From an uncultured Acidobacteriia bacterium (GTDB lineage Bacteria > Acidobacteriota > Terriglobia > Bryobacterales > Bryobacteraceae), in assembly GCA_903881085.1 (NCBI GenBank), contig CAIRSA010000558.1, positions 1 through 64,000 of the forward strand: a DNA stretch of 64,000 bases, written 5' to 3'. Made by a program: the position numbers and the translations under genes. The notes below the pieces were generated by a model, which was given only the letters and a program-made list of their open reading frames with translations, did not search any database and was not told where the DNA came from. Each line of letters begins with the position of its first letter. Positions within the stretch are counted from its first letter, which is position 1. Below are positions 1-64,000 of this stretch, in pieces.

Positions 1-850
1 CCCTAAACGCGCCGCTAACGCGGCGCAGGGCTCCGCTGTGGCAGGCGCTAGAGGGAGTGTTGGCTCACGGGGTGGGCCAAATGAGAGTATCAAAGTGGGC
101 CAAATCAAGTTGACAAACTCATGCATATCTGGCGGCGAGCATACGGGCACAAATACGTGCGTAGGCGCCTTCCATCTGTCGCTTTGCATAATTGCTGTGA
201 CTTTTGCAGAATCGCTGCGACAGGGCGGTCGTACGGAGGCCCTCGAGCATTGCCCGGGCTTATTCGATGTCGTCTGCTTCCACAATCAGCAACTATCTGG
301 CTCGTTCGAGCAGCGCGAGCAAAGGCGGGGCCGGCAGTTAACAGGCATCCGGACCACATAGGTCTTCCACATAGCGCCGGGAACGGAATTTGAACATTAT
401 GCACCAGTTGGGCGGTGACCTCCGAGCCGGACTCCAGCGTGAGAACAGAGCACTTATCGCACACACCGTTTCTTCAGAGGACGGAAAACAGGACATCACT
501 CTGTGCAGTCACGCGGAAGCCTGGTCTCACGAATTGAGCGCGGATGCTTGCCTGCCGCCGCAATTCTGCAAATTGACAGAAACTTCCGCCACGGTGCAAA
601 CCGGAAAAAATCGCGCAACTTGTTGGTGCCAGGGAACTTGCTCAAAAGTTCAACGCAAAGCCATCGAAACACGGTTACGGCACAGATGAGCCACATCGAG
701 AAATGCGGGGGAAGAACAGCCCCATTTCTGACTCGCGATAATAGAAGCTTCGCAGCATGTGAGCCCGCCATCAGTAGCGTCAGAAAATTTGCATGTCACT
801 TTCTCGGTTGGTATGATAAAGGACGTTATTTGCTGTTATGATTTAGCAAC
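1..850. other. Non-coding stretch with short repeats
   Basis: No open frame here has a convincing start, ribosome site or recognisable protein. Positions 9-26 form a perfect 7-bp GC-rich hairpin with a TAAC loop and no T tract. An 11-bp direct repeat GTGGGCCAAAT occurs at 72-82 and 95-105, which may be the end of a lost insertion sequence. The last 50 bases, rich in A and T, presumably hold the promoter of the recombinase that starts at 851. Confidence 0.5.
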
Positions 851-1831
851 ATGAGCACCGCTCCAGAACCCGTCCGCGACCTCGTCCTGGTAAAGAACAA
901 CCAACTTCCCGGCATCGTCGCCAGGGCAGGGAAGGCGGCAACCTTCGCCGCCGATGAATTCTTCTTTGGCCGCATCCGCAATGAACACACCCGCCGCGCA
1001 TACTTCGCCGCGGTCAAACGGTTTTTGGTTGTGGCAGAAGCAAACGGGTTGGACTTGGCAGGGATCACGCCTGGGTTTGTCGGTCAATACCTCGACGGGC
1101 TACGGAAAGCCAAACTCAGTGTCGCAACGTGCAAGCAACACCTGGCCGCGCTGCGCCACTTCTTCGATGGAATGGTGACGCGGCATGCGATCGTTTTGAA
1201 CCCGGCGCTGTCGGTTCGCGGCGAACGTTATGAAGTTGTGGAAGGTAAAACGCCGGAAATAACGGTCAAGGGCGCCCGCACATTACTGGCTTCGATCAAC
1301 GCAACGAACCTGGTCGGTCTTCGCGATCGCGCCGTCGTCGCCATCTTGATATACACCGCCGCCCGCGCCGGTGCGGTGGCTGGGCTCCGGCGCGACAGTC
1401 TTTACAATTCCGGCGAGCAGTGGATGCTCCACTTCGACGAGAAGGGCGGCAAGTCGCGCGAGATCCCTGTCCGCCACGATCTCGAACAAATGCTTTTTGA
1501 ATACATTGATGCGGCTGGAATTGGCGGGGCAGGCAAAGAGACTCCCCTATTCCGGACGGCCCATCGCAAAAGCGGCCTACTCACCGCGACCTCCATGTCA
1601 GGGGTGGACGTCTGCCGCATGGTGAAGCGGCGGCTTCGTGACGCCGGTCTCCCGACGCGGCTCTCGCCGCACTCTTTCCGCGTCACCACGATCACCGACC
1701 TGCTTGAACAAGGTGTGCCACTCGAAGACGTCCAGCGCCTCGCCGGCCACGCCGATCCGCGCACCACGCGTCTCTACGACCGCCGCGACAAAACAATCAC
1801 GCGCAACATCGTAGAAAGAATATCGATTTAA
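851..1831 (+). CDS. Tyrosine recombinase (phage-integrase/XerCD family)
   Basis: This 326-residue protein should cut and rejoin DNA at a specific site through a covalent tyrosine intermediate. An N-terminal SAM-like core-binding domain (about residues 33-125) is followed by the catalytic domain. The expected catalytic residues are visible: Arg172 in TAARAG, a likely Lys in the GGKSRE hairpin near 201, His274 and Arg277 in SPHSFR, His300 in AGHADPRTT and the nucleophile Tyr309 in RLYDRR. The length is normal for the family and nothing is missing. It stands alone at the left edge of an island whose right edge carries a truncated second copy (from about 22768), so it is the likely integrase of that island. 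Substrate site unknown. Confidence 0.93.
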   Translation: MSTAPEPVRDLVLVKNNQLPGIVARAGKAATFAADEFFFGRIRNEHTRRAYFAAVKRFLVVAEANGLDLAGITPGFVGQYLDGLRKAKLSVATCKQHLAALRHFFDGMVTRHAIVLNPALSVRGERYEVVEGKTPEITVKGARTLLASINATNLVGLRDRAVVAILIYTAARAGAVAGLRRDSLYNSGEQWMLHFDEKGGKSREIPVRHDLEQMLFEYIDAAGIGGAGKETPLFRTAHRKSGLLTATSMSGVDVCRMVKRRLRDAGLPTRLSPHSFRVTTITDLLEQGVPLEDVQRLAGHADPRTTRLYDRRDKTITRNIVERISI

Positions 1832-1851
1832 GATTCACTCACTGGGTCGGA

Positions 1852-1880
1852 GGATCAATGAAACGGTGAACCGACTTAAG
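1852..1880 (+). repeat. 29-bp dispersed repeat, copy 1
   Basis: This 29-bp stretch is the reverse complement of 41443-41471 with 27 of 29 bases identical by hand count. It lies just downstream of the intact recombinase. Its 3' part (ACCGACTTAAGCCGTT, running on to 1885) resembles ACCGGCCTAAGCCGTT at 23151-23166, just downstream of the truncated recombinase copy. Confidence 0.6.
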
Positions 1881-1884
1881 CCGT

Positions 1885-2100
1885 TCACTTTCCTGAACGT
1901 CGAGTGCCTACGGCGTTCGCGCGGCGCCTCCAGGGCGAGTAACTGGCGCGCCTTTCCACGACGTGCTTGGTCTGGTCGTAGGTGAGGTGATAATTGCGCC
2001 AAAGCTTGGCTGTTTGCCTGACAGCCTCGCATAGATAATTCGCTTCTTGCTTTTGACCGCGAACTTCAGGGCTGTGGGAGGCGGATTTGCGGCGTGGCAT
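1885..2100 (-). pseudogene. Remnant of a second, unrelated tyrosine recombinase N-terminus
   Basis: From an ATG at 2100 the minus strand reads about 50 residues that look like the start of another integrase-like protein (KLWRNYHLTYDQTKHVVE, a segment I associate with core-binding domains of phage integrases). Near 1945 the natural continuation moves to another frame (KARQLLALEAPRERRR, within 1900-1950), so the gene is frameshifted and then lost, with no catalytic domain. It opposes the intact recombinase at 851-1831. Family assignment rests on memory of this motif and is moderate. Confidence 0.45.
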
Positions 2101-2264
2101 GTCTTAGGATACGCCGGAAGTTTCGCAGTATGCTCATTCTACGAACTCCGCTACACGAGCCCCCACTTTTTCATGCTCTCCTATTACAAATGCCGGCCCA
2201 AGCCATGCTTGAGTAGCTTCACGAATTCCCGTTTATGTTCTCAAGCTCCTACAAATATGGACAG

Positions 2265-5192
2265 CTACAATCCTCTTGGCTGCAATGATGGCATCGGCAC
2301 GGGCTGCTGCTTCGTCCCGCCTTTTTCCACGATGCTTGAGATTGTCAGGGGATTGCCCTGACAAACAAAACCACCCCAACTGGCGGGCCACCGCAACCTA
2401 CGTCTGACTTGGCATTGGGCTGAGCGTAAGGCCGCAGAACGCGACTCTCCGCGCAGGAGCCGAGCATAGAACGCTTCCATCAATAGGGTTGTGGCTCCCT
2501 CCGTGACGGGCCACAACGTCATCACGAGCGTTTGGGCACCCGCGATAAGAAACGCCCTTTGGAGTCCGAAGATGCCTTCACCAGAACTAATTGTTCCCAG
2601 CGCGCTCTCACATGCCGACAACACGACCATTTCCGTGTCGCGCAGATCCAGGCCCGAAATCTCATATGCACTAAGAACGCCTCCGCCGCCCAAAGCCAAC
2701 CCCGACCTTCGAAGCGCGTCTCGGATATCGGCATAGTCCGGTGATTTTTGTAAATGGAGTGGCACGCCCTTCGAATCTTCCGCCAAGCTGAATCCATGGG
2801 ATGCACAGTGGACGATAATTGGTGAGCGATAGCCCTCGCTGGGGCCACCCAGATCTACGTGTGCCAAGTTTGCCAGGATTCGCTCTTTTGTCACCAGTTC
2901 CTTACCGACCCATAGTTCTCCGTTTAGTAGTTGACTGACCAATTGCGCGTTCTTCTCGGCTTGGCGTAACGAAGACCGCCCGATTCCGAAGTCGCACAAA
3001 CCCATCACGAGGGATCGTCCGCCGAGCCGAGCCCCTTTGTCGGGGATGTTCAAGATGTCCCTTGCCGTAGTCAAATAGCTGATTTCGTATTCGTCGATCA
3101 GATAACGGCCATCATCCCATTGCGGGTCACGAAGCACTTCGAATGGCAACCAGTTCAATATTCCGTCCTGACAGATGAACAGCCTTCGAAATTGGCGGGA
3201 GGGAAAGGCTTCCCGAAGCTCATCAAGCACGTTTTCGATTGGCGACCAAAGCAGCATCCACAAAGGCTTGTAGTCAGGTGCTGGAGAATTCGGCCTCTGA
3301 GCCGCTTCCGCCAAAAGACTGCGCCGGAGACGCACAATTGCATCGGAGATCGCGGGTCCTTTTTTCAACCCAACGATTCGGAGGCTGTTCGGACAGCCTG
3401 CCGGCAAAATGAACGCCGCCCAGCCAGCGCAAGCGTCGTCCGCCGAAATTGGGGAAAAATCGATGAGCACGCTGTTTTCGTCGAGTTCATCGAGCGCCTC
3501 CGCGATCTGTTGTACAGAGGGAGCCTCCGGCCGGAGTTCTGGTATCTTCCTCCGTAAAGCGTCTTCAAGGTCTCTCTTCTGCGCGCGGACGTGGTTTGCG
3601 ATCCGCTCTTCCTCGCTATCTGAGACACCCTGAAAGACTTCCCGAAAAGGTCCCTGCAATTGGCGGCGACATTCTACGAGCTGTTCCAATTGAGACCGGC
3701 ATTCGGGATACCGGACGGCGAGTCGTCGCTCTCGACCGATACATAATGTTTCAGCCACCATGCCTTCGAACTCTACGATCAGACAAAACATCTCGGCTAT
3801 TGTTATTTGTTCCGGGTCTTGCTCTTGCTCATCAAGACGATCGAGGACCATTTTGAGTAGTCCACCGATTGACATCCAAAGTTCCTGCGCATCGCGGATT
3901 CCACGGGATTCATCGGAAATGTAACGTATCTGCCTAACCTGCTTTGCCACAGACTCCGTTCCTAGGCGCTGCATTTGCTCAATGGGTAAAGGCAGGCCTA
4001 GCTCCAGGCCACACGCTTCGTAAATCTGCAAGAATCGAACATGCTGGCGTGCAACCATCCAATCGATTCCCTCCTCCCCAACCTCTTCGAGAACCATCAA
4101 AGCCTCTTCGTCCTGACCAGTTCTGCACAAGGCCTCCGCTAGTTCAAGTTTGAATTCAACGAGGTTTAGGTCTCTTGCGTTGTGGAAGCGCTTCGCTGAC
4201 TCTATCGCCTCACTCAGATAGTGGATCTGTTGCTCACGATTTCCGGCGGCCGCTTCAATCGCAGCAGCCAAGAAGAGCACCTCGTCTCGAAACATCTCTG
4301 CCCAGTGGATACCTTGATTGGCGTCGAGTATTAACTTCGCCTCGCTGAAGAGTTCTGAGGCGCGCGTGACGTTGCCTGCGGTGACCTCCATCATAGCAAG
4401 CCGCGCGATCGCACGGAGAGAGACTGGTGACTCCCTTACATGATTAGCGCGACAGGTCTCCAGCGCGTCCTCGAGTATCTGTCTGGCGCGATTGACATCG
4501 AAATGGCTGTATGCCATCCCAATGAATTCTTCCAGACTCCGTAAAGACTCTGAGTCGCCACCGGTCTTTCTGGCGCGTGCAACTATATCCTCCACGATCT
4601 GGAGTTCTTCAACACCTCTTCCAACTGCAAAAGAGGCGTTTGCCCAATACCAAACAGCATCCAGGAAGCAGTTGTCATCGGAAGGGAAATCCTGTCGCAT
4701 CGCCGGTACCGCGCGATCCAGGTAGAAACAAGCTGCTTGGTGGTTACCTAATCGGCAATGGGCAATGCCAATCACAGATTGGCAAAGGTGGGCGGTTGGC
4801 GAGTCTCCTAGGCCAAATCGGCGTAATAGCCGCAAAAGCATGTACTGGGTCATTTGCACCGTGCGCATTGCTGATTGAAGGCCGGGAATTGATTGGTCAA
4901 TTGGTGCACGCACTAAGCATTCGAACCTATGTGGCTGAATTGCGTCGCGCGGGTCCAGCGCCGGCCAATACTCTTCCAGTTCTTCAAGGATCTGATCGTT
5001 CAATAGATCCAGGGTGCGGCACCTCTTCCAAAGCGCACCCATCTTCGCGAGCATGGCTTGGTCAATGATTGAATGATGGGGATCTACCGGGACGGCTGCG
5101 CCATTCGGATTGGTGAATATGCCCAGTGCGTGGAACTTCTTCCAAAGCGTGCCGAGCCAATGGAGCATCGCATTATAAAGTGAAGGGCTCAA
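2265..5192 (-). CDS. TPR-CHAT protein (caspase-like protease)
   Basis: A 975-residue protein whose C-terminal ~330 residues form a CHAT domain, a caspase/gingipain-clan cysteine protease. The catalytic dyad is visible as His near residue 799 (HCASHGFSL) and Cys near 861 (VVLSACESALG), followed by the conserved GLQRAFLIAGAQ...LWPV segment. The N-terminal ~500 residues are helical and resemble TPR arrays, which usually sense a partner in CHAT proteins. It is the last gene of a three-gene operon with a sigma factor and a zinc-binding anti-sigma-like protein. The longest frame starts at a TTG (5192) inside the upstream gene, 12 nt after an AGGAGG; an ATG at 5168, just after the upstream stop, is equally plausible. 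The protein target is unknown. Confidence 0.88.
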   Translation of the reverse strand: MSPSLYNAMLHWLGTLWKKFHALGIFTNPNGAAVPVDPHHSIIDQAMLAKMGALWKRCRTLDLLNDQILEELEEYWPALDPRDAIQPHRFECLVRAPIDQSIPGLQSAMRTVQMTQYMLLRLLRRFGLGDSPTAHLCQSVIGIAHCRLGNHQAACFYLDRAVPAMRQDFPSDDNCFLDAVWYWANASFAVGRGVEELQIVEDIVARARKTGGDSESLRSLEEFIGMAYSHFDVNRARQILEDALETCRANHVRESPVSLRAIARLAMMEVTAGNVTRASELFSEAKLILDANQGIHWAEMFRDEVLFLAAAIEAAAGNREQQIHYLSEAIESAKRFHNARDLNLVEFKLELAEALCRTGQDEEALMVLEEVGEEGIDWMVARQHVRFLQIYEACGLELGLPLPIEQMQRLGTESVAKQVRQIRYISDESRGIRDAQELWMSIGGLLKMVLDRLDEQEQDPEQITIAEMFCLIVEFEGMVAETLCIGRERRLAVRYPECRSQLEQLVECRRQLQGPFREVFQGVSDSEEERIANHVRAQKRDLEDALRRKIPELRPEAPSVQQIAEALDELDENSVLIDFSPISADDACAGWAAFILPAGCPNSLRIVGLKKGPAISDAIVRLRRSLLAEAAQRPNSPAPDYKPLWMLLWSPIENVLDELREAFPSRQFRRLFICQDGILNWLPFEVLRDPQWDDGRYLIDEYEISYLTTARDILNIPDKGARLGGRSLVMGLCDFGIGRSSLRQAEKNAQLVSQLLNGELWVGKELVTKERILANLAHVDLGGPSEGYRSPIIVHCASHGFSLAEDSKGVPLHLQKSPDYADIRDALRRSGLALGGGGVLSAYEISGLDLRDTEMVVLSACESALGTISSGEGIFGLQRAFLIAGAQTLVMTLWPVTEGATTLLMEAFYARLLRGESRSAALRSAQCQVRRRLRWPASWGGFVCQGNPLTISSIVEKGGTKQQPVPMPSLQPRGL

Positions 5193-5919
5193 GCAGCACC
5201 AGTACCTCCTTCGTAGCGGCTGGCAAAAGGAAATCGGCGGTCAAGTCGACCATGCCCGGATGGCCCACTCCATTTTCAGCACGCGTCATCTCTTTCACAT
5301 AAGTTTGTCCGCTGTCCTTGATTTGTACTGCCGCGAGCGGCGTGCGGATTGTCGCGGGGACATTGTCCACCTGCACGCTGACACGGGTTGCTTCTGCTAC
5401 ATCTACAACCACTCGCGCGCGCCGCCGGCCTTCACCGGGAATCTCAAGCACGGGACCTTCGAGGCTCGATACGTTTGAATCGCCAACACCCAAAAAGCTC
5501 CCAACCGAGGCTTCCCGTAAATCGAATTGACTCGTGGGTCCCAGCAGCATTTCCAAACCGGAAACCGTAAATGCGGTCGCCTTGTCGGCGAACGGCAATA
5601 CCACGCGGACAGCGAACTCGGCGCCAATCCTAATCCAATCATGCACTCGGTCCAGCGCCTGCGGTACCCCACTCAGTTCCGCGGCTGTCCTGCTTGCGGG
5701 CTCCAGAAAAGCGAGGGGCCTCTCTGGATTTGCGTCCCATCCGCCTTCCAAAAGATCTTGTGTCTCGTTCGCCACCCGCTCTGACAGTGCGTGGCAGAAG
5801 GCGCACTCCAGGAGGTGGCGATCAATTTGCTCGATGCGGTCCTCGATCATGTTGCCTGCAAAATAGCGGGACAGTTCATCGACAGAGAGGCAACCGGGAA
5901 GCACTGGAGTGCGGTTCAT
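5173..5919 (-). CDS. Zinc-binding anti-sigma-factor-like protein
   Basis: A 248-residue protein. The N-terminal ~50 residues carry a zf-HC2-like motif, His then CxxC within RHLLECAFCHALSER (about residues 34-48), as in ZAS-type anti-sigma factors. The rest is a variable mid-region and a beta-rich C-terminal domain (about 130-245) that I do not recognise. No membrane segment is evident, so it is probably a cytosolic switch and not a membrane receptor. The ATG at 5919 overlaps the sigma-factor stop (ATGA), and the 3' end overlaps the first possible start of the CHAT gene, so the three genes are translationally coupled. I infer that it binds the upstream sigma factor and links it to CHAT protease activity; cleavage by CHAT would be one way to release the sigma factor, but that is speculation. 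Confidence 0.7.
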   Translation of the reverse strand: MNRTPVLPGCLSVDELSRYFAGNMIEDRIEQIDRHLLECAFCHALSERVANETQDLLEGGWDANPERPLAFLEPASRTAAELSGVPQALDRVHDWIRIGAEFAVRVVLPFADKATAFTVSGLEMLLGPTSQFDLREASVGSFLGVGDSNVSSLEGPVLEIPGEGRRRARVVVDVAEATRVSVQVDNVPATIRTPLAAVQIKDSGQTYVKEMTRAENGVGHPGMVDLTADFLLPAATKEVLVLLEPFTL

Positions 5920-7085
5920 ATGTTCAACTCCTTCCGTGCGGAGAAGCGCTTATAGCGTTCCTCGACTGCTCGGCGAGTCCGTTCCGATGTGGTTTCAAGC
6001 CTCTCGATGGTTTCGGAAAGGGTGCTGAAGGGATATTCGCCCGCCAACCAATCAGCCAGTTCGTCCGGCAATTTGTATTGAGGTAGCAGGAAGTGCATCC
6101 TCGCAGCAAACCACCGGGCGGCCTCATTACACGGAAAGGAGCAAAAGTCCTCGAAGTTCATCTGGAGAACTCGAAGCCAACCCCAAACAAGAAGCTTCTC
6201 GGGGTCACGTTTTCTAGCCCACAACTCGACCATGAATTCCAATCGTCCCTGTAAATCTTGCCGCACGCGGGCCTTGACTTGGGCGGCAATCTGGCGGCTC
6301 TCCTCGACGGAGGATGATCTGATTCTGCGCAGAAAGACCCGCCTCGACTGATCCAGCCACCCATACAGCACGGACTTCGCAGCCCGATCTTGGCTATCGC
6401 CCTCACCGCAGCTCGACCCCGTCTCGTTCACGAATGTGCACAGACGTAATAGCCCCCGGGCTCGATGCGGTGGAAGTCCCAATTGTTGCCTGAGCAAATA
6501 GATGAGACGAAGGGGTTCCTCCTGACCGTTGCCGCTTGCGTCGAGCCTTGAGTCAACGAAGTCGCAAAGTTGAAACAGTGTGTGCGACGAGAATTTCTCG
6601 GCCAGAACGGAGGGGCCAACGTCGGCCCAATCCTTACAAACCATGATCAACGCCAAATGCGCTTCCAAGCCGTTGGTAGCGACGAGATCACAGAGATAAG
6701 TAGCCAACCACGGGTGAAGCTCTGCGACTGCCTCTGTCTGGACCTCCGGAATTGCGTTCTCATCTCCGATTTGCTCCAGACGTCGAAGCCTTCGTCTGGC
6801 ACCCCAGAACCAGTTGATCGCCCGCCGCTTGGCAAGCACCCGGATGTAAGCTTCCTCCTTCCATGCTGCAGGATCAAACTTGCGATCCAGTTGCTTTTCG
6901 AAAAACCACATCCAGAAACTCTGAACGCCGTCTTCCACCTCGTCACTCATCGAGCGAAGGTGATCCTTGTATACAGTCTCAACGAGGCTGCGATGGCAGT
7001 CCGTCCATCGTTCGCGCGCCATTTCCAATCCATCATCCTTCGGTTCCAGCACGGTAGCGCCGGGAATCAAGCCATCTCCGTGCAT
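5916..7085 (-). CDS. ECF-like sigma factor with long C-terminal extension
   Basis: A 389-residue protein. Residues ~30-105 resemble sigma-70 region 2: a helical segment (RSLVETVYKDHLRSM), an acidic helix with a WMWF core, FDPAAWKEEAYIRVLAKRRAINWFW and a basic tail (RRRLRRLEQIG), matching the order of region 2.1-2.4 of ECF factors (compare the usual 'lRaWLlrIArNraiDrlRr'). The remaining ~280 residues are helical and I cannot align them to a classical region 4 with confidence, so promoter -35 recognition may be altered. It is the first gene of the sigma/anti-sigma/CHAT operon. A degenerate sigma domain used as an adaptor is the main alternative. Confidence 0.6.
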   Translation of the reverse strand: MHGDGLIPGATVLEPKDDGLEMARERWTDCHRSLVETVYKDHLRSMSDEVEDGVQSFWMWFFEKQLDRKFDPAAWKEEAYIRVLAKRRAINWFWGARRRLRRLEQIGDENAIPEVQTEAVAELHPWLATYLCDLVATNGLEAHLALIMVCKDWADVGPSVLAEKFSSHTLFQLCDFVDSRLDASGNGQEEPLRLIYLLRQQLGLPPHRARGLLRLCTFVNETGSSCGEGDSQDRAAKSVLYGWLDQSRRVFLRRIRSSSVEESRQIAAQVKARVRQDLQGRLEFMVELWARKRDPEKLLVWGWLRVLQMNFEDFCSFPCNEAARWFAARMHFLLPQYKLPDELADWLAGEYPFSTLSETIERLETTSERTRRAVEERYKRFSARKELNI

Positions 7086-7566
7086 CTTACCAAAAGCACA
7101 GGGGGGCGGAGCGCCGGGTTCTGTTTTGCTGAGAAAATTCGGGGGAAACGTGTCAATCGAGCTGGATTTCAGCGCCTCATCTGATTAAGCAGATGGAGTC
7201 CGGAGACTAGTTCCCTAGGACCTCAACCCAATTCGGAGGAACAGGATATGAAGGTGCTTAATGCAGCTTAGCAGCCTCGCAATGCTCAGTTGGCGATCAA
7301 TCACCTATCAAGCCCCGCAGCTCGCGCTGCTGGTCCAAAAACGCGGGAACCCGGCAGGTGGCCGCCCGCAACGAGAAGCCGACGGATATCGTCGGGAACG
7401 CAGTCGAGCCTCCTCACTGCAAGACCCTTCATCAAAGCACCCCGTCCTGCTATCTGAGTGTTATCGTATAGGCGCACGAATTGGCACATTTCGCTCGATG
7501 CGCGGCACAGTTTCAAGAGCACACGGTGAAGGGTGCGCCGATCAACAAGGCCGCCAGGAGGCAAAG
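7086..7566. other. Divergent intergenic region
   Basis: This region separates the minus-strand sigma-factor operon from the plus-strand zinc-ribbon/chaperone cluster and must hold both promoters. A GGAGG at 7221-7225 precedes an ATG at 7249 that gives only seven codons. Longer frames across it (for example from 7261) lack protein-like composition at their 5' ends. I see no strong hairpin terminator. Confidence 0.4.
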
Positions 7567-7638
7567 ATGGAAGAGTCGGAGATATTCAAGTCCGACGGTT
7601 TGGACGTAAGCACTACAGCAAGTGAGGCAATATCATGA
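7567..7638 (+). CDS. Small 23-aa ORF coupled to the next gene
   Basis: An ATG at 7567 is preceded by a perfect AGGAGG (7556-7561) with 5-nt spacing and reads 23 residues (MEESEIFKSDGL...), ending in a TGA that overlaps the ATG of the next gene as ATGA. The ribosome site is far better than that of the following gene, so it may be a leader peptide that brings ribosomes to it. No homologue is known to me. Confidence 0.4.
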   Translation: MEESEIFKSDGLDVSTTASEAIS

Positions 7639-8267
7639 AAGTATCAATTGAACGCAAACGCCCTGTGGTTAAGAAGCTTTTTGGGGGGACGAAGGAAGCC
7701 GATTACGAATCCGCCTTTGTCACCATCCAGCTCTCCGTAGAGGAAACGGCACTAATCAAACAGAATCGTCTCGAAGACCGTATGGTCTATGAACACCCAG
7801 AGGACGAAGGCGACTATGAACGTGGTCAGCAAGCAGCAAGGGAGGTTCCCAATAGTTATGCCGGAAAACACCCGGCCCCGAGGTATAAGCGATCGCGATT
7901 TGTTAGCCATTTTCTTCAAGAGCCAACCCAAGAAGTTTATGCTTACTTGGATACTCCTATACGGTTTGCGGAAATACAGAAGACTGTCGAAAACAATCTT
8001 CGAGAGTTAATGAAACTCATTGCAGCCGTCCAATCATTTCCAACAGACAAGAAAGAGTTTGATTTCACCCTACCAATCGGAGAAGGAGCCGGCTTTACAT
8101 CAGGAGTGTCGCGCGAGGTAGAACTTGAATCTGAGCTCCCGGTGCCAACATCACAGCCGGTGACGCAATCCGGGTCGGTCTACTGCACAGACTGCGGGGC
8201 GCGTTCGTCTAGTGGCGCACGCTTTTGCACCGCATGTGGCAAGCCACTGGCTACCAGCAAAGCGTGA
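7635..8267 (+). CDS. Uncharacterised protein with C-terminal double-Cys zinc ribbon
   Basis: A 210-residue, soluble, charged protein. The N-terminal ~170 residues are not recognised. The C-terminus (about residues 180-205) is a classical zinc ribbon: YCTDCG, then 13 residues, then FCTACGKPL, giving two CxxC knuckles. The ATG overlaps the stop of a 23-aa leader ORF. It opens a run of zinc-binding small proteins that precedes the GTPase/Hsp70 operon. An adaptor that docks on the zinc-ribbon GTPases is a possible but unproven role. Confidence 0.65.
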   Translation: MKVSIERKRPVVKKLFGGTKEADYESAFVTIQLSVEETALIKQNRLEDRMVYEHPEDEGDYERGQQAAREVPNSYAGKHPAPRYKRSRFVSHFLQEPTQEVYAYLDTPIRFAEIQKTVENNLRELMKLIAAVQSFPTDKKEFDFTLPIGEGAGFTSGVSREVELESELPVPTSQPVTQSGSVYCTDCGARSSSGARFCTACGKPLATSKA

Positions 8268-8337
8268 TCGTGCTCATGGTCTCATGCTGGCTGTTATGAT
8301 AGATTCGCCGTCGGTAAGCCCGTCGAAAGGAGACATT

Positions 8338-8478
8338 ATGTCAACACGAACATGCGACACATGTGCCAAAGACAAACCTTTGTCAGGCGGCAAGACCTGT
8401 TCCAAGGGTCATTTCACCTGCAAGGACTGCGCGTATAACCATGAGCACTGTAAGATTTGCGGGCATACGCTCAGATAA
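8338..8478 (+). CDS. 46-aa cysteine-rich zinc-finger protein
   Basis: Starting at ATG 8338 behind an AAAGGAGA ribosome site, this small protein contains eight cysteines and two histidines in CDTC, C-KGHFTCKDC and HEHCKICG arrangements, resembling a miniature RING or treble-clef finger with paired zinc sites. It is basic and soluble. It sits between two other small genes in the same orientation at the start of the chaperone cluster. Too short to assign a family, but the spacing of cysteine pairs makes a chance frame unlikely. Confidence 0.7.
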   Translation: MSTRTCDTCAKDKPLSGGKTCSKGHFTCKDCAYNHEHCKICGHTLR

Positions 8479-8672
8479 CATCCCTGACCGTTCGTGAGGA
8501 TGTCGGCGGCAACGTCGTCGCTCAGGTTGGGCTACTCTTGGCTGCGCCAGACACGGCTCCTGACGAGGCGCTTCTTAGGGCTGTGATTGACCGCGCAATG
8601 TCTTCGATCAAGGGGGCGATAGAAGAGTTCGCGAAGGAGCTACAGAAACTGATTAGTGGGTTAACAGCCTGA
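8457..8672 (+). CDS. Possible 71-aa helical protein
   Basis: This frame starts at a TTG inside the 3' end of the previous small gene and reads 71 residues. From residue 8 onward the sequence (LTVREDVGGNVVAQVGLLL, then an amphipathic helix ending in EFAKELQKLISGL) looks like a real small alpha/beta protein. Overlap with the stop of the zinc-finger gene would allow coupled translation. The start is poor and no family is recognised; it could also be a fortuitous frame. Confidence 0.4.
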   Translation: MRAYAQITSLTVREDVGGNVVAQVGLLLAAPDTAPDEALLRAVIDRAMSSIKGAIEEFAKELQKLISGLTA

Positions 8673-9045
8673 TATGGGGTTGCAGTCTGGGGGGGCCGGG
8701 CGCTGGCGCCCCAGCGCGTTGCAGCTTAGCAGGAAGGGCCAGCGGCCCTGGGTCGTCAAGAATTCGAGACCGGGTAAATGATGCACCGGCGACCATTCGG
8801 CAGTTGGCAGGCGAGCCGGTTGAGTGCCAATGTAGAGAAAGGCGGATAGTGATTTGGAGAACTAGAAGGTTGCCCATTTGCGGCGGATTCGTCGAAGCGC
8901 GGATTGAGACCTGAATGCAATCGAGTTAAGACAGCCAACTCCGCACGGATCTGGATCACGTCTTTCCGACTTAAGCATTCAAGATGAACACACAAGCACG
9001 TCGTCAGAGACTCTGCTGGAGCCTCTGCGGCAGGAAGGAAAATCA
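8673..9045. other. Non-coding gap in the zinc-finger cluster
   Basis: No gene is seen. The 5' end holds GC-rich hairpins (GGGCGC-TG-GCGCCC near 8698-8711 and GGGCC-AGC-GGCCC near 8736-8748) without a T tract; together they could act as an intrinsic pause or a weak terminator. Confidence 0.35.
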
Positions 9046-9189
9046 ATGGCAGTTTGCTCAAAGTGCAAGACCGTTTTGATACCCTGTTCGGAATGCAATG
9101 GATCGGGTAAACAGGGAATGTCCGGGAACAAGTGCGCGAAATGTAATGGGACTGGCTCCGTATGCCACGTTCATGGCGGCAAACATTAG
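9046..9189 (+). CDS. 47-aa stand-alone DnaJ-type zinc finger
   Basis: An ATG at 9046 behind GGAAGGAA gives 47 residues: MAVCSKCKTVL, then CSECNGSG, then CAKCNGTG, ending in CHVHGGKH. The two CxxCxGxG repeats are the signature of the cysteine-rich zinc-binding domain of DnaJ (Hsp40), which normally has four such repeats next to a J domain; here the zinc finger is on its own. It lies about 2.8 kb upstream of an Hsp70 gene in the same orientation, so it may contribute the client-binding part of a split Hsp40. Confidence 0.75.
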   Translation: MAVCSKCKTVLIPCSECNGSGKQGMSGNKCAKCNGTGSVCHVHGGKH

Positions 9190-9470
9190 ATCAAGAGAGG
9201 GACTGAGGGCGCGCCCGTGCTGGATCGGGTGACCCACCACGTTCGCATCCCGGACTGAGCGGAGACAGCTCCGGCGCAGGAAGCGCAAAAAGAAGGAGGT
9301 CCCAGGCTCTACATAGCGCCGAACCTCCGATCTGAACCCGACGGCGAATGGGGTGGTAGTCCCTTTTCCTTCGCCGCGGCGGGGACCATTCACTCCGCTC
9401 TTGACAATATGGGATACAATACTATCGGGTTTTAGCAACAATTCATTCAGACAGGCAATGGAGGTGGTTC
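9190..9470. other. Intergenic spacer
   Basis: No gene is seen. The last 25 bases include a GGAGG (9460-9464) that serves the next gene. Confidence 0.35.
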
Positions 9471-9671
9471 ATGGACGACGCAGCAGGGGCCATTGGCGGG
9501 CTCCTTTTAATCGGGTTGGTTATTGCCGTGGTTGCAGCAATCATTGCGATGGCTACCATGATTTTTTCCGCACTAGCCGGTGCCGGAGGTCTCTTCGGGG
9601 CGGGTACTGCATTACAAAATTACATAACCGCGTTTCGCAGGAACGTTAGCTTCGAGCGCGTTCCGGCGTAA
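9471..9671 (+). CDS. 66-aa glycine/alanine-rich membrane protein
   Basis: The ATG at 9471 follows GGAGGTGG at 6-nt spacing. Residues ~7-42 form one long or two short hydrophobic segments rich in Ala, Gly, Ile and Val, followed by a soluble tail with FRRNV. It is probably an inner-membrane small protein. It lies 47 bp upstream of a membrane-anchored GTPase with which it may interact; this is inference from position only. Confidence 0.6.
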   Translation: MDDAAGAIGGLLLIGLVIAVVAAIIAMATMIFSALAGAGGLFGAGTALQNYITAFRRNVSFERVPA

Positions 9672-9680
9672 CACAATCGG

Positions 9681-9700
9681 GCGACCCCGCGAGGGGTCGC
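9681..9700 (+). terminator. 8-bp hairpin between membrane protein and GTPase genes
   Basis: GCGACCCC / GGGGTCGC form a perfect 8-bp stem with a GCGA tetraloop 9 nt after the stop of the small membrane protein. No U tract follows, so it is more likely an attenuator, an mRNA-processing or a stability element than a full terminator. Confidence 0.4.
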
Positions 9701-9718
9701 CTGTTCGGAGCAACAAGA

Positions 9719-11113
9719 ATGGCAAGACAAGCGGAGCCCGCAATCAAAAGTTATTACTTTGGCAAAGGTTACGCCGACCTTTGGGCGACCATTCGCTCTG
9801 CGTGGGACTTGAACAAAAAGTCCGCAGAGGAATACAGGGGCAAAGCCACTACGGCAGAAGGGGCTTGGTCGGTCTTATGGTGGGCCGCCGCCATTGCCGT
9901 CGTGGTTTTCGGGACAACCTTCTTTGTGATCGCGTCTGCGGTTCATGTGGTAGTTCTTTTGGTGTTCTTCGGCTTGATTTACATCAGCTTCTCATTGGTG
10001 TATTTGACGGAGCGGGGCTATCTGCTGTTGAAACGTTATCGGTCCGTGTGCCCGCACTGCAGCGAGAAACTGGACCTTCCCCATTATTACTGTGACAAGT
10101 GCACAGAAGTCCATAGGCGATTGATCCCTTCAAGCTACGGAATTCTTCATCGTATCTGCAAATGTGGGCAAAAGTTGCCGACCACATTTTTCACAGATCG
10201 TGGACGGCTTCAGGCTACTTGCCAAAAGTGCAACGGACTGTTGCACCGAGGACACGTGGAGTCCCGGAAGTTGTTTATTCCCGTAATTGGCGGGCCGTCG
10301 GTTGGAAAGTCAGCATTCCTTTACTCGGCGATTTGGCGCTTTGTGGAAGATGAGTTGCCTTCACGGCGGTTTACATCGAAATTCCTTGAGTCGCGCGACG
10401 AGAGCAATTACCAGGCCGTTACAGGTCAGTTGAAGCTGGGTCGTGTTCCGGACAAGACGAGGACGGCAATGCCTTCCGCCTTCAATATTTCGGTTCAAGG
10501 TCCGACCGGACAGCGAGTTTTCTATCTCTACGATCCAGCAGGGGAAGCCTTTGAAACCGCAGGGGCGCTCGCGGACCACAAGTATCACGGCTTTTCAAGC
10601 GGCTGCATTTTTCTGATCGATCCGTTTTCTCTGCCAGAGGTGCGTCAGTCTTATCGCGATCAATTGACGGAAATGGCAGCGGCCGTAAAACCTGGCCCGA
10701 GCGCGGTGGATGATACGTTGAACCGGATGGTATTAAGTTTGGAAGAGAACTTCGGTTTATCGAAGACTGGGCGGGCTACATTTCCATTAGCAGTTGTAGT
10801 GAGTAAGATCGACGCGTTTGGGTTGGGCATGGAAATCGGGACTTCGCCGGCGGCGGCTGACGGTTCCAGGGAGGATCCTGTCCGGGCATGGTTACGAAAA
10901 AGGGGACAGTCGGGTTTAGTGCAGAAGCTGGAGGCTCGATTTACTAATGTTGGCTATTTCGCTTGTTCCGCGCTCGGTCGAGTTCCAGACCAGTCGGCGA
11001 GCGGTTTTCTGCCGTCAGGAGTCCTTGATCCGGTTCGCTGGATACTGAGCGAAGCGGACGCGTCGTTTTTCCCGCAGAACGTTCGTCCCATGGCTCGTGC
11101 GGCAGGTCGTTAA
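9719..11113 (+). CDS. Membrane-anchored zinc-ribbon GTPase
   Basis: A 464-residue protein. Two hydrophobic segments (about residues 50-97) are followed by two zinc-ribbon units (CPHC 111-114 with CDKC 125-128; CKCG 147-150 with CQKC 168-171) and a TRAFAC-like GTPase domain: P-loop GGPSVGKS at 191-198, a G3-like DPAGE starting at Asp272, and a G4-like SKID at 362-365. This matches what I know of the 'double-GTPase/DO-GTPase2' proteins found in bacterial conflict clusters. The soluble domain should face the cytosol. It starts the core operon with GrpE, Hsp70 and a second GTPase. The membrane anchor suggests that the machine acts at the envelope. Activity is predicted from motifs; the exact GTPase subfamily is uncertain. 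Confidence 0.8.
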   Translation: MARQAEPAIKSYYFGKGYADLWATIRSAWDLNKKSAEEYRGKATTAEGAWSVLWWAAAIAVVVFGTTFFVIASAVHVVVLLVFFGLIYISFSLVYLTERGYLLLKRYRSVCPHCSEKLDLPHYYCDKCTEVHRRLIPSSYGILHRICKCGQKLPTTFFTDRGRLQATCQKCNGLLHRGHVESRKLFIPVIGGPSVGKSAFLYSAIWRFVEDELPSRRFTSKFLESRDESNYQAVTGQLKLGRVPDKTRTAMPSAFNISVQGPTGQRVFYLYDPAGEAFETAGALADHKYHGFSSGCIFLIDPFSLPEVRQSYRDQLTEMAAAVKPGPSAVDDTLNRMVLSLEENFGLSKTGRATFPLAVVVSKIDAFGLGMEIGTSPAAADGSREDPVRAWLRKRGQSGLVQKLEARFTNVGYFACSALGRVPDQSASGFLPSGVLDPVRWILSEADASFFPQNVRPMARAAGR

Positions 11114-11127
11114 GGAATACCGCCTCA

Positions 11128-11802
11128 ATGGATGACGCACTAGATCGAAACGAATTGAGGGAGCTTCTGCCTGAGAGTGGGCAGAGGGTACAGGAAGCAT
11201 CCACTACGTTGCCGATGGATCCCCTACTTGCGGGAAGCATTGAGGCAGTAGAGGGGCGAATCGAGCGGGGTTTTCAAAGGGTCCTCGACGCGTTTGAACG
11301 GAAACTCGCATTCGATCAGCATAAGGAATCACAGATTGGCCGAATGCACGAAGAGTTGCAACGCCACCGCTCAAACCTGCTGGCTCAAGCGATGCGGCCG
11401 CTGATCGGCGGGATCATCCGTACGCACGACGACGCTAATAAGATCGCGCAGGCTCTTGGACGCAAAGACCCGGCGGAGTTGACGCCTGAACGGGTCGCCA
11501 AAGTGCTAGCTGGCTTGTGCGAAGACCTTGAATTGGTGCTGGAACAGAATGGCGTCACGGTCTTCCGGGAACACGGAGAGGGCTTCGACCCCCGCAGACA
11601 GCAGGCAGTACGGAAGGTCTCAACCCCAGATGTCGGCGCGGCGGGCAAGGTGGCCGAACGAATTCATCCGGGGTTCGAACTGGACGGCCTGTTGATCCAA
11701 AAGGAACGTGTATCGGTCTATGTTATGTCCACCCCAGCTCCGGGAGCACCCGGCGATATGCCAGAAGCTTCCGCGAACCAGCCGGAGAGGACCGATGCGT
11801 AA
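11128..11802 (+). CDS. GrpE-like nucleotide-exchange factor
   Basis: A 224-residue protein with a long helical N-terminal half (about residues 35-90) and a GrpE-type C-terminal beta head recognisable at EHGEGFDPRRQQAV (near 150) and VAERIHPGFELDG (near 175-190), the equivalents of the conserved GrpE segments. GrpE dimers open the Hsp70 nucleotide site to release ADP. It is divergent from housekeeping GrpE and lies 31 bp upstream of an Hsp70 gene, so it probably serves only the Hsp70s of this operon. The tail after residue 205 is Pro/Ala-rich and disordered. Confidence 0.75.
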   Translation: MDDALDRNELRELLPESGQRVQEASTTLPMDPLLAGSIEAVEGRIERGFQRVLDAFERKLAFDQHKESQIGRMHEELQRHRSNLLAQAMRPLIGGIIRTHDDANKIAQALGRKDPAELTPERVAKVLAGLCEDLELVLEQNGVTVFREHGEGFDPRRQQAVRKVSTPDVGAAGKVAERIHPGFELDGLLIQKERVSVYVMSTPAPGAPGDMPEASANQPERTDA

Positions 11803-11832
11803 GTTAGCCAGCGAGATTTCAGGAGACTTTTA

Positions 11833-13506
11833 ATGGGCACGAAGCGGGTTTATGGCATCGATCTGGGAACCACCTATTCATGTATCGCATACGTGGATGA
11901 GCATGGCAGGCCAGTGGTCGTTCCAAATGCCGAGAACGAAACGACAACGCCTTCGGTGGTGTATTTTGAGGGGAAAGATAGCATCGTCGTAGGGAACACA
12001 GCCAAAGAGCAGGCGGAAATCGTGCCGGAGCGTTGCGTAACGACGGTGAAGCGCAACATGGGTAATCCCGACTGGGAGTTTGCCGCCGACGGCAAAGTCT
12101 ACAAGCCGCAGGATATCTCCTCCTTCATCCTCCGCAAGGTGGTCGAAGATGCCCAGGCGATTACGGGCGACAGCATCAAGGACGTGGTGATCACTTGCCC
12201 CGCCTACTTTGGTCTCAACCAGAAGGAAGCAACCAAGCAGGCCGGGGCCTTGGCAGGGTTGAACGTGCTCTATGTGATTCCCGAGCCCACCGCAGCGGCG
12301 ATCGCCTACGGCATGGAACAGGAAACGGATCAGACGATTCTGGTCTACGACCTTGGAGGCGGAACGTTCGATGTCACACTGATACGCGTGGCCGCCGGCG
12401 AGATCACGGTGCTTACGACGGGCGGGGACGATAAACTGGGCGGCCGGAACTGGGATGAAGCCGTGGTGGATTATCTGGCGCATGGCTTCGAGGCGGAGAC
12501 CGGAACTGCTGCAACTGAAGTCACGGGCAACCGCGAGACCTATCAGGGAATGCTGAATTCGGCTGAGCGGGCCAAGAAGAAGCTGTCCAGCGCTCTGGCA
12601 ACCAAGGAAAAGGTTCAGCACGACACAGACCGCGCCACCGTCGAAATCACACGTCAGAAATTTGACGAAATCACTGGTCCATACCTGGAGCGGACGATCA
12701 GCCTTACAAAAGACCTGCTGGCCCGGGCGGCGGCTAAGGGCCATTCCGCCCTCGACAAGGTCCTGTTGGTTGGGGGGTCTTGCTATATGCCCCAGGTTTT
12801 GGCTCGCGTCGCGAGAGAGATCCCGGCCGAAGTCAAGATGTTCGATCCGAATCAGGCGGTGGCGAAAGGTGCGGCGATCTTCGGTTTCAAGTGCTTTCTG
12901 GATCGTGAGATCAAGATTCGCATAGCGGGGCAAACCGGCGAGAAGCCCGATGAGGTGCGGCCAGATGCGGCTCCGGCGGCGGTCCGTGAACAAGCGCAGC
13001 GCGAGGTCGCGGAGTCGCTAGGTCTTGCCCTTCCCAGCGTCAGGAAACTGACTAACGCAACCATTAAGAACGTTTCCTCTAAAAGCTTCGGGCTGGTGGT
13101 GCTGGACCGGGCGACGAACACTGAGGTTGTAACCAACCTTATCGTGATCGACGACCCGGTTCCGAAGACTACCACCCAGAAGTTTTCCACTCATTCCGAA
13201 GGGCAGACTGACGTCGAACTGGTTCTCATGGAGAACCAGGACCGGGGCGGGCCGGGAAAGCACGTGGCTGTTAGTGCGTGTGAAGAGATCCGCCGTGAAG
13301 TTCTGGAGTTTGGCCGGGGCCTGCCGACCGGTTCCCCTATCGAGGTTACGTTCGCGCTTGGCCCGGACGGATTGCTGAGTGTCGATTCCCGTGATTTGAC
13401 GACGGGGCGTGCGCTCCACGTAGACCACCAGACAGCAAGCATCATGAGCAAGGAAGAGATTGAAGTTGCGCGCAGCCGCAACCTTGCCATGCAGGTGGGC
13501 GGATAG
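11833..13506 (+). CDS. Hsp70 (DnaK-type) chaperone
   Basis: A 557-residue Hsp70. The ATPase domain is complete: phosphate-1 GIDLGTTYSC near residue 8, IPEPTAAAIAYG near 150, phosphate-2 LVYDLGGGTFDVTL near 173 and the adenosine-binding VLLVGGS near 312. The substrate-binding part (about 395-540) is recognisable but diverged, and the helical lid with the EEVD-like tail of DnaK is missing, explaining the length below the usual ~640. A GGAG precedes the ATG. It is followed after 2-20 bp by a second Hsp70 fused to a vWA domain. A specialised chaperone of this operon and not the housekeeping DnaK. Confidence 0.92.
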   Translation: MGTKRVYGIDLGTTYSCIAYVDEHGRPVVVPNAENETTTPSVVYFEGKDSIVVGNTAKEQAEIVPERCVTTVKRNMGNPDWEFAADGKVYKPQDISSFILRKVVEDAQAITGDSIKDVVITCPAYFGLNQKEATKQAGALAGLNVLYVIPEPTAAAIAYGMEQETDQTILVYDLGGGTFDVTLIRVAAGEITVLTTGGDDKLGGRNWDEAVVDYLAHGFEAETGTAATEVTGNRETYQGMLNSAERAKKKLSSALATKEKVQHDTDRATVEITRQKFDEITGPYLERTISLTKDLLARAAAKGHSALDKVLLVGGSCYMPQVLARVAREIPAEVKMFDPNQAVAKGAAIFGFKCFLDREIKIRIAGQTGEKPDEVRPDAAPAAVREQAQREVAESLGLALPSVRKLTNATIKNVSSKSFGLVVLDRATNTEVVTNLIVIDDPVPKTTTQKFSTHSEGQTDVELVLMENQDRGGPGKHVAVSACEEIRREVLEFGRGLPTGSPIEVTFALGPDGLLSVDSRDLTTGRALHVDHQTASIMSKEEIEVARSRNLAMQVGG

Positions 13507-13526
13507 GCGTGGAGGATGCGCCAGCC

Positions 13527-15614
13527 ATGGGAATCGCATTTGGAATCGACCTTGGAACTACGAACTCAGCGATCGCCTACGTGGATGAGCGGGGCAGGGC
13601 GCTAGTCATTCCCAACCGGTCCGGCTCTCCCATCACGCCCTCGGTTGTTTGTTTTGCAGCAGGGCGGACTGTGGTGGGGGAAGATGCCAAGGAACTCCAG
13701 GCCGCGGGGACCGTCTGCGCAGCATTCTTCAAACGAAAAATGGGGGATGCCAACTTCATCTTTTGCGGCGACGGCGTTGACTACGCTGCGGAGGATTTGT
13801 CCGCTTGCGTGTTGCGGAGTCTGGCCGACGACGCGAAACAGCGTCTGGGTGTGGAAGTTTCCGATGTGGTCATTTCTGTTCCGGCCTATTTTAAGAACGC
13901 CCAGCGCGAAGCCACCCGCGAGGCCGGGAGGCGCGCGGGACTAAACGTCCTGCAAATGATCAACGAGCCAACAGCCGCCGCCTTGGCGTACAGCCCCGCA
14001 GCCCCATCCCGTGAGGAGACGCTCCTGGTTTACGATCTGGGCGGGGGGACGTTCGATGTCACACTGCTTAGGCGCAGTCGCGATGAAATCCACGTCCTGA
14101 CCTCTAACGGCGACCATGAGCTTGGTGGAAAAGATTGGGATGACCGCTTGATATCCTTCGTGGCTTCCCGCTTCCGCGACGAATTCGGCGTGGATCCGCT
14201 GTCCGACGTGGTCAGTCTGGGCGAGCTTTTGGTGCGTGTCGAGGAGACAAAAAAGCGTCTGTCGGCGGTCCAGACGGCTACGATATCGATTGTCCACGAC
14301 GGCAACCGCGGGAAGTATGAGATTGACCGCGCCACCTTCGCCGACATGACGCGCGATTTGATGGAGCGCACGGTTTCACTTACCAGTGGGGTGCTGGCGG
14401 AGCACGGGTTGCGTGCGGGCGCGGTGGATGGCGTAATCCTTGTGGGTGGTTCCACTCGCATGCCAATGGTTCGCGAATTCATCGAGAGGACGTTTGGCAA
14501 GCCGCCGCGAACAGGCGTCAACGTGGACGAGGCCGTGGCTGCGGGCGCGGCCATTGCGGCCCAGAGCCCACCCCCCCAGTCTCATTCCGGCTTCAGTCTG
14601 GGCCCGCGACAGAGGCTGCGGGACGTGACTAACCATAGCCTCGGCATGATCGCGCTGAACGAGGACAGAACCGCTTACATCAACAGCATAATTCTACCCA
14701 AGAACGCTTCAGTACCGGGTGCTCAGATACGGCCCTACCGGCATCGCGTGCGATCCAGCGGGGGGCAAATCGAGGTCTTTATGACTCAAGGTGAATCGGA
14801 GAGTCCGGCTGACGTGTCATACCTCGGAAAACATGTCGTCCGCTTGCCGACGGGGACCATGAGGGGAGAAGTCGTCGTCGATATCGAGTACACCTATGAC
14901 GTGAGTGGCACGGTGTCGATCAAAGCGCGGGACCGGGCAAGCGGTGGGGGGCTGGAGGTCACGAACGAACCGCTTCCACCTGACGTACCGGCGCGCTTCC
15001 TGACAGTCCCCCAGGAAGTTGCGCCGGTTCACGTAACCGCGTATCTTTGCTTTGACGTGTCGGGGTCGATGTCTGGTGGCCCTCTTCAGGAGGCGCAGAA
15101 AGCCGCCCGAAGATTTTTGGAAAACACCGATCTCGGCCATTGTTCCCTTGGCATCGTGGCTTTTTCCGACGCGGTGCGAATCAAGCTGCAGGCCTGCCAG
15201 AACGCCGGGAAGGTGGAGGGAGCGATTAGCGATCTGCGCGTCGGGGAAACGGGCGGCTGCAATGGGGCGCACCCGTTCGACGACCTGTTCGGCTTACTGC
15301 GCAAACAGGAAGGCCCGCGCTTCGCCATTGTACTTACCGATGGCTCGTGGAGTTGCCAGCCGCAAGCGGTAACGGCGGCTCGGAAATGCCACGAAGCGGG
15401 CATTGAGGTGGTAGCGGTTGGCTTTGGTGGGGCGGATCGCGAGTTTCTTAAACAAATTGCTTCTTCCGATGAAGGTGCCTTCATGACCGGTTTGGGAGAG
15501 CTAGTGGAGACGTTCACATCCATTGCCCAGGTGTTGACGGCTCCAGCCGATCGCGAATCGAGTACGGTAGGCGGAAAGCCCCGGTTCGGGTTTCTACGGG
15601 GGAAGGGTAAGTGA
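13527..15614 (+). CDS. Hsp70-vWA fusion protein
   Basis: A 695-residue protein. Residues 1-350 are a full Hsp70 ATPase domain (GIDLGTTNSAIAYV, NEPTAAALAY, LVYDLGGGTFDVTL, VILVGGSTRMP), residues ~360-490 a degenerate substrate-binding domain, and from ~501 a von Willebrand A domain with an intact MIDAS motif DVSGSMS and a downstream VLTDGSW. The vWA part would bind a protein partner through a metal ion. I chose ATG 13527, which follows GGAGGA, over the GTG at 13509 that would add six residues. It lies directly after the first Hsp70 gene, and its stop overlaps the GTG of the next gene. An ATP-driven Hsp70 switch joined to a vWA adhesion module is unusual. Confidence 0.9.
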   Translation: MGIAFGIDLGTTNSAIAYVDERGRALVIPNRSGSPITPSVVCFAAGRTVVGEDAKELQAAGTVCAAFFKRKMGDANFIFCGDGVDYAAEDLSACVLRSLADDAKQRLGVEVSDVVISVPAYFKNAQREATREAGRRAGLNVLQMINEPTAAALAYSPAAPSREETLLVYDLGGGTFDVTLLRRSRDEIHVLTSNGDHELGGKDWDDRLISFVASRFRDEFGVDPLSDVVSLGELLVRVEETKKRLSAVQTATISIVHDGNRGKYEIDRATFADMTRDLMERTVSLTSGVLAEHGLRAGAVDGVILVGGSTRMPMVREFIERTFGKPPRTGVNVDEAVAAGAAIAAQSPPPQSHSGFSLGPRQRLRDVTNHSLGMIALNEDRTAYINSIILPKNASVPGAQIRPYRHRVRSSGGQIEVFMTQGESESPADVSYLGKHVVRLPTGTMRGEVVVDIEYTYDVSGTVSIKARDRASGGGLEVTNEPLPPDVPARFLTVPQEVAPVHVTAYLCFDVSGSMSGGPLQEAQKAARRFLENTDLGHCSLGIVAFSDAVRIKLQACQNAGKVEGAISDLRVGETGGCNGAHPFDDLFGLLRKQEGPRFAIVLTDGSWSCQPQAVTAARKCHEAGIEVVAVGFGGADREFLKQIASSDEGAFMTGLGELVETFTSIAQVLTAPADRESSTVGGKPRFGFLRGKGK

Positions 15615-18600
15615 GCGGGCGTCCAAATTTCTATATCCTGCTGGAACTCGATCCAGGTATTGACGACTTGCAGGCCATTGAGCGGCGTCTGGTTGAGAAG
15701 CAGCGCCGGTGGTCGCAGGACAGCACACAGGGCAACCCAGCGGATCAGCGCAAGGCCAGCGTGAATCTAAAGCTGATCGACGACATCAGGACCACGCTGT
15801 CGAACCCGGAGTCTCGCCGCGAGGAGGCTCGCATCGCCCGGGTTGAACTGGGTCGGCTAACCGAGGCACGAGGCAAGGAACTGGACGGAAAACTATCGCT
15901 ACTGCTGGCCACCAAAGGCAAATGCTCGATTGAGGCAATCCGTTTGCTCGTCAAGCAACTGGAAGGAGCCTTTACCGAACAACAAGTGGTCGAGAGGCTG
16001 CGCCAAGCAGGAATATCGATTGCCGACGAGACAAGTCGCCCGAAACAGCATACGAAAGAGCGGCTGGATCCAGCCGTCGACTCAAACATTCGCCGCAACA
16101 TCGAGCATCTCGGACTGAAAAGCCTGTACGATCTGCTCAAGATGACCCCGCGGTCGTCTCCACAAAGCTTGTGGGACTGCGCCAATGAGATGAACCAGCA
16201 GATTCTGGCGGTGGGAAAAACCGACCCAGATTCCTCTGCTCGCAAAGAGCTGTACGGCTTCTGCCTCGCCTTTTTCCGCGACGAGCGCGAAAAGGAGAAG
16301 TACGACAACACACTTGCGCTCGAGAGTCTGAAGCAACTGGACGGCGACATCGACTTCCTCGGAGCCAAAGACAAGTTTCTTGATCTGGCCCAACAGGCTG
16401 CCCTGATTGAGCGGGCTCGCGAGCGCGGCGTGCCTGCAGCCGACGCGCGCGAATACTTAGCCGAGCATGCTGCCAAGCGTAAGTGGAACATGCAGCCGGC
16501 GGCGCAGGCAACGCCACAGCCGCAAGCCAGGTTGTGCGGCTATTGCTACAAGCTCTCGCCGTCCGGAGCTGACGGACATTGCCCTCATTGCGGTGAAGCG
16601 CTGGTTGTGCCCTGCCCGAGATGCAGCGCACCGACTCCGACCCAGGATCCGTCCTGTTCGCGATGCGGGTGTCATACCGGGGACGCACCAGTGGTAACCG
16701 CCTTATTCAGAGAGGCGGAAGTCCTGGGTAAGAGCCACGACTATGAAGGTGCGATTAAGCGCCTGGACCGAACGCTGGTGTACTGGCCCGATTGGCCAGC
16801 GGCACTGGCACAGAGGAAGCTATGGGAGGGGCATAGTCAAATCCGCGACGCATGCATCATTGAGGCTCGAGGCCTTGCAAACTCCGGGAAGATGCTGGCG
16901 GCGAGCGAAGCGCTGGTGCGATTGGAAGTCGAACATGGATGGCAGGACCAGGAACTGCGGCAACGGGTGAGCGCGGCAATTCAGAAGGCACGGCAAGCAG
17001 CGGAAAGGGGAGATGTTCACCGCCGTGCGAGTAAGGAGGATGAGGCACTGGAGGAGTATAGTGTCGCGTTGAGCATGTGCGGAGACTTGGAAGCGGCTCG
17101 ACACGCGCTCTCTTTGATACCGCCGCGCACGCCGGAAGGCCTCAAGGTAGCAGCCATGCAGCGCAGCTTCAGTCTAAATTGGCAGGAAGTCAAGACTCGG
17201 CGGGGCGTGGAGTACAAAGTATTGCGCAAAGTGGGTGGCGTTCCTTCAAGCGACGCCGACGGCGAAGTTCTCGCGTGTTTGCCTGGCACCCGGTTTGACG
17301 ACCTGACGGCATCGACAGGCGTTGCCTGGCACTACGCCGTCTATGCGGTTCGCGACGGCGTAGCCTCAAGCGACGCGGCGCGTAGCGGGCCGCATCTGCT
17401 AACAGCGGAAGTCGAGGCGATCAAGGTCCATTCCGTTGACGGTCAGGTCATGCTGAGTTGGCAACCTCCAGCCGGTGCCAGGAGAGTTGAAGTCTGGAGG
17501 TCCTCAGGGACTCCTCCAACGAGTCCAGGCGACGGGCGAAGAGTCACAGTTTCCGGCAACAGCGCTGTGGACACGAACTTGGTCAACGGTTCGACGTACC
17601 TTTACCAGCTCTTCGTAGTTTTCGATCACCCGGGGCTGGCGGGTGGTGAAATTCTAACGCAAGGCACAACTGTTTCAGCGGTTCCGGCGGCCCCTCCAAC
17701 GCCGGTTGTGGATATGCAGGTCAGGGTTGCGGGCAAGCTCGCAATCCTGACCTGGACGCCCGTGCGTGGTGCCTCGGTCCAGATCCGCTATTCCACCGAT
17801 CCCTTGCCGCTAGTGCAAGGTACTGTGTTTTCTCCAGGTGAGGTGAGCCGTTATGGAGTTCTCGCGACTAACACGGACACAGCCTCGGCCCAAATTGCTC
17901 TGACGTCGCCGGGTACCGTATATTTTGTCCCATTCTCGGTGACGGATGCGATTGCGGTGGCCGGAAAAGTTGTGTCTTTATCCAACGTGGATAATGTCAC
18001 CGGATGCTCCGCGAGGTCGACTGACCGGCACATCATCCTGCAATGGACTTGGCCTGCTGGAATCGAGGAGGCGCTGATTCGCTATGACTTCAATAAGGCG
18101 CCTGCGGAACCCCAAGGAGGCGATGCACCCCGTCTCCGGGTCACGAGGGCTGAGTATGAGCGCGCGGGTTATTGGGAATTGAAGGTCGATACACCGCAAT
18201 CGCACCACTTCACCATCTTCGCGAGAGGGGCCGGAATGGAAGCCTACTCCTCTGGCGTCGGAGTCGTTGCGTCGATGGGTAAAGCCGTTTCGGTGAACTA
18301 CCGCGTGGTGGTCCGGAGGAACCTGTACCCGCGCCGCATCAGGGAAGCTTGGGTCGAATTGACTTCCGACGAGTGCCGCAGCTTGCCTGGGCTGGAACTG
18401 CGACACCAAAGGGGGCAACCGCCGGTCTTTCAGACTGATGGTCAATCGCTGGTCAATTTACCCAGCCTTGACCTGAAGGACGGACGCGCCCGGATCGATA
18501 TTCCACAAGCCGGATGGGACCCGGACACCTACATTAAACTCTTTCTCACCGACCCCAGTCAAGCAAGCCAGGTTCGGCTATTACCATCCCGCAAAGAGAA

Positions 18601-18616
18601 TTTACTTGTGAATTGA
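15611..18616 (+). CDS. J-like, zinc-ribbon, FN3 multidomain protein
   Basis: A 1001-residue protein starting at a GTG that overlaps the stop of the vWA-Hsp70 gene. Residues ~5-85 resemble a J domain (NFYILLELDP...) but lack the HPD tripeptide needed to trigger Hsp70 ATPase. Residues ~175-240 resemble a second J-like or helical module. Residues ~308-355 contain three zinc-ribbon knuckles (CGYC, CPHCG, CPRC, CSRCG). Then a TPR-like helical stretch (~360-500) and at least three fibronectin type III-like beta domains (~500-880) with repeated 'LSW/LTW' strands. The start and domain order suggest a scaffold joining the Hsp70 pair to the GTPases. No signal peptide, so FN3 domains act in the cytosol. 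Confidence 0.75.
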   Translation: MSGRPNFYILLELDPGIDDLQAIERRLVEKQRRWSQDSTQGNPADQRKASVNLKLIDDIRTTLSNPESRREEARIARVELGRLTEARGKELDGKLSLLLATKGKCSIEAIRLLVKQLEGAFTEQQVVERLRQAGISIADETSRPKQHTKERLDPAVDSNIRRNIEHLGLKSLYDLLKMTPRSSPQSLWDCANEMNQQILAVGKTDPDSSARKELYGFCLAFFRDEREKEKYDNTLALESLKQLDGDIDFLGAKDKFLDLAQQAALIERARERGVPAADAREYLAEHAAKRKWNMQPAAQATPQPQARLCGYCYKLSPSGADGHCPHCGEALVVPCPRCSAPTPTQDPSCSRCGCHTGDAPVVTALFREAEVLGKSHDYEGAIKRLDRTLVYWPDWPAALAQRKLWEGHSQIRDACIIEARGLANSGKMLAASEALVRLEVEHGWQDQELRQRVSAAIQKARQAAERGDVHRRASKEDEALEEYSVALSMCGDLEAARHALSLIPPRTPEGLKVAAMQRSFSLNWQEVKTRRGVEYKVLRKVGGVPSSDADGEVLACLPGTRFDDLTASTGVAWHYAVYAVRDGVASSDAARSGPHLLTAEVEAIKVHSVDGQVMLSWQPPAGARRVEVWRSSGTPPTSPGDGRRVTVSGNSAVDTNLVNGSTYLYQLFVVFDHPGLAGGEILTQGTTVSAVPAAPPTPVVDMQVRVAGKLAILTWTPVRGASVQIRYSTDPLPLVQGTVFSPGEVSRYGVLATNTDTASAQIALTSPGTVYFVPFSVTDAIAVAGKVVSLSNVDNVTGCSARSTDRHIILQWTWPAGIEEALIRYDFNKAPAEPQGGDAPRLRVTRAEYERAGYWELKVDTPQSHHFTIFARGAGMEAYSSGVGVVASMGKAVSVNYRVVVRRNLYPRRIREAWVELTSDECRSLPGLELRHQRGQPPVFQTDGQSLVNLPSLDLKDGRARIDIPQAGWDPDTYIKLFLTDPSQASQVRLLPSRKENLLVN

Positions 18617-18634
18617 GCGAAGCCGATCCATTAT

Positions 18635-19819
18635 ATGTTTGAATCATTGAAAGCCACGCTGAGAAAGGAAACCTGCCCATTCTGTTTTGAACGGTTTGGA
18701 CTGAAAGACGCTCCTTTCCGCTGCAAGAACAAGCGCTGCAAAGTACAGACTCGGGACGAAATATTATTCAAGGCCTGGGATGACGGCCGCCCCACGGGCA
18801 GGGTGATCCCGCCGCGATGGGGGCTCTCGTCCGGAATGGCCTGCCCGGAATGCCGTGAAGAGGCCCGAAAGCGCCTCTGCCCAGCCTGCCACATGGACTT
18901 GCCGCACACAGTCGGCAAGTCTCGCAACTATATCTTTGCCCTGATTGGCGGCAAGGATTCGGGCAAGAGCCACTATCTGGCGGTTTTGATCCATCAAATA
19001 CAAAATGTGCTGGGACCGGATCTCAACATGCTACTGGAGCCGCTGAATGAAGATACCATTAAGCGATACCGCGAGAACTTCCACGATCCTGTTTACAAAT
19101 CGCATATAATAATCCGCACGACGCAATCCGGGTTTACCGACCGAACGGTGCAAGTCCCTATGATTTACAGTCTGACACTCATTGGAAAAAGCGTTAGGGG
19201 AAAACAGAAAATAGTTGCCGCGGTCAACCTGGTATTCTTCGACACGGCGGGCGAAGATCTAAGGGATCAGGACTTGATGGCGACGGTAAATAAGTACATT
19301 TACTGTGCGGATGGCATTATCCTGCTGCTTGATCCGCTGCAATTGCCCTGGGTTCGGGATCAGTTCAGCGGCCACACCACGCTTCCCGCGTCTACGGATG
19401 AAACGTCCGAGATCGTGACGCGGACCAGCAACCTGATTGTGGCGGGACGGCACCTAAAGGCCAACGTCAAAATTCCGACTCCGCTGGCGGTTGCCTTCTC
19501 AAAAAGTGATGCCGTCGCTACTCTGATCGACACGCAGATGCAGATGAATGCCTCGCCTCGGCACGCCGGTGGTTTGGACGTCGCCGATCAGAGTGCCGTA
19601 AGCGACGAGATGCAATCGTTGCTAGCGCGCTGGAACGGAGGCTACCTTGTGCAGCAGGTGTCGACTCGCTATGAGAAGTTTTCGTTTTTCGGGCTGACCG
19701 CCTTAGGTTGCAATCCGCACGTTGACGGAAAAATCCCGCGAGTAATTCCCCATAGAGTAGAGGACCCATTCTTGTGGCTTTTATACCAGCAAGGTCTTAT
19801 CAAGGGCGCGAAATTATGA
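18635..19819 (+). CDS. Zinc-ribbon GTPase (second of the operon)
   Basis: A 394-residue soluble protein. The N-terminal ~90 residues hold three cysteine pairs (CPFC 14-17, CKNKRC 30-35, CPEC 70-73, CPAC 82-85). The GTPase domain has P-loop GGKDSGKS at 105-112, G3-like DTAGED from Asp203 and a G4-like SKSD at 289-292. It resembles the membrane GTPase at 9719-11113 but lacks the transmembrane part. The stop codon overlaps the likely start of the GAP1-like gene (ATGA), which indicates a partner relation. Confidence 0.82.
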   Translation: MFESLKATLRKETCPFCFERFGLKDAPFRCKNKRCKVQTRDEILFKAWDDGRPTGRVIPPRWGLSSGMACPECREEARKRLCPACHMDLPHTVGKSRNYIFALIGGKDSGKSHYLAVLIHQIQNVLGPDLNMLLEPLNEDTIKRYRENFHDPVYKSHIIIRTTQSGFTDRTVQVPMIYSLTLIGKSVRGKQKIVAAVNLVFFDTAGEDLRDQDLMATVNKYIYCADGIILLLDPLQLPWVRDQFSGHTTLPASTDETSEIVTRTSNLIVAGRHLKANVKIPTPLAVAFSKSDAVATLIDTQMQMNASPRHAGGLDVADQSAVSDEMQSLLARWNGGYLVQQVSTRYEKFSFFGLTALGCNPHVDGKIPRVIPHRVEDPFLWLLYQQGLIKGAKL

Positions 19820-22386
19820 GAACGGGGACAATGGCGCTCCAACATTACTACACGTCTTGTCGTCGCGGAATGGGCGGGGGCCCGGGGTTTCAAATGCGGT
19901 CCGTCACGCAGGGGCTGGACTCTTCGGATCGAACCGATGTCGAACGACGGGGATCTTATACGGCGCCCCGCGGTGTCCCCATGGAGCCTTCCGCAGAAGA
20001 GATTCGCGGCGTGTATCCGACGGCGATGCGCTATTACCGACTGGGGTCCGGACGGTGGGCGCTGACTCTCTCCAGCTATGTGGGCAAGGACTACAGCGGG
20101 CGCTGGGGTAATTACTTCGCTCATACCCTCGTTGTCGACGCTGTGCACTTACCCGTTTGGCCCCTCGACTACTACGAGTGGAATGGGTGGAAAAGGTGCC
20201 TACTACCTGACGAAGATTCCGACGTCGCGCCTGAGCCATTACCTTCAGTGCTTCTCGCGGATATTGCTCCCGGACAATCTTTTTCTTTCGAAGAACTGCG
20301 GTTGTTCATCGCCGAAGCGCCGGAGAGAAAAGCCCTTCTAGCAACCATGGTGCGGGCGGTGCTCCACAATACGGCGACATCCCGGGCCGTGATGATTCGC
20401 GACAGTTTTTTGAACGGCTTGTTTTGGACGGCTTGCGTTCATAAGTCTTTTCCGCTTCCTTATGCGAAGCATTTGAGCCTCTCCACGTATCAGTTTGATG
20501 AACGGAACTGCGCGGTGATTAACGCAACCGTGCCTGGCACACAGCTCACCTGCGATGAGGCGCAAGCAAAATACCAATTCTTTGTGTTCGATTTGATCGA
20601 GGGCCGAAACAGCCAGGTCCCAGCCGCTGGTCAAGGCTACGCGGATGCAGTATCCGGCTGGTTGGCAGATGGGCCCGAGCCAATTGAAAGTTTTTTCCGG
20701 TTCACCTCCCTGTTCAGCCACGAACAGGCCGAGCCTAGTTTGGATGCCCTTGCATGGCTTTACCGCTGGAGCATTGACGACCGCGTAACTCTGAATGCGA
20801 AGCAGCGGGCGGCTGTCCTGGCGTTCGCTGAGCGCCATGTTCGCCCTGGGAAACACGGCGAGGTGCTGCCTGGGTTATCGCGAATCGCCTCGACATTGGA
20901 CGGCCCGGAAACAGGCCAAGAGCAGCGTTGCTATCTGCGCTTTCTCGCCCACTGTGCGGCGAACAGCGGCGAGGTTCATCATCGCCACCAGACGATTCAG
21001 TTGTGGCTCGATATCTTTGACCGTTTCATTGCCAACGATCCGGCGCTGGTGGACGACGCTAGACGAGATCTGTTCGAGTCCCTGCGCGGCTTCGCGGCGG
21101 AGATTGCCGCGGGCTTTCTTGGCGCGAGGCATTGGGGACAATTCAAGTCGCACCTCGGTTCGCTGGTTCCAGACGTATTAGAGAGGGTTTTATCCGAGGT
21201 TCAGGCAGCGAACAGGGAACTCGGTCGGTATCCCACTTGGGATCAGCCAGAAGCCCGAACGGTCATTACGGCTTTGCTCCGCTCCGGGGAACCGCTGGAT
21301 CAAGCGGCCGAGCGCATTCTACGGGTACTCGGAGCAGATGAAGACTCTGTAGTGGGACTCTGCCGTTCCGCCATGGAGGGCGAAGACACTCTTGCGGAGA
21401 ACCGAGGTGAGGCGTTCGGACGCGCCCTAGCACGAATCTTGGCAGCAAAACGTCCGGCGTTCGCGCAGTCCGTTCGAAAGCGGCTGGACGATACCGGTGC
21501 GACGGCGGTACTTTATGGGGAGTTGACCTATGCTAGGGTTCAATGGACCGACGCCGAGGCTTCCTACCAGCGCTACGCGCAATCGGTGCTGCGGGAACTA
21601 CCCGGCTACGAACGCAAATACGGCGAACGGATCGCGCGGGAACTGGTTGCCGACTGGCAAAGGGATCGCATCGGACGTCAGGCGAAACGATGGCTGGACG
21701 GGCTGGATATCCCTTCTGCCTCGACCGGGTTTCTTCGCCAGTGCGTGCTTTGGGTGAATGCAGCCCTGCCTCTTGATTCAAGAAATAGTGAATGGACCGA
21801 GTGGGCGTTCCGTCTAGAGGAGCTTGCACGCAAGTACGACGTTCGGCTTATTCCCAACCGCCCAGCGCTGCGAATCCGGATGCGGGACGCGCGTGATGGG
21901 AAGACGGCGCAGATTGAGGGACTCGCTGAAGAACTTAATGGAATCGACGCGACTGGATATCGAGAGTTCCTGGATGTTTTTCTGCAACCTTGTTTAACCA
22001 GCGCCGGTGCTAAGCCAGAGTTGCATGGAAAGGTGTTATGGGCCGTCGTTCGAAAGGAGCATGAAACCGAATTATGGAATTCCTATCGGCGGGTGCTGAG
22101 TGCCGGGCGCTCTTCTGAATTCGCGGCGATAGAAGAAAATGCTCTGATTTTCTGGCTCGGTTCTTCCTCTCGGGAGAATCGTTGGGACGGGTTGAGAAGT
22201 GATGCTATTAACGTTCTGGTCGAACGGCTGGCGCAGCTTAGCTCCAAACGGTTGGCTGAGTTGGAACGAGTAATCCTGGAGCACTCCCTGAACCCGGTGA
22301 TGTGGAAGCAGCTACGAGAGCGTGTGGAGCGTGAACGACCGAGCTGGAACAAGCTGTTAACGCTTTTTACCCGCAAGAAGAGTTGA
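19816..22386 (+). CDS. GTPase-associated protein (GAP1-like)
   Basis: An 856-residue soluble protein. Its N-terminus (LQHYYTSCRRG...GPGFQMRSVTQGL) matches what I remember of GAP1-N ('GTPase-associated protein 1') domains, which start with a YTSC motif and a GxGFQ element; the middle and C-terminal helical regions would be GAP1-M and GAP1-C. No catalytic motif is obvious. The ATG at 19816 overlaps the upstream GTPase stop (ATGA); a longer frame from 19774 lacks an advantage. GAP1 proteins are linked with DO-GTPases in predicted conflict systems, where they may regulate the GTPase or act as the effector scaffold. It is the last gene of the operon. Confidence 0.7.
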   Translation: MRTGTMALQHYYTSCRRGMGGGPGFQMRSVTQGLDSSDRTDVERRGSYTAPRGVPMEPSAEEIRGVYPTAMRYYRLGSGRWALTLSSYVGKDYSGRWGNYFAHTLVVDAVHLPVWPLDYYEWNGWKRCLLPDEDSDVAPEPLPSVLLADIAPGQSFSFEELRLFIAEAPERKALLATMVRAVLHNTATSRAVMIRDSFLNGLFWTACVHKSFPLPYAKHLSLSTYQFDERNCAVINATVPGTQLTCDEAQAKYQFFVFDLIEGRNSQVPAAGQGYADAVSGWLADGPEPIESFFRFTSLFSHEQAEPSLDALAWLYRWSIDDRVTLNAKQRAAVLAFAERHVRPGKHGEVLPGLSRIASTLDGPETGQEQRCYLRFLAHCAANSGEVHHRHQTIQLWLDIFDRFIANDPALVDDARRDLFESLRGFAAEIAAGFLGARHWGQFKSHLGSLVPDVLERVLSEVQAANRELGRYPTWDQPEARTVITALLRSGEPLDQAAERILRVLGADEDSVVGLCRSAMEGEDTLAENRGEAFGRALARILAAKRPAFAQSVRKRLDDTGATAVLYGELTYARVQWTDAEASYQRYAQSVLRELPGYERKYGERIARELVADWQRDRIGRQAKRWLDGLDIPSASTGFLRQCVLWVNAALPLDSRNSEWTEWAFRLEELARKYDVRLIPNRPALRIRMRDARDGKTAQIEGLAEELNGIDATGYREFLDVFLQPCLTSAGAKPELHGKVLWAVVRKEHETELWNSYRRVLSAGRSSEFAAIEENALIFWLGSSSRENRWDGLRSDAINVLVERLAQLSSKRLAELERVILEHSLNPVMWKQLRERVERERPSWNKLLTLFTRKKS

Positions 22387-22498
22387 TCTGCGTCTGGAAC
22401 GCTGTTAGCCGTTATCGCTCATAAACTACTAACAATCCAGTCCGGGCTCGATGGCTTGGAAGATTCTGTGCGCTTGACGCGCTCTGACCTAGGCTCCC
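22387..22498. other. Spacer after the GAP1-like gene
   Basis: No gene or hairpin terminator is apparent between the end of the operon and the MITE-like element. Confidence 0.3.
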
Positions 22499-22765
22499 GA
22501 GTAGCAAACGGACGGAAAACCGGGGTAAGGATTCCGATGTCCTCGGCGATTTCTGGAATCGATTGAATCTCAAGTGGATATCTGTTACATCCACATCTCC
22601 AGCTTTGCACCAGGCCACCGGTCGATTTGGGGGGGTGACTGAATCGCCGTTATCGGCGAGGTGCGATTTGCCGAAAATATGGGGTTTGGCACCCGCCCCA
22701 GGCTGTCGCCGCCGTTCTGATGCCGCCAGACTGGCTTAACCCGGTTTTCCGTCCGTTTGCTACTC
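22499..22765. mobile_element. MITE-like element with 31-bp inverted ends
   Basis: GAGTAGCAAACGGACGGAAA... at 22499-22529 is the reverse complement of 22735-22765, matching in 30 of 31 positions by hand count. The 267-bp element carries no convincing gene. Its right end meets the truncated recombinase copy within a few bases, so insertion or an associated deletion probably removed the 5' half of that recombinase. I see no clear target-site duplication. Confidence 0.75.
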
Positions 22766-22767
22766 AA

Positions 22768-23126
22768 CCCCCGACCTCGAACAGATGTTGTTCGAATACA
22801 TCAATGCGGCGGGTCTGGGCAAGGCCGGTAAAGACAGCCCGCTATTCCGCACTGCCTACCGCAAAAGCGGCCATCTTACCGAAAATTCCATGTCGGGGGT
22901 GGACATCTGCCGCATGGTCAAGCGCCGGCTGAAAGACGCCGGTCTCCCGGCACGGCTCTCGCCGCATTCTTTCCGCGTAACGACCATCACTGACTTGCTT
23001 GAGCAAGGCGTGCCGCTCGAAGACGTACAGCGCCTGGTCGGCCACGCCGATCCGCGCACTACGCGCCTCTACGACCGGCGCGACAAAAAGATCACCCGCA
23101 ATATTGTGGAAAGGATTTCGATTTGA
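22768..23126 (+). pseudogene. Truncated tyrosine recombinase (C-terminal half)
   Basis: From about PDLEQMLFEYI (22770) to the stop, this frame is a close copy of residues ~209-326 of the intact recombinase at 851-1831, including SPHSFR, the GHADPRTT box and the nucleophile in RLYDRRDK; I count roughly 14 differences over 113 residues. The core-binding domain and the first catalytic Arg are absent, cut off at the MITE-like element, so it should be inactive. It marks the right edge of the island. Confidence 0.9.
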
Positions 23127-23312
23127 GGTTGTCGCACAACCCGTGCCGCGACCGGCCTAAGCCGTTGAACGTTGCAAAACGTCCTTTATGATGTGTTGTC
23201 GAGACCCCGCAAGCACAAGAAAGTGACAGTGACAGAGGTGTGTACCGGCTTTCCGGTGCTTTCCGTTTCGATTCCCTGTTAATTCCTGCGGTGGAAAGGG
23301 GATCATTGATTC

Positions 23313-24731
23313 ATGCCCAGCAAAGGCGCGGATTTCTCGCTAGTGGTATTCGGATGCGCGGTTCTCGCCACGTTAGCGGTGGCCTTCTTGGGTCGGCGCG
23401 ACGCGAAGGGGGTGACCTCAGCCGCGTTGGCCGACCAACGCCTAAACAGGTGGCTCGTAGGCCTTAGTGCGGGGGCTACGGCGAACAGCGGGTTTGTGGT
23501 AACGGCAGCCGTGGGCCTTGGATATAGCTTCGGCGCTCATTGGCTCCTGTTGCCATTGGCATGGTTGCTTGGTGATATCTTGTTCTGGTGGGTTTTCCCG
23601 AATCGGATCAACGCAGCCGGGCGCGCCGTTCGGGCCACGACTATGACGGATCTGATTGTCGATGGTATGAGTCCTCGGCCGCAGATGTGGCTCAAACGGA
23701 CGATAGCCCTTGTGATCGTTGTCTGTCTTGGGGGATACGTGTCTGCCCAATGGATCGCGGGCCAGAAATTCCTGGAAGGTGCTTTTGACTTCGGAGGTGT
23801 AGCTTCGCTGTTGACGTTCGCAGCCCTCATCGTGATCTACACAGCTATTGGTGGCTTTCGAGGCTCCGTTTACGCTGACACACTACAGGCAATAGTTCGC
23901 CTGATCGGAACCGCGATCGCAATGATCGCGGTGGTCGTAATTGCCTCGCGGACCCCGGCTACGTTTTGGAAGAACATCGAAGCTGCTGGCCCAGAGTTTC
24001 TTCATTTAGCTCCAGGAGGGCTCCTACTCGCGCTACCCTTTGTTCTCGGTTTCGCTGCCGCATCTCTGGGCTTTGGGCTGGGCCAACCGCAGATGGTTAC
24101 GCGCTATCTGGCAGGTGCTAATCCTGAGGAGACACGCTCCGCTTGGTGGATCTATAACGGATTTGTACAGTCTACGTGGATTGCGATGACAGTCTTCGGA
24201 ATGGCACTCCGGGGGGTTATGCCAGCGCTTCTTGATCCTGAGAAAGGGCTGGTTCTGTTTCATCGTTCTAATACGGGACCGATCATCACTGGCATCATCG
24301 TCGCCGACATATTCGCAACGATAGCCGCTGCCTCAAACAGCTTGCTTGTAGCGATGGCGCAAACTGTCTCACGCGATCTCTTCAGCCGATCCGATGACAA
24401 CCGCCGTAGCGCACAAGAATCCGTCCTTCTGACCGCCGTTTTGGGTGGTGGAACCATGATCGTCTCATTGAATCTAAATAGCACCGTCGCCAATCTTGCG
24501 CTCTCGTCCGTGTCGCTAATGGGAGCAGGGCTGGCACCTGCGATGCTGATCCGCTTGTTGCAGTGGCGTCACACAGACACTTCCCTCATTGCCGCTGTCA
24601 TCGTCGGAACCTGTACAGCCGTCCTGTGGCAATACTTCGGATGGAGTGGGATCATGAACGAAGCTGCGCCTGGAATCGTTATGGCGCTTTTGGCGAATTA
24701 CGCCCTAACTCGTTATCAACCCGTTCGGTAA
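23313..24731 (+). CDS. Sodium/solute symporter (SSS family)
   Basis: A 472-residue inner-membrane protein with 12-13 hydrophobic segments. It belongs to the SSS (PutP-like) family: GLSAGATANSGF in TM2, the TM5-6 segment AIGGFRGSVYADTLQ and the conserved GFGLGQPQMVTRYLA all match. Such proteins take up a small organic solute (amino acid, betaine or similar) with Na+. The gene ends 6 bp before an EgtD-like methyltransferase, so the pair is an operon, and the solute may be the substrate or product of the enzyme. Substrate unknown. Confidence 0.88.
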   Translation: MPSKGADFSLVVFGCAVLATLAVAFLGRRDAKGVTSAALADQRLNRWLVGLSAGATANSGFVVTAAVGLGYSFGAHWLLLPLAWLLGDILFWWVFPNRINAAGRAVRATTMTDLIVDGMSPRPQMWLKRTIALVIVVCLGGYVSAQWIAGQKFLEGAFDFGGVASLLTFAALIVIYTAIGGFRGSVYADTLQAIVRLIGTAIAMIAVVVIASRTPATFWKNIEAAGPEFLHLAPGGLLLALPFVLGFAAASLGFGLGQPQMVTRYLAGANPEETRSAWWIYNGFVQSTWIAMTVFGMALRGVMPALLDPEKGLVLFHRSNTGPIITGIIVADIFATIAAASNSLLVAMAQTVSRDLFSRSDDNRRSAQESVLLTAVLGGGTMIVSLNLNSTVANLALSSVSLMGAGLAPAMLIRLLQWRHTDTSLIAAVIVGTCTAVLWQYFGWSGIMNEAAPGIVMALLANYALTRYQPVR

Positions 24732-24737
24732 CCTACG

Positions 24738-26177
24738 ATGTCACGAATTCGTAAGCCTACAACCGGTGGTGTCCCACATTTTGAGACCAAGATAGATCTC
24801 TGCTGCGACCTATTGGACGCAAAGACCATGCGCGAGCTGGTCATCGAAAAGGTGCTCTTCAAGGACATCGAACAGGCGGAGAGAATCGCGGAGAGACTCC
24901 ACAGGTTTAAACAACACTATCCAGCTAACAAAGACTCCTGGACATTCTGGGAAGCACTTGCGGATGCACTGGGTTGTGAGGGCGCAGTAGGTCAGAGGAG
25001 CCGTGGTCGGAAGCTCGTTGATGCTGACATGGAAGAGTTCATCCGCTATCTGCCTGAAGCACTACAGGTGAGCGCCCGCCAGATCATGGGGGACCGCATT
25101 GCAAGGAAAGGCGCAGTGGACGGCGAGGTTCATCTGCCACTAGCAATTGAACCGATTCCCGTCAGCGAGTTTGAGGGTCTCCAAATAATCCGGCTGCATC
25201 AGACCGGGCCAATAGAAACGGTAGCAACCGGACTCCGCAACGGCAGAGTTGACCAAAGACACTATTACTTAGACCCGGAGTCGGCCCACAATTGGACCGC
25301 GCTTGTGCGGGCGGATGCCTACCCTACCCATGACCACTGCAAATGGGGATTGAAGTCGCTCTTTGACAGCGAACCCTGGACTCGCGTCGTGGGTAACAGC
25401 CAACCTGGAACGGTTGTAATGCTTGCTGGTGGTGGAGCGCCCACCAAAGACTTGCTCCTGATGAAGACTCTAGTCAAGCAGCAGCCGAGTGCGAAGTTAA
25501 CCTACTACGTCTTTGATGTCAGCTTTTACATGGTGACAGACTCGCTGGTTTTCATCCGCAAGGACTTGCAGGCCGACAATGTCACCAATGTCACGACCGA
25601 AGGCATCGTCGGCGACGTTCTGAAGATGACGAGCGACCTGCGAGGGTTTTTTCACCGGCAGGGCAATGTGATCTTCGGCATGACAGGCGGCACGATTGGT
25701 AATCTGCGAGAGCAATTATTCTTTCGCTCGCTGGACAATGTAGCTAGCGATGGGGATGTCCTCATTCTTAGTGCTGATACGATCGATGGACTGTCACCCG
25801 AGGCCATCGAGCGGATGTTGAATGGCAAATACAATCATCCAGACTTGCGGCGTTTCATCCGACCGGTCGTAAGAGCGGTTCTAAGCGAGACGGATTCTCA
25901 AGAAAGCCTGACGAGCGCGCTTGATCGTACCGCTGTTGATGTTCGTCCCAGTAGCGGGAGCGATGTTCCAGGCAGTTGGGCCGTGACTATCTCCTTGAGA
26001 ATTAACGGACGAGACATTACTCTAGTGACTTCTACCCGGTATGACTCGTCACAGTTGACTGTTTACGCGGCCCAATTCGGATGGGAGCCAGCATGCCAGG
26101 TGTCCAGCCCACTCAACCCTCACTATAAACAATTTGTGTTCTGCCGGAACAAGGCGGAAAGCACCGGAACGGTGTGA
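24738..26177 (+). CDS. EgtD-like SAM-dependent methyltransferase
   Basis: A 479-residue protein. An N-terminal helical domain (~1-130) is not recognised. From ~215 a Rossmann methyltransferase core can be read: motif I-like VVMLAGGGAPTKDLL, a post-I acidic strand end (YYVFDVS), GDVLKM, and VIFGMTGGTIGNL followed by a SDGDVLILSADT strand. The GGTIGNL...GD.L segment is the hallmark of the histidine-specific methyltransferase family (EgtD, Methyltransf_33), which trimethylates amino-acid alpha-amines. The glycine-rich motif is shifted from the usual DLGSGTGSK, so activity is not certain. Directly downstream of an SSS symporter; I infer a role in making or modifying a transported amino-acid derivative. 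Confidence 0.68.
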   Translation: MSRIRKPTTGGVPHFETKIDLCCDLLDAKTMRELVIEKVLFKDIEQAERIAERLHRFKQHYPANKDSWTFWEALADALGCEGAVGQRSRGRKLVDADMEEFIRYLPEALQVSARQIMGDRIARKGAVDGEVHLPLAIEPIPVSEFEGLQIIRLHQTGPIETVATGLRNGRVDQRHYYLDPESAHNWTALVRADAYPTHDHCKWGLKSLFDSEPWTRVVGNSQPGTVVMLAGGGAPTKDLLLMKTLVKQQPSAKLTYYVFDVSFYMVTDSLVFIRKDLQADNVTNVTTEGIVGDVLKMTSDLRGFFHRQGNVIFGMTGGTIGNLREQLFFRSLDNVASDGDVLILSADTIDGLSPEAIERMLNGKYNHPDLRRFIRPVVRAVLSETDSQESLTSALDRTAVDVRPSSGSDVPGSWAVTISLRINGRDITLVTSTRYDSSQLTVYAAQFGWEPACQVSSPLNPHYKQFVFCRNKAESTGTV

Positions 26178-26279
26178 TTGATCCGGAGCTTCCCTGTAGT
26201 TTCCTGCTTCTTTACCTGGAACTAATCAGATAAAACTCCTAATATCGGGTTACACCCAACCAGGGTGAGGGGCAACCTT

Positions 26280-27818
26280 ATGGATCGTTCCGGGAACTTT
26301 AAGTTCACGCTCCACATGATCGATCTCGCGCACTACTTAATGGTAGGCGGCGCGTTCTTTCTCGCTGTCGTCGCGTGTTACACCACGTGGGAAGGCCTGG
26401 CGCTTGTGATCGCGGTCTGGGCCGCCGTGCCCACGGCCATCGGGATTCAGGCGATGGCCTACGGATCGGAAATGCTCGCGGCGCACGGCCAGAGCCTGCG
26501 GCAGCGCGCCTTCGGATTTTGCAGTTTCCTGGTATCCGAATCCGTCTCTTTCGCTTTTACCTTCTTGTACTTTTTCACGTTCCTCAATGCGAGCGTGGGG
26601 ATGAAGCAGAACGCCGCTTACACAGTCACGGAATTCCGGCGGCAGCAGAGCGCGCTGCAGATTGTCGCGGTGAAAGTGAAAGCCGCTGAAATCGCGGAGA
26701 TCAACCAGCAGGATCTCGATCTGAAGACGCAGGCCAAGCTGTTTTCCGCCGACGCGGACACGCGGCGACACCAGGCGGAGAACCTGGTGGAGGAAAACAG
26801 GAAGCTGGTTAAGGATCTGCCGGATTCGCCGAATGTGGCGGAGCGGGAAACAATCCAGCGCCGGATTCAGCGGAATGAATATGTGATCCGGAATTGCAGG
26901 GCGGATGCGTCAACACTTCGGTTGCGTGTTGCGGCGATCAGCGGGCAGGAATCTCAGATCGGTGATCGCCGCCGGATCGCGGAAGGATTCAAGCCGGATT
27001 TCCTGGGCATCACGGAAGGCGATTGGGCCGGGTTGACGAAACAATATGATGCGTTGGCCGACGTTCATGGTCGTCTCCCGAACACCAATTCCATTCCGAT
27101 GCCATCCGCGCCGGGCAAACCGGTGTATGACGAAAAAGGCAAAATCCTTCGAGGGCAGGATGACCGTTTCAACGAAGCGTTACGCCGAGTACAGGAGCCT
27201 TGGGACGCCGCGGTCTGGTGGGCGATCATTCTCTCGGCCGCCGTAGAATTCCCGGGATTCATCGCGCTGCTGGCGACGCGACAGAAAGGCCTGGATCTGC
27301 CCGCGCGGATTCACGCTATGGGCATCTGGCTCCGTCGCCTGCGGCGAAGTCTGCAAGCCGCGCAGGGAGTGGTCCCACTGGCGTTCAAAGTAGTGTTCCG
27401 ACTCCTGTTCGGCAAGCCCGCGCGCCGGGGGCATCCGACGGTCACCGCCTATGAGGATTTAATCGAAGACTTGCAGGCGCGGATGAGCGGCACGTTTCAG
27501 ACGATGACCGCGCCCGCCACGCTGATCACCATCCTCGAAACGCGGCTGGACTCGCTGTACGCCAGCCTTATTCATCGGAATTACGCGCTCGTCGCCGAAC
27601 TCGATGACGAAGTGAACGATTTCTTCGATGCCTGCGTCGCGGCCATCAGGGCAGCGGCGCTCCAGGAAGAAGAAGAGCAGCAGATCATCGGACTGCTGTT
27701 GGAACAAACCGAGCGGCTGCGAATGCTTTATCGCACCGGCGACGGAAACGACCACAACACCACCGATAACGCTCCAAAGGAGAATGAACATGAATCCGCT
27801 AAAGCGGCTGCTCAATAA
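26280..27818 (+). CDS. Membrane protein with coiled-coil loop
   Basis: A 512-residue protein. Three N-terminal hydrophobic segments (about residues 15-105) precede a long charged coiled coil (about 125-235), a further membrane segment (AAVWWAIILSAAVEFPGFIALL, about 305-330) and a helical cytosolic C-terminus. The ATG at 26280 follows GAGGGG; a GTG five codons upstream is less likely. No family is recognised. It heads a run of four genes in one direction, and its 3' end overlaps the next gene. The topology resembles phage- or plasmid-borne sensor/anchor proteins, but no function can be given. Confidence 0.6.
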   Translation: MDRSGNFKFTLHMIDLAHYLMVGGAFFLAVVACYTTWEGLALVIAVWAAVPTAIGIQAMAYGSEMLAAHGQSLRQRAFGFCSFLVSESVSFAFTFLYFFTFLNASVGMKQNAAYTVTEFRRQQSALQIVAVKVKAAEIAEINQQDLDLKTQAKLFSADADTRRHQAENLVEENRKLVKDLPDSPNVAERETIQRRIQRNEYVIRNCRADASTLRLRVAAISGQESQIGDRRRIAEGFKPDFLGITEGDWAGLTKQYDALADVHGRLPNTNSIPMPSAPGKPVYDEKGKILRGQDDRFNEALRRVQEPWDAAVWWAIILSAAVEFPGFIALLATRQKGLDLPARIHAMGIWLRRLRRSLQAAQGVVPLAFKVVFRLLFGKPARRGHPTVTAYEDLIEDLQARMSGTFQTMTAPATLITILETRLDSLYASLIHRNYALVAELDDEVNDFFDACVAAIRAAALQEEEEQQIIGLLLEQTERLRMLYRTGDGNDHNTTDNAPKENEHESAKAAAQ

Positions 27819-28290
27819 GGCATCCACCGAGGTCACCACGATCGAGGCCGACAACAACAATGACGGCCCTCGCGCCGAGGATCCATTCAACGGCGAGATG
27901 GAGGAAGTCGGCGGCGGCGATACCGCCATCGCCGAAGCCATCGAGGTTCTCACCACCAACCGGGAGAAGATCGTTCAGTCCCTGCATGCACGGGATAGAA
28001 GCGATCACCCGCGCAACGGATCGGCCCTCGACATCCTGAAGGGAAGCCGCCACCGCATCCTCGACCAGTTGTACGCCACCCGTGCCTCTTCGGAAGAGCG
28101 GACCAGCGGCATGCCGCAGATCACCGAGCTGAACGACGCGCTTGCGACGCGCTTGCGCGATCTTACCGCCGAATTGAACGCTGGTTCGATCTCGGCGCGA
28201 CTCTTCATCCTTCAACTGCGCGCTGAGGTGGCTTCCTATCTCGACAGCGTGGAAAAGCTGCTCAAACCGACCACCATTCAGGTTTCCTGA
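27790..28290 (+). CDS. Uncharacterised 166-aa helical protein
   Basis: The ATG at 27790 follows AGGAGA with good spacing and lies inside the 3' end of the membrane protein gene. The protein is soluble, acidic at the N-terminus (about residues 20-50) and helical after that. No motif recognised. Overlap with the upstream gene implies coupled expression and perhaps a complex with the membrane protein. Confidence 0.6.
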   Translation: MNPLKRLLNKASTEVTTIEADNNNDGPRAEDPFNGEMEEVGGGDTAIAEAIEVLTTNREKIVQSLHARDRSDHPRNGSALDILKGSRHRILDQLYATRASSEERTSGMPQITELNDALATRLRDLTAELNAGSISARLFILQLRAEVASYLDSVEKLLKPTTIQVS

Positions 28291-28310
28291 ATAGAAAGAG
28301 GAGAAACAAT

Positions 28311-28889
28311 ATGAACAGTACGAATCCGAAAGCATTGGCGCTCATAACCTCGCGAGGCGCAAGTAGCGCAGCGAACTCGCCCAGCGACATCGTGCGCCAA
28401 CAGCGCGAGGAGATGGATCGGAAGACCGACGTTTCCATGGTCGTGGACCGGAAGCGCGCGTGGAATCCGTTTTCCAAGTACGCGCAGACGCGGCGGGCGG
28501 CGGAGGAAGCCGCACTGACTACCCGGCTGGAAACGTTTCGCGAGCAGTTGTTGGCGGTCAGAAAAACGAATGAGGTGATGAGCCGCGGCGCGATCGCAGA
28601 AGTTGCGATCGCCGTCGAGGATTATCTTACGCGCATCCAGAGCGAATCCGTCGCCAACAAATCGCGCTTCCGCCAGGATGCGCGCCTCAAGTTGAAGAAG
28701 GTCTTTACCGACAGGCTGGTGGATTTGCAGGTCGAGGCGGAACGCAAGGTCATCAACCCGGACATGCTCGAAGCGATGGTGGAATCGGCGTACATGGAAT
28801 TTGCCGAGGAATCCGCGCGGCTAGGCAAGATCAACGTGGAGTTCGACAAGTCGCAGTTGCTGAGCATTACGTTCGATCCTTCCCGCTAA
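28311..28889 (+). CDS. Uncharacterised 192-aa coiled-coil protein
   Basis: Starts with ATG 28311 behind AGAGGAGAAA. Predicted almost entirely helical with basic and acidic patches (RRAAEEAALTTRLETFREQL and onwards). No signal peptide or known domain. Twenty bases after the previous gene and in one operon with it. Confidence 0.6.
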   Translation: MNSTNPKALALITSRGASSAANSPSDIVRQQREEMDRKTDVSMVVDRKRAWNPFSKYAQTRRAAEEAALTTRLETFREQLLAVRKTNEVMSRGAIAEVAIAVEDYLTRIQSESVANKSRFRQDARLKLKKVFTDRLVDLQVEAERKVINPDMLEAMVESAYMEFAEESARLGKINVEFDKSQLLSITFDPSR

Positions 28890-28933
28890 GCGGAAGAATC
28901 GAACTTGAGGACCATCCCTAAAGGGAGACCAGA

Positions 28934-29296
28934 ATGAAGATCATCGCGACGGTCATTACTTTCGCATTGGCGTTTTGCGCGGGCTGCACAAAGGTTCGGG
29001 AGCAGGTCAGTCCGCAAATCGCCGACATCATCAGCAATCCCCGGAACTTCGATGGTAAGGAAGTGCAGATCACCGGCGTGGTGACGGACGCATTCTCTTT
29101 CTATCGGGCAGGTTATTTCCGCCTCAGCGACGGAACGGGCTCAATCGCCGTGGTGACAACGCAGATTTCGCCGCGACAAGGAGAACAGGTTGAGGCGCGC
29201 GGTGTCGTCGAGCAAGCTTACACAATTGGGAGCGACCAGATGCTGGTAATCGTTGAAAAGAGCGCGCGGGCGGGAACTTCAGTGATAAGCAAGTAG
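28934..29296 (+). CDS. Small lipoprotein with OB-fold-like domain
   Basis: A 120-residue protein with a signal peptide ending in a lipobox (FCAGC, Cys at residue 18). The mature part reads as a short OB-fold (tRNA_anti/CcmE-like pattern: DGKEVQITGVVTDAF, GYFRLSDGTGSIAVVTT, GEQVEARGVVE). Such domains bind small ligands or peptides. It follows the cluster of coiled-coil proteins by 44 bp and is closed by a strong terminator. Confidence 0.7.
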   Translation: MKIIATVITFALAFCAGCTKVREQVSPQIADIISNPRNFDGKEVQITGVVTDAFSFYRAGYFRLSDGTGSIAVVTTQISPRQGEQVEARGVVEQAYTIGSDQMLVIVEKSARAGTSVISK

Positions 29297-29317
29297 AAGA
29301 TTGGGTAGGCTTTGGAG

Positions 29318-29347
29318 GCCGGTCGGCAAAGATGCCGACCGGCTTTT
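29318..29347 (+). terminator. Rho-independent terminator
   Basis: A perfect 11-bp stem (GCCGGTCGGCA / TGCCGACCGGC) with a 4-nt AAGA loop, followed by TTTT, 21 bases after the lipoprotein stop. It ends the 26280-29296 operon. Confidence 0.9.
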
Positions 29348-29856
29348 CCGTTTGCGGGCGTGTGGGTGGTTCTTTGGATCGATTCGCAGCAACCACGCCC
29401 CCTCGATCATGTTCGCCCACCCGGCTGGAGACAGCGCATCCTTCAAGCCACCCCCAAGTCTTTCGCATCACGCTCAACACCTGGTGAGGAACCCCCGGTT
29501 TGCTGCTTCAGCATCCTGAAGCGTAACCCCAGGAATATGTTGAATGGCCATCTCTATCTCCTATAATGCCTTCCAATGCGTGGTTGGTTCGCGTATCTCC
29601 TCCTGGTCGAGTTTTGTCTGTGCCGATTAAGTCTTTTTTTGTTCACGATGAACTTCCTGCAGCGGAGTGCAGCATTGCGACCACGATCAGTTGCCACTGG
29701 TTCCGCGCCATCGGTTGGTCAACGTGATTTGAGGGTATCAGATTTACACGTGTATCCGGTAATGGGGCCACCCCTCTGATTTGACCAGCGATAAGGTAGT
29801 AAAGAGCCGCACTACCAAGCAGTTTTCCCACTGCCTATGGTGCCTAGGGCAGAAGC
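29348..29856. other. Intergenic region without genes
   Basis: Nothing supportable found on either strand; the frames here have no ribosome site and low-complexity translations. Confidence 0.4.
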
Positions 29857-30444
29857 TCATTTAGGATCGATACCAAAGAGAAAGGCACCGTTCCCTCCCC
29901 GCGTCGTTATCACATATTCACCTGGCCCCAAAGGTTCCGCTGGCGATACTTTGAGTGATTGTTCCCCATACTTGCTGAAGTTGAGAGGGCGAAGATCTTC
30001 TCCTTTTCGTGATTTCGCGCCACCCCACCCCATTGGCTTCACCTTAACCGTAACAATTGCACGTTCATTCTTCGTTACCTTTAAGACATCCAGATTAACC
30101 AGGCTGTCTGGCTCCACTCCGGGGGCGTTTAGGCGAACGACAAACTGGATCGCTTGCCCCGCCTTAAATCGTACTGGTGATTTTGATCCTTTGTAGACGA
30201 TGCTACTTTGGCCCCCACCAAACCCTCCGGCTTTCGTCTTAAATGCAGCATTTGACTGCTGCCTCTCCAGCGGCACTAGTGCCCCCGCTTGATCCAGAGA
30301 GAAGACGACCCCGATATATTCAGGCTCCTGCACCTTCTTGGCATCTTGAGCCATGAGTGTAAAGAATGGCAAAGCGGCCAGCAGCACGATGCTGCTCCGC
30401 AAATTCAGACTGCTGCACAATTGCATCATTTTTATTCTCTCCAT
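29857..30444 (-). CDS. Secreted Acidobacteria-type protein
   Basis: A 195-residue protein with an N-terminal signal peptide (hydrophobic stretch about residues 15-30, cleavage after MAQ is likely). The mature part is beta-rich and unassigned. Its end (ESLKVSPAEPLGPGEYVITT-like) parallels the end of the protein at 31113-32039 (PASLGAGEYGVLPPG), so both probably share one C-terminal domain. It stands alone on the minus strand with its own promoter upstream of 30444. Confidence 0.65.
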   Translation of the reverse strand: MERIKMMQLCSSLNLRSSIVLLAALPFFTLMAQDAKKVQEPEYIGVVFSLDQAGALVPLERQQSNAAFKTKAGGFGGGQSSIVYKGSKSPVRFKAGQAIQFVVRLNAPGVEPDSLVNLDVLKVTKNERAIVTVKVKPMGWGGAKSRKGEDLRPLNFSKYGEQSLKVSPAEPLGPGEYVITTRGGNGAFLFGIDPK

Positions 30445-31112
30445 AACACGAGTTCATGATCCACAAATCGAGCCTATCACACCGCTCCTCTTCTCGCCCC
30501 GCCCCCGCACACTGTTCTGATGGGAGTGCTCGACAAACTCCCGTCCTAGAAAGCGCCGTCATCCGAGCAGATATCAACGCCATATACAAGATCTGCAAGT
30601 CTGTTATGATTAATGCTGTTTGGTCCAGTCTTTCTCGCCTTTGGCTGCAAAAGGAGGCTTTAATGCTCACGAAAACAAGGCTTGGCAGAAACTTTAGCTA
30701 CATCATCGTAGCGCTGCCTGCTGCCCATACTAGCGACTAATCTGGACGCCGAGGACCGCCAGATGGTAGCTCTGGTCAAGTACGACACCTCTCGCTGCAA
30801 AGCTGGCACCCACTGCGTGCCTCTGGTTCTCGTGCATGGCATCCGGCAAAAGTGCCGAGTTGGTCGGTCGCGATGGATTGAGGAGGATGGTGATGGTCAA
30901 GCAGGATCTCGTCCTATGCCACTGCGTAAAATACCAGTGCCGGACCGTGCGGAGAAGCGCAGGAGAGCGAACATTGAAAGAAGATCGGCACGGGTAAAGA
31001 TTGGTTTATGGAGAACCTGCAAAGTGCTAAATTGCGGCGCGTTCGCAGTTTTAGGCTAACGCCGCCGTAGGGATTATCAACATTCAGATGTGACAAGCTC
31101 GTGGAGAAACTC
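30445..31112. other. Intergenic region with possible gene remnant
   Basis: Apart from the degraded reading frame described at 30663-30840 nothing is seen. Confidence 0.35.
30663..30840 (+). pseudogene. Possible remnant of a secreted hydrolase
   Basis: A strong AAAGGAGG (30650-30656) precedes ATG 30663, which opens a signal-peptide-like 25 codons that stop at 30740. In another frame the sequence continues with LDAEDRQMVALVKYDTSR and CVPLVLVHGI, the latter resembling the first strand and oxyanion loop of alpha/beta-hydrolase lipases. I infer a frameshifted and then truncated gene; nothing is conserved after 30840. Confidence 0.3.
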
Positions 31113-32039
31113 ATGTATCAGCCACATAGTAATCGAATTCGACTAATGGGTTTTATTGCCCTTATGGTAACCTTCCCTCTGGTGAGTGCGGGGCAAACGC
31201 CAGCCGCCAAGAAAAAAGCTGTCGATGTCAAACCGCCCGTTCCGGCAACAGCACCGGCACCCCAGGTTGTTGCCGCCCCGAGCCTCTCCATCGAGGACAT
31301 CATAAAAATGGTAGAGGCCAAAGTGCCGGAGAGCATCGTCGCCTCGAAGGTCCGCAAAAACCAGACAGCGTTTGATTTGACCCCGGATCAACTGATCGCG
31401 CTGAAAAAAGCGGCGGCAAGTGACAATCTGATCGAGGTTCTGATGGACCCCTCGAAAGCCTACGTTTCGCCGCCAGTTCCACCAGTTCCTACTGTCGTAC
31501 CGGTAGCGCCCGCCCCTCCTCCTCCGCCAGTTGTCGCAGAAAAACCACCCCTTGAGATTGGCGTTTATGTGAAGAAGGCCGGCGAGTGGGCGGAGGTCCA
31601 ACCTGAAGTTGTGAACTGGAAGACGGGAGGCGCAATAAAAAGCCTGGCGAGCGCAGGTGTCGTGAAGAAGGATTTGAACGGCAACATCGACGGGCCGAGC
31701 AGTAAGAATTCGGTGAAGAGTCCTGTTGAAGTTTTAATTGTGACAGCCGAGGGAATAGCACCATCCGAGTATCAGCTTCTCCGGTTGCGGATAAACAAGG
31801 ACTATCGGGAATTCCGGTCCGTTACCGGAGGCATTCTCAACCAGCGGGGAGGTGCAATGCGCGATTTGGTGCCTTTCGAGAGCAAGAAAGTTGCACCACG
31901 GAATTTCATCGTGATCCTACCCGCCAGCCTTGGCGCCGGTGAATACGGAGTTCTCCCGCCCGGTGCTGGTGGGTCCTCGACGACGAATGCTGTTTCCTCA
32001 TCTTACGGAAAGATGTTTACGTTCCATATTATTGAGTAA
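31113..32039 (+). CDS. Secreted proline-rich protein
   Basis: A 308-residue protein; ATG 31113 follows GGAG and a GTG 4 codons upstream is less likely. Signal peptide (about residues 8-28), a Lys/Pro/Ala linker, a short helical domain (about 50-110, SIEDIIKMVEAKVPESIVA), a Pro-Val repeat linker and a beta-rich C-terminal domain shared with the protein at 29857-30444. Probably periplasmic or surface-exposed. Function unknown. Confidence 0.68.
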   Translation: MYQPHSNRIRLMGFIALMVTFPLVSAGQTPAAKKKAVDVKPPVPATAPAPQVVAAPSLSIEDIIKMVEAKVPESIVASKVRKNQTAFDLTPDQLIALKKAAASDNLIEVLMDPSKAYVSPPVPPVPTVVPVAPAPPPPPVVAEKPPLEIGVYVKKAGEWAEVQPEVVNWKTGGAIKSLASAGVVKKDLNGNIDGPSSKNSVKSPVEVLIVTAEGIAPSEYQLLRLRINKDYREFRSVTGGILNQRGGAMRDLVPFESKKVAPRNFIVILPASLGAGEYGVLPPGAGGSSTTNAVSSSYGKMFTFHIIE

Positions 32040-32071
32040 ATGGTCTGACGGCACCGAAAAGGAGAAATCAA

Positions 32072-35000
32072 ATGTCGTTCAGCCTTATTTCGGCTGGTCA
32101 TTGTGGAAGCCGCTCTTTGTCACTGTTCGCTGCCATCCTATTTGCCACCTCCATATCCGTCAATGCTCAGAAGCTACAACTGCCGGCATTGCCAACTCTG
32201 GAAACCACACAAATAGGCGCTCCATCGGAGCCAAGAGGAATCCAACCCTTCCGAGCAGCCCAAGTGTCACTTCCGATGATGACACGCACTGCACCGGCAG
32301 CCTGCGACCCGAACGCGCCTCCTGTAGCTGCGACGACGTTTTTGACTACCGACACGCAGGCCATTCTGTGGTTTTACGCCACCTCGTTAAACGTCGGCGA
32401 CGTTTTTGCAAGTGAGTACTACACCCCTGCAGGGCAATTTTATGCACCTGCCAGCGGACCTTGGGATCCTCGGACAACCGCTAATAACAGTTGCTACACG
32501 GATTCGCCGCTAAAAATCGCGGGCGCGCAACCGGCCACATTGGTAGGCATGTGGTCTGTGAAAGTGAAGTTGAATGGGGCAGTGGTTTCAACGCTGCAAT
32601 TTCAAATTGCTGCTCCTTCTGCTACTCCTCCAATCTCCGCGAACTCGGTGTGGTACCAGCCTACGCCGTATGATGTCGCATTAGCCACAGGTATACAACA
32701 CATCTGGGATGGCTGGATTACCAGCGTTTATTACGGAAAGGTACTCATTCGTGACGAGAAGCTACAGGTGGGCGGTTACGCCGACGAATACCGAAGCTAC
32801 CTAAAATTCGATACAACTGGCCTACCGAAAACCGTAACTCGCGCGGTTCTCAACCTCATGCCGTATTCGCGGGGGGACGATTCAACTCCGGTCGCCGCAA
32901 AAATCAGCAGTGTCACCGGCAATTGGTCTCCTGCGTTGGTCTGGGACGCACAGCCACCGGCCGCACTCATCGCTAACTTGGCGAGGCCGACAATCGGGCA
33001 ATGGTGGACCTCCACTATCACCGACACGTTTAATGCCTGGCAGACTGGCGCTAACTACGGTGTCGTAATTGCTCCACTTGCCAACGCTAACAATTTTGAT
33101 ATGCTGCGCAGTTCGCGGTACAGTGACGACGCACAACGGCCAGCACTTTCCCTAGAATTCACGCCGCCGGTTCCCACGCCTGCTTTCAAGATGCCCCTAC
33201 CCGGAGGGGTGTCCTGGCTCGTAACCACCGAGGCGGGGGGGTACGACTGCACAGGCAAAGGATTGCAACCAGATACCGGTCATGCCGGCCTCAACTACTT
33301 TGCCATTGATTTCTCCTGGAGGAACAAGGATTCAAACGGCAATCAAACCTACTCTAACCCAGCAACTGGCGGCAGTATCCCAATTATCGCAGCGGCAGCC
33401 GGGAAGATTGTTGCAACAAGCGTCACAAATCCTATCCCCGACAATGGGAATTATGTTGTGATCAGCCATGACGACGGCGGCAATGCCGCCACTGGCTTTT
33501 CTACTCGCTACTTGCACATGCGAGACATTCCTCTGGTTGCAATTGGCCAAAGTGTACAACAAGGCGGTCAACTCGGATGGATGGGCACCACCGGCAATAG
33601 CACTGCTCCGCATCTGCATTTTGGAGTTCGCTACAACGACGATGGATCTTCAACCCGTGCGGAGGTTACCTACGTGACCATTGACGGGTGGCTCTTGAAG
33701 GGTTTTCAGACTGAATGCGCGGCCAGCGGAGACTACATCCGGTATTATGCTTCTTCCAGTAGTATCCCGCAGGCACCATCTCCGGCTTCAGGCGTCCCGG
33801 CAATTTCCGCGGTGTCAAACGCTTTCGGTGACAGCCAGGCGATTGCCCCGAATACGTGGGTGATGATCAAGGGGTCGAGCCTCGCCCCAGCCGGGAAATC
33901 GCGCATTTGGCAAGACTCAGATTTCGTAAATAACCAGATGCCAACTGAACTGGACGGCGTTAGCGTGACGGTCAACGGGAAGAGGGCGTTTGTGTACTAC
34001 ATCAGTGCGGCGCAAATCAATATTCTCACGCCCCCCGATCCAATTTCGGGACCAGTACAAGTGCAAGTCGCCAACAATGGCGCGACCAGCGCTTTTGTCA
34101 GCATCTTGGAGCTACAGTATTCCCCATCGTTCTTTGTATTAAATGGCGGTCACTACGTGACGGGCTTGCACGCCGACGGGAGCCTCATCGGACCTGCCAG
34201 CCTGTATCCTGGCCTGACCACGCCGGCCAAGGCGGGGGAGACCGTTACCCTCTATGGAAACGGGTTCGGGCCAACATCGCCGCCTGTCGTCAGCGGGTCC
34301 CCATCGCAATCCGGAGTCTTGCCCACGATGCCTCTGATAACGATTGGTGGCGTTGCCGCCACGGTCCAATTTGCAGGATTGGTGTCTCCGGGACTTTATC
34401 AGATGAATGTTGTTGTGCCAGCGGAGATGTCAGGAGGGGACAAAGCGATTACGGCCACCTACGGAGGTTTTGGCGTTCAGGCTGGCGTGTTGCTTCCAAT
34501 TCAGGCATCAGCAGCGCCACCACCAACGGTTAGCGCCCTGAGCCTTACAAGAACTTCTGTAACTGGACCAAATATCGTTTTAGCTCAAGTGTCGATTTCC
34601 AGCTTGGCACCGAGCGGCGGCGTGGATGTTCAGCTAAGTTCCTCGAATAGTGCGTTCCAAGTGCCAACAACTCTCCGTATTGCGCAGGGACTCAATTTGG
34701 GGAACTTCTATGTCACGGTCTCTGCGGTTGCTACTATCCAAACGGCTACAATTACCGCACGCCTCAACGGTAGTCAACAAACAGCCGCTCTCACGGTCGT
34801 ACCTGCAGTGCCCAGCAATCCGTTTAAGGATTACGAGATCACTATTCAAGCACCGCTGACCTTTGCCGGAAAGCAGGTTTCGACAAAATTCACGGTGGGT
34901 GCTATGGGAACCGGCATGGCACTGGTAGACACAACGGCGGACTTCATGACCGGAATACTTCTGAATGCATATTGTACTCAGCCAACGTTATCGGGGAATA

Positions 35001-35206
35001 GCGTAATGTTTTCTCAGGTGACGGGAAGTTATAACAATGTCCTTGGTAGTGGCAGTGGGAGTATCAGTTCCGGGAGTCTTTCGATCACCGCGGCGACCGC
35101 TGATGTCGGTGCAACCGTCACGGGTACTTTCGCGTTCTCAGTCGGCGCTGCAACCTTCACGAATATTTTCACGGGACGAATAACTAGCAGCAGTCGCTTA
35201 TTTTAA
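32072..35206 (+). CDS. Secreted M23 peptidase with DNRLRE and TIGR03437 domains
   Basis: A 1044-residue exported protein (signal peptide about residues 1-33; ATG behind AAAGGAGA). Residues ~230-370 resemble a DNRLRE/CBM96-like beta-sandwich (YLKFDTTGLP, LEFTPP). Residues ~375-560 are an M23/LytM metallopeptidase with GHAGLNYFAIDF and the terminal APHLHFG (HxH) zinc ligands, expected to cut peptidoglycan cross-bridges. The part from ~575 to 810 is a TIGR03437 domain with TLYGNGFGPT and YQMNVVVP. Then Ig-like beta domains. It lies upstream of a 1620-aa surface protein that has the same TIGR03437 type. Role: cell-wall remodelling or predation on other cells; unproven. Confidence 0.85.
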   Translation: MSFSLISAGHCGSRSLSLFAAILFATSISVNAQKLQLPALPTLETTQIGAPSEPRGIQPFRAAQVSLPMMTRTAPAACDPNAPPVAATTFLTTDTQAILWFYATSLNVGDVFASEYYTPAGQFYAPASGPWDPRTTANNSCYTDSPLKIAGAQPATLVGMWSVKVKLNGAVVSTLQFQIAAPSATPPISANSVWYQPTPYDVALATGIQHIWDGWITSVYYGKVLIRDEKLQVGGYADEYRSYLKFDTTGLPKTVTRAVLNLMPYSRGDDSTPVAAKISSVTGNWSPALVWDAQPPAALIANLARPTIGQWWTSTITDTFNAWQTGANYGVVIAPLANANNFDMLRSSRYSDDAQRPALSLEFTPPVPTPAFKMPLPGGVSWLVTTEAGGYDCTGKGLQPDTGHAGLNYFAIDFSWRNKDSNGNQTYSNPATGGSIPIIAAAAGKIVATSVTNPIPDNGNYVVISHDDGGNAATGFSTRYLHMRDIPLVAIGQSVQQGGQLGWMGTTGNSTAPHLHFGVRYNDDGSSTRAEVTYVTIDGWLLKGFQTECAASGDYIRYYASSSSIPQAPSPASGVPAISAVSNAFGDSQAIAPNTWVMIKGSSLAPAGKSRIWQDSDFVNNQMPTELDGVSVTVNGKRAFVYYISAAQINILTPPDPISGPVQVQVANNGATSAFVSILELQYSPSFFVLNGGHYVTGLHADGSLIGPASLYPGLTTPAKAGETVTLYGNGFGPTSPPVVSGSPSQSGVLPTMPLITIGGVAATVQFAGLVSPGLYQMNVVVPAEMSGGDKAITATYGGFGVQAGVLLPIQASAAPPPTVSALSLTRTSVTGPNIVLAQVSISSLAPSGGVDVQLSSSNSAFQVPTTLRIAQGLNLGNFYVTVSAVATIQTATITARLNGSQQTAALTVVPAVPSNPFKDYEITIQAPLTFAGKQVSTKFTVGAMGTGMALVDTTADFMTGILLNAYCTQPTLSGNSVMFSQVTGSYNNVLGSGSGSISSGSLSITAATADVGATVTGTFAFSVGAATFTNIFTGRITSSSRLF

Positions 35207-35303
35207 GCCGTCAGAGGCATAACTGGCCTCAAATGCGGCGCGTTGCCGGTTGGTCGATCATTGAGGAACGAGTGCAAAGCCGTCGGGCCTTGTGGAGGTT
35301 ATT

Positions 35304-38300
35304 ATGCGACTGTGGACAGTACTTGGGCTGACATCCGTCTATCACCAATTTGCAAGGTCGATAAACTCAAATCTGGCGCGCCTCCTGGTCTGTCTGATTC
35401 TAACGTCTTCTTTCTGTCTTGGGGTCACCGTAACCAACCGCATGGTCACCAAGGCTGTCGATAGCAGCAGTAGCAGTTGCCCAGTCCCCACGCCGGCTAC
35501 TTCCTTTCTGATCTCCGATCAGAGGGTTTGGGTCTGGTTCAACGTAACTGGCGCAAGTGCTGGTGACATACCGTCGGCAACGTGGTACTCGCCGAGCGGG
35601 GCCGAATATAAATCAGCCAATTGGGACCCGGTTGCGTCGGCAGGTAGTTGGTGCTATTGGTGGCCCATCGACGTCGCAGGCAATCCTCCGGCATCGTTGC
35701 CAGGGGCTTGGAGCGTTCGCGTTTCCTGGAACGGTTCCTCTCTTTTCACCCTCAACTTCACAATCGCCGCATCGGGACCATCCATAAGCTCTGGAGGAAT
35801 TCTAAACGCCGCCAGTTATGCCGTCGGCACGCCTGTGGCGCCGGGAAGCATAGTGGCTGTCTACGGAAGTTTCCCAATGAACTCACCCGCCATCACGCCC
35901 GGCGCGCCATGGCCAACGAGCCTTGGGGGGCTGTCCATGCAGTTTGCTGGCGGGACGAAGGCGCCCCTGTATTACGTTTCAAGTGGACAGGTCAATCTTC
36001 TAGTGCCATGGGAGTTGGCAAACCAGTCGCAGACGTCGATCACTGCCACAATCAACGGTCAGAATAGCACCGCGCAGACGGTGAGCCTTTCGGCATTCTC
36101 GCCGGGCATCTTCAGCATGAACGGTCAAGGAACCGGCCAGGGAGCGATTCTGGATACCTCCTACCGATTGGTAGACTCGTCGAACCCCGCGATAGCAGGC
36201 AGCACGTACGTCCAGATCTATTGCACTGGTCTCGGCCCAGTTGTGAACCAGCCAGCCAGCGGGGCGGTGTCTCCCACCAGTCCGCTGGCAAGCACCACCA
36301 CCAATCCGATAGTGACCATTGGCGGTGTGCCTGCTCAAGTCATCTTCTCCGGTCTGGCGCCTGGATTCGTTGGGGAGTACCAGGTGAATGCTCTCGTACC
36401 AGCAGCGGTAGCGCCTGGGTCTGCGGTGCCCATGACGATGTCCATCGGCGGGCGAACATCCAACACTGTGACAATTGCGGTCCGAGCGGGCACGGGCGGT
36501 CCGCAGGCGACGCTGGCATCGGTAAACCCGAATTCGGGGATCGCAGGCCGCGTTTACACGGCGGTGCTTACGGGCGCGAACACCGGTTTTTTGCAGGGGC
36601 AAACGTTTGCGTCTTTCGGACCGGACATCAGTGTTGCCGGCGCTCAGGAAGGCGAGCCCGGAATGCTGACTGTCGTCAGTCCGACCACCGCCACCGCCAC
36701 CGTGACAATCAACCCTGTGGCGGCAATCGGGTCGCGCAATGTGACAGTCACCACCGGTACTCAGGCGGCATTGGGCAACAGCATGTTCACGGTGCTCGCC
36801 GCCCCACCCGCGATGGGACCCCTTGCTGTTACGTCTACATCTCCAGGAAACGGGGCCACCGGCGTGCCCCTGACTCCAGTGATTCAGATCCAGTTCAATG
36901 AAGCGTTGGATCCGGCCAGTATCGGCCCATCCACATTCGGATTGGCAAGCGCCAAAGCACCCATACCAGTGACGGCACAGTACGACGCAGCGAAGCATAT
37001 AGTGTCGTTAACACCGGCGGGCGCGCTCAGCCCACAAACAAGGTACACGGCAACGGTGGGGGGGATGGTAAGGAATGCTGCGTTGAACCCGCTGGGTGCC
37101 ACGGCCACATTCTCCTTCACGACGATCCCTCCAGTCACCGTCAACGGCTCCATCATTGCTCCAACCGGCATCAGTGCGGCGAGCATGACGGTTCTGAGCT
37201 TCGGCGGCCAAACTTCCACGTCCGGCGCAAATGGAAGCTTCACGGCATCGGTTAATCCTGTAGGTGTTGGGTTGGTGGCAGCGATGGTTCCAGGAAAGGA
37301 CTTCGGATTTCTGGCAATCACCGTGGGTGGAACCTCAGCCACTGTTCCCTCCGCAGGTGTTGCGGTGGCAGGCCGCGAGGCTCAGGATTCGGCCTTTAGT
37401 CCGGCGTCCCTCGGAGTTTATAGGACTCGCTGGCAGGTGACCGCCTCGCCAATGGCGGCGATTTCCCCTAATAGCTTGGTGCATGATGTCCAGACCATGG
37501 CCGAAACAATCGTCTTCCTCACGCCCGCTCTATTCACCAAGGACCCGTTAAGAGCAAAGTCGATCCTGAGTGCGATAGCTGCGAATCCGGCGACGGCGCA
37601 GCTGGCGGCAGCGTTGGCCCAGAGCGTAAGCAAAGCCGATCCCTTGAGCGAACCATCGGTCTTGGCTGCCGCACAAAACGCAGTGCAAGCAGTGGTGAAG
37701 GCATTAGCCGCAATGAAACTGAACAGTGCGACATCTCGGCAGGCGAGCGTGGCGCAGTGGCCCCCGTCAGTCAACCCAAGCGCGACGGATTCCGGCACCG
37801 GTGGGCTTCCGGCGACCGTAAGCGTTACGCCGTATTGCTACCCAGACTTCAGCACCTCCAACCCCGGGCTGCCCTGCCTGGATCTGCGGTATCTTTCATT
37901 TCAAACGACGGATGGGGTTACGGTGAACCAGAGTGGCGGAGCCTATGGTTTCAGTCCGCAGAATTGCACAGGTATGTTTGGCGGATGCGCGGTCGGCTGG
38001 CTGGGACAGATCAAGCCGACAAATGCTAATCCAGCTTTAATCGTGCCGGAAGGGGGAACTGAAAGTCCGGTCGGCGCAGGGAATTACGACTCATTGCAAT
38101 GCAACTTGACGACGACGAAATGCTACGCCGCGTGGGTCACCGGCGATAGCTGGTTTGAGTTTTTGGACTTGCCTGGACTTTTGGTGAGGGGCTTATCATT
38201 GGGCCTCGCGAAGCTGGGCATGCCTATAGATGGCCCAACCTTTTCGTTGCCGGAGAATAAATCCCAACAAGACCAGAACTATATTGCACGGTTCTACAGC

Positions 38301-40166
38301 GGTGGCACAGCGGACCCAACCGAGAATAGAAACATCGCCAACAACGCCTACGCAGACGGCAAAAAGTTAGCCGTCGAAGCCATCACGATGAACGTAATCG
38401 AAACCGTCTTCAACCTTGTATCGGCAATCCCCGGTATGGACAGCGATACCCCAATTCTTGACTGCGTTTTGCAGGATATGAGTCAGGAGCTTCTGCAGGG
38501 TTCCCTTGTCATAGGTAACTCCAGTACGGTTTCGGGATTTCTCGACACCTGCAAAGACGTAGCAGTCAGTGTTGCCAAAGATGCTGCATCCTGCGCGTTA
38601 TCCGAAGGTGCTCAAGCGGCTGCAAAATCCTCGATGTTTAAAATGGTTCTCAAGGCCGTGGGCTTGGCGACCGGCATAGGGGCAATTGTGGAGGGCGTAT
38701 TGCAGGGGCTGGACACAGTTTCGAATCTCGGACAAGCAACGCAGCGAGCGCTGGAAATAGCCTACCGGGCAAGCGCGGTAGAAACGGCCGTAATCTCAAT
38801 CAAACCCGGACCAGCCTTGGTTATGAACCCGGCCCCGTTCATCGTCTCTCTCTCGCCTCAGTCTGCACCGCTTGGCGGCAACGCACAGACCGTTACGATT
38901 ACAGGAATGAATTTCCTGCAAAGCTCAACGGTGGCGGTGAACAACAAAAAGCATTCCGCTTCCCTTTCCACGAATGGTCAACTGATCCTAACTTTGGACT
39001 CATCCGACTTAGGGACTTCAGGGAGCCTTGAATTGTCTGTAACCAATCCTACACCCGGAGGCGGGACTTCAAAGGCGACCTTCCTGGTGACTGGGAGCGT
39101 CCTTCAAAACCCACAACCGCAGATCACCAGTCTGTTTCCTTCCGCGGCGATCGCGGGAATGGCTTCACAGGCACTCACAGTACGAGGTAAGAATCTTCAG
39201 TCGAGTTCTACGGTCATGTTTAATGGCGTCTCGCACACCATTACAAGACCCTACGATGCCGGGCAGGTGACAATCACTCTGAGCGGGGCGGACTTGGCGA
39301 AAGCCGGACGTGTCCCGGTTGTGGTGACGAATCCAGGCGTCAACAACAGTTCGAACACGTTTACCTTTGCGGTTCTGGAAACAAACTCGACTGAGCCGGC
39401 AGTGACGTCGATCTGGACAAGCCAGCGGACCTACGTTACTGGCGATCCATTCGCGATGACGTACACATCTGTTGCCGGGACGATTCCGGGATCATACGAC
39501 CTGATGGTCGCCGTCTTCTCCGTCGCCAGTGGCAATTCGTATTACTATTACGACGACGCCTCCGATTCACAAAGTAGGTGGCTCCATACAAAGGTCCGTC
39601 CGGTATGGACCGGCACGCCACAGACGGGGCAATCAACCATCCCCGCCGGCGGCGGAAGTGTGTTTCAAGTCACTGACGATATCCCATCTGGCGACTATCA
39701 CATTAAGGTGTACTTTTCGAAGCCGGGTGCCAATCAGGTCCTCAATACTTTAACCGCGGAGACCGACTTCTCTCTCCAGACGAGCACAGCGGCGGGAGGA
39801 TGTTTCATTGCCACGGCTGCGTTCGGATCTGCGATGGCCCAGCAGGTGCAGTGCCTGCGCGTGTTTCGTGATCGGACTGTTCTGTCTTCCCGGATAGGAA
39901 GGGCCTTCGTGAATTGGTATTACCAGTGGTCCCCGGAGGCCGCATCGTGGTTGCGCGTGCATTCCGTTGCACGCAAACTTACGCGGGCAATCCTGTGGGT
40001 GCCAGTTGCCTTCGCTTGGTCGAGCTTGCGGACTAATGCCTTAACCGCTTCAATGGGATTCGTCCTGCTTTTCTTCTTATTCGGCTGGAGCCTGCAACGC
40101 GGCCCTGTTTGGTGGCGTTCGTTCTGCCTGTTGATCTTGATCGTAGGAGTCGCCTCGGCTCGATAA
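35304..40166 (+). CDS. Giant surface protein with Ig-like repeats and CFI-box C-terminus
   Basis: A 1620-residue exported protein. ATG 35304 follows GGAGG; a GTG 4 codons upstream is in frame. A signal anchor (about residues 28-42), a TIGR03437 domain (~160-395), an Ig/IPT-like domain (~400-495), a Big_5-like domain (~505-610, SPGNGATGVPLTP), a long central region and two IPT/TIG domains near 1180-1370. The C-terminus carries GGCFIATAAFGS (CFI-box), a FRD motif, then two or three hydrophobic segments (about 1555-1620), so the protein is likely held at the membrane. The central ~400-1150 part is unassigned. Follows the M23 peptidase gene by about 100 bp. Confidence 0.8.
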   Translation: MRLWTVLGLTSVYHQFARSINSNLARLLVCLILTSSFCLGVTVTNRMVTKAVDSSSSSCPVPTPATSFLISDQRVWVWFNVTGASAGDIPSATWYSPSGAEYKSANWDPVASAGSWCYWWPIDVAGNPPASLPGAWSVRVSWNGSSLFTLNFTIAASGPSISSGGILNAASYAVGTPVAPGSIVAVYGSFPMNSPAITPGAPWPTSLGGLSMQFAGGTKAPLYYVSSGQVNLLVPWELANQSQTSITATINGQNSTAQTVSLSAFSPGIFSMNGQGTGQGAILDTSYRLVDSSNPAIAGSTYVQIYCTGLGPVVNQPASGAVSPTSPLASTTTNPIVTIGGVPAQVIFSGLAPGFVGEYQVNALVPAAVAPGSAVPMTMSIGGRTSNTVTIAVRAGTGGPQATLASVNPNSGIAGRVYTAVLTGANTGFLQGQTFASFGPDISVAGAQEGEPGMLTVVSPTTATATVTINPVAAIGSRNVTVTTGTQAALGNSMFTVLAAPPAMGPLAVTSTSPGNGATGVPLTPVIQIQFNEALDPASIGPSTFGLASAKAPIPVTAQYDAAKHIVSLTPAGALSPQTRYTATVGGMVRNAALNPLGATATFSFTTIPPVTVNGSIIAPTGISAASMTVLSFGGQTSTSGANGSFTASVNPVGVGLVAAMVPGKDFGFLAITVGGTSATVPSAGVAVAGREAQDSAFSPASLGVYRTRWQVTASPMAAISPNSLVHDVQTMAETIVFLTPALFTKDPLRAKSILSAIAANPATAQLAAALAQSVSKADPLSEPSVLAAAQNAVQAVVKALAAMKLNSATSRQASVAQWPPSVNPSATDSGTGGLPATVSVTPYCYPDFSTSNPGLPCLDLRYLSFQTTDGVTVNQSGGAYGFSPQNCTGMFGGCAVGWLGQIKPTNANPALIVPEGGTESPVGAGNYDSLQCNLTTTKCYAAWVTGDSWFEFLDLPGLLVRGLSLGLAKLGMPIDGPTFSLPENKSQQDQNYIARFYSGGTADPTENRNIANNAYADGKKLAVEAITMNVIETVFNLVSAIPGMDSDTPILDCVLQDMSQELLQGSLVIGNSSTVSGFLDTCKDVAVSVAKDAASCALSEGAQAAAKSSMFKMVLKAVGLATGIGAIVEGVLQGLDTVSNLGQATQRALEIAYRASAVETAVISIKPGPALVMNPAPFIVSLSPQSAPLGGNAQTVTITGMNFLQSSTVAVNNKKHSASLSTNGQLILTLDSSDLGTSGSLELSVTNPTPGGGTSKATFLVTGSVLQNPQPQITSLFPSAAIAGMASQALTVRGKNLQSSSTVMFNGVSHTITRPYDAGQVTITLSGADLAKAGRVPVVVTNPGVNNSSNTFTFAVLETNSTEPAVTSIWTSQRTYVTGDPFAMTYTSVAGTIPGSYDLMVAVFSVASGNSYYYYDDASDSQSRWLHTKVRPVWTGTPQTGQSTIPAGGGSVFQVTDDIPSGDYHIKVYFSKPGANQVLNTLTAETDFSLQTSTAAGGCFIATAAFGSAMAQQVQCLRVFRDRTVLSSRIGRAFVNWYYQWSPEAASWLRVHSVARKLTRAILWVPVAFAWSSLRTNALTASMGFVLLFFLFGWSLQRGPVWWRSFCLLILIVGVASAR

Positions 40167-40340
40167 TGGGCCTTAATCTTGGGAAATGCGAGTTTTCCGA
40201 AAGTGATATGATTTAGCTGGTCGTTAATGACCAATCGATCTGATTCTCAATCCATGTAAAACTTAAAACCATAGGAGACGACATGATAATTCTAAATTGC
40301 AACAACACTTCACGACTGTGCGGGTGTGGAAGGAATGGCA

Positions 40341-40781
40341 ATGAATAACTGTAAACTACAGGGCATTGGTATTCTGGCCTTTGTTGGATGCCTCACAGTT
40401 TTTCCAGTGACGACGGTCCGAGCGGCTGGCAACCTTGGCAAAATATTCATTAAGGCAGCATCTCCAGAGCCTGGGGGACAACAGTTTGCCGATCGTGGAC
40501 TTGAGGACACAGTGAAGGACTTGAAAAGAAGAGCTGGTTCGTTCGTTGTGGTTGACGATGAGGCCAGTGCGGATTTTCTAATGGTCGTCGTCGGCCGCGA
40601 CGACACACCCGTTTCAGGACAGCCCACCGCCAAACGTATCACGGTCACCCTCAGCATCAAAGATGGCGCGTCGTGGAAACCGGGAGTCAAAATTAGCAAG
40701 GTTACTAATGCTTGGAGTCTTTCGGCTTTACATGTGATCGGTGACGCCAAAAAGTGGGTTCAGGCGAATGCAAGAAAGTAG
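40341..40781 (+). CDS. Small secreted protein
   Basis: A 146-residue protein starting at ATG 40341, 7 nt after GGAAGGA. A signal peptide (about residues 8-30) precedes a soluble alpha/beta domain with a DFLMVVVGRDD strand. No family recognised. The next gene (40911-41369) has a similar size and layout and may be a relative. Confidence 0.6.
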   Translation: MNNCKLQGIGILAFVGCLTVFPVTTVRAAGNLGKIFIKAASPEPGGQQFADRGLEDTVKDLKRRAGSFVVVDDEASADFLMVVVGRDDTPVSGQPTAKRITVTLSIKDGASWKPGVKISKVTNAWSLSALHVIGDAKKWVQANARK

Positions 40782-40910
40782 GAACTAAGGCGGTCAGCCG
40801 CTAGATCAACTCCTCCGAGTGGCCTCTCCGTGTCCACAGGACAGGAGAATGTGAGGTGAGTTTAGTCTTGTGGTCTCGAGTAGGCCGATGCATCCCCCAA
40901 AGGAGACCGT

Positions 40911-41369
40911 ATGTTTAAGACGTTCCTTTTGATTACTCTTTTTCTTTGCCGTGTGGGTTTCGCACAAGATGCGACGATGATGGTGCTCGGCGGTACTGGT
41001 CCGACCACCCAACTGCAAACAGTCCTAGACGGGATATCAGACATGCTGTCAGCCAATAAAGTCAAGGTGAAGACTACCTAGGGAAAAGCAAAATCGAGAA
41101 ACGTCCTCTTGGATGAAATGAAGCTGTCCGGTGCGACACTTCTGCTCTATATCGAAGTTCATCAAGAGCCCAAGAAACCCGGCGTTGGCGGCCGAGGACG
41201 CGGAAGCGTTGTGGCTAAATCATTCGTGAATGGCAAGCCAATGTGGGAAGACGAAGTTAAGGGCGGAATTTTCGCAGGGTCGGCCACAGCCGCGGTTCGC
41301 AAAATGCTGAAAAATGTCAACGACAACTTGAAGGCACATATCGGGAGCGCAGACCTTCCGAAGTCCTGA
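40911..41369 (+). pseudogene. Secreted-protein gene interrupted by an in-frame amber codon
   Basis: ATG 40911 (behind AAAGGAGA) opens a signal peptide (MFKTFLLITLFLCRVGFAQ) and 56 codons up to a TAG at 41079-41081. The same frame then stays open for a further 95 codons to 41369 with good protein character (LLLYIEVHQEP, SVVAKSFVNGKPMWEDE). I therefore read it as one ~151-residue secreted protein broken by a single stop. Either it is a young pseudogene, a sequencing error, or a site of readthrough. A TTG start at 41109 would give only a headless 86-residue piece. Confidence 0.65.
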
Positions 41370-41868
41370 AGCGTTACTGAACTTCATTCGAGCCTGACGC
41401 CCAACTCGAAGGCCCGGATGACCGGACCTGGTAAGAGACAACCTTAAGTCGGTTCACTGTTCCATTGATCCCCAGATCCCCATATCCATCCAGTTCCCTC
41501 CCTGCTCTCGCCGCCGAGGGCTCGGTGCGTATTCCGCCGATGTGAATAAGGACGGGATGCGAGCCGCGATGCAGATAGCCAGTATTGTCAGCAACGTATT
41601 GATTTATGCGTCCCGGATCAATTCCGCCGGTTTGGGCTTACAACCCCTAGAAAGAAAACATGAAAAACCGGGGTCTCACGCGGCGGCCCTCTGCACATGC
41701 TTACCGCTTGCGGCTCTCCGAAAGCTCGGGTAGGGGCCATTAAGTTTTGCCGTTCTTCCAGCCTTCGCGAAATTAAGGCCTGGCAGCCAGGTTCGTCGAG
41801 ACCGCACCGACCGTGAGCTTTCGGCAATAGTGCGTGACTCGCCGCAGCAATGAAGAGTAAGTTGGGAC
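41370..41868. other. Intergenic region left of the IS66 element
   Basis: No supported gene. It includes the 29-bp dispersed repeat at 41443-41471 and probably the left end of the IS66-family element, which I could not locate exactly because no inverted match to the right side (around 45120) is visible. Confidence 0.35.
41443..41471 (-). repeat. 29-bp dispersed repeat, copy 2
   Basis: Reverse complement of 1852-1880 with 27 of 29 identical bases by hand count. Neither copy sits in an intact gene. Confidence 0.6.
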
Positions 41869-42252
41869 ATGCCCCAACAACCCACACCGATACCTCCTGA
41901 TTTAGCTGAACTGAGCGAGCGCTTGGAGCAATGGCGGAGCCAGCAGCGGCCGCGTTCACGGTTGCCTGAATCCATTTGGACAGCAGCGGCTGAGTTGGCC
42001 AAACGATATGGCCTGCATCGCACGACAAAAACACTGCGTCTGGATTACACGGGATTAAAGAAGCGTATGCCATCAGCCGCACAATCGGCCGGCGCGCCGC
42101 CTCAGCATTTCCTGGAGTTGTTAGCGCCCACTGCAGTGAGCCCGGCCGAGTGTGTAGTGGAATGGGAATCGGCGCGCGGACGAATGCGCGTGGCAATGAA
42201 AGGTGTGACGCCGGATTGGGCAAGCCTACTACGCGCCTGGCGGGAAAACTGA
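41869..42252 (+). CDS. tnpA: IS66 accessory protein TnpA
   Basis: A 127-residue basic protein with the TnpA-like helix-turn-helix (SRLPESIWTAAAELAKRYGLHRTTKTLRLDYTGLKKR). Members of this family bind the IS66 ends and help transposition. The gene is complete, 3 bp upstream of tnpB. Confidence 0.8.
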   Translation: MPQQPTPIPPDLAELSERLEQWRSQQRPRSRLPESIWTAAAELAKRYGLHRTTKTLRLDYTGLKKRMPSAAQSAGAPPQHFLELLAPTAVSPAECVVEWESARGRMRVAMKGVTPDWASLLRAWREN

Positions 42253-42255
42253 GCG

Positions 42256-42600
42256 ATGATCCAGATCACGCCGCAGATGCGCGTGTTAGTCGCGGTAGAA
42301 GCCATTGATGGACGAAAAGGAATCGACTCGCTGGCCGCTCTCTGCCGCGATAAGCTTCAGGCCGACCCTTTTTCGGGCTGGCTGTTCATCTTCCGCACGC
42401 GCAGCGCGCATGCGATCAAGATCCTATGCTACGACGGCCAGGGGTTTTGGCTGGCGCAAAAGCGGTTATCCGAAGGCCGGTTCCGGTGGTGGCCACAGGG
42501 GGACGTATCACGCACGCTCGAAGCACATCAGGCACTGTTGCTACTTGCGGCTGGCAACCCGGAAACAGCGGCAGCGCCGGTGTGGAGAAAAGTAAGTTAA
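42256..42600 (+). CDS. tnpB: IS66 accessory protein TnpB
   Basis: A 114-residue protein with the IS66 Orf2 signature: GIDSLAALCRDKLQADPFSGWLFIFRTR followed by a KILCYDGQGFWLAQKRLS core. Complete; needed for transposition in IS66 elements by an unclear mechanism. Confidence 0.88.
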   Translation: MIQITPQMRVLVAVEAIDGRKGIDSLAALCRDKLQADPFSGWLFIFRTRSAHAIKILCYDGQGFWLAQKRLSEGRFRWWPQGDVSRTLEAHQALLLLAAGNPETAAAPVWRKVS

Positions 42601-42645
42601 AACAAAATGCTTGCGTTCTGGTTTTAGCTGTGGCATGCTGCTGTC

Positions 42646-43533
42646 ATGCCCGAACAGTGGCGCTATCGCGGACAAAGCATCGACAGCGAACAAGTGGCGG
42701 TTCTGAAAGAGTTCATCGCCGCGCACCCGGAAAGCAGCCGCTGGAAGTTATCGCGGCAGTTATGCGAAGCATTGGGCTGGAAGCAGCCCAATGGCGCGTT
42801 GCGCGACGTAGTGTGCCGCGGCTTACTGTTGATGTTGGAACGTGCCGGCCAGATCGAGTTGCCGCCGGTGCGCCGCATTATTCGCGGGCAGCGCCGCACT
42901 GCGCGCCCACGTCCGGCAGCGGTGTTGATCGACACCACGCCAATCCAGGTATGCTTCACTGAACTGGGGCCGGTGCAGTTGGAGCAGGTGCGGCGCACTG
43001 CCGATGAGGATCTGTTCAACAGCCTGATGGAGCACCATCATTATCTGGGCTACGAACAGCCAGTGGGCGAGCACTTGAAGTATCTGGCGTGGGCGCAAGG
43101 CCGGCCAGTGGCGTGTTTGGCGTGGTCCAGCGCACCGCGGCATCTTGGAGCGCGCGACCGGTTCATCGGCTGGACCAAGGAAGCGCGCAAGCAGAACATT
43201 CATCTGATCGCCTACAACACGCGGTTTCTGATTCTGCCATGGGTTCAAGTGCCGCATCTGGCTTCGCATATTCTGGGGCGGATGGCGCGGACGCTGTCGG
43301 CCGATTGGCAGCGGATCTATGCCCATCCGATACATCTGGTGGAAACGTTTGTGGATCCTACGCGATTCCAAGGGACCTGTTACCGCGCGGCGAACTGGAC
43401 CCTTGTGGGCAACACCACCGGGCGCGGTAAAGACGATCAAACACATCGCCAGAACCGGACGATCAAACAGGTGCTGGCCTTGCCGTTAACGCCCCAGTTC
43501 CGCCGTCTGCTGAGGAAGCTCCCGGATGAATAA
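42646..43533 (+). CDS. DruA-like (DUF4338) protein, IS66 passenger
   Basis: A 295-residue protein of the DUF4338 family, which includes DruA of the Druantia anti-phage system. Recognisable elements are the N-terminal WKLSRQLCEALGW helix-turn, DLFNSLMEHHHYLGY, YLAWAQGRPVACLAWSSAP, NTRFLILPWV and the catalytic-looking C-terminal ETFVDPTRFQGTCYRAANW. It sits 45 bp after tnpB and 5 bp before tnpC, so it travels with the element. No druB-E partners are nearby, so an anti-phage role cannot be claimed; it may help transposition or immunity of the IS. Confidence 0.75.
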   Translation: MPEQWRYRGQSIDSEQVAVLKEFIAAHPESSRWKLSRQLCEALGWKQPNGALRDVVCRGLLLMLERAGQIELPPVRRIIRGQRRTARPRPAAVLIDTTPIQVCFTELGPVQLEQVRRTADEDLFNSLMEHHHYLGYEQPVGEHLKYLAWAQGRPVACLAWSSAPRHLGARDRFIGWTKEARKQNIHLIAYNTRFLILPWVQVPHLASHILGRMARTLSADWQRIYAHPIHLVETFVDPTRFQGTCYRAANWTLVGNTTGRGKDDQTHRQNRTIKQVLALPLTPQFRRLLRKLPDE

Positions 43534-43538
43534 CGCCC

Positions 43539-45116
43539 ATGCCACAACGAATCGAAGCGCTCGATGTCAGCATTGAGGAGTTGGAGCAACTGGTGGACTG
43601 CGCCGGACAAGGGCCGTTGCCCACGGAAGGGCAGAGGAAGCTCAAAGCAGCGGTGGCCACGCTGGGCGTCATGGCCGCGATGTTGGCCGACAAGGACACA
43701 ACGATCCGGAAACTGCGCGAACTGCTGACGCCTACAAGAACCACCGAGAAGACCAAAAAGGTATTGGGCTCCGATGCCCCCGGGCAGGAGCCGCAGCCTA
43801 AGGCGGCAAGACGCAAGAAGGGACACGGCCGCAACGGCCCGGGCGCTTATACGGGCGCACGGAAAGTGCGCGTGGCCCACCCGGCAATGAAACGGGCCGA
43901 TCATTGCCCGGGGTGCAGGAAGGGAAAGTTGTACCCGCTCAACGAGCCAAAGAGGCTGATCCGGCTCATTGGCCAGGCGCCGGTTGAAGCCACTGTTTAC
44001 GAGCTGGATGCGTTGCGCTGCAACTTGTGCGGAGAGGTCTTCACCGCGCCGCCGCCGGCAGGAGTGGGTACGGAAAAGTACGACGCCAGCGCCGTGGGCA
44101 TGATCGCGTTATTGAAGTACGGCAGCGGCATTCCGTTTTACCGGCTGCAAAAACTGGAGAGCGATCTGGGGATTCCGTTGGCTCCGGCGACGCAATGGCA
44201 ACTGGTTGCGGAAGCGGCGGCGACGCTGGCGCCGGTAGAGGAAGAGTTGCTGCGGCAAGCGGCGCAAGGCAGTCTGGTGCACAACGACGACACCAGCATG
44301 CGGATTCTCAGTTATGAGCGGGAAGCCGGCGATGCGCGCACCGGGATGTTTACTTCCGGAGTTGTCAGTATAGTCGCCGGGCGCCGAGTCGCGGCTTTCT
44401 TCACCGGCAGCAAGCATGCGGGAGAAAATCTCGCCGATGTGTTGCGGCGGCGCGCCAAGGAACTGGCGCCGCCCATTCAGATGTGCGACGCGCTATCGCG
44501 CAACGTTCCGGCGGCGTTTGCGGTGATGCTCTCTAATTGCATGGCGCATGCCCGGCGCCACTTCGTGGACGTGGTGAACAGTTTTCCAGCCGAGTGCCGG
44601 TATGTGCTCGAAACGCTGCGCGGGGTGTTCCACTTCGATGCCCTGGCCAAGGAGCAAGCGTTGTCCCCGCAGGCGCGGTTGATCTTCCACCAACACAACA
44701 GCCAACCGCTGATGGAAGGTTTGCATGTGTGGTGTAAGCAGCAGTTCGAAGAGCGTAAAGTGGAGCCGAATTCGGGTTTGGGCAAAGCCATCCAATATCT
44801 GCTGAACCATTGGCCGGAGTTGACGCTGTTTCTTCGTGAGCCCGGTGCGCCGTTGGACAACAATGTTTGCGAACGGGCGCTGAAGAAGGCGATTCTACAC
44901 CGGAAAAACGCCTTGTTTTACCGAACCATCAACGGAGCCAGCGTTGGTGACCTGTTCATGACTTTGATTCACACCGCCGAACTCGGCGGCGTGAATCCGT
45001 TCGACTATCTCACGGAGCTACTGCGCCATCCCAGTGAGTTGGCGAAATCGCCCGCACGTTGGATGCCCTGGAATTACCGGGAAAACCTTGACCAGAAGGC
45101 CGATCTCGCCGCCTGA
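43539..45116 (+). CDS. tnpC: IS66 transposase TnpC (DDE)
   Basis: A 525-residue transposase. An N-terminal leucine-zipper-like region (DKDTTIRKLRELL), a zinc-binding site (CPGCRKGKLYPLN and a later CNLCGE), then the DDE core: HNDDTSMRIL (first Asp), QMCDALSRN (second) and PLDNNVCERALKKA (Glu). All parts are intact, so the element may be active. Confidence 0.93.
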   Translation: MPQRIEALDVSIEELEQLVDCAGQGPLPTEGQRKLKAAVATLGVMAAMLADKDTTIRKLRELLTPTRTTEKTKKVLGSDAPGQEPQPKAARRKKGHGRNGPGAYTGARKVRVAHPAMKRADHCPGCRKGKLYPLNEPKRLIRLIGQAPVEATVYELDALRCNLCGEVFTAPPPAGVGTEKYDASAVGMIALLKYGSGIPFYRLQKLESDLGIPLAPATQWQLVAEAAATLAPVEEELLRQAAQGSLVHNDDTSMRILSYEREAGDARTGMFTSGVVSIVAGRRVAAFFTGSKHAGENLADVLRRRAKELAPPIQMCDALSRNVPAAFAVMLSNCMAHARRHFVDVVNSFPAECRYVLETLRGVFHFDALAKEQALSPQARLIFHQHNSQPLMEGLHVWCKQQFEERKVEPNSGLGKAIQYLLNHWPELTLFLREPGAPLDNNVCERALKKAILHRKNALFYRTINGASVGDLFMTLIHTAELGGVNPFDYLTELLRHPSELAKSPARWMPWNYRENLDQKADLAA

Positions 45117-45554
45117 ACGAGAAATTTACGCGGTTACGCAGGCTTGCCGCAAGCTCACCACCGACCTGGAGCCCCGTGTTGAATGGCCCTCACGCTTTAA
45201 CGATTTCTTAAGACATTTCCGGCACAATGGCTCTATCACACCAGAACAACCATAAGAGGGCGATGTGCCGCCAACTTCGGAATGCCTCCAGTTTGCCAAC
45301 GGATCTTTCGTTCGGCCGGTAACGGCAAAGCAGAAAGAAGAAAGCGTTGCTAAGGAGCTTCGCCCCTCGCGCCCGCAAGAGGTGTCCCCATCTTTCGCTT
45401 TGCTGCAAGACGGCGCGGGCGCGCCGCACTGCGTGTGGGTGATCCCCCTCCTCTTGCAGTTGCTACCTCCAACGCTCGCCGCGTCAGGCAGGGTTGCATA
45501 TGCCTGCAACCCATTTCCATTAACAATGTCGCACACACAGAGGAGCTAAACACT
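45117..45554. other. Leader of the methyltransferase-helicase gene
   Basis: No separate gene supported. The last 20 bases hold the ribosome site AGAGGAG before ATG 45555. A frame open from 45435 extends the next gene upstream by 40 codons without protein character. Confidence 0.4.
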
Positions 45555-48500
45555 ATGCCGAGTGAATTCAAAAATGGCCGATGGCAGCGCAAGCCGATAC
45601 CCGACTATACGAATCAGCTTGACCTTTTTGCCAATATCGGTTCAGATTCGCCGGAGCAAAGTGTGGCTGACCAAACCGTCACCAAGGAGGTTGTAGCAGA
45701 TGCACAAAAAGAATCCATTGGGACAGAAGATCCTAAATCACTGGATCAAGCACCGGCCCCAGATGGTGAAGGAACTGCTCAAGAACAACCAGTTACAGCA
45801 GACACTTCACGAGACCGAGGAGCGGACCGCGGACCTCCTATACGAACTGTTGTCAGTTCAGAAGATGGAATATCACAAGGCCTGGGAGATAGCGACGCGG
45901 GAATGGGGGTTCCTGCCGACCGAGGACCACCCGCAGCAACCGTCGTCCACGACATCGAGCCCGTCCCCGAAACAATCCCCTCCCGCGACTTCCGAATAAA
46001 CGAAGCACACCGCATCGGCCAAGGCAGTCTGCGCGAAAAGGCCGGCGACAACATCGCCGCCATCCGCACGCTGAAACAGATCGAAGCAGACAACCGCGAA
46101 GCCACAGAAACAGAAAGAGCCCAACTCGCACGCTACACAGGTTGGGGAGCCCTGGCCAATGCATTCCGCCCTTATCCGCCGACTGAACTGGATCAGGTTG
46201 CGAACGACCTGAAGGAACTTCTCACCGATGAAGAATACGCATCCGCCCGCGCCTCCACGCCCAATGCTCACTTCACCTCGCCCATGGTCATCGCCGCCAT
46301 GTGGGACGGCATGCAGCGGCTTGGTCTTCAGCCTGGCGCGCAGATTCTCGAACCCTCAATGGGCGTGGGGCATTTCTTCGGATTGATGCCGCAGGAACTC
46401 GCTCAAGACAGCCGCAGGACCGGCGTGGAACTGGATTCACTTACCGCCCGCATCGCGCAGAAGTTGTACCCGGACTCCACGATCTTTGCCAAGGGTTTCG
46501 AGGACACGCCGCTGCCGGACAACTACTTCGATGCAGCAATCGGAAACATCCCATTCGGGGCTTACGCGGTTTACGATCCGGCCTACAAGCCCGTGCTCAC
46601 GCGTGCGATTCACGATTACTTTACCGCCAAGTCGCTCGACAAGGTGCGCCCCGGCGGCGTCGCAGCACTGATTACCAGCCGCTACACCATGGACAAGCAG
46701 GACTCCACGATTCGCCGTTACCTCGCCGATCGCGCAAACCTGGTTGGCGCAATCCGTCTGCCGAACACCGCATTCAAAGCCAATGCGGGAACCGAGGTCA
46801 CCACCGACATTCTATTCCTGCAAAAGCGCACGCCTGGCACATTACCCGCCGGTGACCCGTGGTGCGACCTCGCGCCTCACGAAACAGCCGATGAAGGGCA
46901 GTTCTTTATCAACGAATACTTCGCGCGAAACCCGCACATGATGCTGGGACACATGGCGCACGAAGGGACCATGTACCGGGCCAATGATCCAACGCTTGTT
47001 GGCGAATTGACGCCCGAGATTCTGGCGCGGGCTGTTGCCACGTTACCCGCTGGCATCATGACAAACAGACAACGAACCGGCATCGAGCATTCAACCGAGC
47101 CCGCCGATGTCTCTGGCGTCAAGGAAGGCGCCTACGCGCTGCGCGACGGAAATCTATTCATCCGCAACGGCGCCGGATTCGAGCCTGCAAATCTCCCGGC
47201 AACCGCGACCTCTCGCGTCCGCGGCATGATGGCCGTGCGAGACGCGGTACGCGCTGTGTTTCAGACACAGCTTGACGACGCACCAGAGGAGCGCATTTCC
47301 GAGGCGCGAAAACGCCTCAACGAAATATATGACGACTATGTCCGGCGGCATGGACCTTTGTCATCGCGGGAAAACATCAAGGCCTTCGCTGACGATCCTG
47401 ACCATCCACTGCTTCTGTCGCTTGAGAACTACGACCCGGAGGCCAAGCGCGCCACCAAAACCGCCATATTCGAGCGCCGGACGCTGGAACGGTACAAGCC
47501 GGTTGAGAATGTTGAGACCGCCGCCGAGGCGCTCACCGTTTCGCTCAATGAGACCGGAGAAATCGATTGGCCGCGCATGGAGCAGTTGACTGGCCGCACA
47601 GCCCGTCAGATGCAACGCGAGCTTGGCAGTCTCGCCTATCGCAATCCGGAGGGCGGCTCCTGGGAGACCACCGACCGGTACCTAAGCGGCGACGTGCGCG
47701 CCAAGCTCCGCGCGGCGCAATCGGCCTGCGAACTAGATCCTAGGTATCAGCGCAACATTGAAGCATTGAAAGCCGTGCAGCCAGCGGACCTGGAACCCGG
47801 TGAGATCGAAGCGCGGTTAGGATCGTCGTGGATTCCCACCACCGACATCCGCAACTTTATTGCGCAGACTCTTGAAATTCCGATTCACGCCGTTCGTGTG
47901 GCTCACGCGGGCGCTATCGCCACCTGGGCGGTTGAAGTTGATAGTGGCTCGAAATGGGATGTGAGCAACACTACGACGCACGGCACGGAGCGCTTCAGGG
48001 CATCCGATCTAATCGACCAGGCTTTGAACGGACGCACTCCTACTGCCTATGACGAGATGGAGGACGGCTCGCGGGTCATCAACCAGCGGGAGACTATCGC
48101 TGCCCGCGAGAAGCAACAACAGTTGAAAGACCGCTTCCGCGAATGGGTTTGGAAAGACCCTGAGCGCGCAGCGAGGCTGGCCCGTGAATATAACGACCGT
48201 TTTAACAATCTGCGCCTCCGACAGTTTGACGGCGCGCACCTGACGTTCCCCGGCATGAACCGCGAGCACCTGCGAACCGGTGACCTCGACAAACATCAGA
48301 AGGATGCGGTCTGGCGAATTCTACAGGGCAGCAGCACGTTGCTCGCGCACTGTGTCGGCGCGGGTAAGAGCTTCGAGATGGCGGCAGCGGCGATGGAGCT
48401 GCGCCGCATGGGGCTTGCCAAAAAGCCTATGATCATTGTCCCCAATCACCTTGTAGAGCAAATGGGCAGCGAATTCCTGCGGCTCTATCCCAACGCCAAG

Positions 48501-50831
48501 CTGTTCGTTGCCGGGCGGGATCATTTTGCCGCTGGCAACCGTCAGAAGGCGATGGCCCGCATTGCCAGCGGCAACTATGACGCAGTGATTGTCTCTCACC
48601 GTTCTTTCGAATTCTTGCCTGTGTCCGATGCCTTGTTCGGGCGATTCATGCAGGAGGAGATGGACAAGCTGGAGCAGGCTATCCTCGAAGCCAAGGCCGA
48701 GAAAGGCGACAACCGCCGCATCGTTAAAGAACTGGAAAAGGCCAAGAAGCGCTTCGCCACCAAGCTTAAGCAACGCGCCGACCGCGAGAGTAAGGACAAC
48801 GCCATCAACTTCGAGGAACTTGGCGTTGACCAATTGTTCGTGGACGAGGCCGACCTTTATAAAAACCTGTTCTACACCACAAAAATGAACCGCATCGCCG
48901 GCTTGCCGAACACCGATAGCAACCGCGCCTTCGACATGTACATGAAGACGCGCTATATCCGGCAGATCAATGAAGGCCGCGGCGTGGTGTTCGCCACGGG
49001 GACACCGATATCGAACACCATGGCCGAGTTGTACACTATGCTTCGTTATCTCGGGCCCGACCTGTTGCGTGAGCGTGGAGTGGAACATTTCGACGCATGG
49101 GCCGCGAACTTCGCCGAAGCCGTGACCTCACTGGAACTCGCACCCGACGGCTCCGGCTACCGCATGCATACGCGATTTGCGAAGTTCATCAACCTGCCGG
49201 AATTGCTTTCCATGTTCCGCACTGTGGCCGATGTGCAGACCGCCGACATGTTGAAGTTGCCACGTCCCACCATTGAAGGCGGCAGGCCGCATGGCGTTGC
49301 CGCTCCCGGCTCCCCAGACCTGAAGGCTTTCGTTGAAACTTTGGTGAAGCGGTCGGAGAATCTTCGCAGTCAGCGCGTTGATCCGTCCGTGGACAACATG
49401 CTGAAGATCACGGGCGACGGGCGTAAGGCCGCCCTCGACATGCGCCTTGTCAATCCCTTCGCTGACCCGCATGCCGAGTCCAAACTCTCCCGCGCCGTTT
49501 CGCGCATCCACAGCAACTGGGATGAAACCCGGGACGCACGTTCGACTCAGCTCGTATTCTGTGACCTTTCGACACCAAGCACCGACAAGTTCAACGTGTA
49601 TCATGAGGTGCGTGATCGTTTATTGGAGCGCGGCATTCCGGACAATGAAATCGCATTCATCCATGACGCCGATACGGACGCGGCTAAGAAGCTGCTGTTC
49701 GATTCGGTGAACGCCGGCCGGGTGCGCGTGCTGATTGGATCGACCGAGAAGATGGGCGCCGGGACCAACGTCCAACGCAAGCTCGTCGCGCTGCATCACC
49801 TCGATGCGCCGTGGAGGCCACGCGACATCGAGCAGCGCGAAGGGCGGATACTTCGGCAGGGAAACCTCAACCCCCAGGTGCGCATCTTCCGCTACGTTAC
49901 CGAAGGCTCGTTTGACGCATATATGTGGCAGACGCTGGAGACCAAGGCGCGGTTCATTCAGCAGGTCATGAACGGAACCACATCGGTGCGTCAGGCCGAA
50001 GACATCGAAGGGGGCGCGTTAACATATGCCGAGATCAAGGCCATCGCTTCGGGCAATCCCGCCGTCATGGAGAAGGTCAAGATCGATACTGAAATCCGCA
50101 AACTCGACCAGCTTCGCTCAGCGCACGTCAACCAGCAATATTCCATCAGGACGCAGCTTTCCGGCCTCCCCGGTCAGATACAGCACGCCAAAGATCGCTT
50201 GGCAAAGCTTACGACCGATATTGCCACGAGAGATGCTACTGCCGATGAGGAATTCTCAATGCGAGTCGGCAATAAGGTCTTCTCCGGCAAGGGCGCTCGC
50301 GAGGAAGCCGCCAAGGCGCTGACGCACGTTATCCTCTCATGGCGTGATGACTTGACCTTGCAGCCACGCGCGGCCTTCCGCGGCTTTGAGATTCTCAGCC
50401 GCGGCAAAGGGAGATTGCGCTTCGGCGATAGCGCCGAAGACGACCGCATGCCTGAGCTATTCATTCGCGGCGCAGCCACCTACTCCGCGAATCTGAACCC
50501 CGAGAACCCCATTGGTACGGTGCAGAGCATCGAGCACGCCTTGCGTGCACTGGAGCGGCACGCGGAGAATGACCGCGAGCAGATAGAGCGGCTTGAGAAA
50601 GCGCTCGCTGATTATCAGGCGCAAGCCAACAAGCCCTATGAGCACGAAGCACGTCTCAAAGAGTTGCTGGTCAGGCAGGCCCAGCTCAACGCCGCGCTCG
50701 ACCTCGACAAGGGCGAGCAGCAGGCCGCGATTGAGGAACCAAGCGACACCCCGGAAGTGCGCCCATCCGCACCGGAAAGCTTCGTTGCTCGTGTTGTCGC
50801 TGAACGCTCGTCCGCCGCGCTTCGGCACTGA
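45555..50831 (+). CDS. Giant DNA methyltransferase-helicase (DarB-like)
   Basis: A 1758-residue protein. Residues ~195-420 hold an N6-adenine methyltransferase: TGWGALANAF, motif I ILEPSMGVGHFFG near 265 and a catalytic GNIPFGAY near 330 (the NPPF-like motif). Residues ~920-1450 are an SF2/SNF2-like helicase: GAGKS near 935, VDEAD near 1096, ATGTPISNT near 1148, and QREGRILRQGN near 1427. Such proteins occur on plasmids, ICEs and in phage as anti-restriction or DNA-modifying factors (P1 DarB type). The first ~145 residues are low-complexity and overlap another gene (45700-45999). Start ATG 45555 follows AGAGGAG. With ArdC and a MobF relaxase nearby it belongs to a mobilizable element. Confidence 0.85.
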   Translation: MPSEFKNGRWQRKPIPDYTNQLDLFANIGSDSPEQSVADQTVTKEVVADAQKESIGTEDPKSLDQAPAPDGEGTAQEQPVTADTSRDRGADRGPPIRTVVSSEDGISQGLGDSDAGMGVPADRGPPAATVVHDIEPVPETIPSRDFRINEAHRIGQGSLREKAGDNIAAIRTLKQIEADNREATETERAQLARYTGWGALANAFRPYPPTELDQVANDLKELLTDEEYASARASTPNAHFTSPMVIAAMWDGMQRLGLQPGAQILEPSMGVGHFFGLMPQELAQDSRRTGVELDSLTARIAQKLYPDSTIFAKGFEDTPLPDNYFDAAIGNIPFGAYAVYDPAYKPVLTRAIHDYFTAKSLDKVRPGGVAALITSRYTMDKQDSTIRRYLADRANLVGAIRLPNTAFKANAGTEVTTDILFLQKRTPGTLPAGDPWCDLAPHETADEGQFFINEYFARNPHMMLGHMAHEGTMYRANDPTLVGELTPEILARAVATLPAGIMTNRQRTGIEHSTEPADVSGVKEGAYALRDGNLFIRNGAGFEPANLPATATSRVRGMMAVRDAVRAVFQTQLDDAPEERISEARKRLNEIYDDYVRRHGPLSSRENIKAFADDPDHPLLLSLENYDPEAKRATKTAIFERRTLERYKPVENVETAAEALTVSLNETGEIDWPRMEQLTGRTARQMQRELGSLAYRNPEGGSWETTDRYLSGDVRAKLRAAQSACELDPRYQRNIEALKAVQPADLEPGEIEARLGSSWIPTTDIRNFIAQTLEIPIHAVRVAHAGAIATWAVEVDSGSKWDVSNTTTHGTERFRASDLIDQALNGRTPTAYDEMEDGSRVINQRETIAAREKQQQLKDRFREWVWKDPERAARLAREYNDRFNNLRLRQFDGAHLTFPGMNREHLRTGDLDKHQKDAVWRILQGSSTLLAHCVGAGKSFEMAAAAMELRRMGLAKKPMIIVPNHLVEQMGSEFLRLYPNAKLFVAGRDHFAAGNRQKAMARIASGNYDAVIVSHRSFEFLPVSDALFGRFMQEEMDKLEQAILEAKAEKGDNRRIVKELEKAKKRFATKLKQRADRESKDNAINFEELGVDQLFVDEADLYKNLFYTTKMNRIAGLPNTDSNRAFDMYMKTRYIRQINEGRGVVFATGTPISNTMAELYTMLRYLGPDLLRERGVEHFDAWAANFAEAVTSLELAPDGSGYRMHTRFAKFINLPELLSMFRTVADVQTADMLKLPRPTIEGGRPHGVAAPGSPDLKAFVETLVKRSENLRSQRVDPSVDNMLKITGDGRKAALDMRLVNPFADPHAESKLSRAVSRIHSNWDETRDARSTQLVFCDLSTPSTDKFNVYHEVRDRLLERGIPDNEIAFIHDADTDAAKKLLFDSVNAGRVRVLIGSTEKMGAGTNVQRKLVALHHLDAPWRPRDIEQREGRILRQGNLNPQVRIFRYVTEGSFDAYMWQTLETKARFIQQVMNGTTSVRQAEDIEGGALTYAEIKAIASGNPAVMEKVKIDTEIRKLDQLRSAHVNQQYSIRTQLSGLPGQIQHAKDRLAKLTTDIATRDATADEEFSMRVGNKVFSGKGAREEAAKALTHVILSWRDDLTLQPRAAFRGFEILSRGKGRLRFGDSAEDDRMPELFIRGAATYSANLNPENPIGTVQSIEHALRALERHAENDREQIERLEKALADYQAQANKPYEHEARLKELLVRQAQLNAALDLDKGEQQAAIEEPSDTPEVRPSAPESFVARVVAERSSAALRH
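45700..45999 (+). CDS. Nested 99-aa gene in another frame
   Basis: ATG 45700 follows a strong AAGGAGG (45684-45690) at 9-nt spacing and reads 99 residues in the +1 frame relative to the large gene that spans it. The product looks like a real folded helical protein (IKHRPQMVKELLKNNQLQ, TEERTADLLYELL, YHKAWEIATREWGFLP) with a Pro/Ser tail, and similar 'H..HRP.MV..L...W.FLP' proteins come to mind from phage and plasmid genomes. Where the two overlap, the large protein is low-complexity and disordered. So either the two genes really overlap, or the large gene starts further down and its 5' part is fortuitous. Confidence 0.6.
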   Translation: MHKKNPLGQKILNHWIKHRPQMVKELLKNNQLQQTLHETEERTADLLYELLSVQKMEYHKAWEIATREWGFLPTEDHPQQPSSTTSSPSPKQSPPATSE

Positions 50832-50984
50832 AGCTCATCTTATGTTAGAGTCCGTGAAGAGCGCCCGCTGTTTTGAACGAATTTAGCGCATTGACGGAAT
50901 GCAACCGTTCATAGAAGTGATTGAAACATATAGCTTTTCAAAAATGATATGAACCGGTTTTGGACGTTGCGTTCATAAAAAGGT
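50832..50984. other. Short region between convergent genes
   Basis: Contains several GTTCATA/GTTCAT repeats (around 50908, 50970 and 50983) but no gene or clear bidirectional terminator. Confidence 0.3.
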
Positions 50985-52619
50985 TCATAACTTCCCCTCT
51001 GTGCCTAGTTGCCAGCGCGCACCGCGTCGTTTTCCCTCAGGGTGGATTTTACCTTCAAGTCTCAGGTCCTGAAGCAATCCTAGAATCTGACGCCGGGAGA
51101 GCGCCGGCAAGACCTCTTCAAATTCCTTCATCGCAGCTCCCGCGTCGCGCCTTTCCTCAATGTGCTTCATGAGCAGTGCCTTGTTTGTCTCCCGATCCAG
51201 ACCCTTCCGCCGAGTGTAGGCGCCATGCTGCCCGAGAAAAGAGTGGAATTTGCGCGAGAGAATGAATCGCACCCCACGTCCACGACCGATCCGTTCGATG
51301 ACGCCCTCGTCCAAAAGGTGGGGAACATTCTCTTTGAGATCCTCCGGCAGCGGCGCTTCACGCTGGATTGCGTCCAATACAAGGATGTCCCTGGTTCCAA
51401 AAGTGGCCAAACGTTCAGAGCCTAGATTTTGCAGAAACCGAAGGAAAGCCGGATTCTGAATTTCCCCGCGAAGGGTCAACTCTACCTGGTAATCGTCCGT
51501 CCCCTTGAAGTCAGGTTTCGGCTTTCCTTCTTTGATTGACTCCTCAAACATACGGTTGGCGCCCTGGCCGGATCGCTCAACAAGCCCGCATTTCGCGCAG
51601 GCATCGGCGATCCGGCGATTCCGGGGAAATTGTCGCCAGAGCAGGTTCTCGGCATTGATGCCTGGCGGGAACCCACCGGGACTAACGATCTCCAGCCGCC
51701 TTGGAAACTGGCGAACGAAAATGGAACCCGCCATGCGGTAATCCCGATGCGCCAGTGCATTGAGAACGGCTTCTCGCACCACGGCTTCGTTGAAGGCGGG
51801 GATGTCGCCCACAAAAAAACCTTCCCGGTAATGGAGTACCTCATTGCGAAGATTGATCGTGTTCCACAATTCGTCCACGTACCCCAGGAACCCGGAACGG
51901 AATTCGAGACGCTGTTGAAAGGGGATGGACGCCTCGCTGCTCCGATACTCGAAGATTAATTCCGCCTGAGCGAGACGTCTGCCCAGCGCTCTGCGCGTTC
52001 CAAGCAGGACAAGTGCGGCGTACGAGACTTTGTCACCCGCCAGCAGCTCTGCGTCTTCTAACAATTGCCGCGGCGTCAGGCTCGCCAACGCAGCATTGCC
52101 CGATTTACGCATCCACATTTCCCGGAAACGCTCAACCAGCGCAGGATCCAGATCGCCGATGTCAGAATCTGGATGAAGTTCCGCGGAGTAGTCCGGCCCG
52201 GATTCCTGGAAAATTCTCCGCAGCCGATCCGGAGAAAGCGGCCGCAACTCGTCACCGGCACGCGACCAATACACGCCCTCACAAGGGATGGGCACTCCTA
52301 CCGGGCGGGACGGAACATGGAACACCAGTACACGGCCATTGGCGTGATGGATTTCCTCGGACGTGATTTGAATCCCAAGCCGATTGATCAGGCCGGCAAC
52401 CGTTCTACCTGGTTCCTGAAATGCGGCGGAGCCGACAACCTGCCGAGGCCGCTTGTCGGAGACGCCGAGAATAATCTTGCCACCGCCTTCGTTGGCCAGT
52501 GCGGCGCAATACTTTGCCAACGTCTCAAAGTGAAAGTTCGATTTGGCTTCCTTGAACTCCATCCGCTCCGCTTCTGGTTCGGAGAGCCAGAAATCGAGTT
52601 CTTCCAACGTCGCGCTCAT
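50985..52619 (-). CDS. AlbA_2/Schlafen-type ATP-binding regulator
   Basis: A 544-residue protein. Residues ~1-125 form the AlbA_2 (Schlafen AAA_4) domain: RMEFKEAKSNFH, YCAALANEGGGKIILGVSD and the GVYWSRAGDELRPLSPD end. Residues ~265-370 resemble HATPase_c_4 (VREAVLNALAHRDY, IVSPGGFPPGI, ERSGQGANRMFEE). The C-terminal half ends in wHTH-like helices. These proteins are common near mobile elements and are thought to be nucleic-acid-binding regulators or conflict factors. I chose ATG 52619 over a GTG six codons upstream. It points toward the methyltransferase-helicase gene. Confidence 0.8.
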   Translation of the reverse strand: MSATLEELDFWLSEPEAERMEFKEAKSNFHFETLAKYCAALANEGGGKIILGVSDKRPRQVVGSAAFQEPGRTVAGLINRLGIQITSEEIHHANGRVLVFHVPSRPVGVPIPCEGVYWSRAGDELRPLSPDRLRRIFQESGPDYSAELHPDSDIGDLDPALVERFREMWMRKSGNAALASLTPRQLLEDAELLAGDKVSYAALVLLGTRRALGRRLAQAELIFEYRSSEASIPFQQRLEFRSGFLGYVDELWNTINLRNEVLHYREGFFVGDIPAFNEAVVREAVLNALAHRDYRMAGSIFVRQFPRRLEIVSPGGFPPGINAENLLWRQFPRNRRIADACAKCGLVERSGQGANRMFEESIKEGKPKPDFKGTDDYQVELTLRGEIQNPAFLRFLQNLGSERLATFGTRDILVLDAIQREAPLPEDLKENVPHLLDEGVIERIGRGRGVRFILSRKFHSFLGQHGAYTRRKGLDRETNKALLMKHIEERRDAGAAMKEFEEVLPALSRRQILGLLQDLRLEGKIHPEGKRRGARWQLGTEGKL

Positions 52620-53024
52620 GCGGGCGCCACCCCGCACAATTCATCTTGCATGATCTTTAGGTTTCCATTCGGGGCAGTTGGCAAGATCTTCGGGCTTGGC
52701 CGTAATTTGGTTGTGGTCGCTAAGAGTCATTGAGAATTGGGCCGAAAGCTCATGATATTACGTTGGGGAGGCGGGTGTCGAAGACACGCTATACAGAGGC
52801 CCTGGCCCAGCGAATTTGATGCCCGTTTGTTCCCACTCTGCCTGCGGTTTCTCATAACCTGCCGCGATCCCTGGCCGTACCGCGAATCCCGTCAACGTCC
52901 TGCCCGCTCCATTCGCTTCGCTCCCGTGTTGTCCGTTCCCCTCCGGTGACGGGCTCCGCTATTGGTCCGGCCTTTCCATGTTCGCGTCATGAGAAACCCC
53001 GACGCAGAAACAGGAGAACAGACC
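52620..53024. other. Divergent intergenic region
   Basis: It separates the regulator from the ArdC-like gene and should contain their promoters. A GGAGAA (53012-53017) serves the next gene. No gene seen. Confidence 0.35.
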
Positions 53025-53927
53025 ATGAAGAATATCGAACGGCAAGACGTTTACACTCGCATCACCGGACAAATTATCCAATCACTCGAACAAGGCATTC
53101 GCCCCTGGGTCAAACCCTGGAATATTGATAACACCACCGGAAGAATTGTTCGGCCCATGCGCCATAATGGCCAAGCCTACTCTGGCATCAACGTGCTGAT
53201 GCTCTGGAGTGCGGCAGTCGAACAAGGCTTCACCTGCCCCGTCTGGATGACGTTCCAGCAGGCCATCGAAATGAAGGCGAACGTCCGCAAAGGACAAAAG
53301 GGTTCGCTCGTCGTATATGCGAACAAACTGACCCGCACCGAGGACGACGGTGAAGGAAACGAAGTTGAGCGTGAGATCCCCTTTATGAAGGGCTATACCG
53401 TTTTCAACGCGGAGCAGATCGAAGGTTTGCCTGCGACGTACTACACGAAGCCCGAGCCGATATTGACAGGCCCTTCACGCATCGACCATGCCGAAGCGTT
53501 CTTCGCCAACACCAAAGCGGACATCCGCATCCGGGGAGGACGTGCCTACTACGCGATTGATGATGACTTCATCGCCATGCCGCCGATTGAGAGCTTCCGC
53601 GACGCCGAGTCATTCTATTCCACCTTAGCTCATGAGTCTGTTCATTGGACACGGAATTGCAAACGACTAGATCGAGATTTCGGACGCAAGGCCTGGGGCG
53701 ACCAGGGCTACGCCCGCGAGGAACTCGTGGCTGAACTCGGTGCTGCTTTCCTTTGTGCGGACCTTGAACTTACGCCTGAAGTGCGTGATGATCATGCGGC
53801 CTACTTGGCCTCATGGCTTACCGTTCTCAAGAATGACAATCGCGCGATTTTCCAAGCCGCATCACACGCTCAGCGCGCCGTTGAATTCCTCCACGGACTC
53901 CAGAAGCCCAAAGCCGACGCTGCCTGA
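53025..53927 (+). CDS. ardC: ArdC-like antirestriction / zincin protein
   Basis: A 300-residue protein. The N-terminal domain (~1-130) matches the ArdC N-terminus: YTRITGQIIQSLEQGIRPWVKPW, YSGINVLMLW and VRKGQKGSLVVYANK. The C-terminal domain is a zincin-like metallopeptidase with HESVH near residue 203 and a downstream acidic REELVAELGAAFL. ArdC proteins shield incoming plasmid DNA from restriction. It lies between the helicase-methyltransferase and relaxase genes of the mobile element. Confidence 0.85.
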   Translation: MKNIERQDVYTRITGQIIQSLEQGIRPWVKPWNIDNTTGRIVRPMRHNGQAYSGINVLMLWSAAVEQGFTCPVWMTFQQAIEMKANVRKGQKGSLVVYANKLTRTEDDGEGNEVEREIPFMKGYTVFNAEQIEGLPATYYTKPEPILTGPSRIDHAEAFFANTKADIRIRGGRAYYAIDDDFIAMPPIESFRDAESFYSTLAHESVHWTRNCKRLDRDFGRKAWGDQGYAREELVAELGAAFLCADLELTPEVRDDHAAYLASWLTVLKNDNRAIFQAASHAQRAVEFLHGLQKPKADAA

Positions 53928-53936
53928 GGCTACCCC

Positions 53937-54176
53937 TTAACGTTCGGTCTGCGTTTGCTCTCTTTCTTCTCGCTCCCGTTCAATGTGATCCCGCCAAATC
54001 GTTTCACCAATGCCGGTTGCAACACCGAAGGCGGCGATCGCGGCCCACCGCGCTGACGGGTCCTTCATCTTGTCCGTCGCCAACAGGCCCGTTATCATTC
54101 CAGCCATGTGAATCATCACGCCCATGGACACTTGCGAGTGCGCGAACGCGTGCCGGTGATTGACGCGACTGGTCAT
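53937..54176 (-). CDS. Small membrane protein of the relaxase operon
   Basis: A 79-residue protein starting at ATG 54176, one base after the stop of the upstream gene. It contains one or two hydrophobic segments (VSMGVMIHMAGMITGLLA and AAIAAFGVATGIGETI) and a charged tail (EREREEREQ). Longer in-frame starts lie within the upstream gene. Position suggests a mobilization accessory role. Confidence 0.6.
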   Translation of the reverse strand: MTSRVNHRHAFAHSQVSMGVMIHMAGMITGLLATDKMKDPSARWAAIAAFGVATGIGETIWRDHIEREREEREQTQTER

Positions 54177-54177
54177 G

Positions 54178-54408
54178 TCATTTCTCTCTCGGTTTAGATT
54201 GTAGGGAAGCGACCGAGCCCTTGCCACGTTTCGGTTTTCGCGAGCCATTGAATTTCACGATGATTTTGGCCGTAGCCGCGATCTGACGAATCTGCTCCAT
54301 CGCCTCGTCCCTACGCTTCTCGGCGCGAGCTTGCAACAAGCCTTGTGCCGCCGAAATTAGTTGGGTTAGCTCTTGTTCGTTCAGGTTTTCCAGTGTGTCG
54401 GTACTCAT
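54178..54408 (-). CDS. Small basic helical protein
   Basis: A 76-residue protein with an N-terminal helix-forming part (ENLNEQELTQLISAAQGLL) and a basic tail (KFNGSRKPKRGKGS). It resembles short H-NS-like or relaxosome accessory DNA-binding proteins, but no family is certain. Its ATG overlaps the stop of the upstream gene. Confidence 0.55.
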   Translation of the reverse strand: MSTDTLENLNEQELTQLISAAQGLLQARAEKRRDEAMEQIRQIAATAKIIVKFNGSRKPKRGKGSVASLQSKPREK

Positions 54409-54800
54409 TCGTCATCCTCCTTGTTTAGGGTTAACTCAATCAGATCAATATGTGAGGCCTCCTCAGGTTTCAGCTCATCCTCGGCAACTGTCCCTTCCTG
54501 CACGAATCTCGCACGGTGCCGCCGCAACTTTTCGTATAACGGCAGCAGCCTCCTGCCCTCGACCAGCACAGTATCCAAGCCAAAAATCAACTTGAGCTGG
54601 TCGGCGGGCAGGTACTCAATTTTGACGAGATAGCTATAGCTCAGCGCGCACCGTGAGCCATTGCTGAATCGCACATCGAGCATGAGATCGTCCTGGGTCT
54701 GCTTGCGTCCCGTGGCATAGGCCTCGCGCACCGTGTCTTCCTGTTCAGAATTTCCTGGCGCTGCGCTACCTCGCCGTGGTCCATCATAAGCTCCGGCCAT
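54405..54800 (-). CDS. Uncharacterised 131-aa protein of the relaxase operon
   Basis: ATG 54800 lies 17 bp inside the 3' end of the relaxase gene. A soluble acidic protein with a beta-rich middle (LDVRFSNGSRCALSYSYLVKIEYL) and a helical C-terminus. No motif recognised; tight coupling on both sides indicates a function with the relaxase. Confidence 0.6.
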   Translation of the reverse strand: MAGAYDGPRRGSAAPGNSEQEDTVREAYATGRKQTQDDLMLDVRFSNGSRCALSYSYLVKIEYLPADQLKLIFGLDTVLVEGRRLLPLYEKLRRHRARFVQEGTVAEDELKPEEASHIDLIELTLNKEDDE

Positions 54801-57594
54801 AGTCCATCTCCTTTCTGAATCTTGGTGGCACGATATCCCGGCCCCGTTCTCTGAGGACCTGATAGTTCTCGCGAAGACGCTGCACACGCAACATCTCGTG
54901 CAATTTACTGAAGCGTTTAGCATGCGTTTTGTGGGTATGTCCCTTGAGCAGCTCCGTGGCCGACAGTCGCTCGCTGCTTGCCCGCACTGCATCGATCATG
55001 GCTTGCTTGTCGTCAGTGTAGAGCTTCACCGATTCGCGGCCGCGCGAAACGGAAACATAGACCTGCGCGCGATTGACCGCCGCGAACGAGTCCTGCCCCA
55101 TCGCCACAAAAACCTTGTCCACCGTTTTTCCCTGAGAAGCATGGCTCGTACTGGTGTACCCATAGTTGAGGTGGCCGTAATCCTTGGACACCACGAATCC
55201 GTTCGTGAGCCGTATGTCACCGTCATCGGTGAATCCGGCCACCCTATACACCGCGCCATTGTTGAGGCGGGCTTTGGCCTGCTTGCCCGTCCGAGTTGTT
55301 TCCTTGGTGTAGCCGTTTTGGGTGATGCGCACGAGGTCACCTGCGGCCAGCTCTAACGCTGCCTGCCGGTAAACCTGGAACCGCTCCGCATCCGCGAGCG
55401 TGAGTGTCGCCTGCGTTCCACTGGCACGCTTCACTCTCACGACGTCCCCTTCGTGCCCGAGAACGTCCACTTTTTCGCCGCGTTTGATGCCTTTCACATT
55501 TTGATGGAACTGCACTACCAGACCGGGCTGATACAGTGAAGCATCCTTGCGTTGAGCCGTTGTCCAGTTTGCATTTTCGAGCGCAGTAAACTCGCATTCC
55601 GATGCAGCCAATCGACCCTGTTCTTTCAGCTCGGCCCGAATGAATCCAGTTATCTGGTCGCCTTCCGCATGTGTCGGCGCCACTACAATTGCACTTTTCG
55701 CCGAGCCATCGCTCTTCCGCTCCGATACAGCCTCTAGATAATCGTGCGCCATTTGCCTGTAAAGCTCATCGCCACTCATTTCGACAATGGCCCCCATGCT
55801 GTCGAGTGCGGCAATTCCTAGCGCGAGCTTGGTCGTACGCTTGCCATCTTTCACAGCAGGCGCGTCCCCCTGACTAATGGCTTGGACCGCATCGCGGTAG
55901 GCGGCGTTCGTTTGACGCCGTACCTCTTTCAACTCGGCGAACGATAGACCGGATTCTTCTTCGATGATGCGAAGCGCATCGCCACGTGCGACCGACGCAT
56001 GCTGATTTTTATCGCCCGCTAGTATCACCCGGCAGTTCTGTTCTTTCGCAAGTGCAAAGAGCCGTAGCGTGTCTTTCACTGAAAGAAGCCCGGCCTCGTC
56101 AATCCATAGCACCTGGCCGCTGACTCTCTCGCGCATTCTATCGTCAGAAAGTAGCCTCTCAACCGTGTCGGCATTGGCGAAGCCCTCTTCGCGCAGCACA
56201 CCCCGCGAAGCTTCCGCCGAAGGCGCGAAGGTGAACACTTCGCGGCCACTCCCTTGAATCGCAGCAATGGTTGCCTGCATCATGCGCGTCTTACCCGTAC
56301 CAGCACCGCCGCGCAGGCCGATGACCCGATCGCGAGAGAGGAGAATCTTCTCCGCTGCCGCGTGTTGCTCGCGGCTGAGTCCTACATCGAGGGCCAGGTT
56401 TGGACCTGCCAGCTTTTTGCAGGTGCCCCTGCCCTCACGCACAAAATCGACCATTTCCATTTCCTGGCGGTATACCTGTTTCGTTGTTGCGTAACTCACT
56501 CCGCCGTTCTCTTTCAAGATCACGTCGCCGCGTTGCGATTCGTGGTGAACGTCTTCCACTGAAACCGTGCCAACGCCGTGCATCAATGCCTCAGCCAGGA
56601 GTTGCTTTTCGCGGACGACCGATTCACGCTCGAAGCATTGCTCCGTCGCGTGATCGAGCGCTTGTATGGCGGTGACCGCATCGCCTTTCTCGTACCCTTG
56701 CGCGGCGCGTAGCGACTGCCGATCCTCTGCCGTCAACCGCTCTTGCCACTGCGCGCGAAGGTCACCGATGCTGAGGTCCGCATTCTTCGCCTTACGCGTT
56801 TGACGACCCAGCTCACTCTTGCGCTTGGGATCGGTGATTTGACGGCGCGCGGCCTCCTCTTCAATGACCTGAGACCGGCGTGAGAACTTTTCAGTTAGAC
56901 TGTCCTCGATGCCTCTCAAGCAGAAGCTCTTGCCGTCGCGTTCGACCGCGTAACCAAGCTCTGATAACTTCATGCCCAATCGTGCATGAAACGCAGCTTG
57001 GTAATAGGTGGCATCCCGCTTGATGGCGCTGAACTCGCCGGCCTTCCAGCAGCCCTCATCGGCGTCATAACTTAGGTTCATTGCAACGGCATGTATGTGG
57101 AGTTGTGGATCTGGAACTCCGTCAGCAAGAGGCCGGGTTGTACGGTGTACGAACTCCGCCCAAACCATGTTGCCGGTCACGCGATCATGGGACTGTCCAC
57201 GCTTCCTTACGCGCACGGCCATTGACTGCTCAACCTCGGCCATCGTCTCGCGCACGGACGTCTGAAAGGCTTCCAGGATACGTGCGTCGCCGCCCAGTTC
57301 GAATGCGAGCGTAACTGACTTCGGAGCATCCCAGGTGAAGTCATACGTAACTCTTCGATTTGCTTTCATCCTGGCGCTAAGTTGCTCGCCGGTGAAGGGG
57401 TGCTGGTTGTCGCATAACCGGTCGAAGCAATCCCGGTCCACCGGTCCTTCAAGCCCCAGCGCCGCAGCCCCCAGACCATGCCACAGACCGGTGATCTGCT
57501 GGCCGTCCTTCATGTAGTAATTTGCCTGCGCCAGCTCCTGCTTGAAGTAGTCCTTGGCTGCCTGGCTGTTCGAGGTGTGGTTGATGAATAACAT
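54784..57594 (-). CDS. MobF-family conjugative relaxase (TrwC/TraI-like)
   Basis: A 936-residue relaxase-helicase. The N-terminus (MLFINHTSNSQAAKDYF, ANYYM) holds the catalytic tyrosines, the DPQLHIHAV segment near residue 165 gives the metal-binding histidines, and the RecD2-like helicase has RGGAGTGKTR near 426 and IDEAGLL near 495, ending with SF1 motifs (YTSTSHASQG). It would nick oriT and lead the strand during transfer. I chose ATG 57594, which matches other MobF starts; an ATG at 57633 adds 13 residues. No type IV secretion or coupling protein gene is in the window. Confidence 0.92.
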   Translation of the reverse strand: MLFINHTSNSQAAKDYFKQELAQANYYMKDGQQITGLWHGLGAAALGLEGPVDRDCFDRLCDNQHPFTGEQLSARMKANRRVTYDFTWDAPKSVTLAFELGGDARILEAFQTSVRETMAEVEQSMAVRVRKRGQSHDRVTGNMVWAEFVHRTTRPLADGVPDPQLHIHAVAMNLSYDADEGCWKAGEFSAIKRDATYYQAAFHARLGMKLSELGYAVERDGKSFCLRGIEDSLTEKFSRRSQVIEEEAARRQITDPKRKSELGRQTRKAKNADLSIGDLRAQWQERLTAEDRQSLRAAQGYEKGDAVTAIQALDHATEQCFERESVVREKQLLAEALMHGVGTVSVEDVHHESQRGDVILKENGGVSYATTKQVYRQEMEMVDFVREGRGTCKKLAGPNLALDVGLSREQHAAAEKILLSRDRVIGLRGGAGTGKTRMMQATIAAIQGSGREVFTFAPSAEASRGVLREEGFANADTVERLLSDDRMRERVSGQVLWIDEAGLLSVKDTLRLFALAKEQNCRVILAGDKNQHASVARGDALRIIEEESGLSFAELKEVRRQTNAAYRDAVQAISQGDAPAVKDGKRTTKLALGIAALDSMGAIVEMSGDELYRQMAHDYLEAVSERKSDGSAKSAIVVAPTHAEGDQITGFIRAELKEQGRLAASECEFTALENANWTTAQRKDASLYQPGLVVQFHQNVKGIKRGEKVDVLGHEGDVVRVKRASGTQATLTLADAERFQVYRQAALELAAGDLVRITQNGYTKETTRTGKQAKARLNNGAVYRVAGFTDDGDIRLTNGFVVSKDYGHLNYGYTSTSHASQGKTVDKVFVAMGQDSFAAVNRAQVYVSVSRGRESVKLYTDDKQAMIDAVRASSERLSATELLKGHTHKTHAKRFSKLHEMLRVQRLRENYQVLRERGRDIVPPRFRKEMDYGRSL

Positions 57595-57821
57595 CGGTGA
57601 TCTCGCGTCAGTTAGTGAAAGGGTTAATTGCATCTTACATTAAGACTGGTTAAGAAATCGTTAAAAAAGGATTTACGGGTAGACATCTCTCCTAAGCGCT
57701 GCTTGAGGTTCGATTCAGAAAAGTCACCAGGGTATTTCGCGGAGACCTTCCAGCATTGTAGGGAACAATTGAATGATCGCCGTTGGAGAGGCTGACGTGC
57801 GATTTTGGACGCTGAGAGTAG
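57595..57821. other. Divergent region upstream of the relaxase
   Basis: Should hold the relaxase promoter and possibly the origin of transfer. No obvious inverted repeat of the kind used by MobF relaxases was seen. Confidence 0.35.
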
Positions 57822-58396
57822 AGATGGTTTGTCGAGAAAACCTACGCGCAGTACGCGGCACACGCAAACCGTGAACGAGCTAACCTCGAAAAACCCAAAG
57901 ACCTCAACGGAATCACCGGCGAGCAACTACCAGTGGCCGGAACAATCCAGCGCACCAACACCAAAGTCACGATCACGCTGGACACTCCCATCACGATCAA
58001 GATCGGGATCTCAGAACGGTACACCAAGGACATTATCTTCAGCGCTTTCGCACAACACCACGCGCAATACTACCGAGAACTCCTCCGACAAGAAGCGTTC
58101 CAACACGCCATCACGCACCTACAGCATGCACTCGAAAAGCGATCCGGAGAATGCTACGTCATCAACATGGCAAAAGCAGGACACCACCACTCAGAAAGCA
58201 ACCCACGAGAATTGGAAGTAAAAAACATCCTCGTCCGATTCAACGACACGAGCAACCTCCAACAACTAAAGAACGTGCTCTACCAGATCCGCTGCAACGT
58301 CTTCCACGGAGAAAAGTCCCAGGCAAACTGAACGACGACCGCATCGTAAAAACGGCAACACCCGTGCTTCGAGCAATTCTCCGCACGCTTGTTTAA
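57822..58396 (+). pseudogene. Frameshifted HEPN-domain protein gene
   Basis: The frame open from 57822 (after a TAG) reads FVEKTYAQYAAHANRERAN..., then SRYTKDII-like helices and a C-terminal NVLYQIRCNVFHGEKS. The RCNVFH segment is the Rx4-6H catalytic motif of HEPN ribonuclease domains. The expected tail (PGKLNDDRIVKTATPVLRAIL) lies in another frame up to 58396, so one base appears missing in the C run at 58318-58320. At the 5' end an ATG at 57824 would join the frame if one base near 57827 were removed. The gene is thus probably broken or affected by sequence error. About 165 residues in total. Confidence 0.6.
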
Positions 58397-58547
58397 GGCC
58401 AGAATTTAAACGTCTACCAGCCTAATACACAAAAGAGAGAAATTGCTCGACAAATAGTTTAATCCTGCTTGCCGTTGTTGTCCCCGCGCCGGTGTTTGCA
58501 TTGCACCATTTTAATGGATATACTCAACCAGATTGAGAAGCCAAACC

Positions 58548-58775
58548 ATGACGCACACTTTCCCACCGCGAGATTCAATGAAGCACGCCGTTGAGAACGC
58601 TCAACCGCGTTTAATGGCAACCACTAACACCGACCCATTTGCAGCAAAGATCAGAATGGCAAGCGCTGTGAAGTCGAAATGCGAAGAGTTCAATATCTGG
58701 CATGCCGCCGCAGACAACGTCACAGCAAATGGAACCGATATCGCCTGGGGCAGCATCACCAAAAGAATCGAATAA
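58548..58775 (+). CDS. Candidate RiPP precursor peptide
   Basis: A 75-residue peptide from ATG 58548 (GAGAAG upstream), 41 bp before a radical SAM/SPASM gene. The first ~45 residues look like a leader (hydrophilic, Met and Lys rich); the C-terminal ~30 residues (FNIWHAAADNVTANGTDIAW then GSITKRIE) hold two aromatic sites, NIW and IAW, suitable for side-chain crosslinks by a cyclophane-forming maturase (triceptide type). It has no GG cleavage motif. Size, position and composition fit a precursor, but no family matches. Confidence 0.6.
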   Translation: MTHTFPPRDSMKHAVENAQPRLMATTNTDPFAAKIRMASAVKSKCEEFNIWHAAADNVTANGTDIAWGSITKRIE

Positions 58776-58816
58776 GCACGCCGCACACCTGGGCGCGAGC
58801 AAAACGGAACGTTAAT

Positions 58817-59917
58817 GTGAAAATAGTAACGACGTTTCACCCCACACCTTTCTGCAATCTCAATTGCAGCTACTGCTGGGCACCAAATAGGACCGCGACC
58901 ACCAAAATGAGCATCGACTTGGTTGAAAAAACACTCGACCAAGTCTACAGCAACAACGCACTCTGCAGCATGGACGTCCTCTGGCTAACGGGCGAGCCAC
59001 TCGTGCTGGGAGTCCCGTATTTCCGTCAAGTGGTCGATCTGTGCCTCGAAAAAGCACCGCCAAACATGCGCCCACAATTCATCGTACAAACGAACGGGAC
59101 ATTGATCGACGAAAACTGGTGCGATTTCTTCACATCGCACGACTTCATCGTAGGCGTCAGCGTTGACGGCCCAGCCATTATTCACGACAAACAACGACTA
59201 TCGCTTCTTGGGAAGCCATCATTTCCGGACGTGGAACGCGGCATCGATCTGCTGATCAAGAAAGGCGTCAGAGGAGGGGCTATTTGTGTCATTACCAAGG
59301 CCACGCTCAGCCTCCCTCCTGATGAACTCTTCCGCTTTTTTCAGGAGAAGAACATCGCATGGAGTTACCTGCTCGAAGCGTCTATTGGCGACAACAAAAG
59401 CTCGCCCAGCGCATTGACGGCTGACGATCTCCCAAGCCTCGACCGATACTTGGATCGCTTGCTCGACTTGTGGGCAGCACACCCCGATTCGTACATCCGA
59501 GACTTCGAACAAATCAGCCGACGCATTTTCGGAGGAGCCCAGCCGCGACCGGATGCAGACAATTTGGGTTGCCTGGACATCCTCAACGTGTCCGCAAACG
59601 GGGATTTCTATTGGGGAAACCCCGAACTTATGACGGCAACCCTTGGCCCACTCACCGACATCAGATTCAACCTCGAACGCGACGACGTGTGGCGAATCCG
59701 ATCAAACCCAAAATTCACTGCGTACCAACACCAAGTTCACGAAGGGGTGAAACAATGCCGCGAACAATGCACCTACTTCGAAGGCTGCCAAGGCGGCAAC
59801 CCCGCGCACAAATTTTACGAATTCGGATCCTTCGATGTAACCGCCCACACCAGCTGCAGACTGAACGACCAACTCGTTCAAACACTCATGACCCGAAAAC
59901 TCACCATCGCAAACTAG
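58817..59917 (+). CDS. Radical SAM/SPASM peptide maturase
   Basis: A 366-residue protein starting with GTG 58817, in the only sensible in-frame start. The radical SAM cluster-binding CxxxCxxC is CNLNCSYC (Cys13, 17, 20). A C-terminal SPASM-like domain has GCLDILNVSANGDFYWGN and later cysteines in CREQCTYFEGC and SCRLN, for extra Fe-S clusters. Such enzymes modify RiPP precursors; the C-terminal signature resembles the XyeB/GrrM/FxsB-type that forms three-residue cyclophanes, a tentative call. It follows the 75-aa peptide gene. No transporter or protease gene follows. Confidence 0.85.
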   Translation: MKIVTTFHPTPFCNLNCSYCWAPNRTATTKMSIDLVEKTLDQVYSNNALCSMDVLWLTGEPLVLGVPYFRQVVDLCLEKAPPNMRPQFIVQTNGTLIDENWCDFFTSHDFIVGVSVDGPAIIHDKQRLSLLGKPSFPDVERGIDLLIKKGVRGGAICVITKATLSLPPDELFRFFQEKNIAWSYLLEASIGDNKSSPSALTADDLPSLDRYLDRLLDLWAAHPDSYIRDFEQISRRIFGGAQPRPDADNLGCLDILNVSANGDFYWGNPELMTATLGPLTDIRFNLERDDVWRIRSNPKFTAYQHQVHEGVKQCREQCTYFEGCQGGNPAHKFYEFGSFDVTAHTSCRLNDQLVQTLMTRKLTIAN

Positions 59918-60240
59918 CCACATGAGATTGGACCGAAGCCTCCTCGCACACGTCAATAATTCACCCACAGCACAGAACCTACAACCAAACTCTCCACAAT
60001 CAAACAACAACCAGAAGCGCCACGAGCGTCCTTATGAACATCGAACAGCCAGACACCAATGGCGTCAAACTGTACCGCCCAGCATGGAGCCGCAATGAAC
60101 AGAGATCGAAATCGCACTGTAGCCATCGTCGTGTGCTTCAGCGTCTCCACGGTTTCTTCTTCCGCTCGTTGCATTAGCAGCAGCCAGCAATTCAGGTTAT
60201 AGGCCGCCAATCGCATACGCGCGGCATCACCCAGCTCACC
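59918..60240. other. Non-coding region after the maturase
   Basis: A 58-codon frame from ATG 59922 reads a low-complexity Asn/Gln/Arg/His-rich peptide and has no ribosome site; I do not support it. No terminator is clear. Confidence 0.35.
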
Positions 60241-63200
60241 CTACTGCACGGCGAGCGTCGCCGTGGCCGGACTGGACGCGCTGCCGACCTGGACGACCAC
60301 CGGGAGTGCAGAACCTGACGGCGTGCTGGCAGCGAGCTGGATGTTCAACTGCAAGACGCCGTCAACGAAAGTCGGGGCCGCGCCGTAGAAGGCGACTGTG
60401 GTCGCGACGCCTCCGACAGTGACTGTGGTGTTTTGCGCCAGCCATTTGAGCGTGGACGTGCCGGTGATGGAACCGGTGACTCCCGCAGGGTTCGTCTGCC
60501 CGCCGCCTGTGAAATACAGCGTCACGTAAGAGCCCTTTGCGGCCGGCGACGACGGGCCGTTGAAGGTGCCGTCCTGGTTGGCGGCGGCGGCCGGTCCCAC
60601 GCCCGACGCGGTGAACGTGAAAATCCCCGGCGAAGCGGTGGCGCAGGGGAGCGTCGTAGCCGAGGACAGCACGCCCTGATACTGGACTTGCAGCGTGGCC
60701 TGCGTGCAGCCCGTCTCTTCGTAAGGAACAATGGCGTTCACCTGCGTTGCCGAAGTGTAGAGCAGCGGTGCGGCAATCCCGTTGAACAGGACCGTCGTTC
60801 CCGCGAGCTGCGAAACCATTTTCCCGGTTGACGGATCGACTGTTCCGGACACGCCAGCCGAAGGCCCGAGCATCGTACCGCCGATGACGACCAGTTCTCC
60901 AGGTGCTACGGTGCCTCCCTTCCAGCTTGCGGCATTCACGACGGCGCTCACGACTACGGGCGGAGCCGCCGCGCTCACAGTCAGCGTTACTGAGATTGTC
61001 TGCGGGCTGTTCGTTGAGCCAGAGGCCGTGACGGTGACCGCGCCGTTATAGGTCTGCGCGGTCAGCCCGGCCGGATTGATCCCAAGCGTCAGAGTCCCGG
61101 CACCGGTCCCGCTGCTTGGCGACACAGTCAGCCATGAGGAACCGGAGGCCGCAGACCAGGCGAGGGTACCGCCGCCGATATTCGCCACGTTGACCGTCTG
61201 TGCTGCCGGAGCGCTGCCGCCCAGCGTATAGGCGAAACTCGCCTTGCTCACGGAAAGAAATATTGAAGGCGGCGCGGCGTTGACCGTCAGCGTCACTGAG
61301 ATGGTTCGCGGGCTGTTCGCGGCACCCGAGGCGGTGACGGTGATCGCACCGGTGTAGGTTTGAGCGGTCAGTCCGGCAGGGTTGATCCCGATAGTCAGCG
61401 TCCCGGAGCCGGTGCCGCTGCTAGACGAGACCGTTAGCCAGGATGAGTTGGAAGTCGCAGACCAAGTGAGGGTGCCCGCACCGGCATTCGTGATGTTAAC
61501 TGTCTGTGAAGACGGAGTTCCTCCGCCCAGAGTAAATGAAAAGCTGGCTTGGCTCGCTGAAAGCGATAGCGAAGGCTGCGGTGCCGCGTTGACCGTCAAC
61601 GCCACGGAGATCGTCTGCGGGCTGTTCGTTGCGCCGGAGGCCGTGACAGTGACCGTTCCGTTATAGGTTTGCGCGGTCAGCCCAGCCGGGTTGATCGCGA
61701 GTATCAGCGTTCCGGTGCCGACGCCGGAATTCGGCGTGACTGCCAACCATGAACTGCCGGAACTCGCGGACCAGGTGAGAGTGCCGCCACCTGCATTCGT
61801 AATGGTGACCGTCTGCGAAGCCGGAGTGCTGCCGCCCAAGGTATAGGAGAAACCTGCCTGGCGCGCGGAAAGCGAGATCGCCGGCGGCGGCGCGGCTGCG
61901 GCCGTCATGATGTTGACCGTGTGCTGTCCGTTGGAATTCGTCACCTTCAACTGGACAAGCCCGTTGTAGACCGCAGGAAGAAATGCCGTGATCTGCTGGT
62001 CAGAAACACTGGAGGTCGTGAGCGCCGTGCCGTTAGCCGTCAGTTGCGTGCCGGTACCGGCGAAGCCGCTGCCGTAGACGGTGATGTTCGAACCCGTGGC
62101 GACGGTAAGGCCAGGAAGGCCGCCTGTGGCGGAACGGACGGCGGAGATGACAGGCCCAAACTTGAACAGCAACGAGCGGCCCGAACCAGCGACCGGCGTG
62201 CCCGTGCCGGTCGTCACCTGGGCGTTGGAATGGGTCATGGAGAAACTGTGCTGCCCGTCGGCAATAAACTCCGAGTAGTAAAGGCTCGCGATCGCATTGG
62301 AGGGACCTGCTACGAGCGACCCCGCCGCGTTATCGAAAGTGACGCGCGTCAGGTCCGCGAAAAATGCGTCGTTAGTTCCCTTTAGGGCGAGCAGCGCGGC
62401 GCCATTGCGCGAAAGGAACGGGTCCGCACTGGGCGGATAGCCGACCGACTGCCACACCGTGGTATCGGCAAGAAATGAGCGCACGATCTGAGCGCTCATA
62501 TGAGATGCGCTATCAATATCGGCAATGCCTTGGTTCTTGACGCAGCTCATGACGAAACCGTTCAGAAATGTTGGTGTGGTATGGCAATAGGGGACAATTC
62601 TTGTTCGCTGATCCGGCACTGCGAAGCCGAGAGAGCCGCTGGTCAGCGAAACGACGCCGTCTGAGGCGTTGCTGGTGTTTCCGTATGCACCGGCATTGCC
62701 GATGATCGCCAGGGCATCTACACCCCGCAGGTCGTCCTGTCCCTGGTTCCAAGTCGCGAGGTCCCAGAGAAACTGGTTCCCGAGCGCCATCTCGGATTCC
62801 TGCGTGCCGAAGTACGCTGCCTGAAATGATCCGAAATGCGGTGTTGCGATCGTGATCAGTTTTCGGACCTTTGGATTGGCGGGTGGCGAGAAGGAGCCGG
62901 AACTCTGCCCTTTCCCCGCGAGATAGGCGCGGGCAATCAGCCCGCCCATGCTGTGAACGACGAGATCGACCTGGGGGATTGGCGTGCCGTCCGTGTATTG
63001 AAGCCCGGCCAGGTAAGTCTTGAGGTTTCCTGCCAGTTGCTCGATTGAAATATCCCCGTAGGTGCAGTTATTGAAATAGGCGACACCCACGCCGTCCGCC
63101 TGGAGCAGTGACGCGAGTTGGCCGAAGGTATCGACTGAAGCCGTGAGCGTGCTGGCGGTAGCGGTATCCCGGCAGACGAGCTGAAATCCGTTGAGCAGGA

Positions 63201-63582
63201 TAACGGGAGGCCGTGCGGCGACGGCCTCGCGCGAAAAGGTGACGGCATCGACAGTGATCTCCAGCGCAGTCGAAATGTTGCGGCCCTCCGGGCCGAGTCC
63301 GTCAATTTCGACGGTATAGTCGCCCGGCGGCGTCGCGGGCGGTATCACGAGTTTCATCCCGGTGGGTTCCGTCGTCAGGACACGAATGGGGAACTCCAGC
63401 GGCGGCGTTGTCCGCGCGGATGTGATCGCCGTCATCGGAGGTACGCCCTCCTTCAGCGCTGCGGTTCGGGCTTCGCCGGCGACGGCCCGGAACTTCCGGG
63501 GAGCAATCGCCTGCGCGACAAGCGTGCCCTCCAGGCAGACGCCCAGAAGAAAGGCGGTATATACTCTGAAAACGTGATTCAC
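60241..63582 (-). CDS. Secreted lipase-like protein with BACON repeats and TIGR03437
   Basis: A 1113-residue exported protein (signal peptide about residues 1-25). After a short beta domain, residues ~130-400 form an alpha/beta-hydrolase: PPVILLNGFQL, then VVHSMGGLIAR (GxSxG nucleophile elbow) and a PYCHTTP His region; this resembles PGAP1/lipase-type esterases. A TIG/IPT domain (~480-565), three BACON-like repeats of about 100 residues (~565-870) and a C-terminal TIGR03437 domain (~880-1113) follow. It may cut extracellular esters and attach by its C-terminal module. No partner gene adjacent. Confidence 0.85.
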   Translation of the reverse strand: MNHVFRVYTAFLLGVCLEGTLVAQAIAPRKFRAVAGEARTAALKEGVPPMTAITSARTTPPLEFPIRVLTTEPTGMKLVIPPATPPGDYTVEIDGLGPEGRNISTALEITVDAVTFSREAVAARPPVILLNGFQLVCRDTATASTLTASVDTFGQLASLLQADGVGVAYFNNCTYGDISIEQLAGNLKTYLAGLQYTDGTPIPQVDLVVHSMGGLIARAYLAGKGQSSGSFSPPANPKVRKLITIATPHFGSFQAAYFGTQESEMALGNQFLWDLATWNQGQDDLRGVDALAIIGNAGAYGNTSNASDGVVSLTSGSLGFAVPDQRTRIVPYCHTTPTFLNGFVMSCVKNQGIADIDSASHMSAQIVRSFLADTTVWQSVGYPPSADPFLSRNGAALLALKGTNDAFFADLTRVTFDNAAGSLVAGPSNAIASLYYSEFIADGQHSFSMTHSNAQVTTGTGTPVAGSGRSLLFKFGPVISAVRSATGGLPGLTVATGSNITVYGSGFAGTGTQLTANGTALTTSSVSDQQITAFLPAVYNGLVQLKVTNSNGQHTVNIMTAAAAPPPAISLSARQAGFSYTLGGSTPASQTVTITNAGGGTLTWSASSGSSWLAVTPNSGVGTGTLILAINPAGLTAQTYNGTVTVTASGATNSPQTISVALTVNAAPQPSLSLSASQASFSFTLGGGTPSSQTVNITNAGAGTLTWSATSNSSWLTVSSSSGTGSGTLTIGINPAGLTAQTYTGAITVTASGAANSPRTISVTLTVNAAPPSIFLSVSKASFAYTLGGSAPAAQTVNVANIGGGTLAWSAASGSSWLTVSPSSGTGAGTLTLGINPAGLTAQTYNGAVTVTASGSTNSPQTISVTLTVSAAAPPVVVSAVVNAASWKGGTVAPGELVVIGGTMLGPSAGVSGTVDPSTGKMVSQLAGTTVLFNGIAAPLLYTSATQVNAIVPYEETGCTQATLQVQYQGVLSSATTLPCATASPGIFTFTASGVGPAAAANQDGTFNGPSSPAAKGSYVTLYFTGGGQTNPAGVTGSITGTSTLKWLAQNTTVTVGGVATTVAFYGAAPTFVDGVLQLNIQLAASTPSGSALPVVVQVGSASSPATATLAVQ
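60961..61880 (-). repeat. Three tandem BACON-like repeat units
   Basis: Inside the lipase-like gene, three near-identical units of ~305 bp (61578-61880, 61271-61577, 60961-61270; edges approximate) each encode 'TLGG..P..QTV.I.N.GGGTL.WSA', 'SSWL.V.P.SG.G.GTL' and 'NPAGLTAQTYNG...VTASG..NSPQTISV'. The DNA similarity suggests recent duplication. Confidence 0.85.
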
Positions 63583-64000
63583 GGCAATCCTCTATCGGCG
63601 GAAATGCCTGAAATCTGTAGGCGCCTGGGTCATATATGCAGACGAGATCTCCCTGATTGCAACAACTTCGAGCGGTGATGATCCGACGCTGTAACGCTCC
63701 TAGCCTATTGCGGCCGAGCGTCTGCGCGCGGAAGCGAATTTGTCACGGCGGTCCCGCCCGATGAGCGGGACTACTTCGTCCTTTGATGCATTCTGCGTTC
63801 TACCAGGTGCCCTACTGAAGTTTCGATTTACAACGCAATTTCGTGTATCTCGAAGAGTTGGCATCGATTAGCTCACTTAAGATCGGTGAAGCGGCGTTTA
63901 CCATTTATCTCCTATCCTCTCAGGGTGTACAAACGGCGAGTGGTTCGGCGCTGCATGTTGCCGTAGTGCTGAACACCATCATATGAAGGCCACACAATAC
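63583..64000. other. Upstream region of the lipase-like gene
   Basis: No gene seen on either strand. Presumed promoter for the minus-strand gene. Confidence 0.35.

Follow-up and report, generated by a model that had tools for sequence, protein, structure and literature searches.

A seven-gene operon of lidless Hsp70s, two DO-GTPases and a GAP1-N2 protein as a candidate mobile conflict cassette

Within a window of 64,000 nucleotides from an uncultured, soil-type Acidobacteriia bacterium, which is the whole stretch of DNA analyzed here, seven genes of the + strand form a block spanning positions 9719-22386. Neighboring genes are separated by 2-30 nt or overlap by 4 nt. In 5' to 3' order they encode a membrane DO-GTPase A, GrpE, Hsp70a, Hsp70-vWA, a scaffold protein, DO-GTPase B and a GAP1-N2 protein. 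With about an even chance of being right, we regard this block as a mobile conflict cassette, probably directed against phages, of the GAP1-N2 DO-GTPase kind and its HSP70 theme, in which it would represent a distinct Hsp70-vWA lineage. We infer this function from the protein families, the gene set shared by 9/9 other genomes, the intact GTPase and ATPase sites, the variability of GAP1, a TIR protein in the Thiohalocapsa operon, the mobility of the cassette and the published kind of system to which it corresponds. The seven genes are:

9719..11113, + strand, DO-GTPase A: N-terminal hydrophobic/TM segment, zinc ribbons and TRAFAC-like GTPase (PF19993, E 3.7e-10; motifs)
11128..11802, + strand, GrpE-like nucleotide exchange factor (PF01025, E 7.1e-10)
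11833..13506, + strand, Hsp70a: nucleotide-binding domain and substrate-binding beta domain, without alpha lid (PF00012, E 2.1e-99)
13509..15614, + strand, Hsp70-vWA: nucleotide-binding domain, substrate-binding beta domain and a vWA domain at the place of the lid (Pfam HSP70 2.2e-101, VWA 2.8e-16)
15611..18616, + strand, scaffold: two J-like units, the second one probable, double zinc ribbon, TPR and FN3-type sandwiches (AF2 model, hhalign, Foldseek)
18635..19819, + strand, DO-GTPase B: N-terminal zinc ribbons and GTPase (weak PF19993/PF19975, both below cut-off; motifs)
19831..22386, + strand, GAP1: GAP1-N2, GAP1-M and a hypervariable alpha-helical C-terminal solenoid (PF20013 5.7e-31, PF20014 4.7e-6)

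The initial annotation had named two Hsp70s, a GrpE, a vWA module, an FN3/zinc-ribbon scaffold, two GTPases with one in the membrane and a GAP1-like protein, all of which were confirmed by Pfam, Foldseek and motifs. It had let the block begin at 9046, while the first gene actually starts at 9719. Its GTG start for GAP1 at 19774 is probably too early; ATG 19831 is the most likely start, since the Pfam match begins there (residue 20) and the start conserved among aligned homologues falls at the same place, and the 46-nt overlap with the DO-GTPase B gene is therefore probably not real. Hsp70-vWA may alternatively start at ATG 13527. Promoter and terminator predictions did not rise above those for shuffled sequences.

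Alignment to the DnaK of the same genome places the end of Hsp70a about 20 residues past the beta domain and the vWA domain of Hsp70-vWA at the position of the lid. Both proteins thus lack the alpha-helical lid and differ from the canonical DnaK-DnaJ-GrpE machine. Six compared ATPase-site positions of Hsp70a are identical in 10/10 sequences. In the metal site of the vWA, an adhesion-type domain, D-x-S-x-S, N and D are invariant in 10/10 sequences; the middle Thr is replaced by Asn, which we counted against the model. GrpE adjoins Hsp70a in 9/9 other loci, including one truncated at a contig end.

In the scaffold, Pfam recognized nothing beyond a double zinc ribbon at 3.7e-4, which is below threshold. 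In its AF2 model (pLDDT 84), J-like units at residues 1-82 and 165-245 are followed by the double zinc ribbon (306-356), a helical TPR region (357-502) and FN3-type sandwiches (about 506-1001). The latter are without a Pfam match and were recognized by structure, with a Foldseek match to the fibronectin fragment Fn7B89 (3t1w) at E 7.5e-18. Comparison of the first J-like unit with DnaJ by hhalign gave 91% and E 1e-6, as against 0.06-1.44% for 16 control segments. A sequence search of solved structures reached a DnaJ protein at only E 0.59; hhalign with its controls decided the assignment as DnaJ-like. The second unit is not significant by hhalign (4.3%), and is a probable J-like unit by the order of helices in the model. 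Both of these weak values count against the model. The HPD motif is absent from the J-like regions of 10/10 scaffolds. The vWA domain in place of the Hsp70 lid and the HPD-less J-like domain are firm at the level of sequence or model, and the description of the operon as a complete Hsp70 machine, given in the initial annotation, was too strong.

DO-GTPase A carries the motifs GGPSVGKS, DPAGE and SKIDA, present in 7/7 aligned rows, as is a hydrophobic segment (residues 69-87 in the window copy). DO-GTPase B carries GGKDSGKS, DTAGED and SKSDA, present in 10/10 rows. The Walker-B glutamate (DxAGE) is found in all of these rows of both GTPases (7/7 and 10/10), and CxxC motifs are also present. Profile searches, which had been proposed as a check, placed GAP1-N2 (PF20013), GAP1-M (PF20014) and the DO-GTPase2 match of GTPase A above the Pfam cut-off, and that of GTPase B (8.5e-5) below it. 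GTPase A retrieves GTPase B genes in tblastn (e.g. 8e-15); a comparison of the GTPases with solved structures gave no convincing relative. The C-terminal part of GAP1 is an alpha solenoid in the AF2 model (pLDDT 77.7), and the C-terminal thirds are the most variable part (16-18% mean pairwise identity). GAP1-C had no Pfam match and the model no PDB match at E <= 0.001; a HEAT/adaptor-like fold was set aside because the structural matches were weak.

Relatives of the operon were searched for with the vWA-containing C-terminus of Hsp70-vWA alone, using no GTPase or GAP1 sequence. Nine other genomes from at least four phyla, as judged by record title, were found, and GrpE, Hsp70, scaffold, second GTPase and GAP1 are present in 9/9 of them, membrane GTPase A in 7/8 that could be checked. 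A set recovered in this way in every genome argues against chance co-location. Judged by sequence, the co-inheritance of the genes, the intactness of the GTPase motifs and of the ATPase-site residues in the Hsp70s, and the membrane segment of GTPase A can be taken as established. The cassette records belong to Acidobacteriota, Proteobacteria, Planctomycetales and Verrucomicrobium, and the carriers include Azospirillum oryzae A2P, Verrucomicrobium sp. BvORR034 and Thiohalocapsa sp. ML1. The gene set also occurs in Thiomargarita, a giant chain-forming bacterium. A neighborhood comparison within Acidobacteriota, as initially suggested, would have revealed little on its own, GAP1-N2 being found in only 2/396 genomes; it is across phyla that the neighborhood proves conserved. 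The full scaffold occurs in 1/294 genomes of the Planctomycetales phylum. Matches to Hsp70, GrpE and scaffold were absent at 20/20 sampled verrucomicrobial GAP1-N2 loci, which argues for a distinct Hsp70-vWA lineage. The Thiohalocapsa operon encodes a TIR protein (TIR_2, 1.2e-22). Non-core ORFs of the ten loci share no conserved effector at E 1e-3, and a Pfam scan of the window copy revealed no recognizable enzymatic effector. GAP1 alone as query of genome contigs gave 7 pattern matches and 0 confirmed relatives.

Trees contradict taxonomy, so that the cassette moves horizontally. The window copy probably lies on an island of about 21 kb, bounded by a recombinase on the left and by a related 3' recombinase fragment on the right:

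851..1831, + strand, XerC/D-like tyrosine recombinase, left edge of the probable island (PF00589 3e-20; TIGR02225 1.2e-30, below the equivalog cut-off)
22490..22775, no strand assigned, element of about 286 bp whose 26-bp ends are perfect inverted copies of each other, directly adjoining the recombinase fragment
22770..23126, + strand, 3' fragment of a related recombinase (87% amino acid identity to residues 209-326 of the left recombinase)

Integron models match the left recombinase far below cut-off, and an identity as integron integrase was rejected. Related copies of the 286-bp element are found elsewhere beside a ParD antitoxin gene. No tRNA was found in the window and its composition shows no clear break (GC 0.54-0.61). 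Two upstream candidates were rejected as cassette parts: the zinc-ribbon protein at 7635-8267 has no relative in the other loci, and for the CHAT-TPR cassette at 2265-7085 a blastp comparison with the examined flanking ORFs gave no relative. PADLOC gave one weak match on the operon (0.0006), on the Hsp70 part, and a match for only one of ten window neighbors, which we counted against the conflict reading.

The general gene combination is already published. GAP1-N2 DO-GTPase systems with HSP70/GrpE, predicted to act in bacterial immunity, form the second theme of GAP1-N2 systems in Kaur et al. 2020, eLife (PMC7159879), and the combination is thus not new, as had initially been thought possible; membership in these conflict systems, also proposed then, agrees with the features found. 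As far as the accessible text of that paper describes it, the theme shares with our operon a zinc-ribbon DO-GTPase pair, one with a TM segment, a GAP1 protein with N2 domain, linked HSP70 and GrpE, and a protein in which FNIII is joined with DnaJ or TPR. A subset there has an optional, not defining, second HSP70 without peptide-binding domain, whereas in the second Hsp70 here the beta domain is retained and a vWA domain is present in addition. The published theme is predominantly from actinobacteria and firmicutes, unlike the phyla named above, and its most variable part is the FNIII protein rather than the GAP1 C-terminus. In the same accessible text we did not find described the vWA domain at the Hsp70 lid place, the lidless partner Hsp70, the HPD-less J-like domain, the hypervariable GAP1 C-terminal solenoid or a TIR protein within the operon (Thiohalocapsa). 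The conflict role is given there as a prediction only, and among the papers listed in our literature searches there was no experimental study of any DO-GTPase/GAP1 system.

Other systems offer partial parallels, to the extent that the accessible parts of the sources describe them. In the MoxR-vWA ternary conflict systems (PMC7159879) an NTPase chaperone and a vWA protein likewise work as a threshold switch, but the chaperone is a MoxR AAA+ protein, whereas here an Hsp70 is covalently fused to vWA. CoCoNuT type IV restriction systems (PMC11090510) also combine Hsp70-like NBD/SBD units with vWA proteins in predicted defense operons; they have McrB-like GTPases with McrC partners instead of DO-GTPases, and very poor ATP hydrolysis is reported for their Hsp70-like units, whereas the ATPase-site residues here are intact. 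The NACHT protein bNACHT25 (PMC12169576) needs the host chaperone DnaJ, a precedent for an immune protein that learns of phage infection through the DnaJ/DnaK cycle, although no GTPase/GAP1 operon is involved. Pam16 (reviewed in PMC12953747) is an HPD-less J-like domain that regulates an Hsp70 motor; it is mitochondrial with Pam18 as partner, and we claim no kinship to the scaffold. The last two precedents support the conflict reading.

If this reading is correct, proteins that are unfolded, abundant or foreign would be bound at their exposed peptides by the lidless Hsp70a and Hsp70-vWA. GrpE would reset both Hsp70s, and the scaffold would dock them, using its J-like and FN3 parts. Without an HPD motif, the J-like domain is not expected to trigger ATP hydrolysis itself and should instead recruit or restrain, as Pam16 does towards Pam18, so that the trigger would come from a host J-protein with its client. 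Capture of a client would alter the assembly, a change read by GAP1 with its variable solenoid as sensor or adaptor, and would switch the two DO-GTPases, so that soluble GTPase B joins GTPase A at the membrane. The output would be a membrane-proximal assembly, joined in some copies by an accessory effector such as the Thiohalocapsa TIR protein.

A dedicated stress or protein-quality machine without a conflict role is unlikely but deserves consideration. In it, proteins of the membrane or envelope would be the substrates of the lidless Hsp70s, working with GrpE and the scaffold, and the GTPases would serve membrane recruitment. Plain stress protection is also a possible role of Hsp70 complexes, one GTPase is membrane-bound, the window copy has no recognized enzymatic effector, and the nucleotide-binding domains of the Hsp70s are the best-conserved part (55-56% mean pairwise identity). 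However, the very patchy occurrence (GAP1-N2 in 2/396, full scaffold in 1/294 genomes) and the horizontal spread are unlike housekeeping, the genome already encodes elsewhere a DnaK of full length and seven J-domains with HPD, and one operon includes TIR.

Improbable in our view is a role in membrane or cell-surface sensing, for developmental or kin signaling in bacteria that aggregate or are multicellular, with Hsp70s assembling GTPase platforms and GTPase A tails reading envelope ligands. GTPase A ends in a C-terminal PDZ domain in Verrucomicrobium and in PEGA-like repeats, read from the sequence by eye, in Thiohalocapsa, and the chain-forming Thiomargarita carries the gene set, but the window GTPase A stops soon after the GTPase domain without such a tail, and the cassette is mobile and sporadic across life-styles. 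The recombinase pair flanking the cassette, a TrwC relaxase near the Azospirillum copy and an integrase immediately following GTPase A in Phaeospirillum would fit a selfish maintenance module serving the island rather than the host. We consider this very improbable: Pfam recognized no toxin-antitoxin pair in the operon, searches of 72,556 plasmid records with scaffold and with GAP1 gave no copy, and 53 pattern matches in viral contigs yielded no confirmed relative. Of 24 phage records matching Hsp70-vWA, with the best 8 of 24 listed, 0/24 cover 80% of it, and a phage origin was rejected.

The conflict-cassette reading can be sharpened into a long shot: a self-contained chaperone sensor of infection, in which a decoy Hsp70 pair binds clients gated by a vWA clamp replacing the lid. 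Its J-like domain would be blind without HPD and leave the firing of the cassette to client-loaded host J-proteins alone, and overload with phage proteins would lead to a GTPase-switched membrane assembly. Such a 'guard' of the host DnaK/DnaJ cycle in one mobile operon would bridge MoxR-vWA and DO-GTPase conflict systems. As the seven-gene cassette is compact and occurs in carriers named as strains, the 2020 GAP1/DO-GTPase prediction becomes testable. If infection is sensed via its own Hsp70s, a chaperone cycle would serve as immune sensor; even if only stress is involved, an Hsp70 with vWA for a lid and an HPD-less J partner would be an unusual chaperone design.

Defense-type and phage-type families occur among 80 flanking ORFs in the other genomes, a count that is without a background rate and in which some ORFs are probably not genes. 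With GTPase B as query only two Rhodococcus plasmids were reached (28%), and the R. opacus locus, judged by eye, looks like another theme of GAP1-type system.

In the window, seven consecutive ORFs were found at 9719-22386 on the plus strand, spaced by 2-30 nt or overlapping by 4 nt. The initial annotation had counted the block from 9046, which is not a gene start of this seven-gene block, as the first ORF runs from 9719. Profile searches recovered the proposed families for GTPase A and GAP1; the matches of GTPase B stayed below the cut-off.

Pfam matches of the seven ORFs of the operon
ORF 1, +, GTPase A (membrane): DO-GTPase2
ORF 2, +, GrpE: GrpE
ORF 3, +, Hsp70a: HSP70
ORF 4, +, Hsp70-vWA: HSP70 and VWA
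ORF 5, +, scaffold: sub-threshold double zinc ribbon only
ORF 6, +, GTPase B: weak DO-GTPase matches
ORF 7, +, GAP1: GAP1-N2 and GAP1-M

GAP1 probably starts at 19831: this is the residue where its Pfam match begins and where the homologues share a conserved start. PADLOC returned a single weak match for the operon, on the Hsp70 part. The genome is a draft of 588 contigs with 5.4% contamination. An ORF 1.4 kb upstream of the operon (7635-8267, plus strand) encodes a small protein bearing a zinc ribbon at its C-terminus; no relative was found at the other loci.

Genome contigs were then searched with a profile of the substrate-binding/vWA half of Hsp70-vWA alone, built from an alignment of two sequences. 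This gave 86 stretches with a pattern match, nine of which were confirmed. The carriers are a Blastocatellia and an Acidobacteria MAG; the proteobacteria Thiomargarita nelsonii, Azospirillum oryzae, Thiohalocapsa sp. ML1, a deltaproteobacterial MAG and a Phaeospirillum MAG; a Planctomycetales MAG; and Verrucomicrobium sp. BvORR034. To score gene presence, the window proteins were run by tblastn, a scaffold profile was applied to the nine genomes, and further stretches were searched with profiles. The gene-neighbourhood comparison bore out the proposed co-location: GrpE (once truncated by a contig end), Hsp70a, scaffold, GTPase B and GAP1 (once cut) are present in 9/9 other genomes, and GTPase A in seven of the eight that could be checked, the Acidobacteria contig ending too early. 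In the deltaproteobacterium, GTPase A was not seen within 8.5 kb after GAP1; a second contig carries GTPase B and GAP1, and its edge matches the scaffold end. GTPase A opens the operon in the window and follows GAP1 wherever it was found in the other loci. In Thiomargarita, about 4 kb separate scaffold and GTPase B, and the part with GrpE and Hsp70 comes after GTPase A. No additional gene is common to the ten loci (E 1e-3). The Blastocatellia locus holds a second, shortened scaffold beside the full one (L015:5963-7513; 516 aa, matching residues 1-300 only). As read from its sequence, the Verrucomicrobium Hsp70-vWA is broken near the N-terminus, either as a copy or as a sequence, since it reads in two frames there (L023:6700-6810).

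GAP1-N2 (PF20013) occurs in 2/396 genomes of the window's phylum, 2/200 of its family, 3/398 of the phylum of Azospirillum (two weak, with in-frame stops) and 49/288 of that of Verrucomicrobium. Around the second GAP1-N2 genome of the window's family, only a GTPase matches among seven profiles. In a control sample of 20 verrucomicrobial GAP1-N2 places of 12-20 kb each, profiles matched a GTPase at all 20 and GAP1 at 11, and Hsp70, GrpE or scaffold at none (E 1e-5). In the Planctomycetales phylum (294 genomes), the full-length scaffold was found only in the genome that supplied the query; six more match part of it only.

The initial annotation had considered that the combination may be new. However, Kaur et al. 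2020 (PMC7159879) describe systems of this kind, mostly from actinobacteria and firmicutes, with HSP70, GrpE and FNIII fused to DnaJ or TPR among their components. A term search of their main text found neither 'acidobacteri' nor 'Thiomargarita', and some of the loci are possibly listed in their source data already. A phrase search of the literature for an Hsp70-vWA protein found no paper, and among the papers listed by our other searches none but Kaur et al. deals with DO-GTPases or GAP1-N2. Thus, the operon is a new version of a known kind.

Six ATPase-site positions were checked against DnaK of the same genome. Hsp70a agrees with it at all six in 10/10 rows; Hsp70-vWA agrees at four in 10/10 and at two in 9/9 aligned rows, the Verrucomicrobium row being left out for its frame shift near the N-terminus. 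D-LGGGT-FD is invariant in both alignments. Hsp70a terminates about 20 residues past the beta domain, and in Hsp70-vWA the vWA occupies the position of the lid. In its metal site D-x-S-x-S and D are invariant, and the middle Thr of the usual motif (PMC11090510) is replaced by an invariant Asn, as read by eye from the alignment.

The scaffold model (pLDDT 84.1; pTM 0.41, the relative placement of domains being unreliable) contains the J-like helix order twice, a zinc ribbon, TPR and a chain of sandwiches, whose best PDB match is the fibronectin fragment Fn7B89 (E 7.5e-18). Profile comparison with seven J-domains of the same genome gave 91% for J1 (E 1e-6) and 4.3% for J2 (E 0.0095), as against 0.06-1.44% for 16 helical control segments; J1 compared with J2 gave no match (0.7%). 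HPD is absent from the J-like regions of all scaffolds checked (nine plus Thiomargarita); the sole HPD found lies outside them, past residue 600 of the Planctomycetales scaffold. GTPase motifs are present in 7/7 GTPase A and 10/10 GTPase B rows; Thiohalocapsa GTPase A, outside the former count, has the same motifs by eye. The GAP1 model (pLDDT 77.7) is poor in its N-terminal part and all-helical from about residue 268, with no PDB match at E <= 0.001.

Mean pairwise identity is 55-56% for the Hsp70 NBDs, 52% for vWA, 48% for the GTPase B domain, 40% for GAP1-N, 30-33% for FN3, 28% for the scaffold C-terminus, 27% for TPR and 16-18% for the GAP1 C-terminal thirds. Judged by sequence, the fastest-evolving part in the Hsp70-vWA lineage is the GAP1 solenoid and not FNIII, in contrast to the systems of Kaur et al. 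(PMC7159879), where FNIII is described as rapidly evolving repeats.

The operon may constitute a chaperone-gated GTPase switch; motifs, architecture and co-inheritance are the steps of this model demonstrated here, and we infer all of its interactions and its output. Being without HPD, the J-like domain would act in recruitment or restraint, by analogy to the role described for Pam16 (PMC12953747). DnaJ/DnaK-dependent phage sensing is described for bNACHT25 (PMC12169576).

Furthermore, a recombinase pair brackets about 21 kb, in which the operon is accompanied by a CHAT-TPR protein and by two ORFs on the minus strand:
851-1831: tyrosine recombinase, left side of the bracketed region
22770-23126: recombinase 3' fragment, 82% identical to the left recombinase over 300 nt

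At the protein level the two are 87% identical over 118 residues, and other matches in the genome reach 26-39%. On the same probable island, the CHAT-domain protein with TPRs (2265-7085, minus strand; CHAT 1.4e-57) lies behind the two minus-strand ORFs, which by eye are sigma-/anti-sigma-like and match no family. Directly next to the recombinase fragment lies an element of about 286 bp (22490-22775; fold z -7.2) whose 26-bp inverted ends are perfect. It had no match in 197/200 genomes of the class, and the two other matches there cover about 30 bases. On C304 (L139), another contig of the genome, a ParD-family antitoxin gene is flanked by two relatives of the element (81-83%), one of them truncated at the contig end, an arrangement like a cassette between repeated sites.

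In a concatenated tree of 10 rows, six of seven inner branches are starred, with warnings of long branches (planctomycete and verrucomicrobial rows) and of letter make-up; the unstarred branch unites the three acidobacterial rows (85/90). The tree pairs Thiohalocapsa with Azospirillum and joins the deltaproteobacterium to Thiomargarita. Forcing the gammaproteobacterial or the alphaproteobacterial pair together was rejected (p-AU 4e-59 and 1e-83; groups picked after the tree was seen, simple model). Each cross-taxon pair recurs in five of six single-gene trees, grpE being the exception (bootstrap 77-98 for Azospirillum and Thiohalocapsa, among trees holding both, and 72-100 for the other). Since the same pairs appear in the concatenated and most single-gene trees, the operon genes have mostly moved jointly across taxa.

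Neighbours were surveyed in 80 flanking ORFs outside the core set, taken from L117-L126 and L088 (fetched stretches), a mechanical list in which some are probably not genes. Among the best 25 of 78 Pfam families were two integrases, two TIR and one each of phage capsid, tail tube, tape-measure, TrwC relaxase, CHAT and clostripain; among the best 25 of 124 PADLOC models were an HEC-01/AriA-type ATPase, BrxB and SAVED-TIR. The HEC-01B match (1.4e-202) adjoins the Thiomargarita copy; nine other proteins scanned with it gave two weaker matches and seven none. In Verrucomicrobium, a NACHT gene lies upstream of GrpE. Counted without a background rate, these defence- and phage-type neighbours are only suggestive. 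Between GAP1 and GTPase A, the Thiohalocapsa operon holds an insert:
L119:12012-12644 and 12657-15356, -, TIR protein (TIR_2 1.2e-22) and 899-aa protein (no Pfam match)

At the N-terminus both proteins have a short His-rich stretch, which resembles effector-associated motifs by eye. In Phaeospirillum (L122:3076-11114), an integrase directly follows GTPase A and a VapE/Toprim protein lies some kilobases on, an arrangement known from phage satellites. Elsewhere in the window, a 1798-aa protein (45435-50831) partly matches models of methyltransferases and of DrmD/BrxH-type helicases, a combination typical of mobile-element methylase-helicases, and a 1624-aa protein (35292-40166) carries Soli_cterm, choice-of-anchor Z repeats and CFI-box domains.

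Follow-up and report, generated by a model that had tools for sequence, protein, structure and literature searches.

Wholly nested same-strand gene pairs in bacteria in which both frames are under selection are, to our knowledge, rare, and the well-studied ones are lineage-restricted. The locus analysed here combines relatives of a polyvalent dyad protein and of TnpV. The words TnpV, overlap and clamp are absent from the paper on polyvalent dyads (PMC5512222), and for TnpV of Tn4451 a role in excision has only been postulated, on the basis of similarity to lambda Xis (PMC3158075). A third relevant element is the peptide QLxLF, the consensus by which bacterial proteins bind the sliding clamp and on which transposases of mobile elements rely as well (PMC4549789). 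Our literature search found no report of TnpV or polyvalent proteins as overlapping genes; because subscription journals were mostly outside its scope, this absence is no proof of novelty.

The locus lies in a 64,000-nucleotide stretch (hereafter the window) of contig C558 of an 11.9-Mb draft genome, for which the nearest named homologues include Bryobacterales (Acidobacteriota) MAGs. A first-pass annotation had proposed that a 99-aa frame with a strong AAGGAGG site lies within the 5′ end of a gene for a 1758-aa methyltransferase-helicase, the overlapped part of which is low-complexity. The coordinates, ATG starts and ribosome-binding sites of both frames were all verified (Table 1): the two genes share 300 bp in two frames, and the shared stretch encodes a Gly/Pro/Asp/Ser-rich, low-complexity segment in the big frame. 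The nested ORF starts 70 bases 3′ of the NQLDLF motif of the big protein and stops 17 bases 5′ of the GQGS motif of its LPD36 domain, and thus fills the linker between them.

Table 1. Coordinates of the overlapping gene pair and of its sequence motifs in the window.
Feature	Position	Strand	Basis or remark
Big gene, DarB-like DNA methylase-helicase, 1758 aa (LPD36, N6-adenine MTase, SNF2-type helicase)	45555..50831	+	ATG start
Shine-Dalgarno GAGGAG of big gene	45540..45545	+	9 bases 5′ of ATG 45555 (sequence)
NQLDLF, predicted beta sliding-clamp-binding motif (QLxLF), N-terminus of big protein, 5′ of nested gene	45612..45629	+	QLxLF-type in 62/73 homologous N-termini; consensus PMC4549789
Shine-Dalgarno AAGGAGG of nested gene, within big coding sequence	45684..45690	+	8-base spacing to ATG 45700
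Nested TnpV-like gene, 99 aa, ATG to TAA, +1 frame relative to big gene	45700..45999	+	homologues nested identically; stop-avoidance and codon-position tests
GQGS, GXGU motif of LPD36 domain, big protein	46017..46028	+	motif position; LPD36 definition PMC5512222
IGNIPFG, NPPF-like catalytic motif of adenine MTase	46539..46559	+	sequence; N6_Mtase match 312-426
AHCVGAGKSFE, Walker A of SNF2-type helicase	48345..48377	+	sequence; ResIII match

The big protein matches phrog_10089 (DarB-like antirestriction) with E=0 and the profiles N6_Mtase, ResIII, Helicase_C and SNF2-rel, and its gene has more than 2,100 plasmid homologues. It carries what defines a DarB-like LPD36-MTase-SNF2 dyad, namely the GXGU motif, an adenine methylase and an SNF2-type helicase in the right order, and judged by this domain content it is an LPD36-methylase-SWI2/SNF2 dyad of the polyvalent proteins (PMC5512222), with protection from type I restriction remaining without an assay. 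A start at GTG 45435, which would give 1798 aa, was rejected in favor of ATG 45555 because homologues align from that ATG and a Shine-Dalgarno sequence precedes it. Encoded nearby are an ArdC-type antirestriction protein (ArdcN and MPTase-PolyVal; 52962-53927) and a TrwC-family relaxase-helicase on the opposite strand (54784-57633), which places the big gene within a conjugative element or what is left of one. Directly 5′ of the big gene lies an IS66-type transposon (TnpB-like, DDE transposase; 42256-45116), whose IS66 genes flank one for a DruA-domain protein (42646-43533). Farther off, at 9719-22386, a double-GTPase is clustered with a zinc-ribbon protein, a GAP1-domain protein and two Hsp70-like proteins, of which one has a VWA domain, and this cluster looks like a GTPase-based conflict system.

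An overprinted pair should have both ORFs intact and homologous in relatives, together with selection on each frame within the overlap. The first of these expectations is met: near homologues of the big gene in GTDB genomes, plasmids and phages, 89/94 TnpV-like matches lie in the +1 frame and wholly inside the big ORF, and in all first-round homologues from other genera the small gene sits inside the N-terminus of the big gene. An independent search of Acidobacteriota, with the small protein alone as query, recovered 21 loci with an MTase domain; in 20/21 a single ORF holds both the MTase and the stop-free −1 frame of the small gene, whereas L193 has a frameshift. The nested arrangement is found in 63 plasmid records and, unannotated, in 21 phage records. 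Phages such as PEp14 and Itty13 carry the small gene deep within a giant DarB-like gene that is one continuous ORF, and in the Bacillota, ORFs of ~1,900-2,000 aa or longer on plasmids of Monoglobus, Subdoligranulum and Cohnella hold TnpV genes in their +1 frame. Plasmids of Pseudomonas, Xanthomonas, Burkholderia, Methylovorus and enterobacteria encode a related or analogous 101-aa protein at the same place. Plasmid records usually list either a hypothetical protein for the nested gene and a helicase that is made to begin farther 3′, or the helicase alone, and rarely give both together. In Acaryochloris an annotated tnpV lies directly 5′ of the big gene with an 8-bp overlap, an adjacent layout that exists but, on this comparison, is the exception. 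No nested TnpV-like ORF was found in P1 darB, and a scan of viral contigs for canonical TnpV found none. The comparison of homologues confirmed that the nested overlap is much more general than the window alone could show.

Further copies were seen alongside these. The genome of the window encodes a second DarB-like ORF (L019, G000:C41:1-3268) with an open frame of 2509 aa and a nested TnpV gene above the Pfam cut-off. One verrucomicrobial contig (L126) carries two TnpV-like genes (372-621 and 877-1129), one nested and one a separate paralogue upstream. Three viral contigs (L147, L149 and L157) have giant ORFs with nested +1 ORFs of 170-186 aa, stop to stop, before the methylase domain; these are weakly TnpV-like and are possibly more divergent nested genes.

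The N-terminal motif of the big protein is conserved along with this layout. A QLxLF-type motif (QLDLF, QLSLF, QLELF, QLSFDF or similar) occurs 5′ of the small gene in 62/73 big proteins, compared with 0.17 expected from shuffled sequences, and 5 of the 11 other N-termini have QLDFL. Homologues without a detectable nested gene retain the motif or a variant of it (QLTLDF in L099 and L101, QLPLDF in L031), so we attribute it to the big protein. In four relatives without the nested gene (L008, L012, L110 and L118), a conserved N-terminal LWLPGF stands in place of QLxLF. What would be looked for in the sequence of a clamp client, a QLxLF-type motif in a flexible terminal segment, is present as NQLDLF, and although there are no binding data, we think it probable that this motif binds the beta clamp.

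The nested proteins share a conserved core (..YG.mAe.HWre..P.MV.eLe..g.L...L.EAeE.T.deM..L..........qAhdqAWE.vREkYilLPpE) and resemble TnpV. The TnpV profile PF14198 matches 46/53 aligned members of the nested family, with relatives reaching 4.9e-7 and the paralogue on contig C41 of the same genome (L019) giving E=2.9e-13 and 50.2 bits. The copy in the window scores 14.1 bits (E=0.048) against a cut-off of 27 bits and does not qualify; because it falls below the cut-off, we call it TnpV-like and not TnpV. Its matches to a PHROG annotated as endolysin and to Pfam ACBP4_C and RICTOR_N were not used, since they fell short of the cut-off or covered just a piece of a very long profile. The proteobacterial nested family is only weakly linked to the rest (hhalign probability 30%, E=5.5e-4); we regard it as only tentatively homologous, and it could be a separate family at the same place.

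The function of the small protein remains undecided: it could be a partner of the methylase-helicase, a factor that serves excision or processing independently, or an anti-defence protein, and any choice among these is inferential. That it is an accessory acting with the methylase-helicase is quite possible, and we hold this reading only tentatively. It is also possible, if somewhat doubtful, that the nested protein, though genuinely overprinted, is a free TnpV/Xis-like accessory for excision or DNA processing, with no physical link to the methylase-helicase, and that nesting merely keeps the genes together. The excision role postulated for Tn4451 TnpV from its similarity to lambda Xis (PMC3158075) fits this reading, as do stand-alone copies that have no methylase-helicase and whose neighbors are relaxase, mobilisation or transposon-borne resistance genes; such copies indicate that a TnpV-like protein can act without the methylase. 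The linkage to LPD36-methylase-helicase genes is, however, overwhelming across phyla and element types and hard to explain without a functional association, and many carriers are plasmids, for which no excision is needed. An independent anti-defence protein of anti-restriction or anti-CRISPR type that the element brings along is improbable: the antirestriction neighborhood, with ArdC close by, would suit such a protein, and AcrE1 is the top PDB match, but that match is not significant (E=0.18) and there is no functional evidence.

We then considered whether each frame is itself under selection. Each of 78 distinct nested homologues from Acidobacteriota, Verrucomicrobiota, proteobacterial plasmids and phages was recoded with synonymous codons, which gave an expectation of 183 stops in the big frame; the observed number is 0, and only ~10.6 of the 78 genes would be expected to leave the big frame open. 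In the third frame the same genes have 366 stops versus 259 expected. In four stand-alone homologues, from plasmids that lack the big gene, the corresponding frame is interrupted by 3, 2, 3 and 5 stops, and in the stand-alone TnpV of pSGG1 by 3. The 78 cases fall into 25 clusters at 70% identity and are therefore not all independent, but the contrast still holds. Fourfold sites of the small frame have changed less (0.377) than those of the big gene downstream (0.441; Mantel-Haenszel odds ratio 0.74, p=2.2e-5), a result to be expected if the big frame is of consequence too. Stop avoidance and the reduced change at fourfold sites both indicate selection on the big frame within the overlap.

These results bear on the possibility that the small gene is the sole coding frame over 45700-45999, with the big protein starting downstream and the open big frame a by-product of composition. 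The big-frame peptide is indeed low-complexity and fast-evolving (0.56 identity), and several plasmid annotations begin the helicase 3′ of the small gene, as in pGRT1. We nevertheless find this very improbable given the missing stops, which stand-alone homologues do have, the synonymous-site constraint, the conservation of the start and of an in-frame QLxLF motif 5′ of the small gene, the phage and Bacillota cases internal to a single long ORF, and the Methylovorus and B. vietnamiensis G4 records, which annotate the full-length gene. The first-pass annotation had itself suggested overprinting and had named big homologues that start 3′ of the small gene, without an N-terminal extension, as what would refute it. 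Such homologues were looked for and that refutation failed, as close and distant homologues alike start 5′ of the small gene, read through it and conserve QLxLF before it. The synonymous-site comparison in both frames that it proposed has now been run and supports selection on both.

Selection on the small frame is visible in the pattern of substitutions. Across 35 disjoint pairs, substitutions at small-frame codon positions 1/2/3 number 540/418/1099, with the third position highest in 35/35 pairs, as an overprinted gene should show. Protein identity over the overlap is 0.76 in the small frame versus 0.56 in the big frame. Judged by this peak and these identities, strong constraint lies on the small frame, and the big frame is a tolerant linker. 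We infer that the +1 register, by placing the most constrained position of the small gene (2) on the freest position of the big gene (3), is the cheapest way to share the DNA.

The length of the nested ORF is no evidence for a gene, and we rejected it as such. When the big protein is recoded synonymously, a +1 ORF of 99 aa or more arises in 33% of trials (P=0.33), or in 19% with an ATG start, and over the whole big gene ~0.9 ATG-started +1 ORFs of this length are expected versus 1 observed. The strong Shine-Dalgarno sequence of the nested gene in the window, by comparison, is unusual. Sites of at least 5 bases precede 2% of background ATGs, 8/13 Bryobacterales-type nested genes and 13/14 proteobacterial ones; at a threshold of at least 4 bases, the background is 12% and the counts are 11/13 for the Bryobacterales type, 14/14 for the plasmid set and 17/48 for Verrucomicrobia, whose sites are the weaker ones. 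Programmed frameshifting was considered and not favored, the small gene having its own start and stop. It is the comparative evidence, and not length, that puts the nested gene far beyond chance. That coding is confined to the big gene, the small ORF being merely a +1 frame left open by chance in a GC-rich linker, of a length expected in 19-33% of synonymous recodings, is practically ruled out by the conservation of the small protein across phyla, above that of the big frame in each of the 35 pairs, by substitutions that track small-frame codon positions, by stand-alone homologues that are annotated genes and by strong Shine-Dalgarno sites in many lineages.

There are exceptions to this conservation. 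In one homologue (L005, genome G049) a stop interrupts the small frame and the big one stays open, in several (L099, L101, L029 and L031) the nested gene is undetected, and in one (L108) the big frame has one stop with the small gene intact. Because it is broken in the first of these and undetected in several relatives, the nested gene is, on this evidence, dispensable.

Overall, we have little doubt that dual coding is real; it is as well supported as sequence comparison permits, and the production of both proteins is an inference from the selection on their frames. Comparison of homologues shows both frames to be selected, with the position of the small gene and the QLxLF motif conserved, and we consider it highly probable that the locus as a whole is a genuine, ancient and selectively maintained same-strand overlap encoding a linker and a TnpV-like protein. 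The big protein would consist of a clamp-binding peptide, a disordered linker overprinted by tnpV, and then LPD36, methylase and helicase, and the small, helical TnpV-like protein would be translated in the +1 frame, starting at an internal Shine-Dalgarno sequence of its own, so that one transcript may yield both. The QLxLF peptide is inferred to tether the methylase-helicase to the beta clamp of the host, where it could modify conjugated or element DNA during second-strand synthesis; the small protein may be a co-delivered accessory in the establishment or processing of mobile DNA. As to origin, tnpV may once have lain just 5′ of the methylase gene, as in Acaryochloris, and an upstream coding sequence may then have been joined to the methylase by reading through the −1 frame of tnpV, which became the linker. 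A broader proposal, that nesting is the general state of the TnpV-like family in phyla, plasmids, ICEs and phages, that the fusion was read through the −1 frame of tnpV and that the products cooperate on incoming DNA at the replication clamp, we regard as rather unlikely.

The pair spans Acidobacteriota, Verrucomicrobiota, Planctomycetota, Pseudomonadota, Bacillota and tailed phages, and offers an example of a linker written from the alternative frame of another gene. The overlap explains why annotations disagree over the N-terminus of these anti-restriction proteins, recovers hidden phage and plasmid genes, and leads to the testable prediction that the sliding clamp recruits these methylase-helicases.

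Among described systems, the big protein is closest to phage P1 DarB and the DarB-like polyvalent dyad, with which it shares domain order, the GXGU motif, methylase and helicase motifs and the match to phrog_10089; it differs in its N-terminal clamp-like motif and overprinted linker, the N-terminus of P1 darB being short. The small protein resembles TnpV of Tn4451-type elements (PF14198) through the profile matches of its family, and annotated TnpV genes of Bacillota plasmids are nested likewise, although the copy in the window is below the cut-off and TnpV has been described as free-standing, with nesting in a polyvalent ORF unreported in the literature we found. Beta-clamp-binding transposases likewise carry a QLxLF-type motif in an unstructured terminal segment (PMC4549789), whereas here the motif is N-terminal, on a methylase-helicase, and its binding is only predicted. 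Finally, the overlapping genes of E. coli that have been studied by experiment, such as pop and ano (PMC7103648, PMC5960689), also consist of an embedded ORF and yield two proteins from one stretch of DNA, but those are lineage-restricted and antisense, whereas the pair in the window is encoded on the same strand and recurs in several phyla and phages.

Follow-up and report, generated by a model that had tools for sequence, protein, structure and literature searches.

Organization of the locus and its genomic setting

The window considered here is the whole stretch of 64,000 nucleotides that was analysed, from an uncultured Acidobacteriia bacterium. Two ORFs follow each other on its forward strand. 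The first one, at 58548-58775, is a candidate precursor ORF of 75 aa (MTHTF...ITKRIE*), with alternative ATG starts at 58578 and 58614. The second one, at 58817-59917, is a radical SAM/SPASM maturase gene with a GTG start, encoding 366 aa and recognized by its sequence, family match, position in the tree and predicted fold. The gap between the two ORFs corresponds to 41 bp (58776-58816), and the ORF coordinates agree with an initial, sequence-only reading that had placed a peptide 41 bp upstream of a radical SAM/SPASM gene. At its GTG start, the maturase lines up with a Nostoc GrrM that also begins with GTG (VKIVTTFHPTPFCN / VKQLIILQPTPFCN); the frame stays open further upstream, to an ATG at 58679.

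The same reading had described the DNA of the pair as different in composition from its surroundings, and the measurements bear this out. The GC content, 0.50-0.53 in this stretch, rises to 0.54-0.58 towards the relaxase and to 0.63 on the opposite flank, and the stretch is strongly C/A-skewed (GC skew about -0.17, AT skew 0.16-0.29). The left neighbour of the pair, on the opposite strand, is a TrwC-type relaxase/helicase gene (54784-57633). Further left, on the + strand, a plasmid backbone gene encodes an ArdC-type antirestriction protein (ArdcN + MPTase-PolyVal, 52962-53927). To the right, the same 95-kb contig carries a gene for a BACON-domain protein, then Rep3, ParA-like, VirB4-like, CagX, and TrbI genes. 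Thanks to this gene content, from the relaxase to TrbI, the contig looks like a conjugative plasmid, of which the maturase/peptide pair would be a cargo. No transporter or protease gene was seen beside the pair.

The ORF at 57933-58331 (+ strand) is open from about 57828, has no in-frame upstream ATG and has no Pfam match. It is probably a truncated remnant within the same skewed stretch as the pair. A stretch in its C-terminal part, LYQIRCNVFHGEK, resembles the RxxxxH motif of HEPN-type proteins. Elsewhere in the window, a gene at 42646-43533 (+ strand) encodes a DruA (Druantia) domain protein (Pfam PF14236, 3e-35), adjoined by a transposase-like ORF at 43539-45116.

Family and phylogenetic position of the maturase

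All NCBIfam matches of the maturase, including those to other peptide maturases, are below the curated cut-offs. The best one is to GrrM/OscB (TIGR04261), with 243.9 bits (E 2.5e-72) for a cut-off of 310. Among the relatives that were rescored, those of GrrM type reach 378-437 bits and the one of AmcB type 473 bits, as is normal for these families. AmcB (NF041718), the second-best family, gives 197.4 bits for a cut-off of 425. Scores on FxsB, XyeB, and YhhB are 106, 66, and 134 bits as against cut-offs of 370, 450, and 445, respectively, and the score on the anaerobic sulfatase maturase is 160 as against 349 bits.

The tree was built with the maturase and with GrrM, AmcB, FxsB/YhhB-type, darobactin-type and sulfatase-maturase rows, XyeB having no row. 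In this tree, the maturase forms a clade with GrrM/OscB and AmcB (support 100/99), outside the anSME-type clade and apart from the darobactin-type maturase L017. Within the clade, the maturase is sister to GrrM and AmcB, which exclude it at 96/89. Grouping of the maturase with GrrM alone, AmcB being left out, is not rejected (p-AU 0.159). Thus, the maturase would be either a sister lineage to GrrM and AmcB or a very divergent GrrM. Its branch is long, with 2.1-2.6 changes per site. An affiliation to FxsB, hinted at by the two leucines at positions 185-186, was considered and discarded, as the grouping with FxsB/YhhB-type rows is rejected (AU p 0.0012). The description of the locus as a compact, RiPP-like radical SAM/SPASM pair is retained, with the enzyme now placed in the cyclophane-forming GrrM/AmcB lineage.

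Conserved and replaced residues

The maturase has the intact cysteines of a triceptide-type radical SAM/SPASM enzyme. The CxxxCxxC radical SAM [4Fe-4S] motif (C13-C17-C20, 58853-58876, + strand) is invariant in 15/15 aligned GrrM/AmcB-type proteins, and the C-terminal SPASM cysteines C314, C318, C324, and C347 (59756-59857, + strand) are invariant with GrrM/AmcB. R228, the SPASM core and PEL, a derived motif common to GrrM, are also retained. On another hand, four residues identical in all 14 comparison sequences, H57, N185, E188, and E190, are replaced in the maturase (H57L, N185L, E188A, E190I). H57L sits in the GGEP region, whereas the other three changes affect β-strand 6, where the F-N-x-E-E-x-E-G motif of the clade becomes Y-L-L-E-A-S-I-G.

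In the AlphaFold2 model (mean pLDDT 84), the changed stretch is on strand 182-186. The PDB structure closest to the predicted fold is that of ChlB bound to the leader of its precursor (9gm3, TM 0.81). Residues 57, 185, 188, and 190 may contact the substrate. The loss of these clade-invariant residues could reflect either a different chemistry or decay.

Relatives of the maturase and their precursors

Relatives of the maturase in genomes of the same class and in plasmids show 25-34% overall identity, the best local match reaching 36%. A search of 84,980 species (one genome per species, with exact short peptide patterns) gave no close relative. No relative closer than about 36% was found in 396 genomes of the phylum, 399 of the class, 257 of the order and 237 of the family (these sets overlap), nor among plasmids, phages and viral contigs. 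In the host genome, the sole other relative is a sulfatase-maturase-type protein.

Upstream of the maturase, each of the 13 GrrM-type loci examined (L003-L013, L015, L016) has a precursor ORF on the same strand, with an Ω-x-N core. The leader motif is present in nearly all of these precursors, short ones included (L011, with E-W-D-N-F, and L013). Two IMG/VR contigs classed as viral, L052 (2682-4104) and L053, show a GrrM-type maturase after a 67-aa ORF. In this ORF, the leader reads IARLDAIRSAV and FRN occurs as the sole site; the ORF before a GrrM-type gene on a viral contig ends with G-Q-F-R-N-G, and that of L052 is a plausible precursor. In the AmcB-type relative (L021), the precursor is downstream and rich in W-D-N repeats; at a Streptomyces plasmid locus (L039), no upstream precursor was recognized. 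Conservation of the 75-aa peptide beside related maturases, to which the sequence-only reading had tied its proposal, was not found, the relatives having GrrA-type W-x-N precursors. This comparison has little force, about 36% being the highest identity reached by any relative.

The candidate precursor peptide

When the upstream stretch is shuffled, an ORF with 75 codons or more that ends at most 150 bp before the start of the radical SAM gene arises in 13% of cases; length alone is thus weak evidence for coding. With a positional-nucleotide score trained on the radical SAM gene, the 75-codon frame beats the other five frames and all 240 intergenic windows tested (maximum -0.5). Its score is, however, just +1.0 bits, as compared with 12-22 for windows of a neighbouring ORF. 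The signal is confined to the last 34 codons (+6.3), the first 41 codons giving -5.4. It may therefore be envisaged that the true start of the peptide is M11 (58578) or M23 (58614).

As had been noticed initially, the peptide does not resemble Xye, Grr or Fxs precursors; the NCBIfam search found no match to these or to other precursor families. Nothing was matched in the PDB, and only one sub-threshold, irrelevant model in Pfam. Among plasmids, the search returned two insignificant stretches alone (E 2-3). Two matches in viral contigs are antisense to a larger ORF and have no maturase nearby; they were judged to be due to chance. A resemblance by eye of PFAAKIRMASAV to a GrrA leader was ruled out by two tests, the score of the peptide on a GrrA-leader profile being close to the median of shuffles and a PSSM test giving p about 0.48. 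The genuine GrrM partner precursor at L013 likewise fails the leader test, so that this failure alone does not exclude a role as substrate. Around the maturase, no better precursor candidate was found, and the surrounding few kb contain, on both strands, no ORF combining a GrrA-type leader and core. Among the small ORFs close upstream, the 75-aa one alone has two Trp sites in its C-terminal part.

Candidate crosslink sites

In three-residue cyclophanes, residues i and i+2 are crosslinked, the aromatic residue coming first and being joined to the Cβ of residue i+2 (PMC11002830, a 2024 review). The sites initially proposed in the peptide, NIW and IAW, are the wrong way round with respect to this rule. 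Because known cyclophanes join aromatic i to i+2, the candidate sites are read here as W51-H52-A53 (58698-58706), overlapping H52-A53-A54 (58701-58709), and W67-G68-S69 (58746-58754), all on the + strand and within the last 25 residues of the peptide. The pairs listed in the review are Trp-Asn/Asp/Arg, Phe-Asn/Ser, Tyr-Asp/Arg, and His-Ala/Arg, and His-Ala-Ala is a natural substrate site. Other enzymes forming three-residue cyclophanes provide precedents for Ala and Ser at X3, such as Phe-x-Ser with MscB; no Trp-Ala or Trp-Ser pair is listed (PMC11002830). The peptide has no Ω-x-N site. Motifs as loose as aromatic-X-X3 are common, and W-H-A, H-A-A, and W-G-S occur here in a maturase-adjacent ORF. 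At X2, the candidate sites have H and G, as do acidobacterial GrrA repeats (WHN, WGN); they differ from these by X3 alone, N being changed to A or S.

Interpretation of the locus

The best reading is that of a divergent triceptide-type locus. We consider it somewhat probable that the pair is a minimal RiPP locus carried as plasmid cargo, where the peptide would be the substrate and would acquire cyclophanes at W51-H-A/H52-A-A and W67-G-S. The steps beyond the two ORFs and the GrrM-side enzyme are drawn by analogy with the family. The maturase would bind the peptide, of 75 aa or fewer, by its N-terminal part and would cleave SAM. The resulting 5′-deoxyadenosyl radical would abstract a Cβ hydrogen two residues after the aromatic residue, and the Cβ carbon would be joined to the indole or imidazole ring. 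A strained ring would be formed once or twice, so that W51-H-A (or H52-A-A), W67-G-S or both would carry a three-residue cyclophane. Trimming and export would rely on host genes elsewhere. From the initial proposal of a triceptide with two rings, the assignment of the enzyme to a cyclophane-forming lineage is kept, the NIW and IAW sites are abandoned, and the peptide is retained as a putative substrate.

The cyclophane chemistry is supported by the clade formed with GrrM and AmcB, the kept cysteines, the PEL motif and the ChlB-like fold. The lost clade-invariant residues weaken this reading, as do the missing Ω-x-N site and the fact that no related precursor was found. On the basis of the changes in β-strand 6 and at H57, and of the lack of a canonical Ω-x-N site, it may be imagined that the maturase makes another bond on the peptide, for instance a dynobactin/darobactin-type Trp link, an epimerisation or an oxidation. 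This appears rather improbable: the maturase lies in the GrrM/AmcB clade, apart from the darobactin-type L017, and aromatic-x-Ala and aromatic-x-Ser cyclophanes have precedent (PMC11002830). The same lost residues, together with the long branch and the truncated appearance of the ORF at 57933-58331, could also indicate a decaying relic, in which a horizontally acquired maturase and a degraded precursor would have lost their function on the plasmid. The frame is, however, open at full length, with the cluster cysteines, R228, PEL, and the SPASM core all kept, and the predicted fold is confident, so that only a slim chance is left to decay.

The identity of the substrate calls for a separate argument. 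Absence of a GrrA-like leader, a weak N-terminal coding signal and the lack of a transporter or protease beside the pair weaken the preferred reading. The first two of these observations, with the 13% chance of obtaining such an ORF, would fit a functional, GrrM/AmcB-side maturase for which the 75-codon ORF is not the substrate, the true precursor being elsewhere or lost. We hold this to be unlikely. In the 13 GrrM-type relatives, a precursor immediately precedes the maturase, and L052 has a plausible one. No ORF with a GrrA-type leader and core is available within a few kb, the genome has no further relative of the maturase than a protein of the sulfatase-maturase type, and the 75-aa ORF has its two C-terminal Trp sites.

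A more specific version of the preferred reading, tentative and on the doubtful side, is that the maturase represents a third, so far undescribed lineage beside GrrM and AmcB, spread by conjugation, with a single short peptide and an altered substrate pocket that would go along with a new Trp-to-Ala/Ser Cβ site. The altered pocket is suggested by the missing F-N-x-E-E-x-E-G strand and the missing His of the GGEP region.

Comparison with known systems and significance

The closest known system is GrrM/OscB (TIGR04261; IPR026357), with the best family match, a sister clade, a small precursor upstream on the same strand, C-terminal cysteines and the PEL motif in common, and plasmid-borne members (Nostoc, Phaeobacter, Streptomyces). 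The window maturase differs from it in having none of H57, N185, E188, and E190 and in scoring below the cut-off. GrrA precursors have an RLxxIRxAV leader and Ω-x-N repeats, whereas the window peptide has neither. AmcB belongs to the same clade and is the second-best family, but its cut-off is far from reached. The HAA and aromatic-x-Ser motifs of the peptide recall the His-Ala-Ala and Phe-x-Ser sites of HaaB/ScaB and MscB substrates (PMC11002830); the window maturase, however, groups apart from FxsB/YhhB-type enzymes (AU p 0.0012). Finally, ChlB (9gm3, 9gmc) has the closest solved fold, determined with the precursor leader, but shares 24% identity and shows FLLPDA, as in FxsB/YhhB-type rows, in place of YLLEAS.

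The kind of system is thus already known, and the lineage and the type of site would be new. Should the pair prove active, the Trp-using enzymes that form three-residue cyclophanes would gain a deep lineage. It would then become possible to probe what residues determine the choice of the second crosslinked position (Asn/Asp or Ala/Ser), and strained Trp cyclophanes could be made with a minimal system of two genes. The pair is moreover one more sign, in this analysis, that cassettes of this kind travel on plasmids.

Other plasmid-borne maturases

The darobactin-type (DarW/DarE) maturase L017 (2001-3128) is unannotated on plasmid p1 of Cupriavidus sp. KK10 and scores 318 bits on NF041300, for a cut-off of 650. 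YhhB/FxsB-type maturases below the family cut-offs occur on Calothrix brevissima plasmid6 (L047, 1014-2640) and on a Polymorphobacter plasmid (L049, 1103-2655). In both cases a small ORF lies upstream and other genes are few or absent, so that these are similar orphan two-gene pairs.
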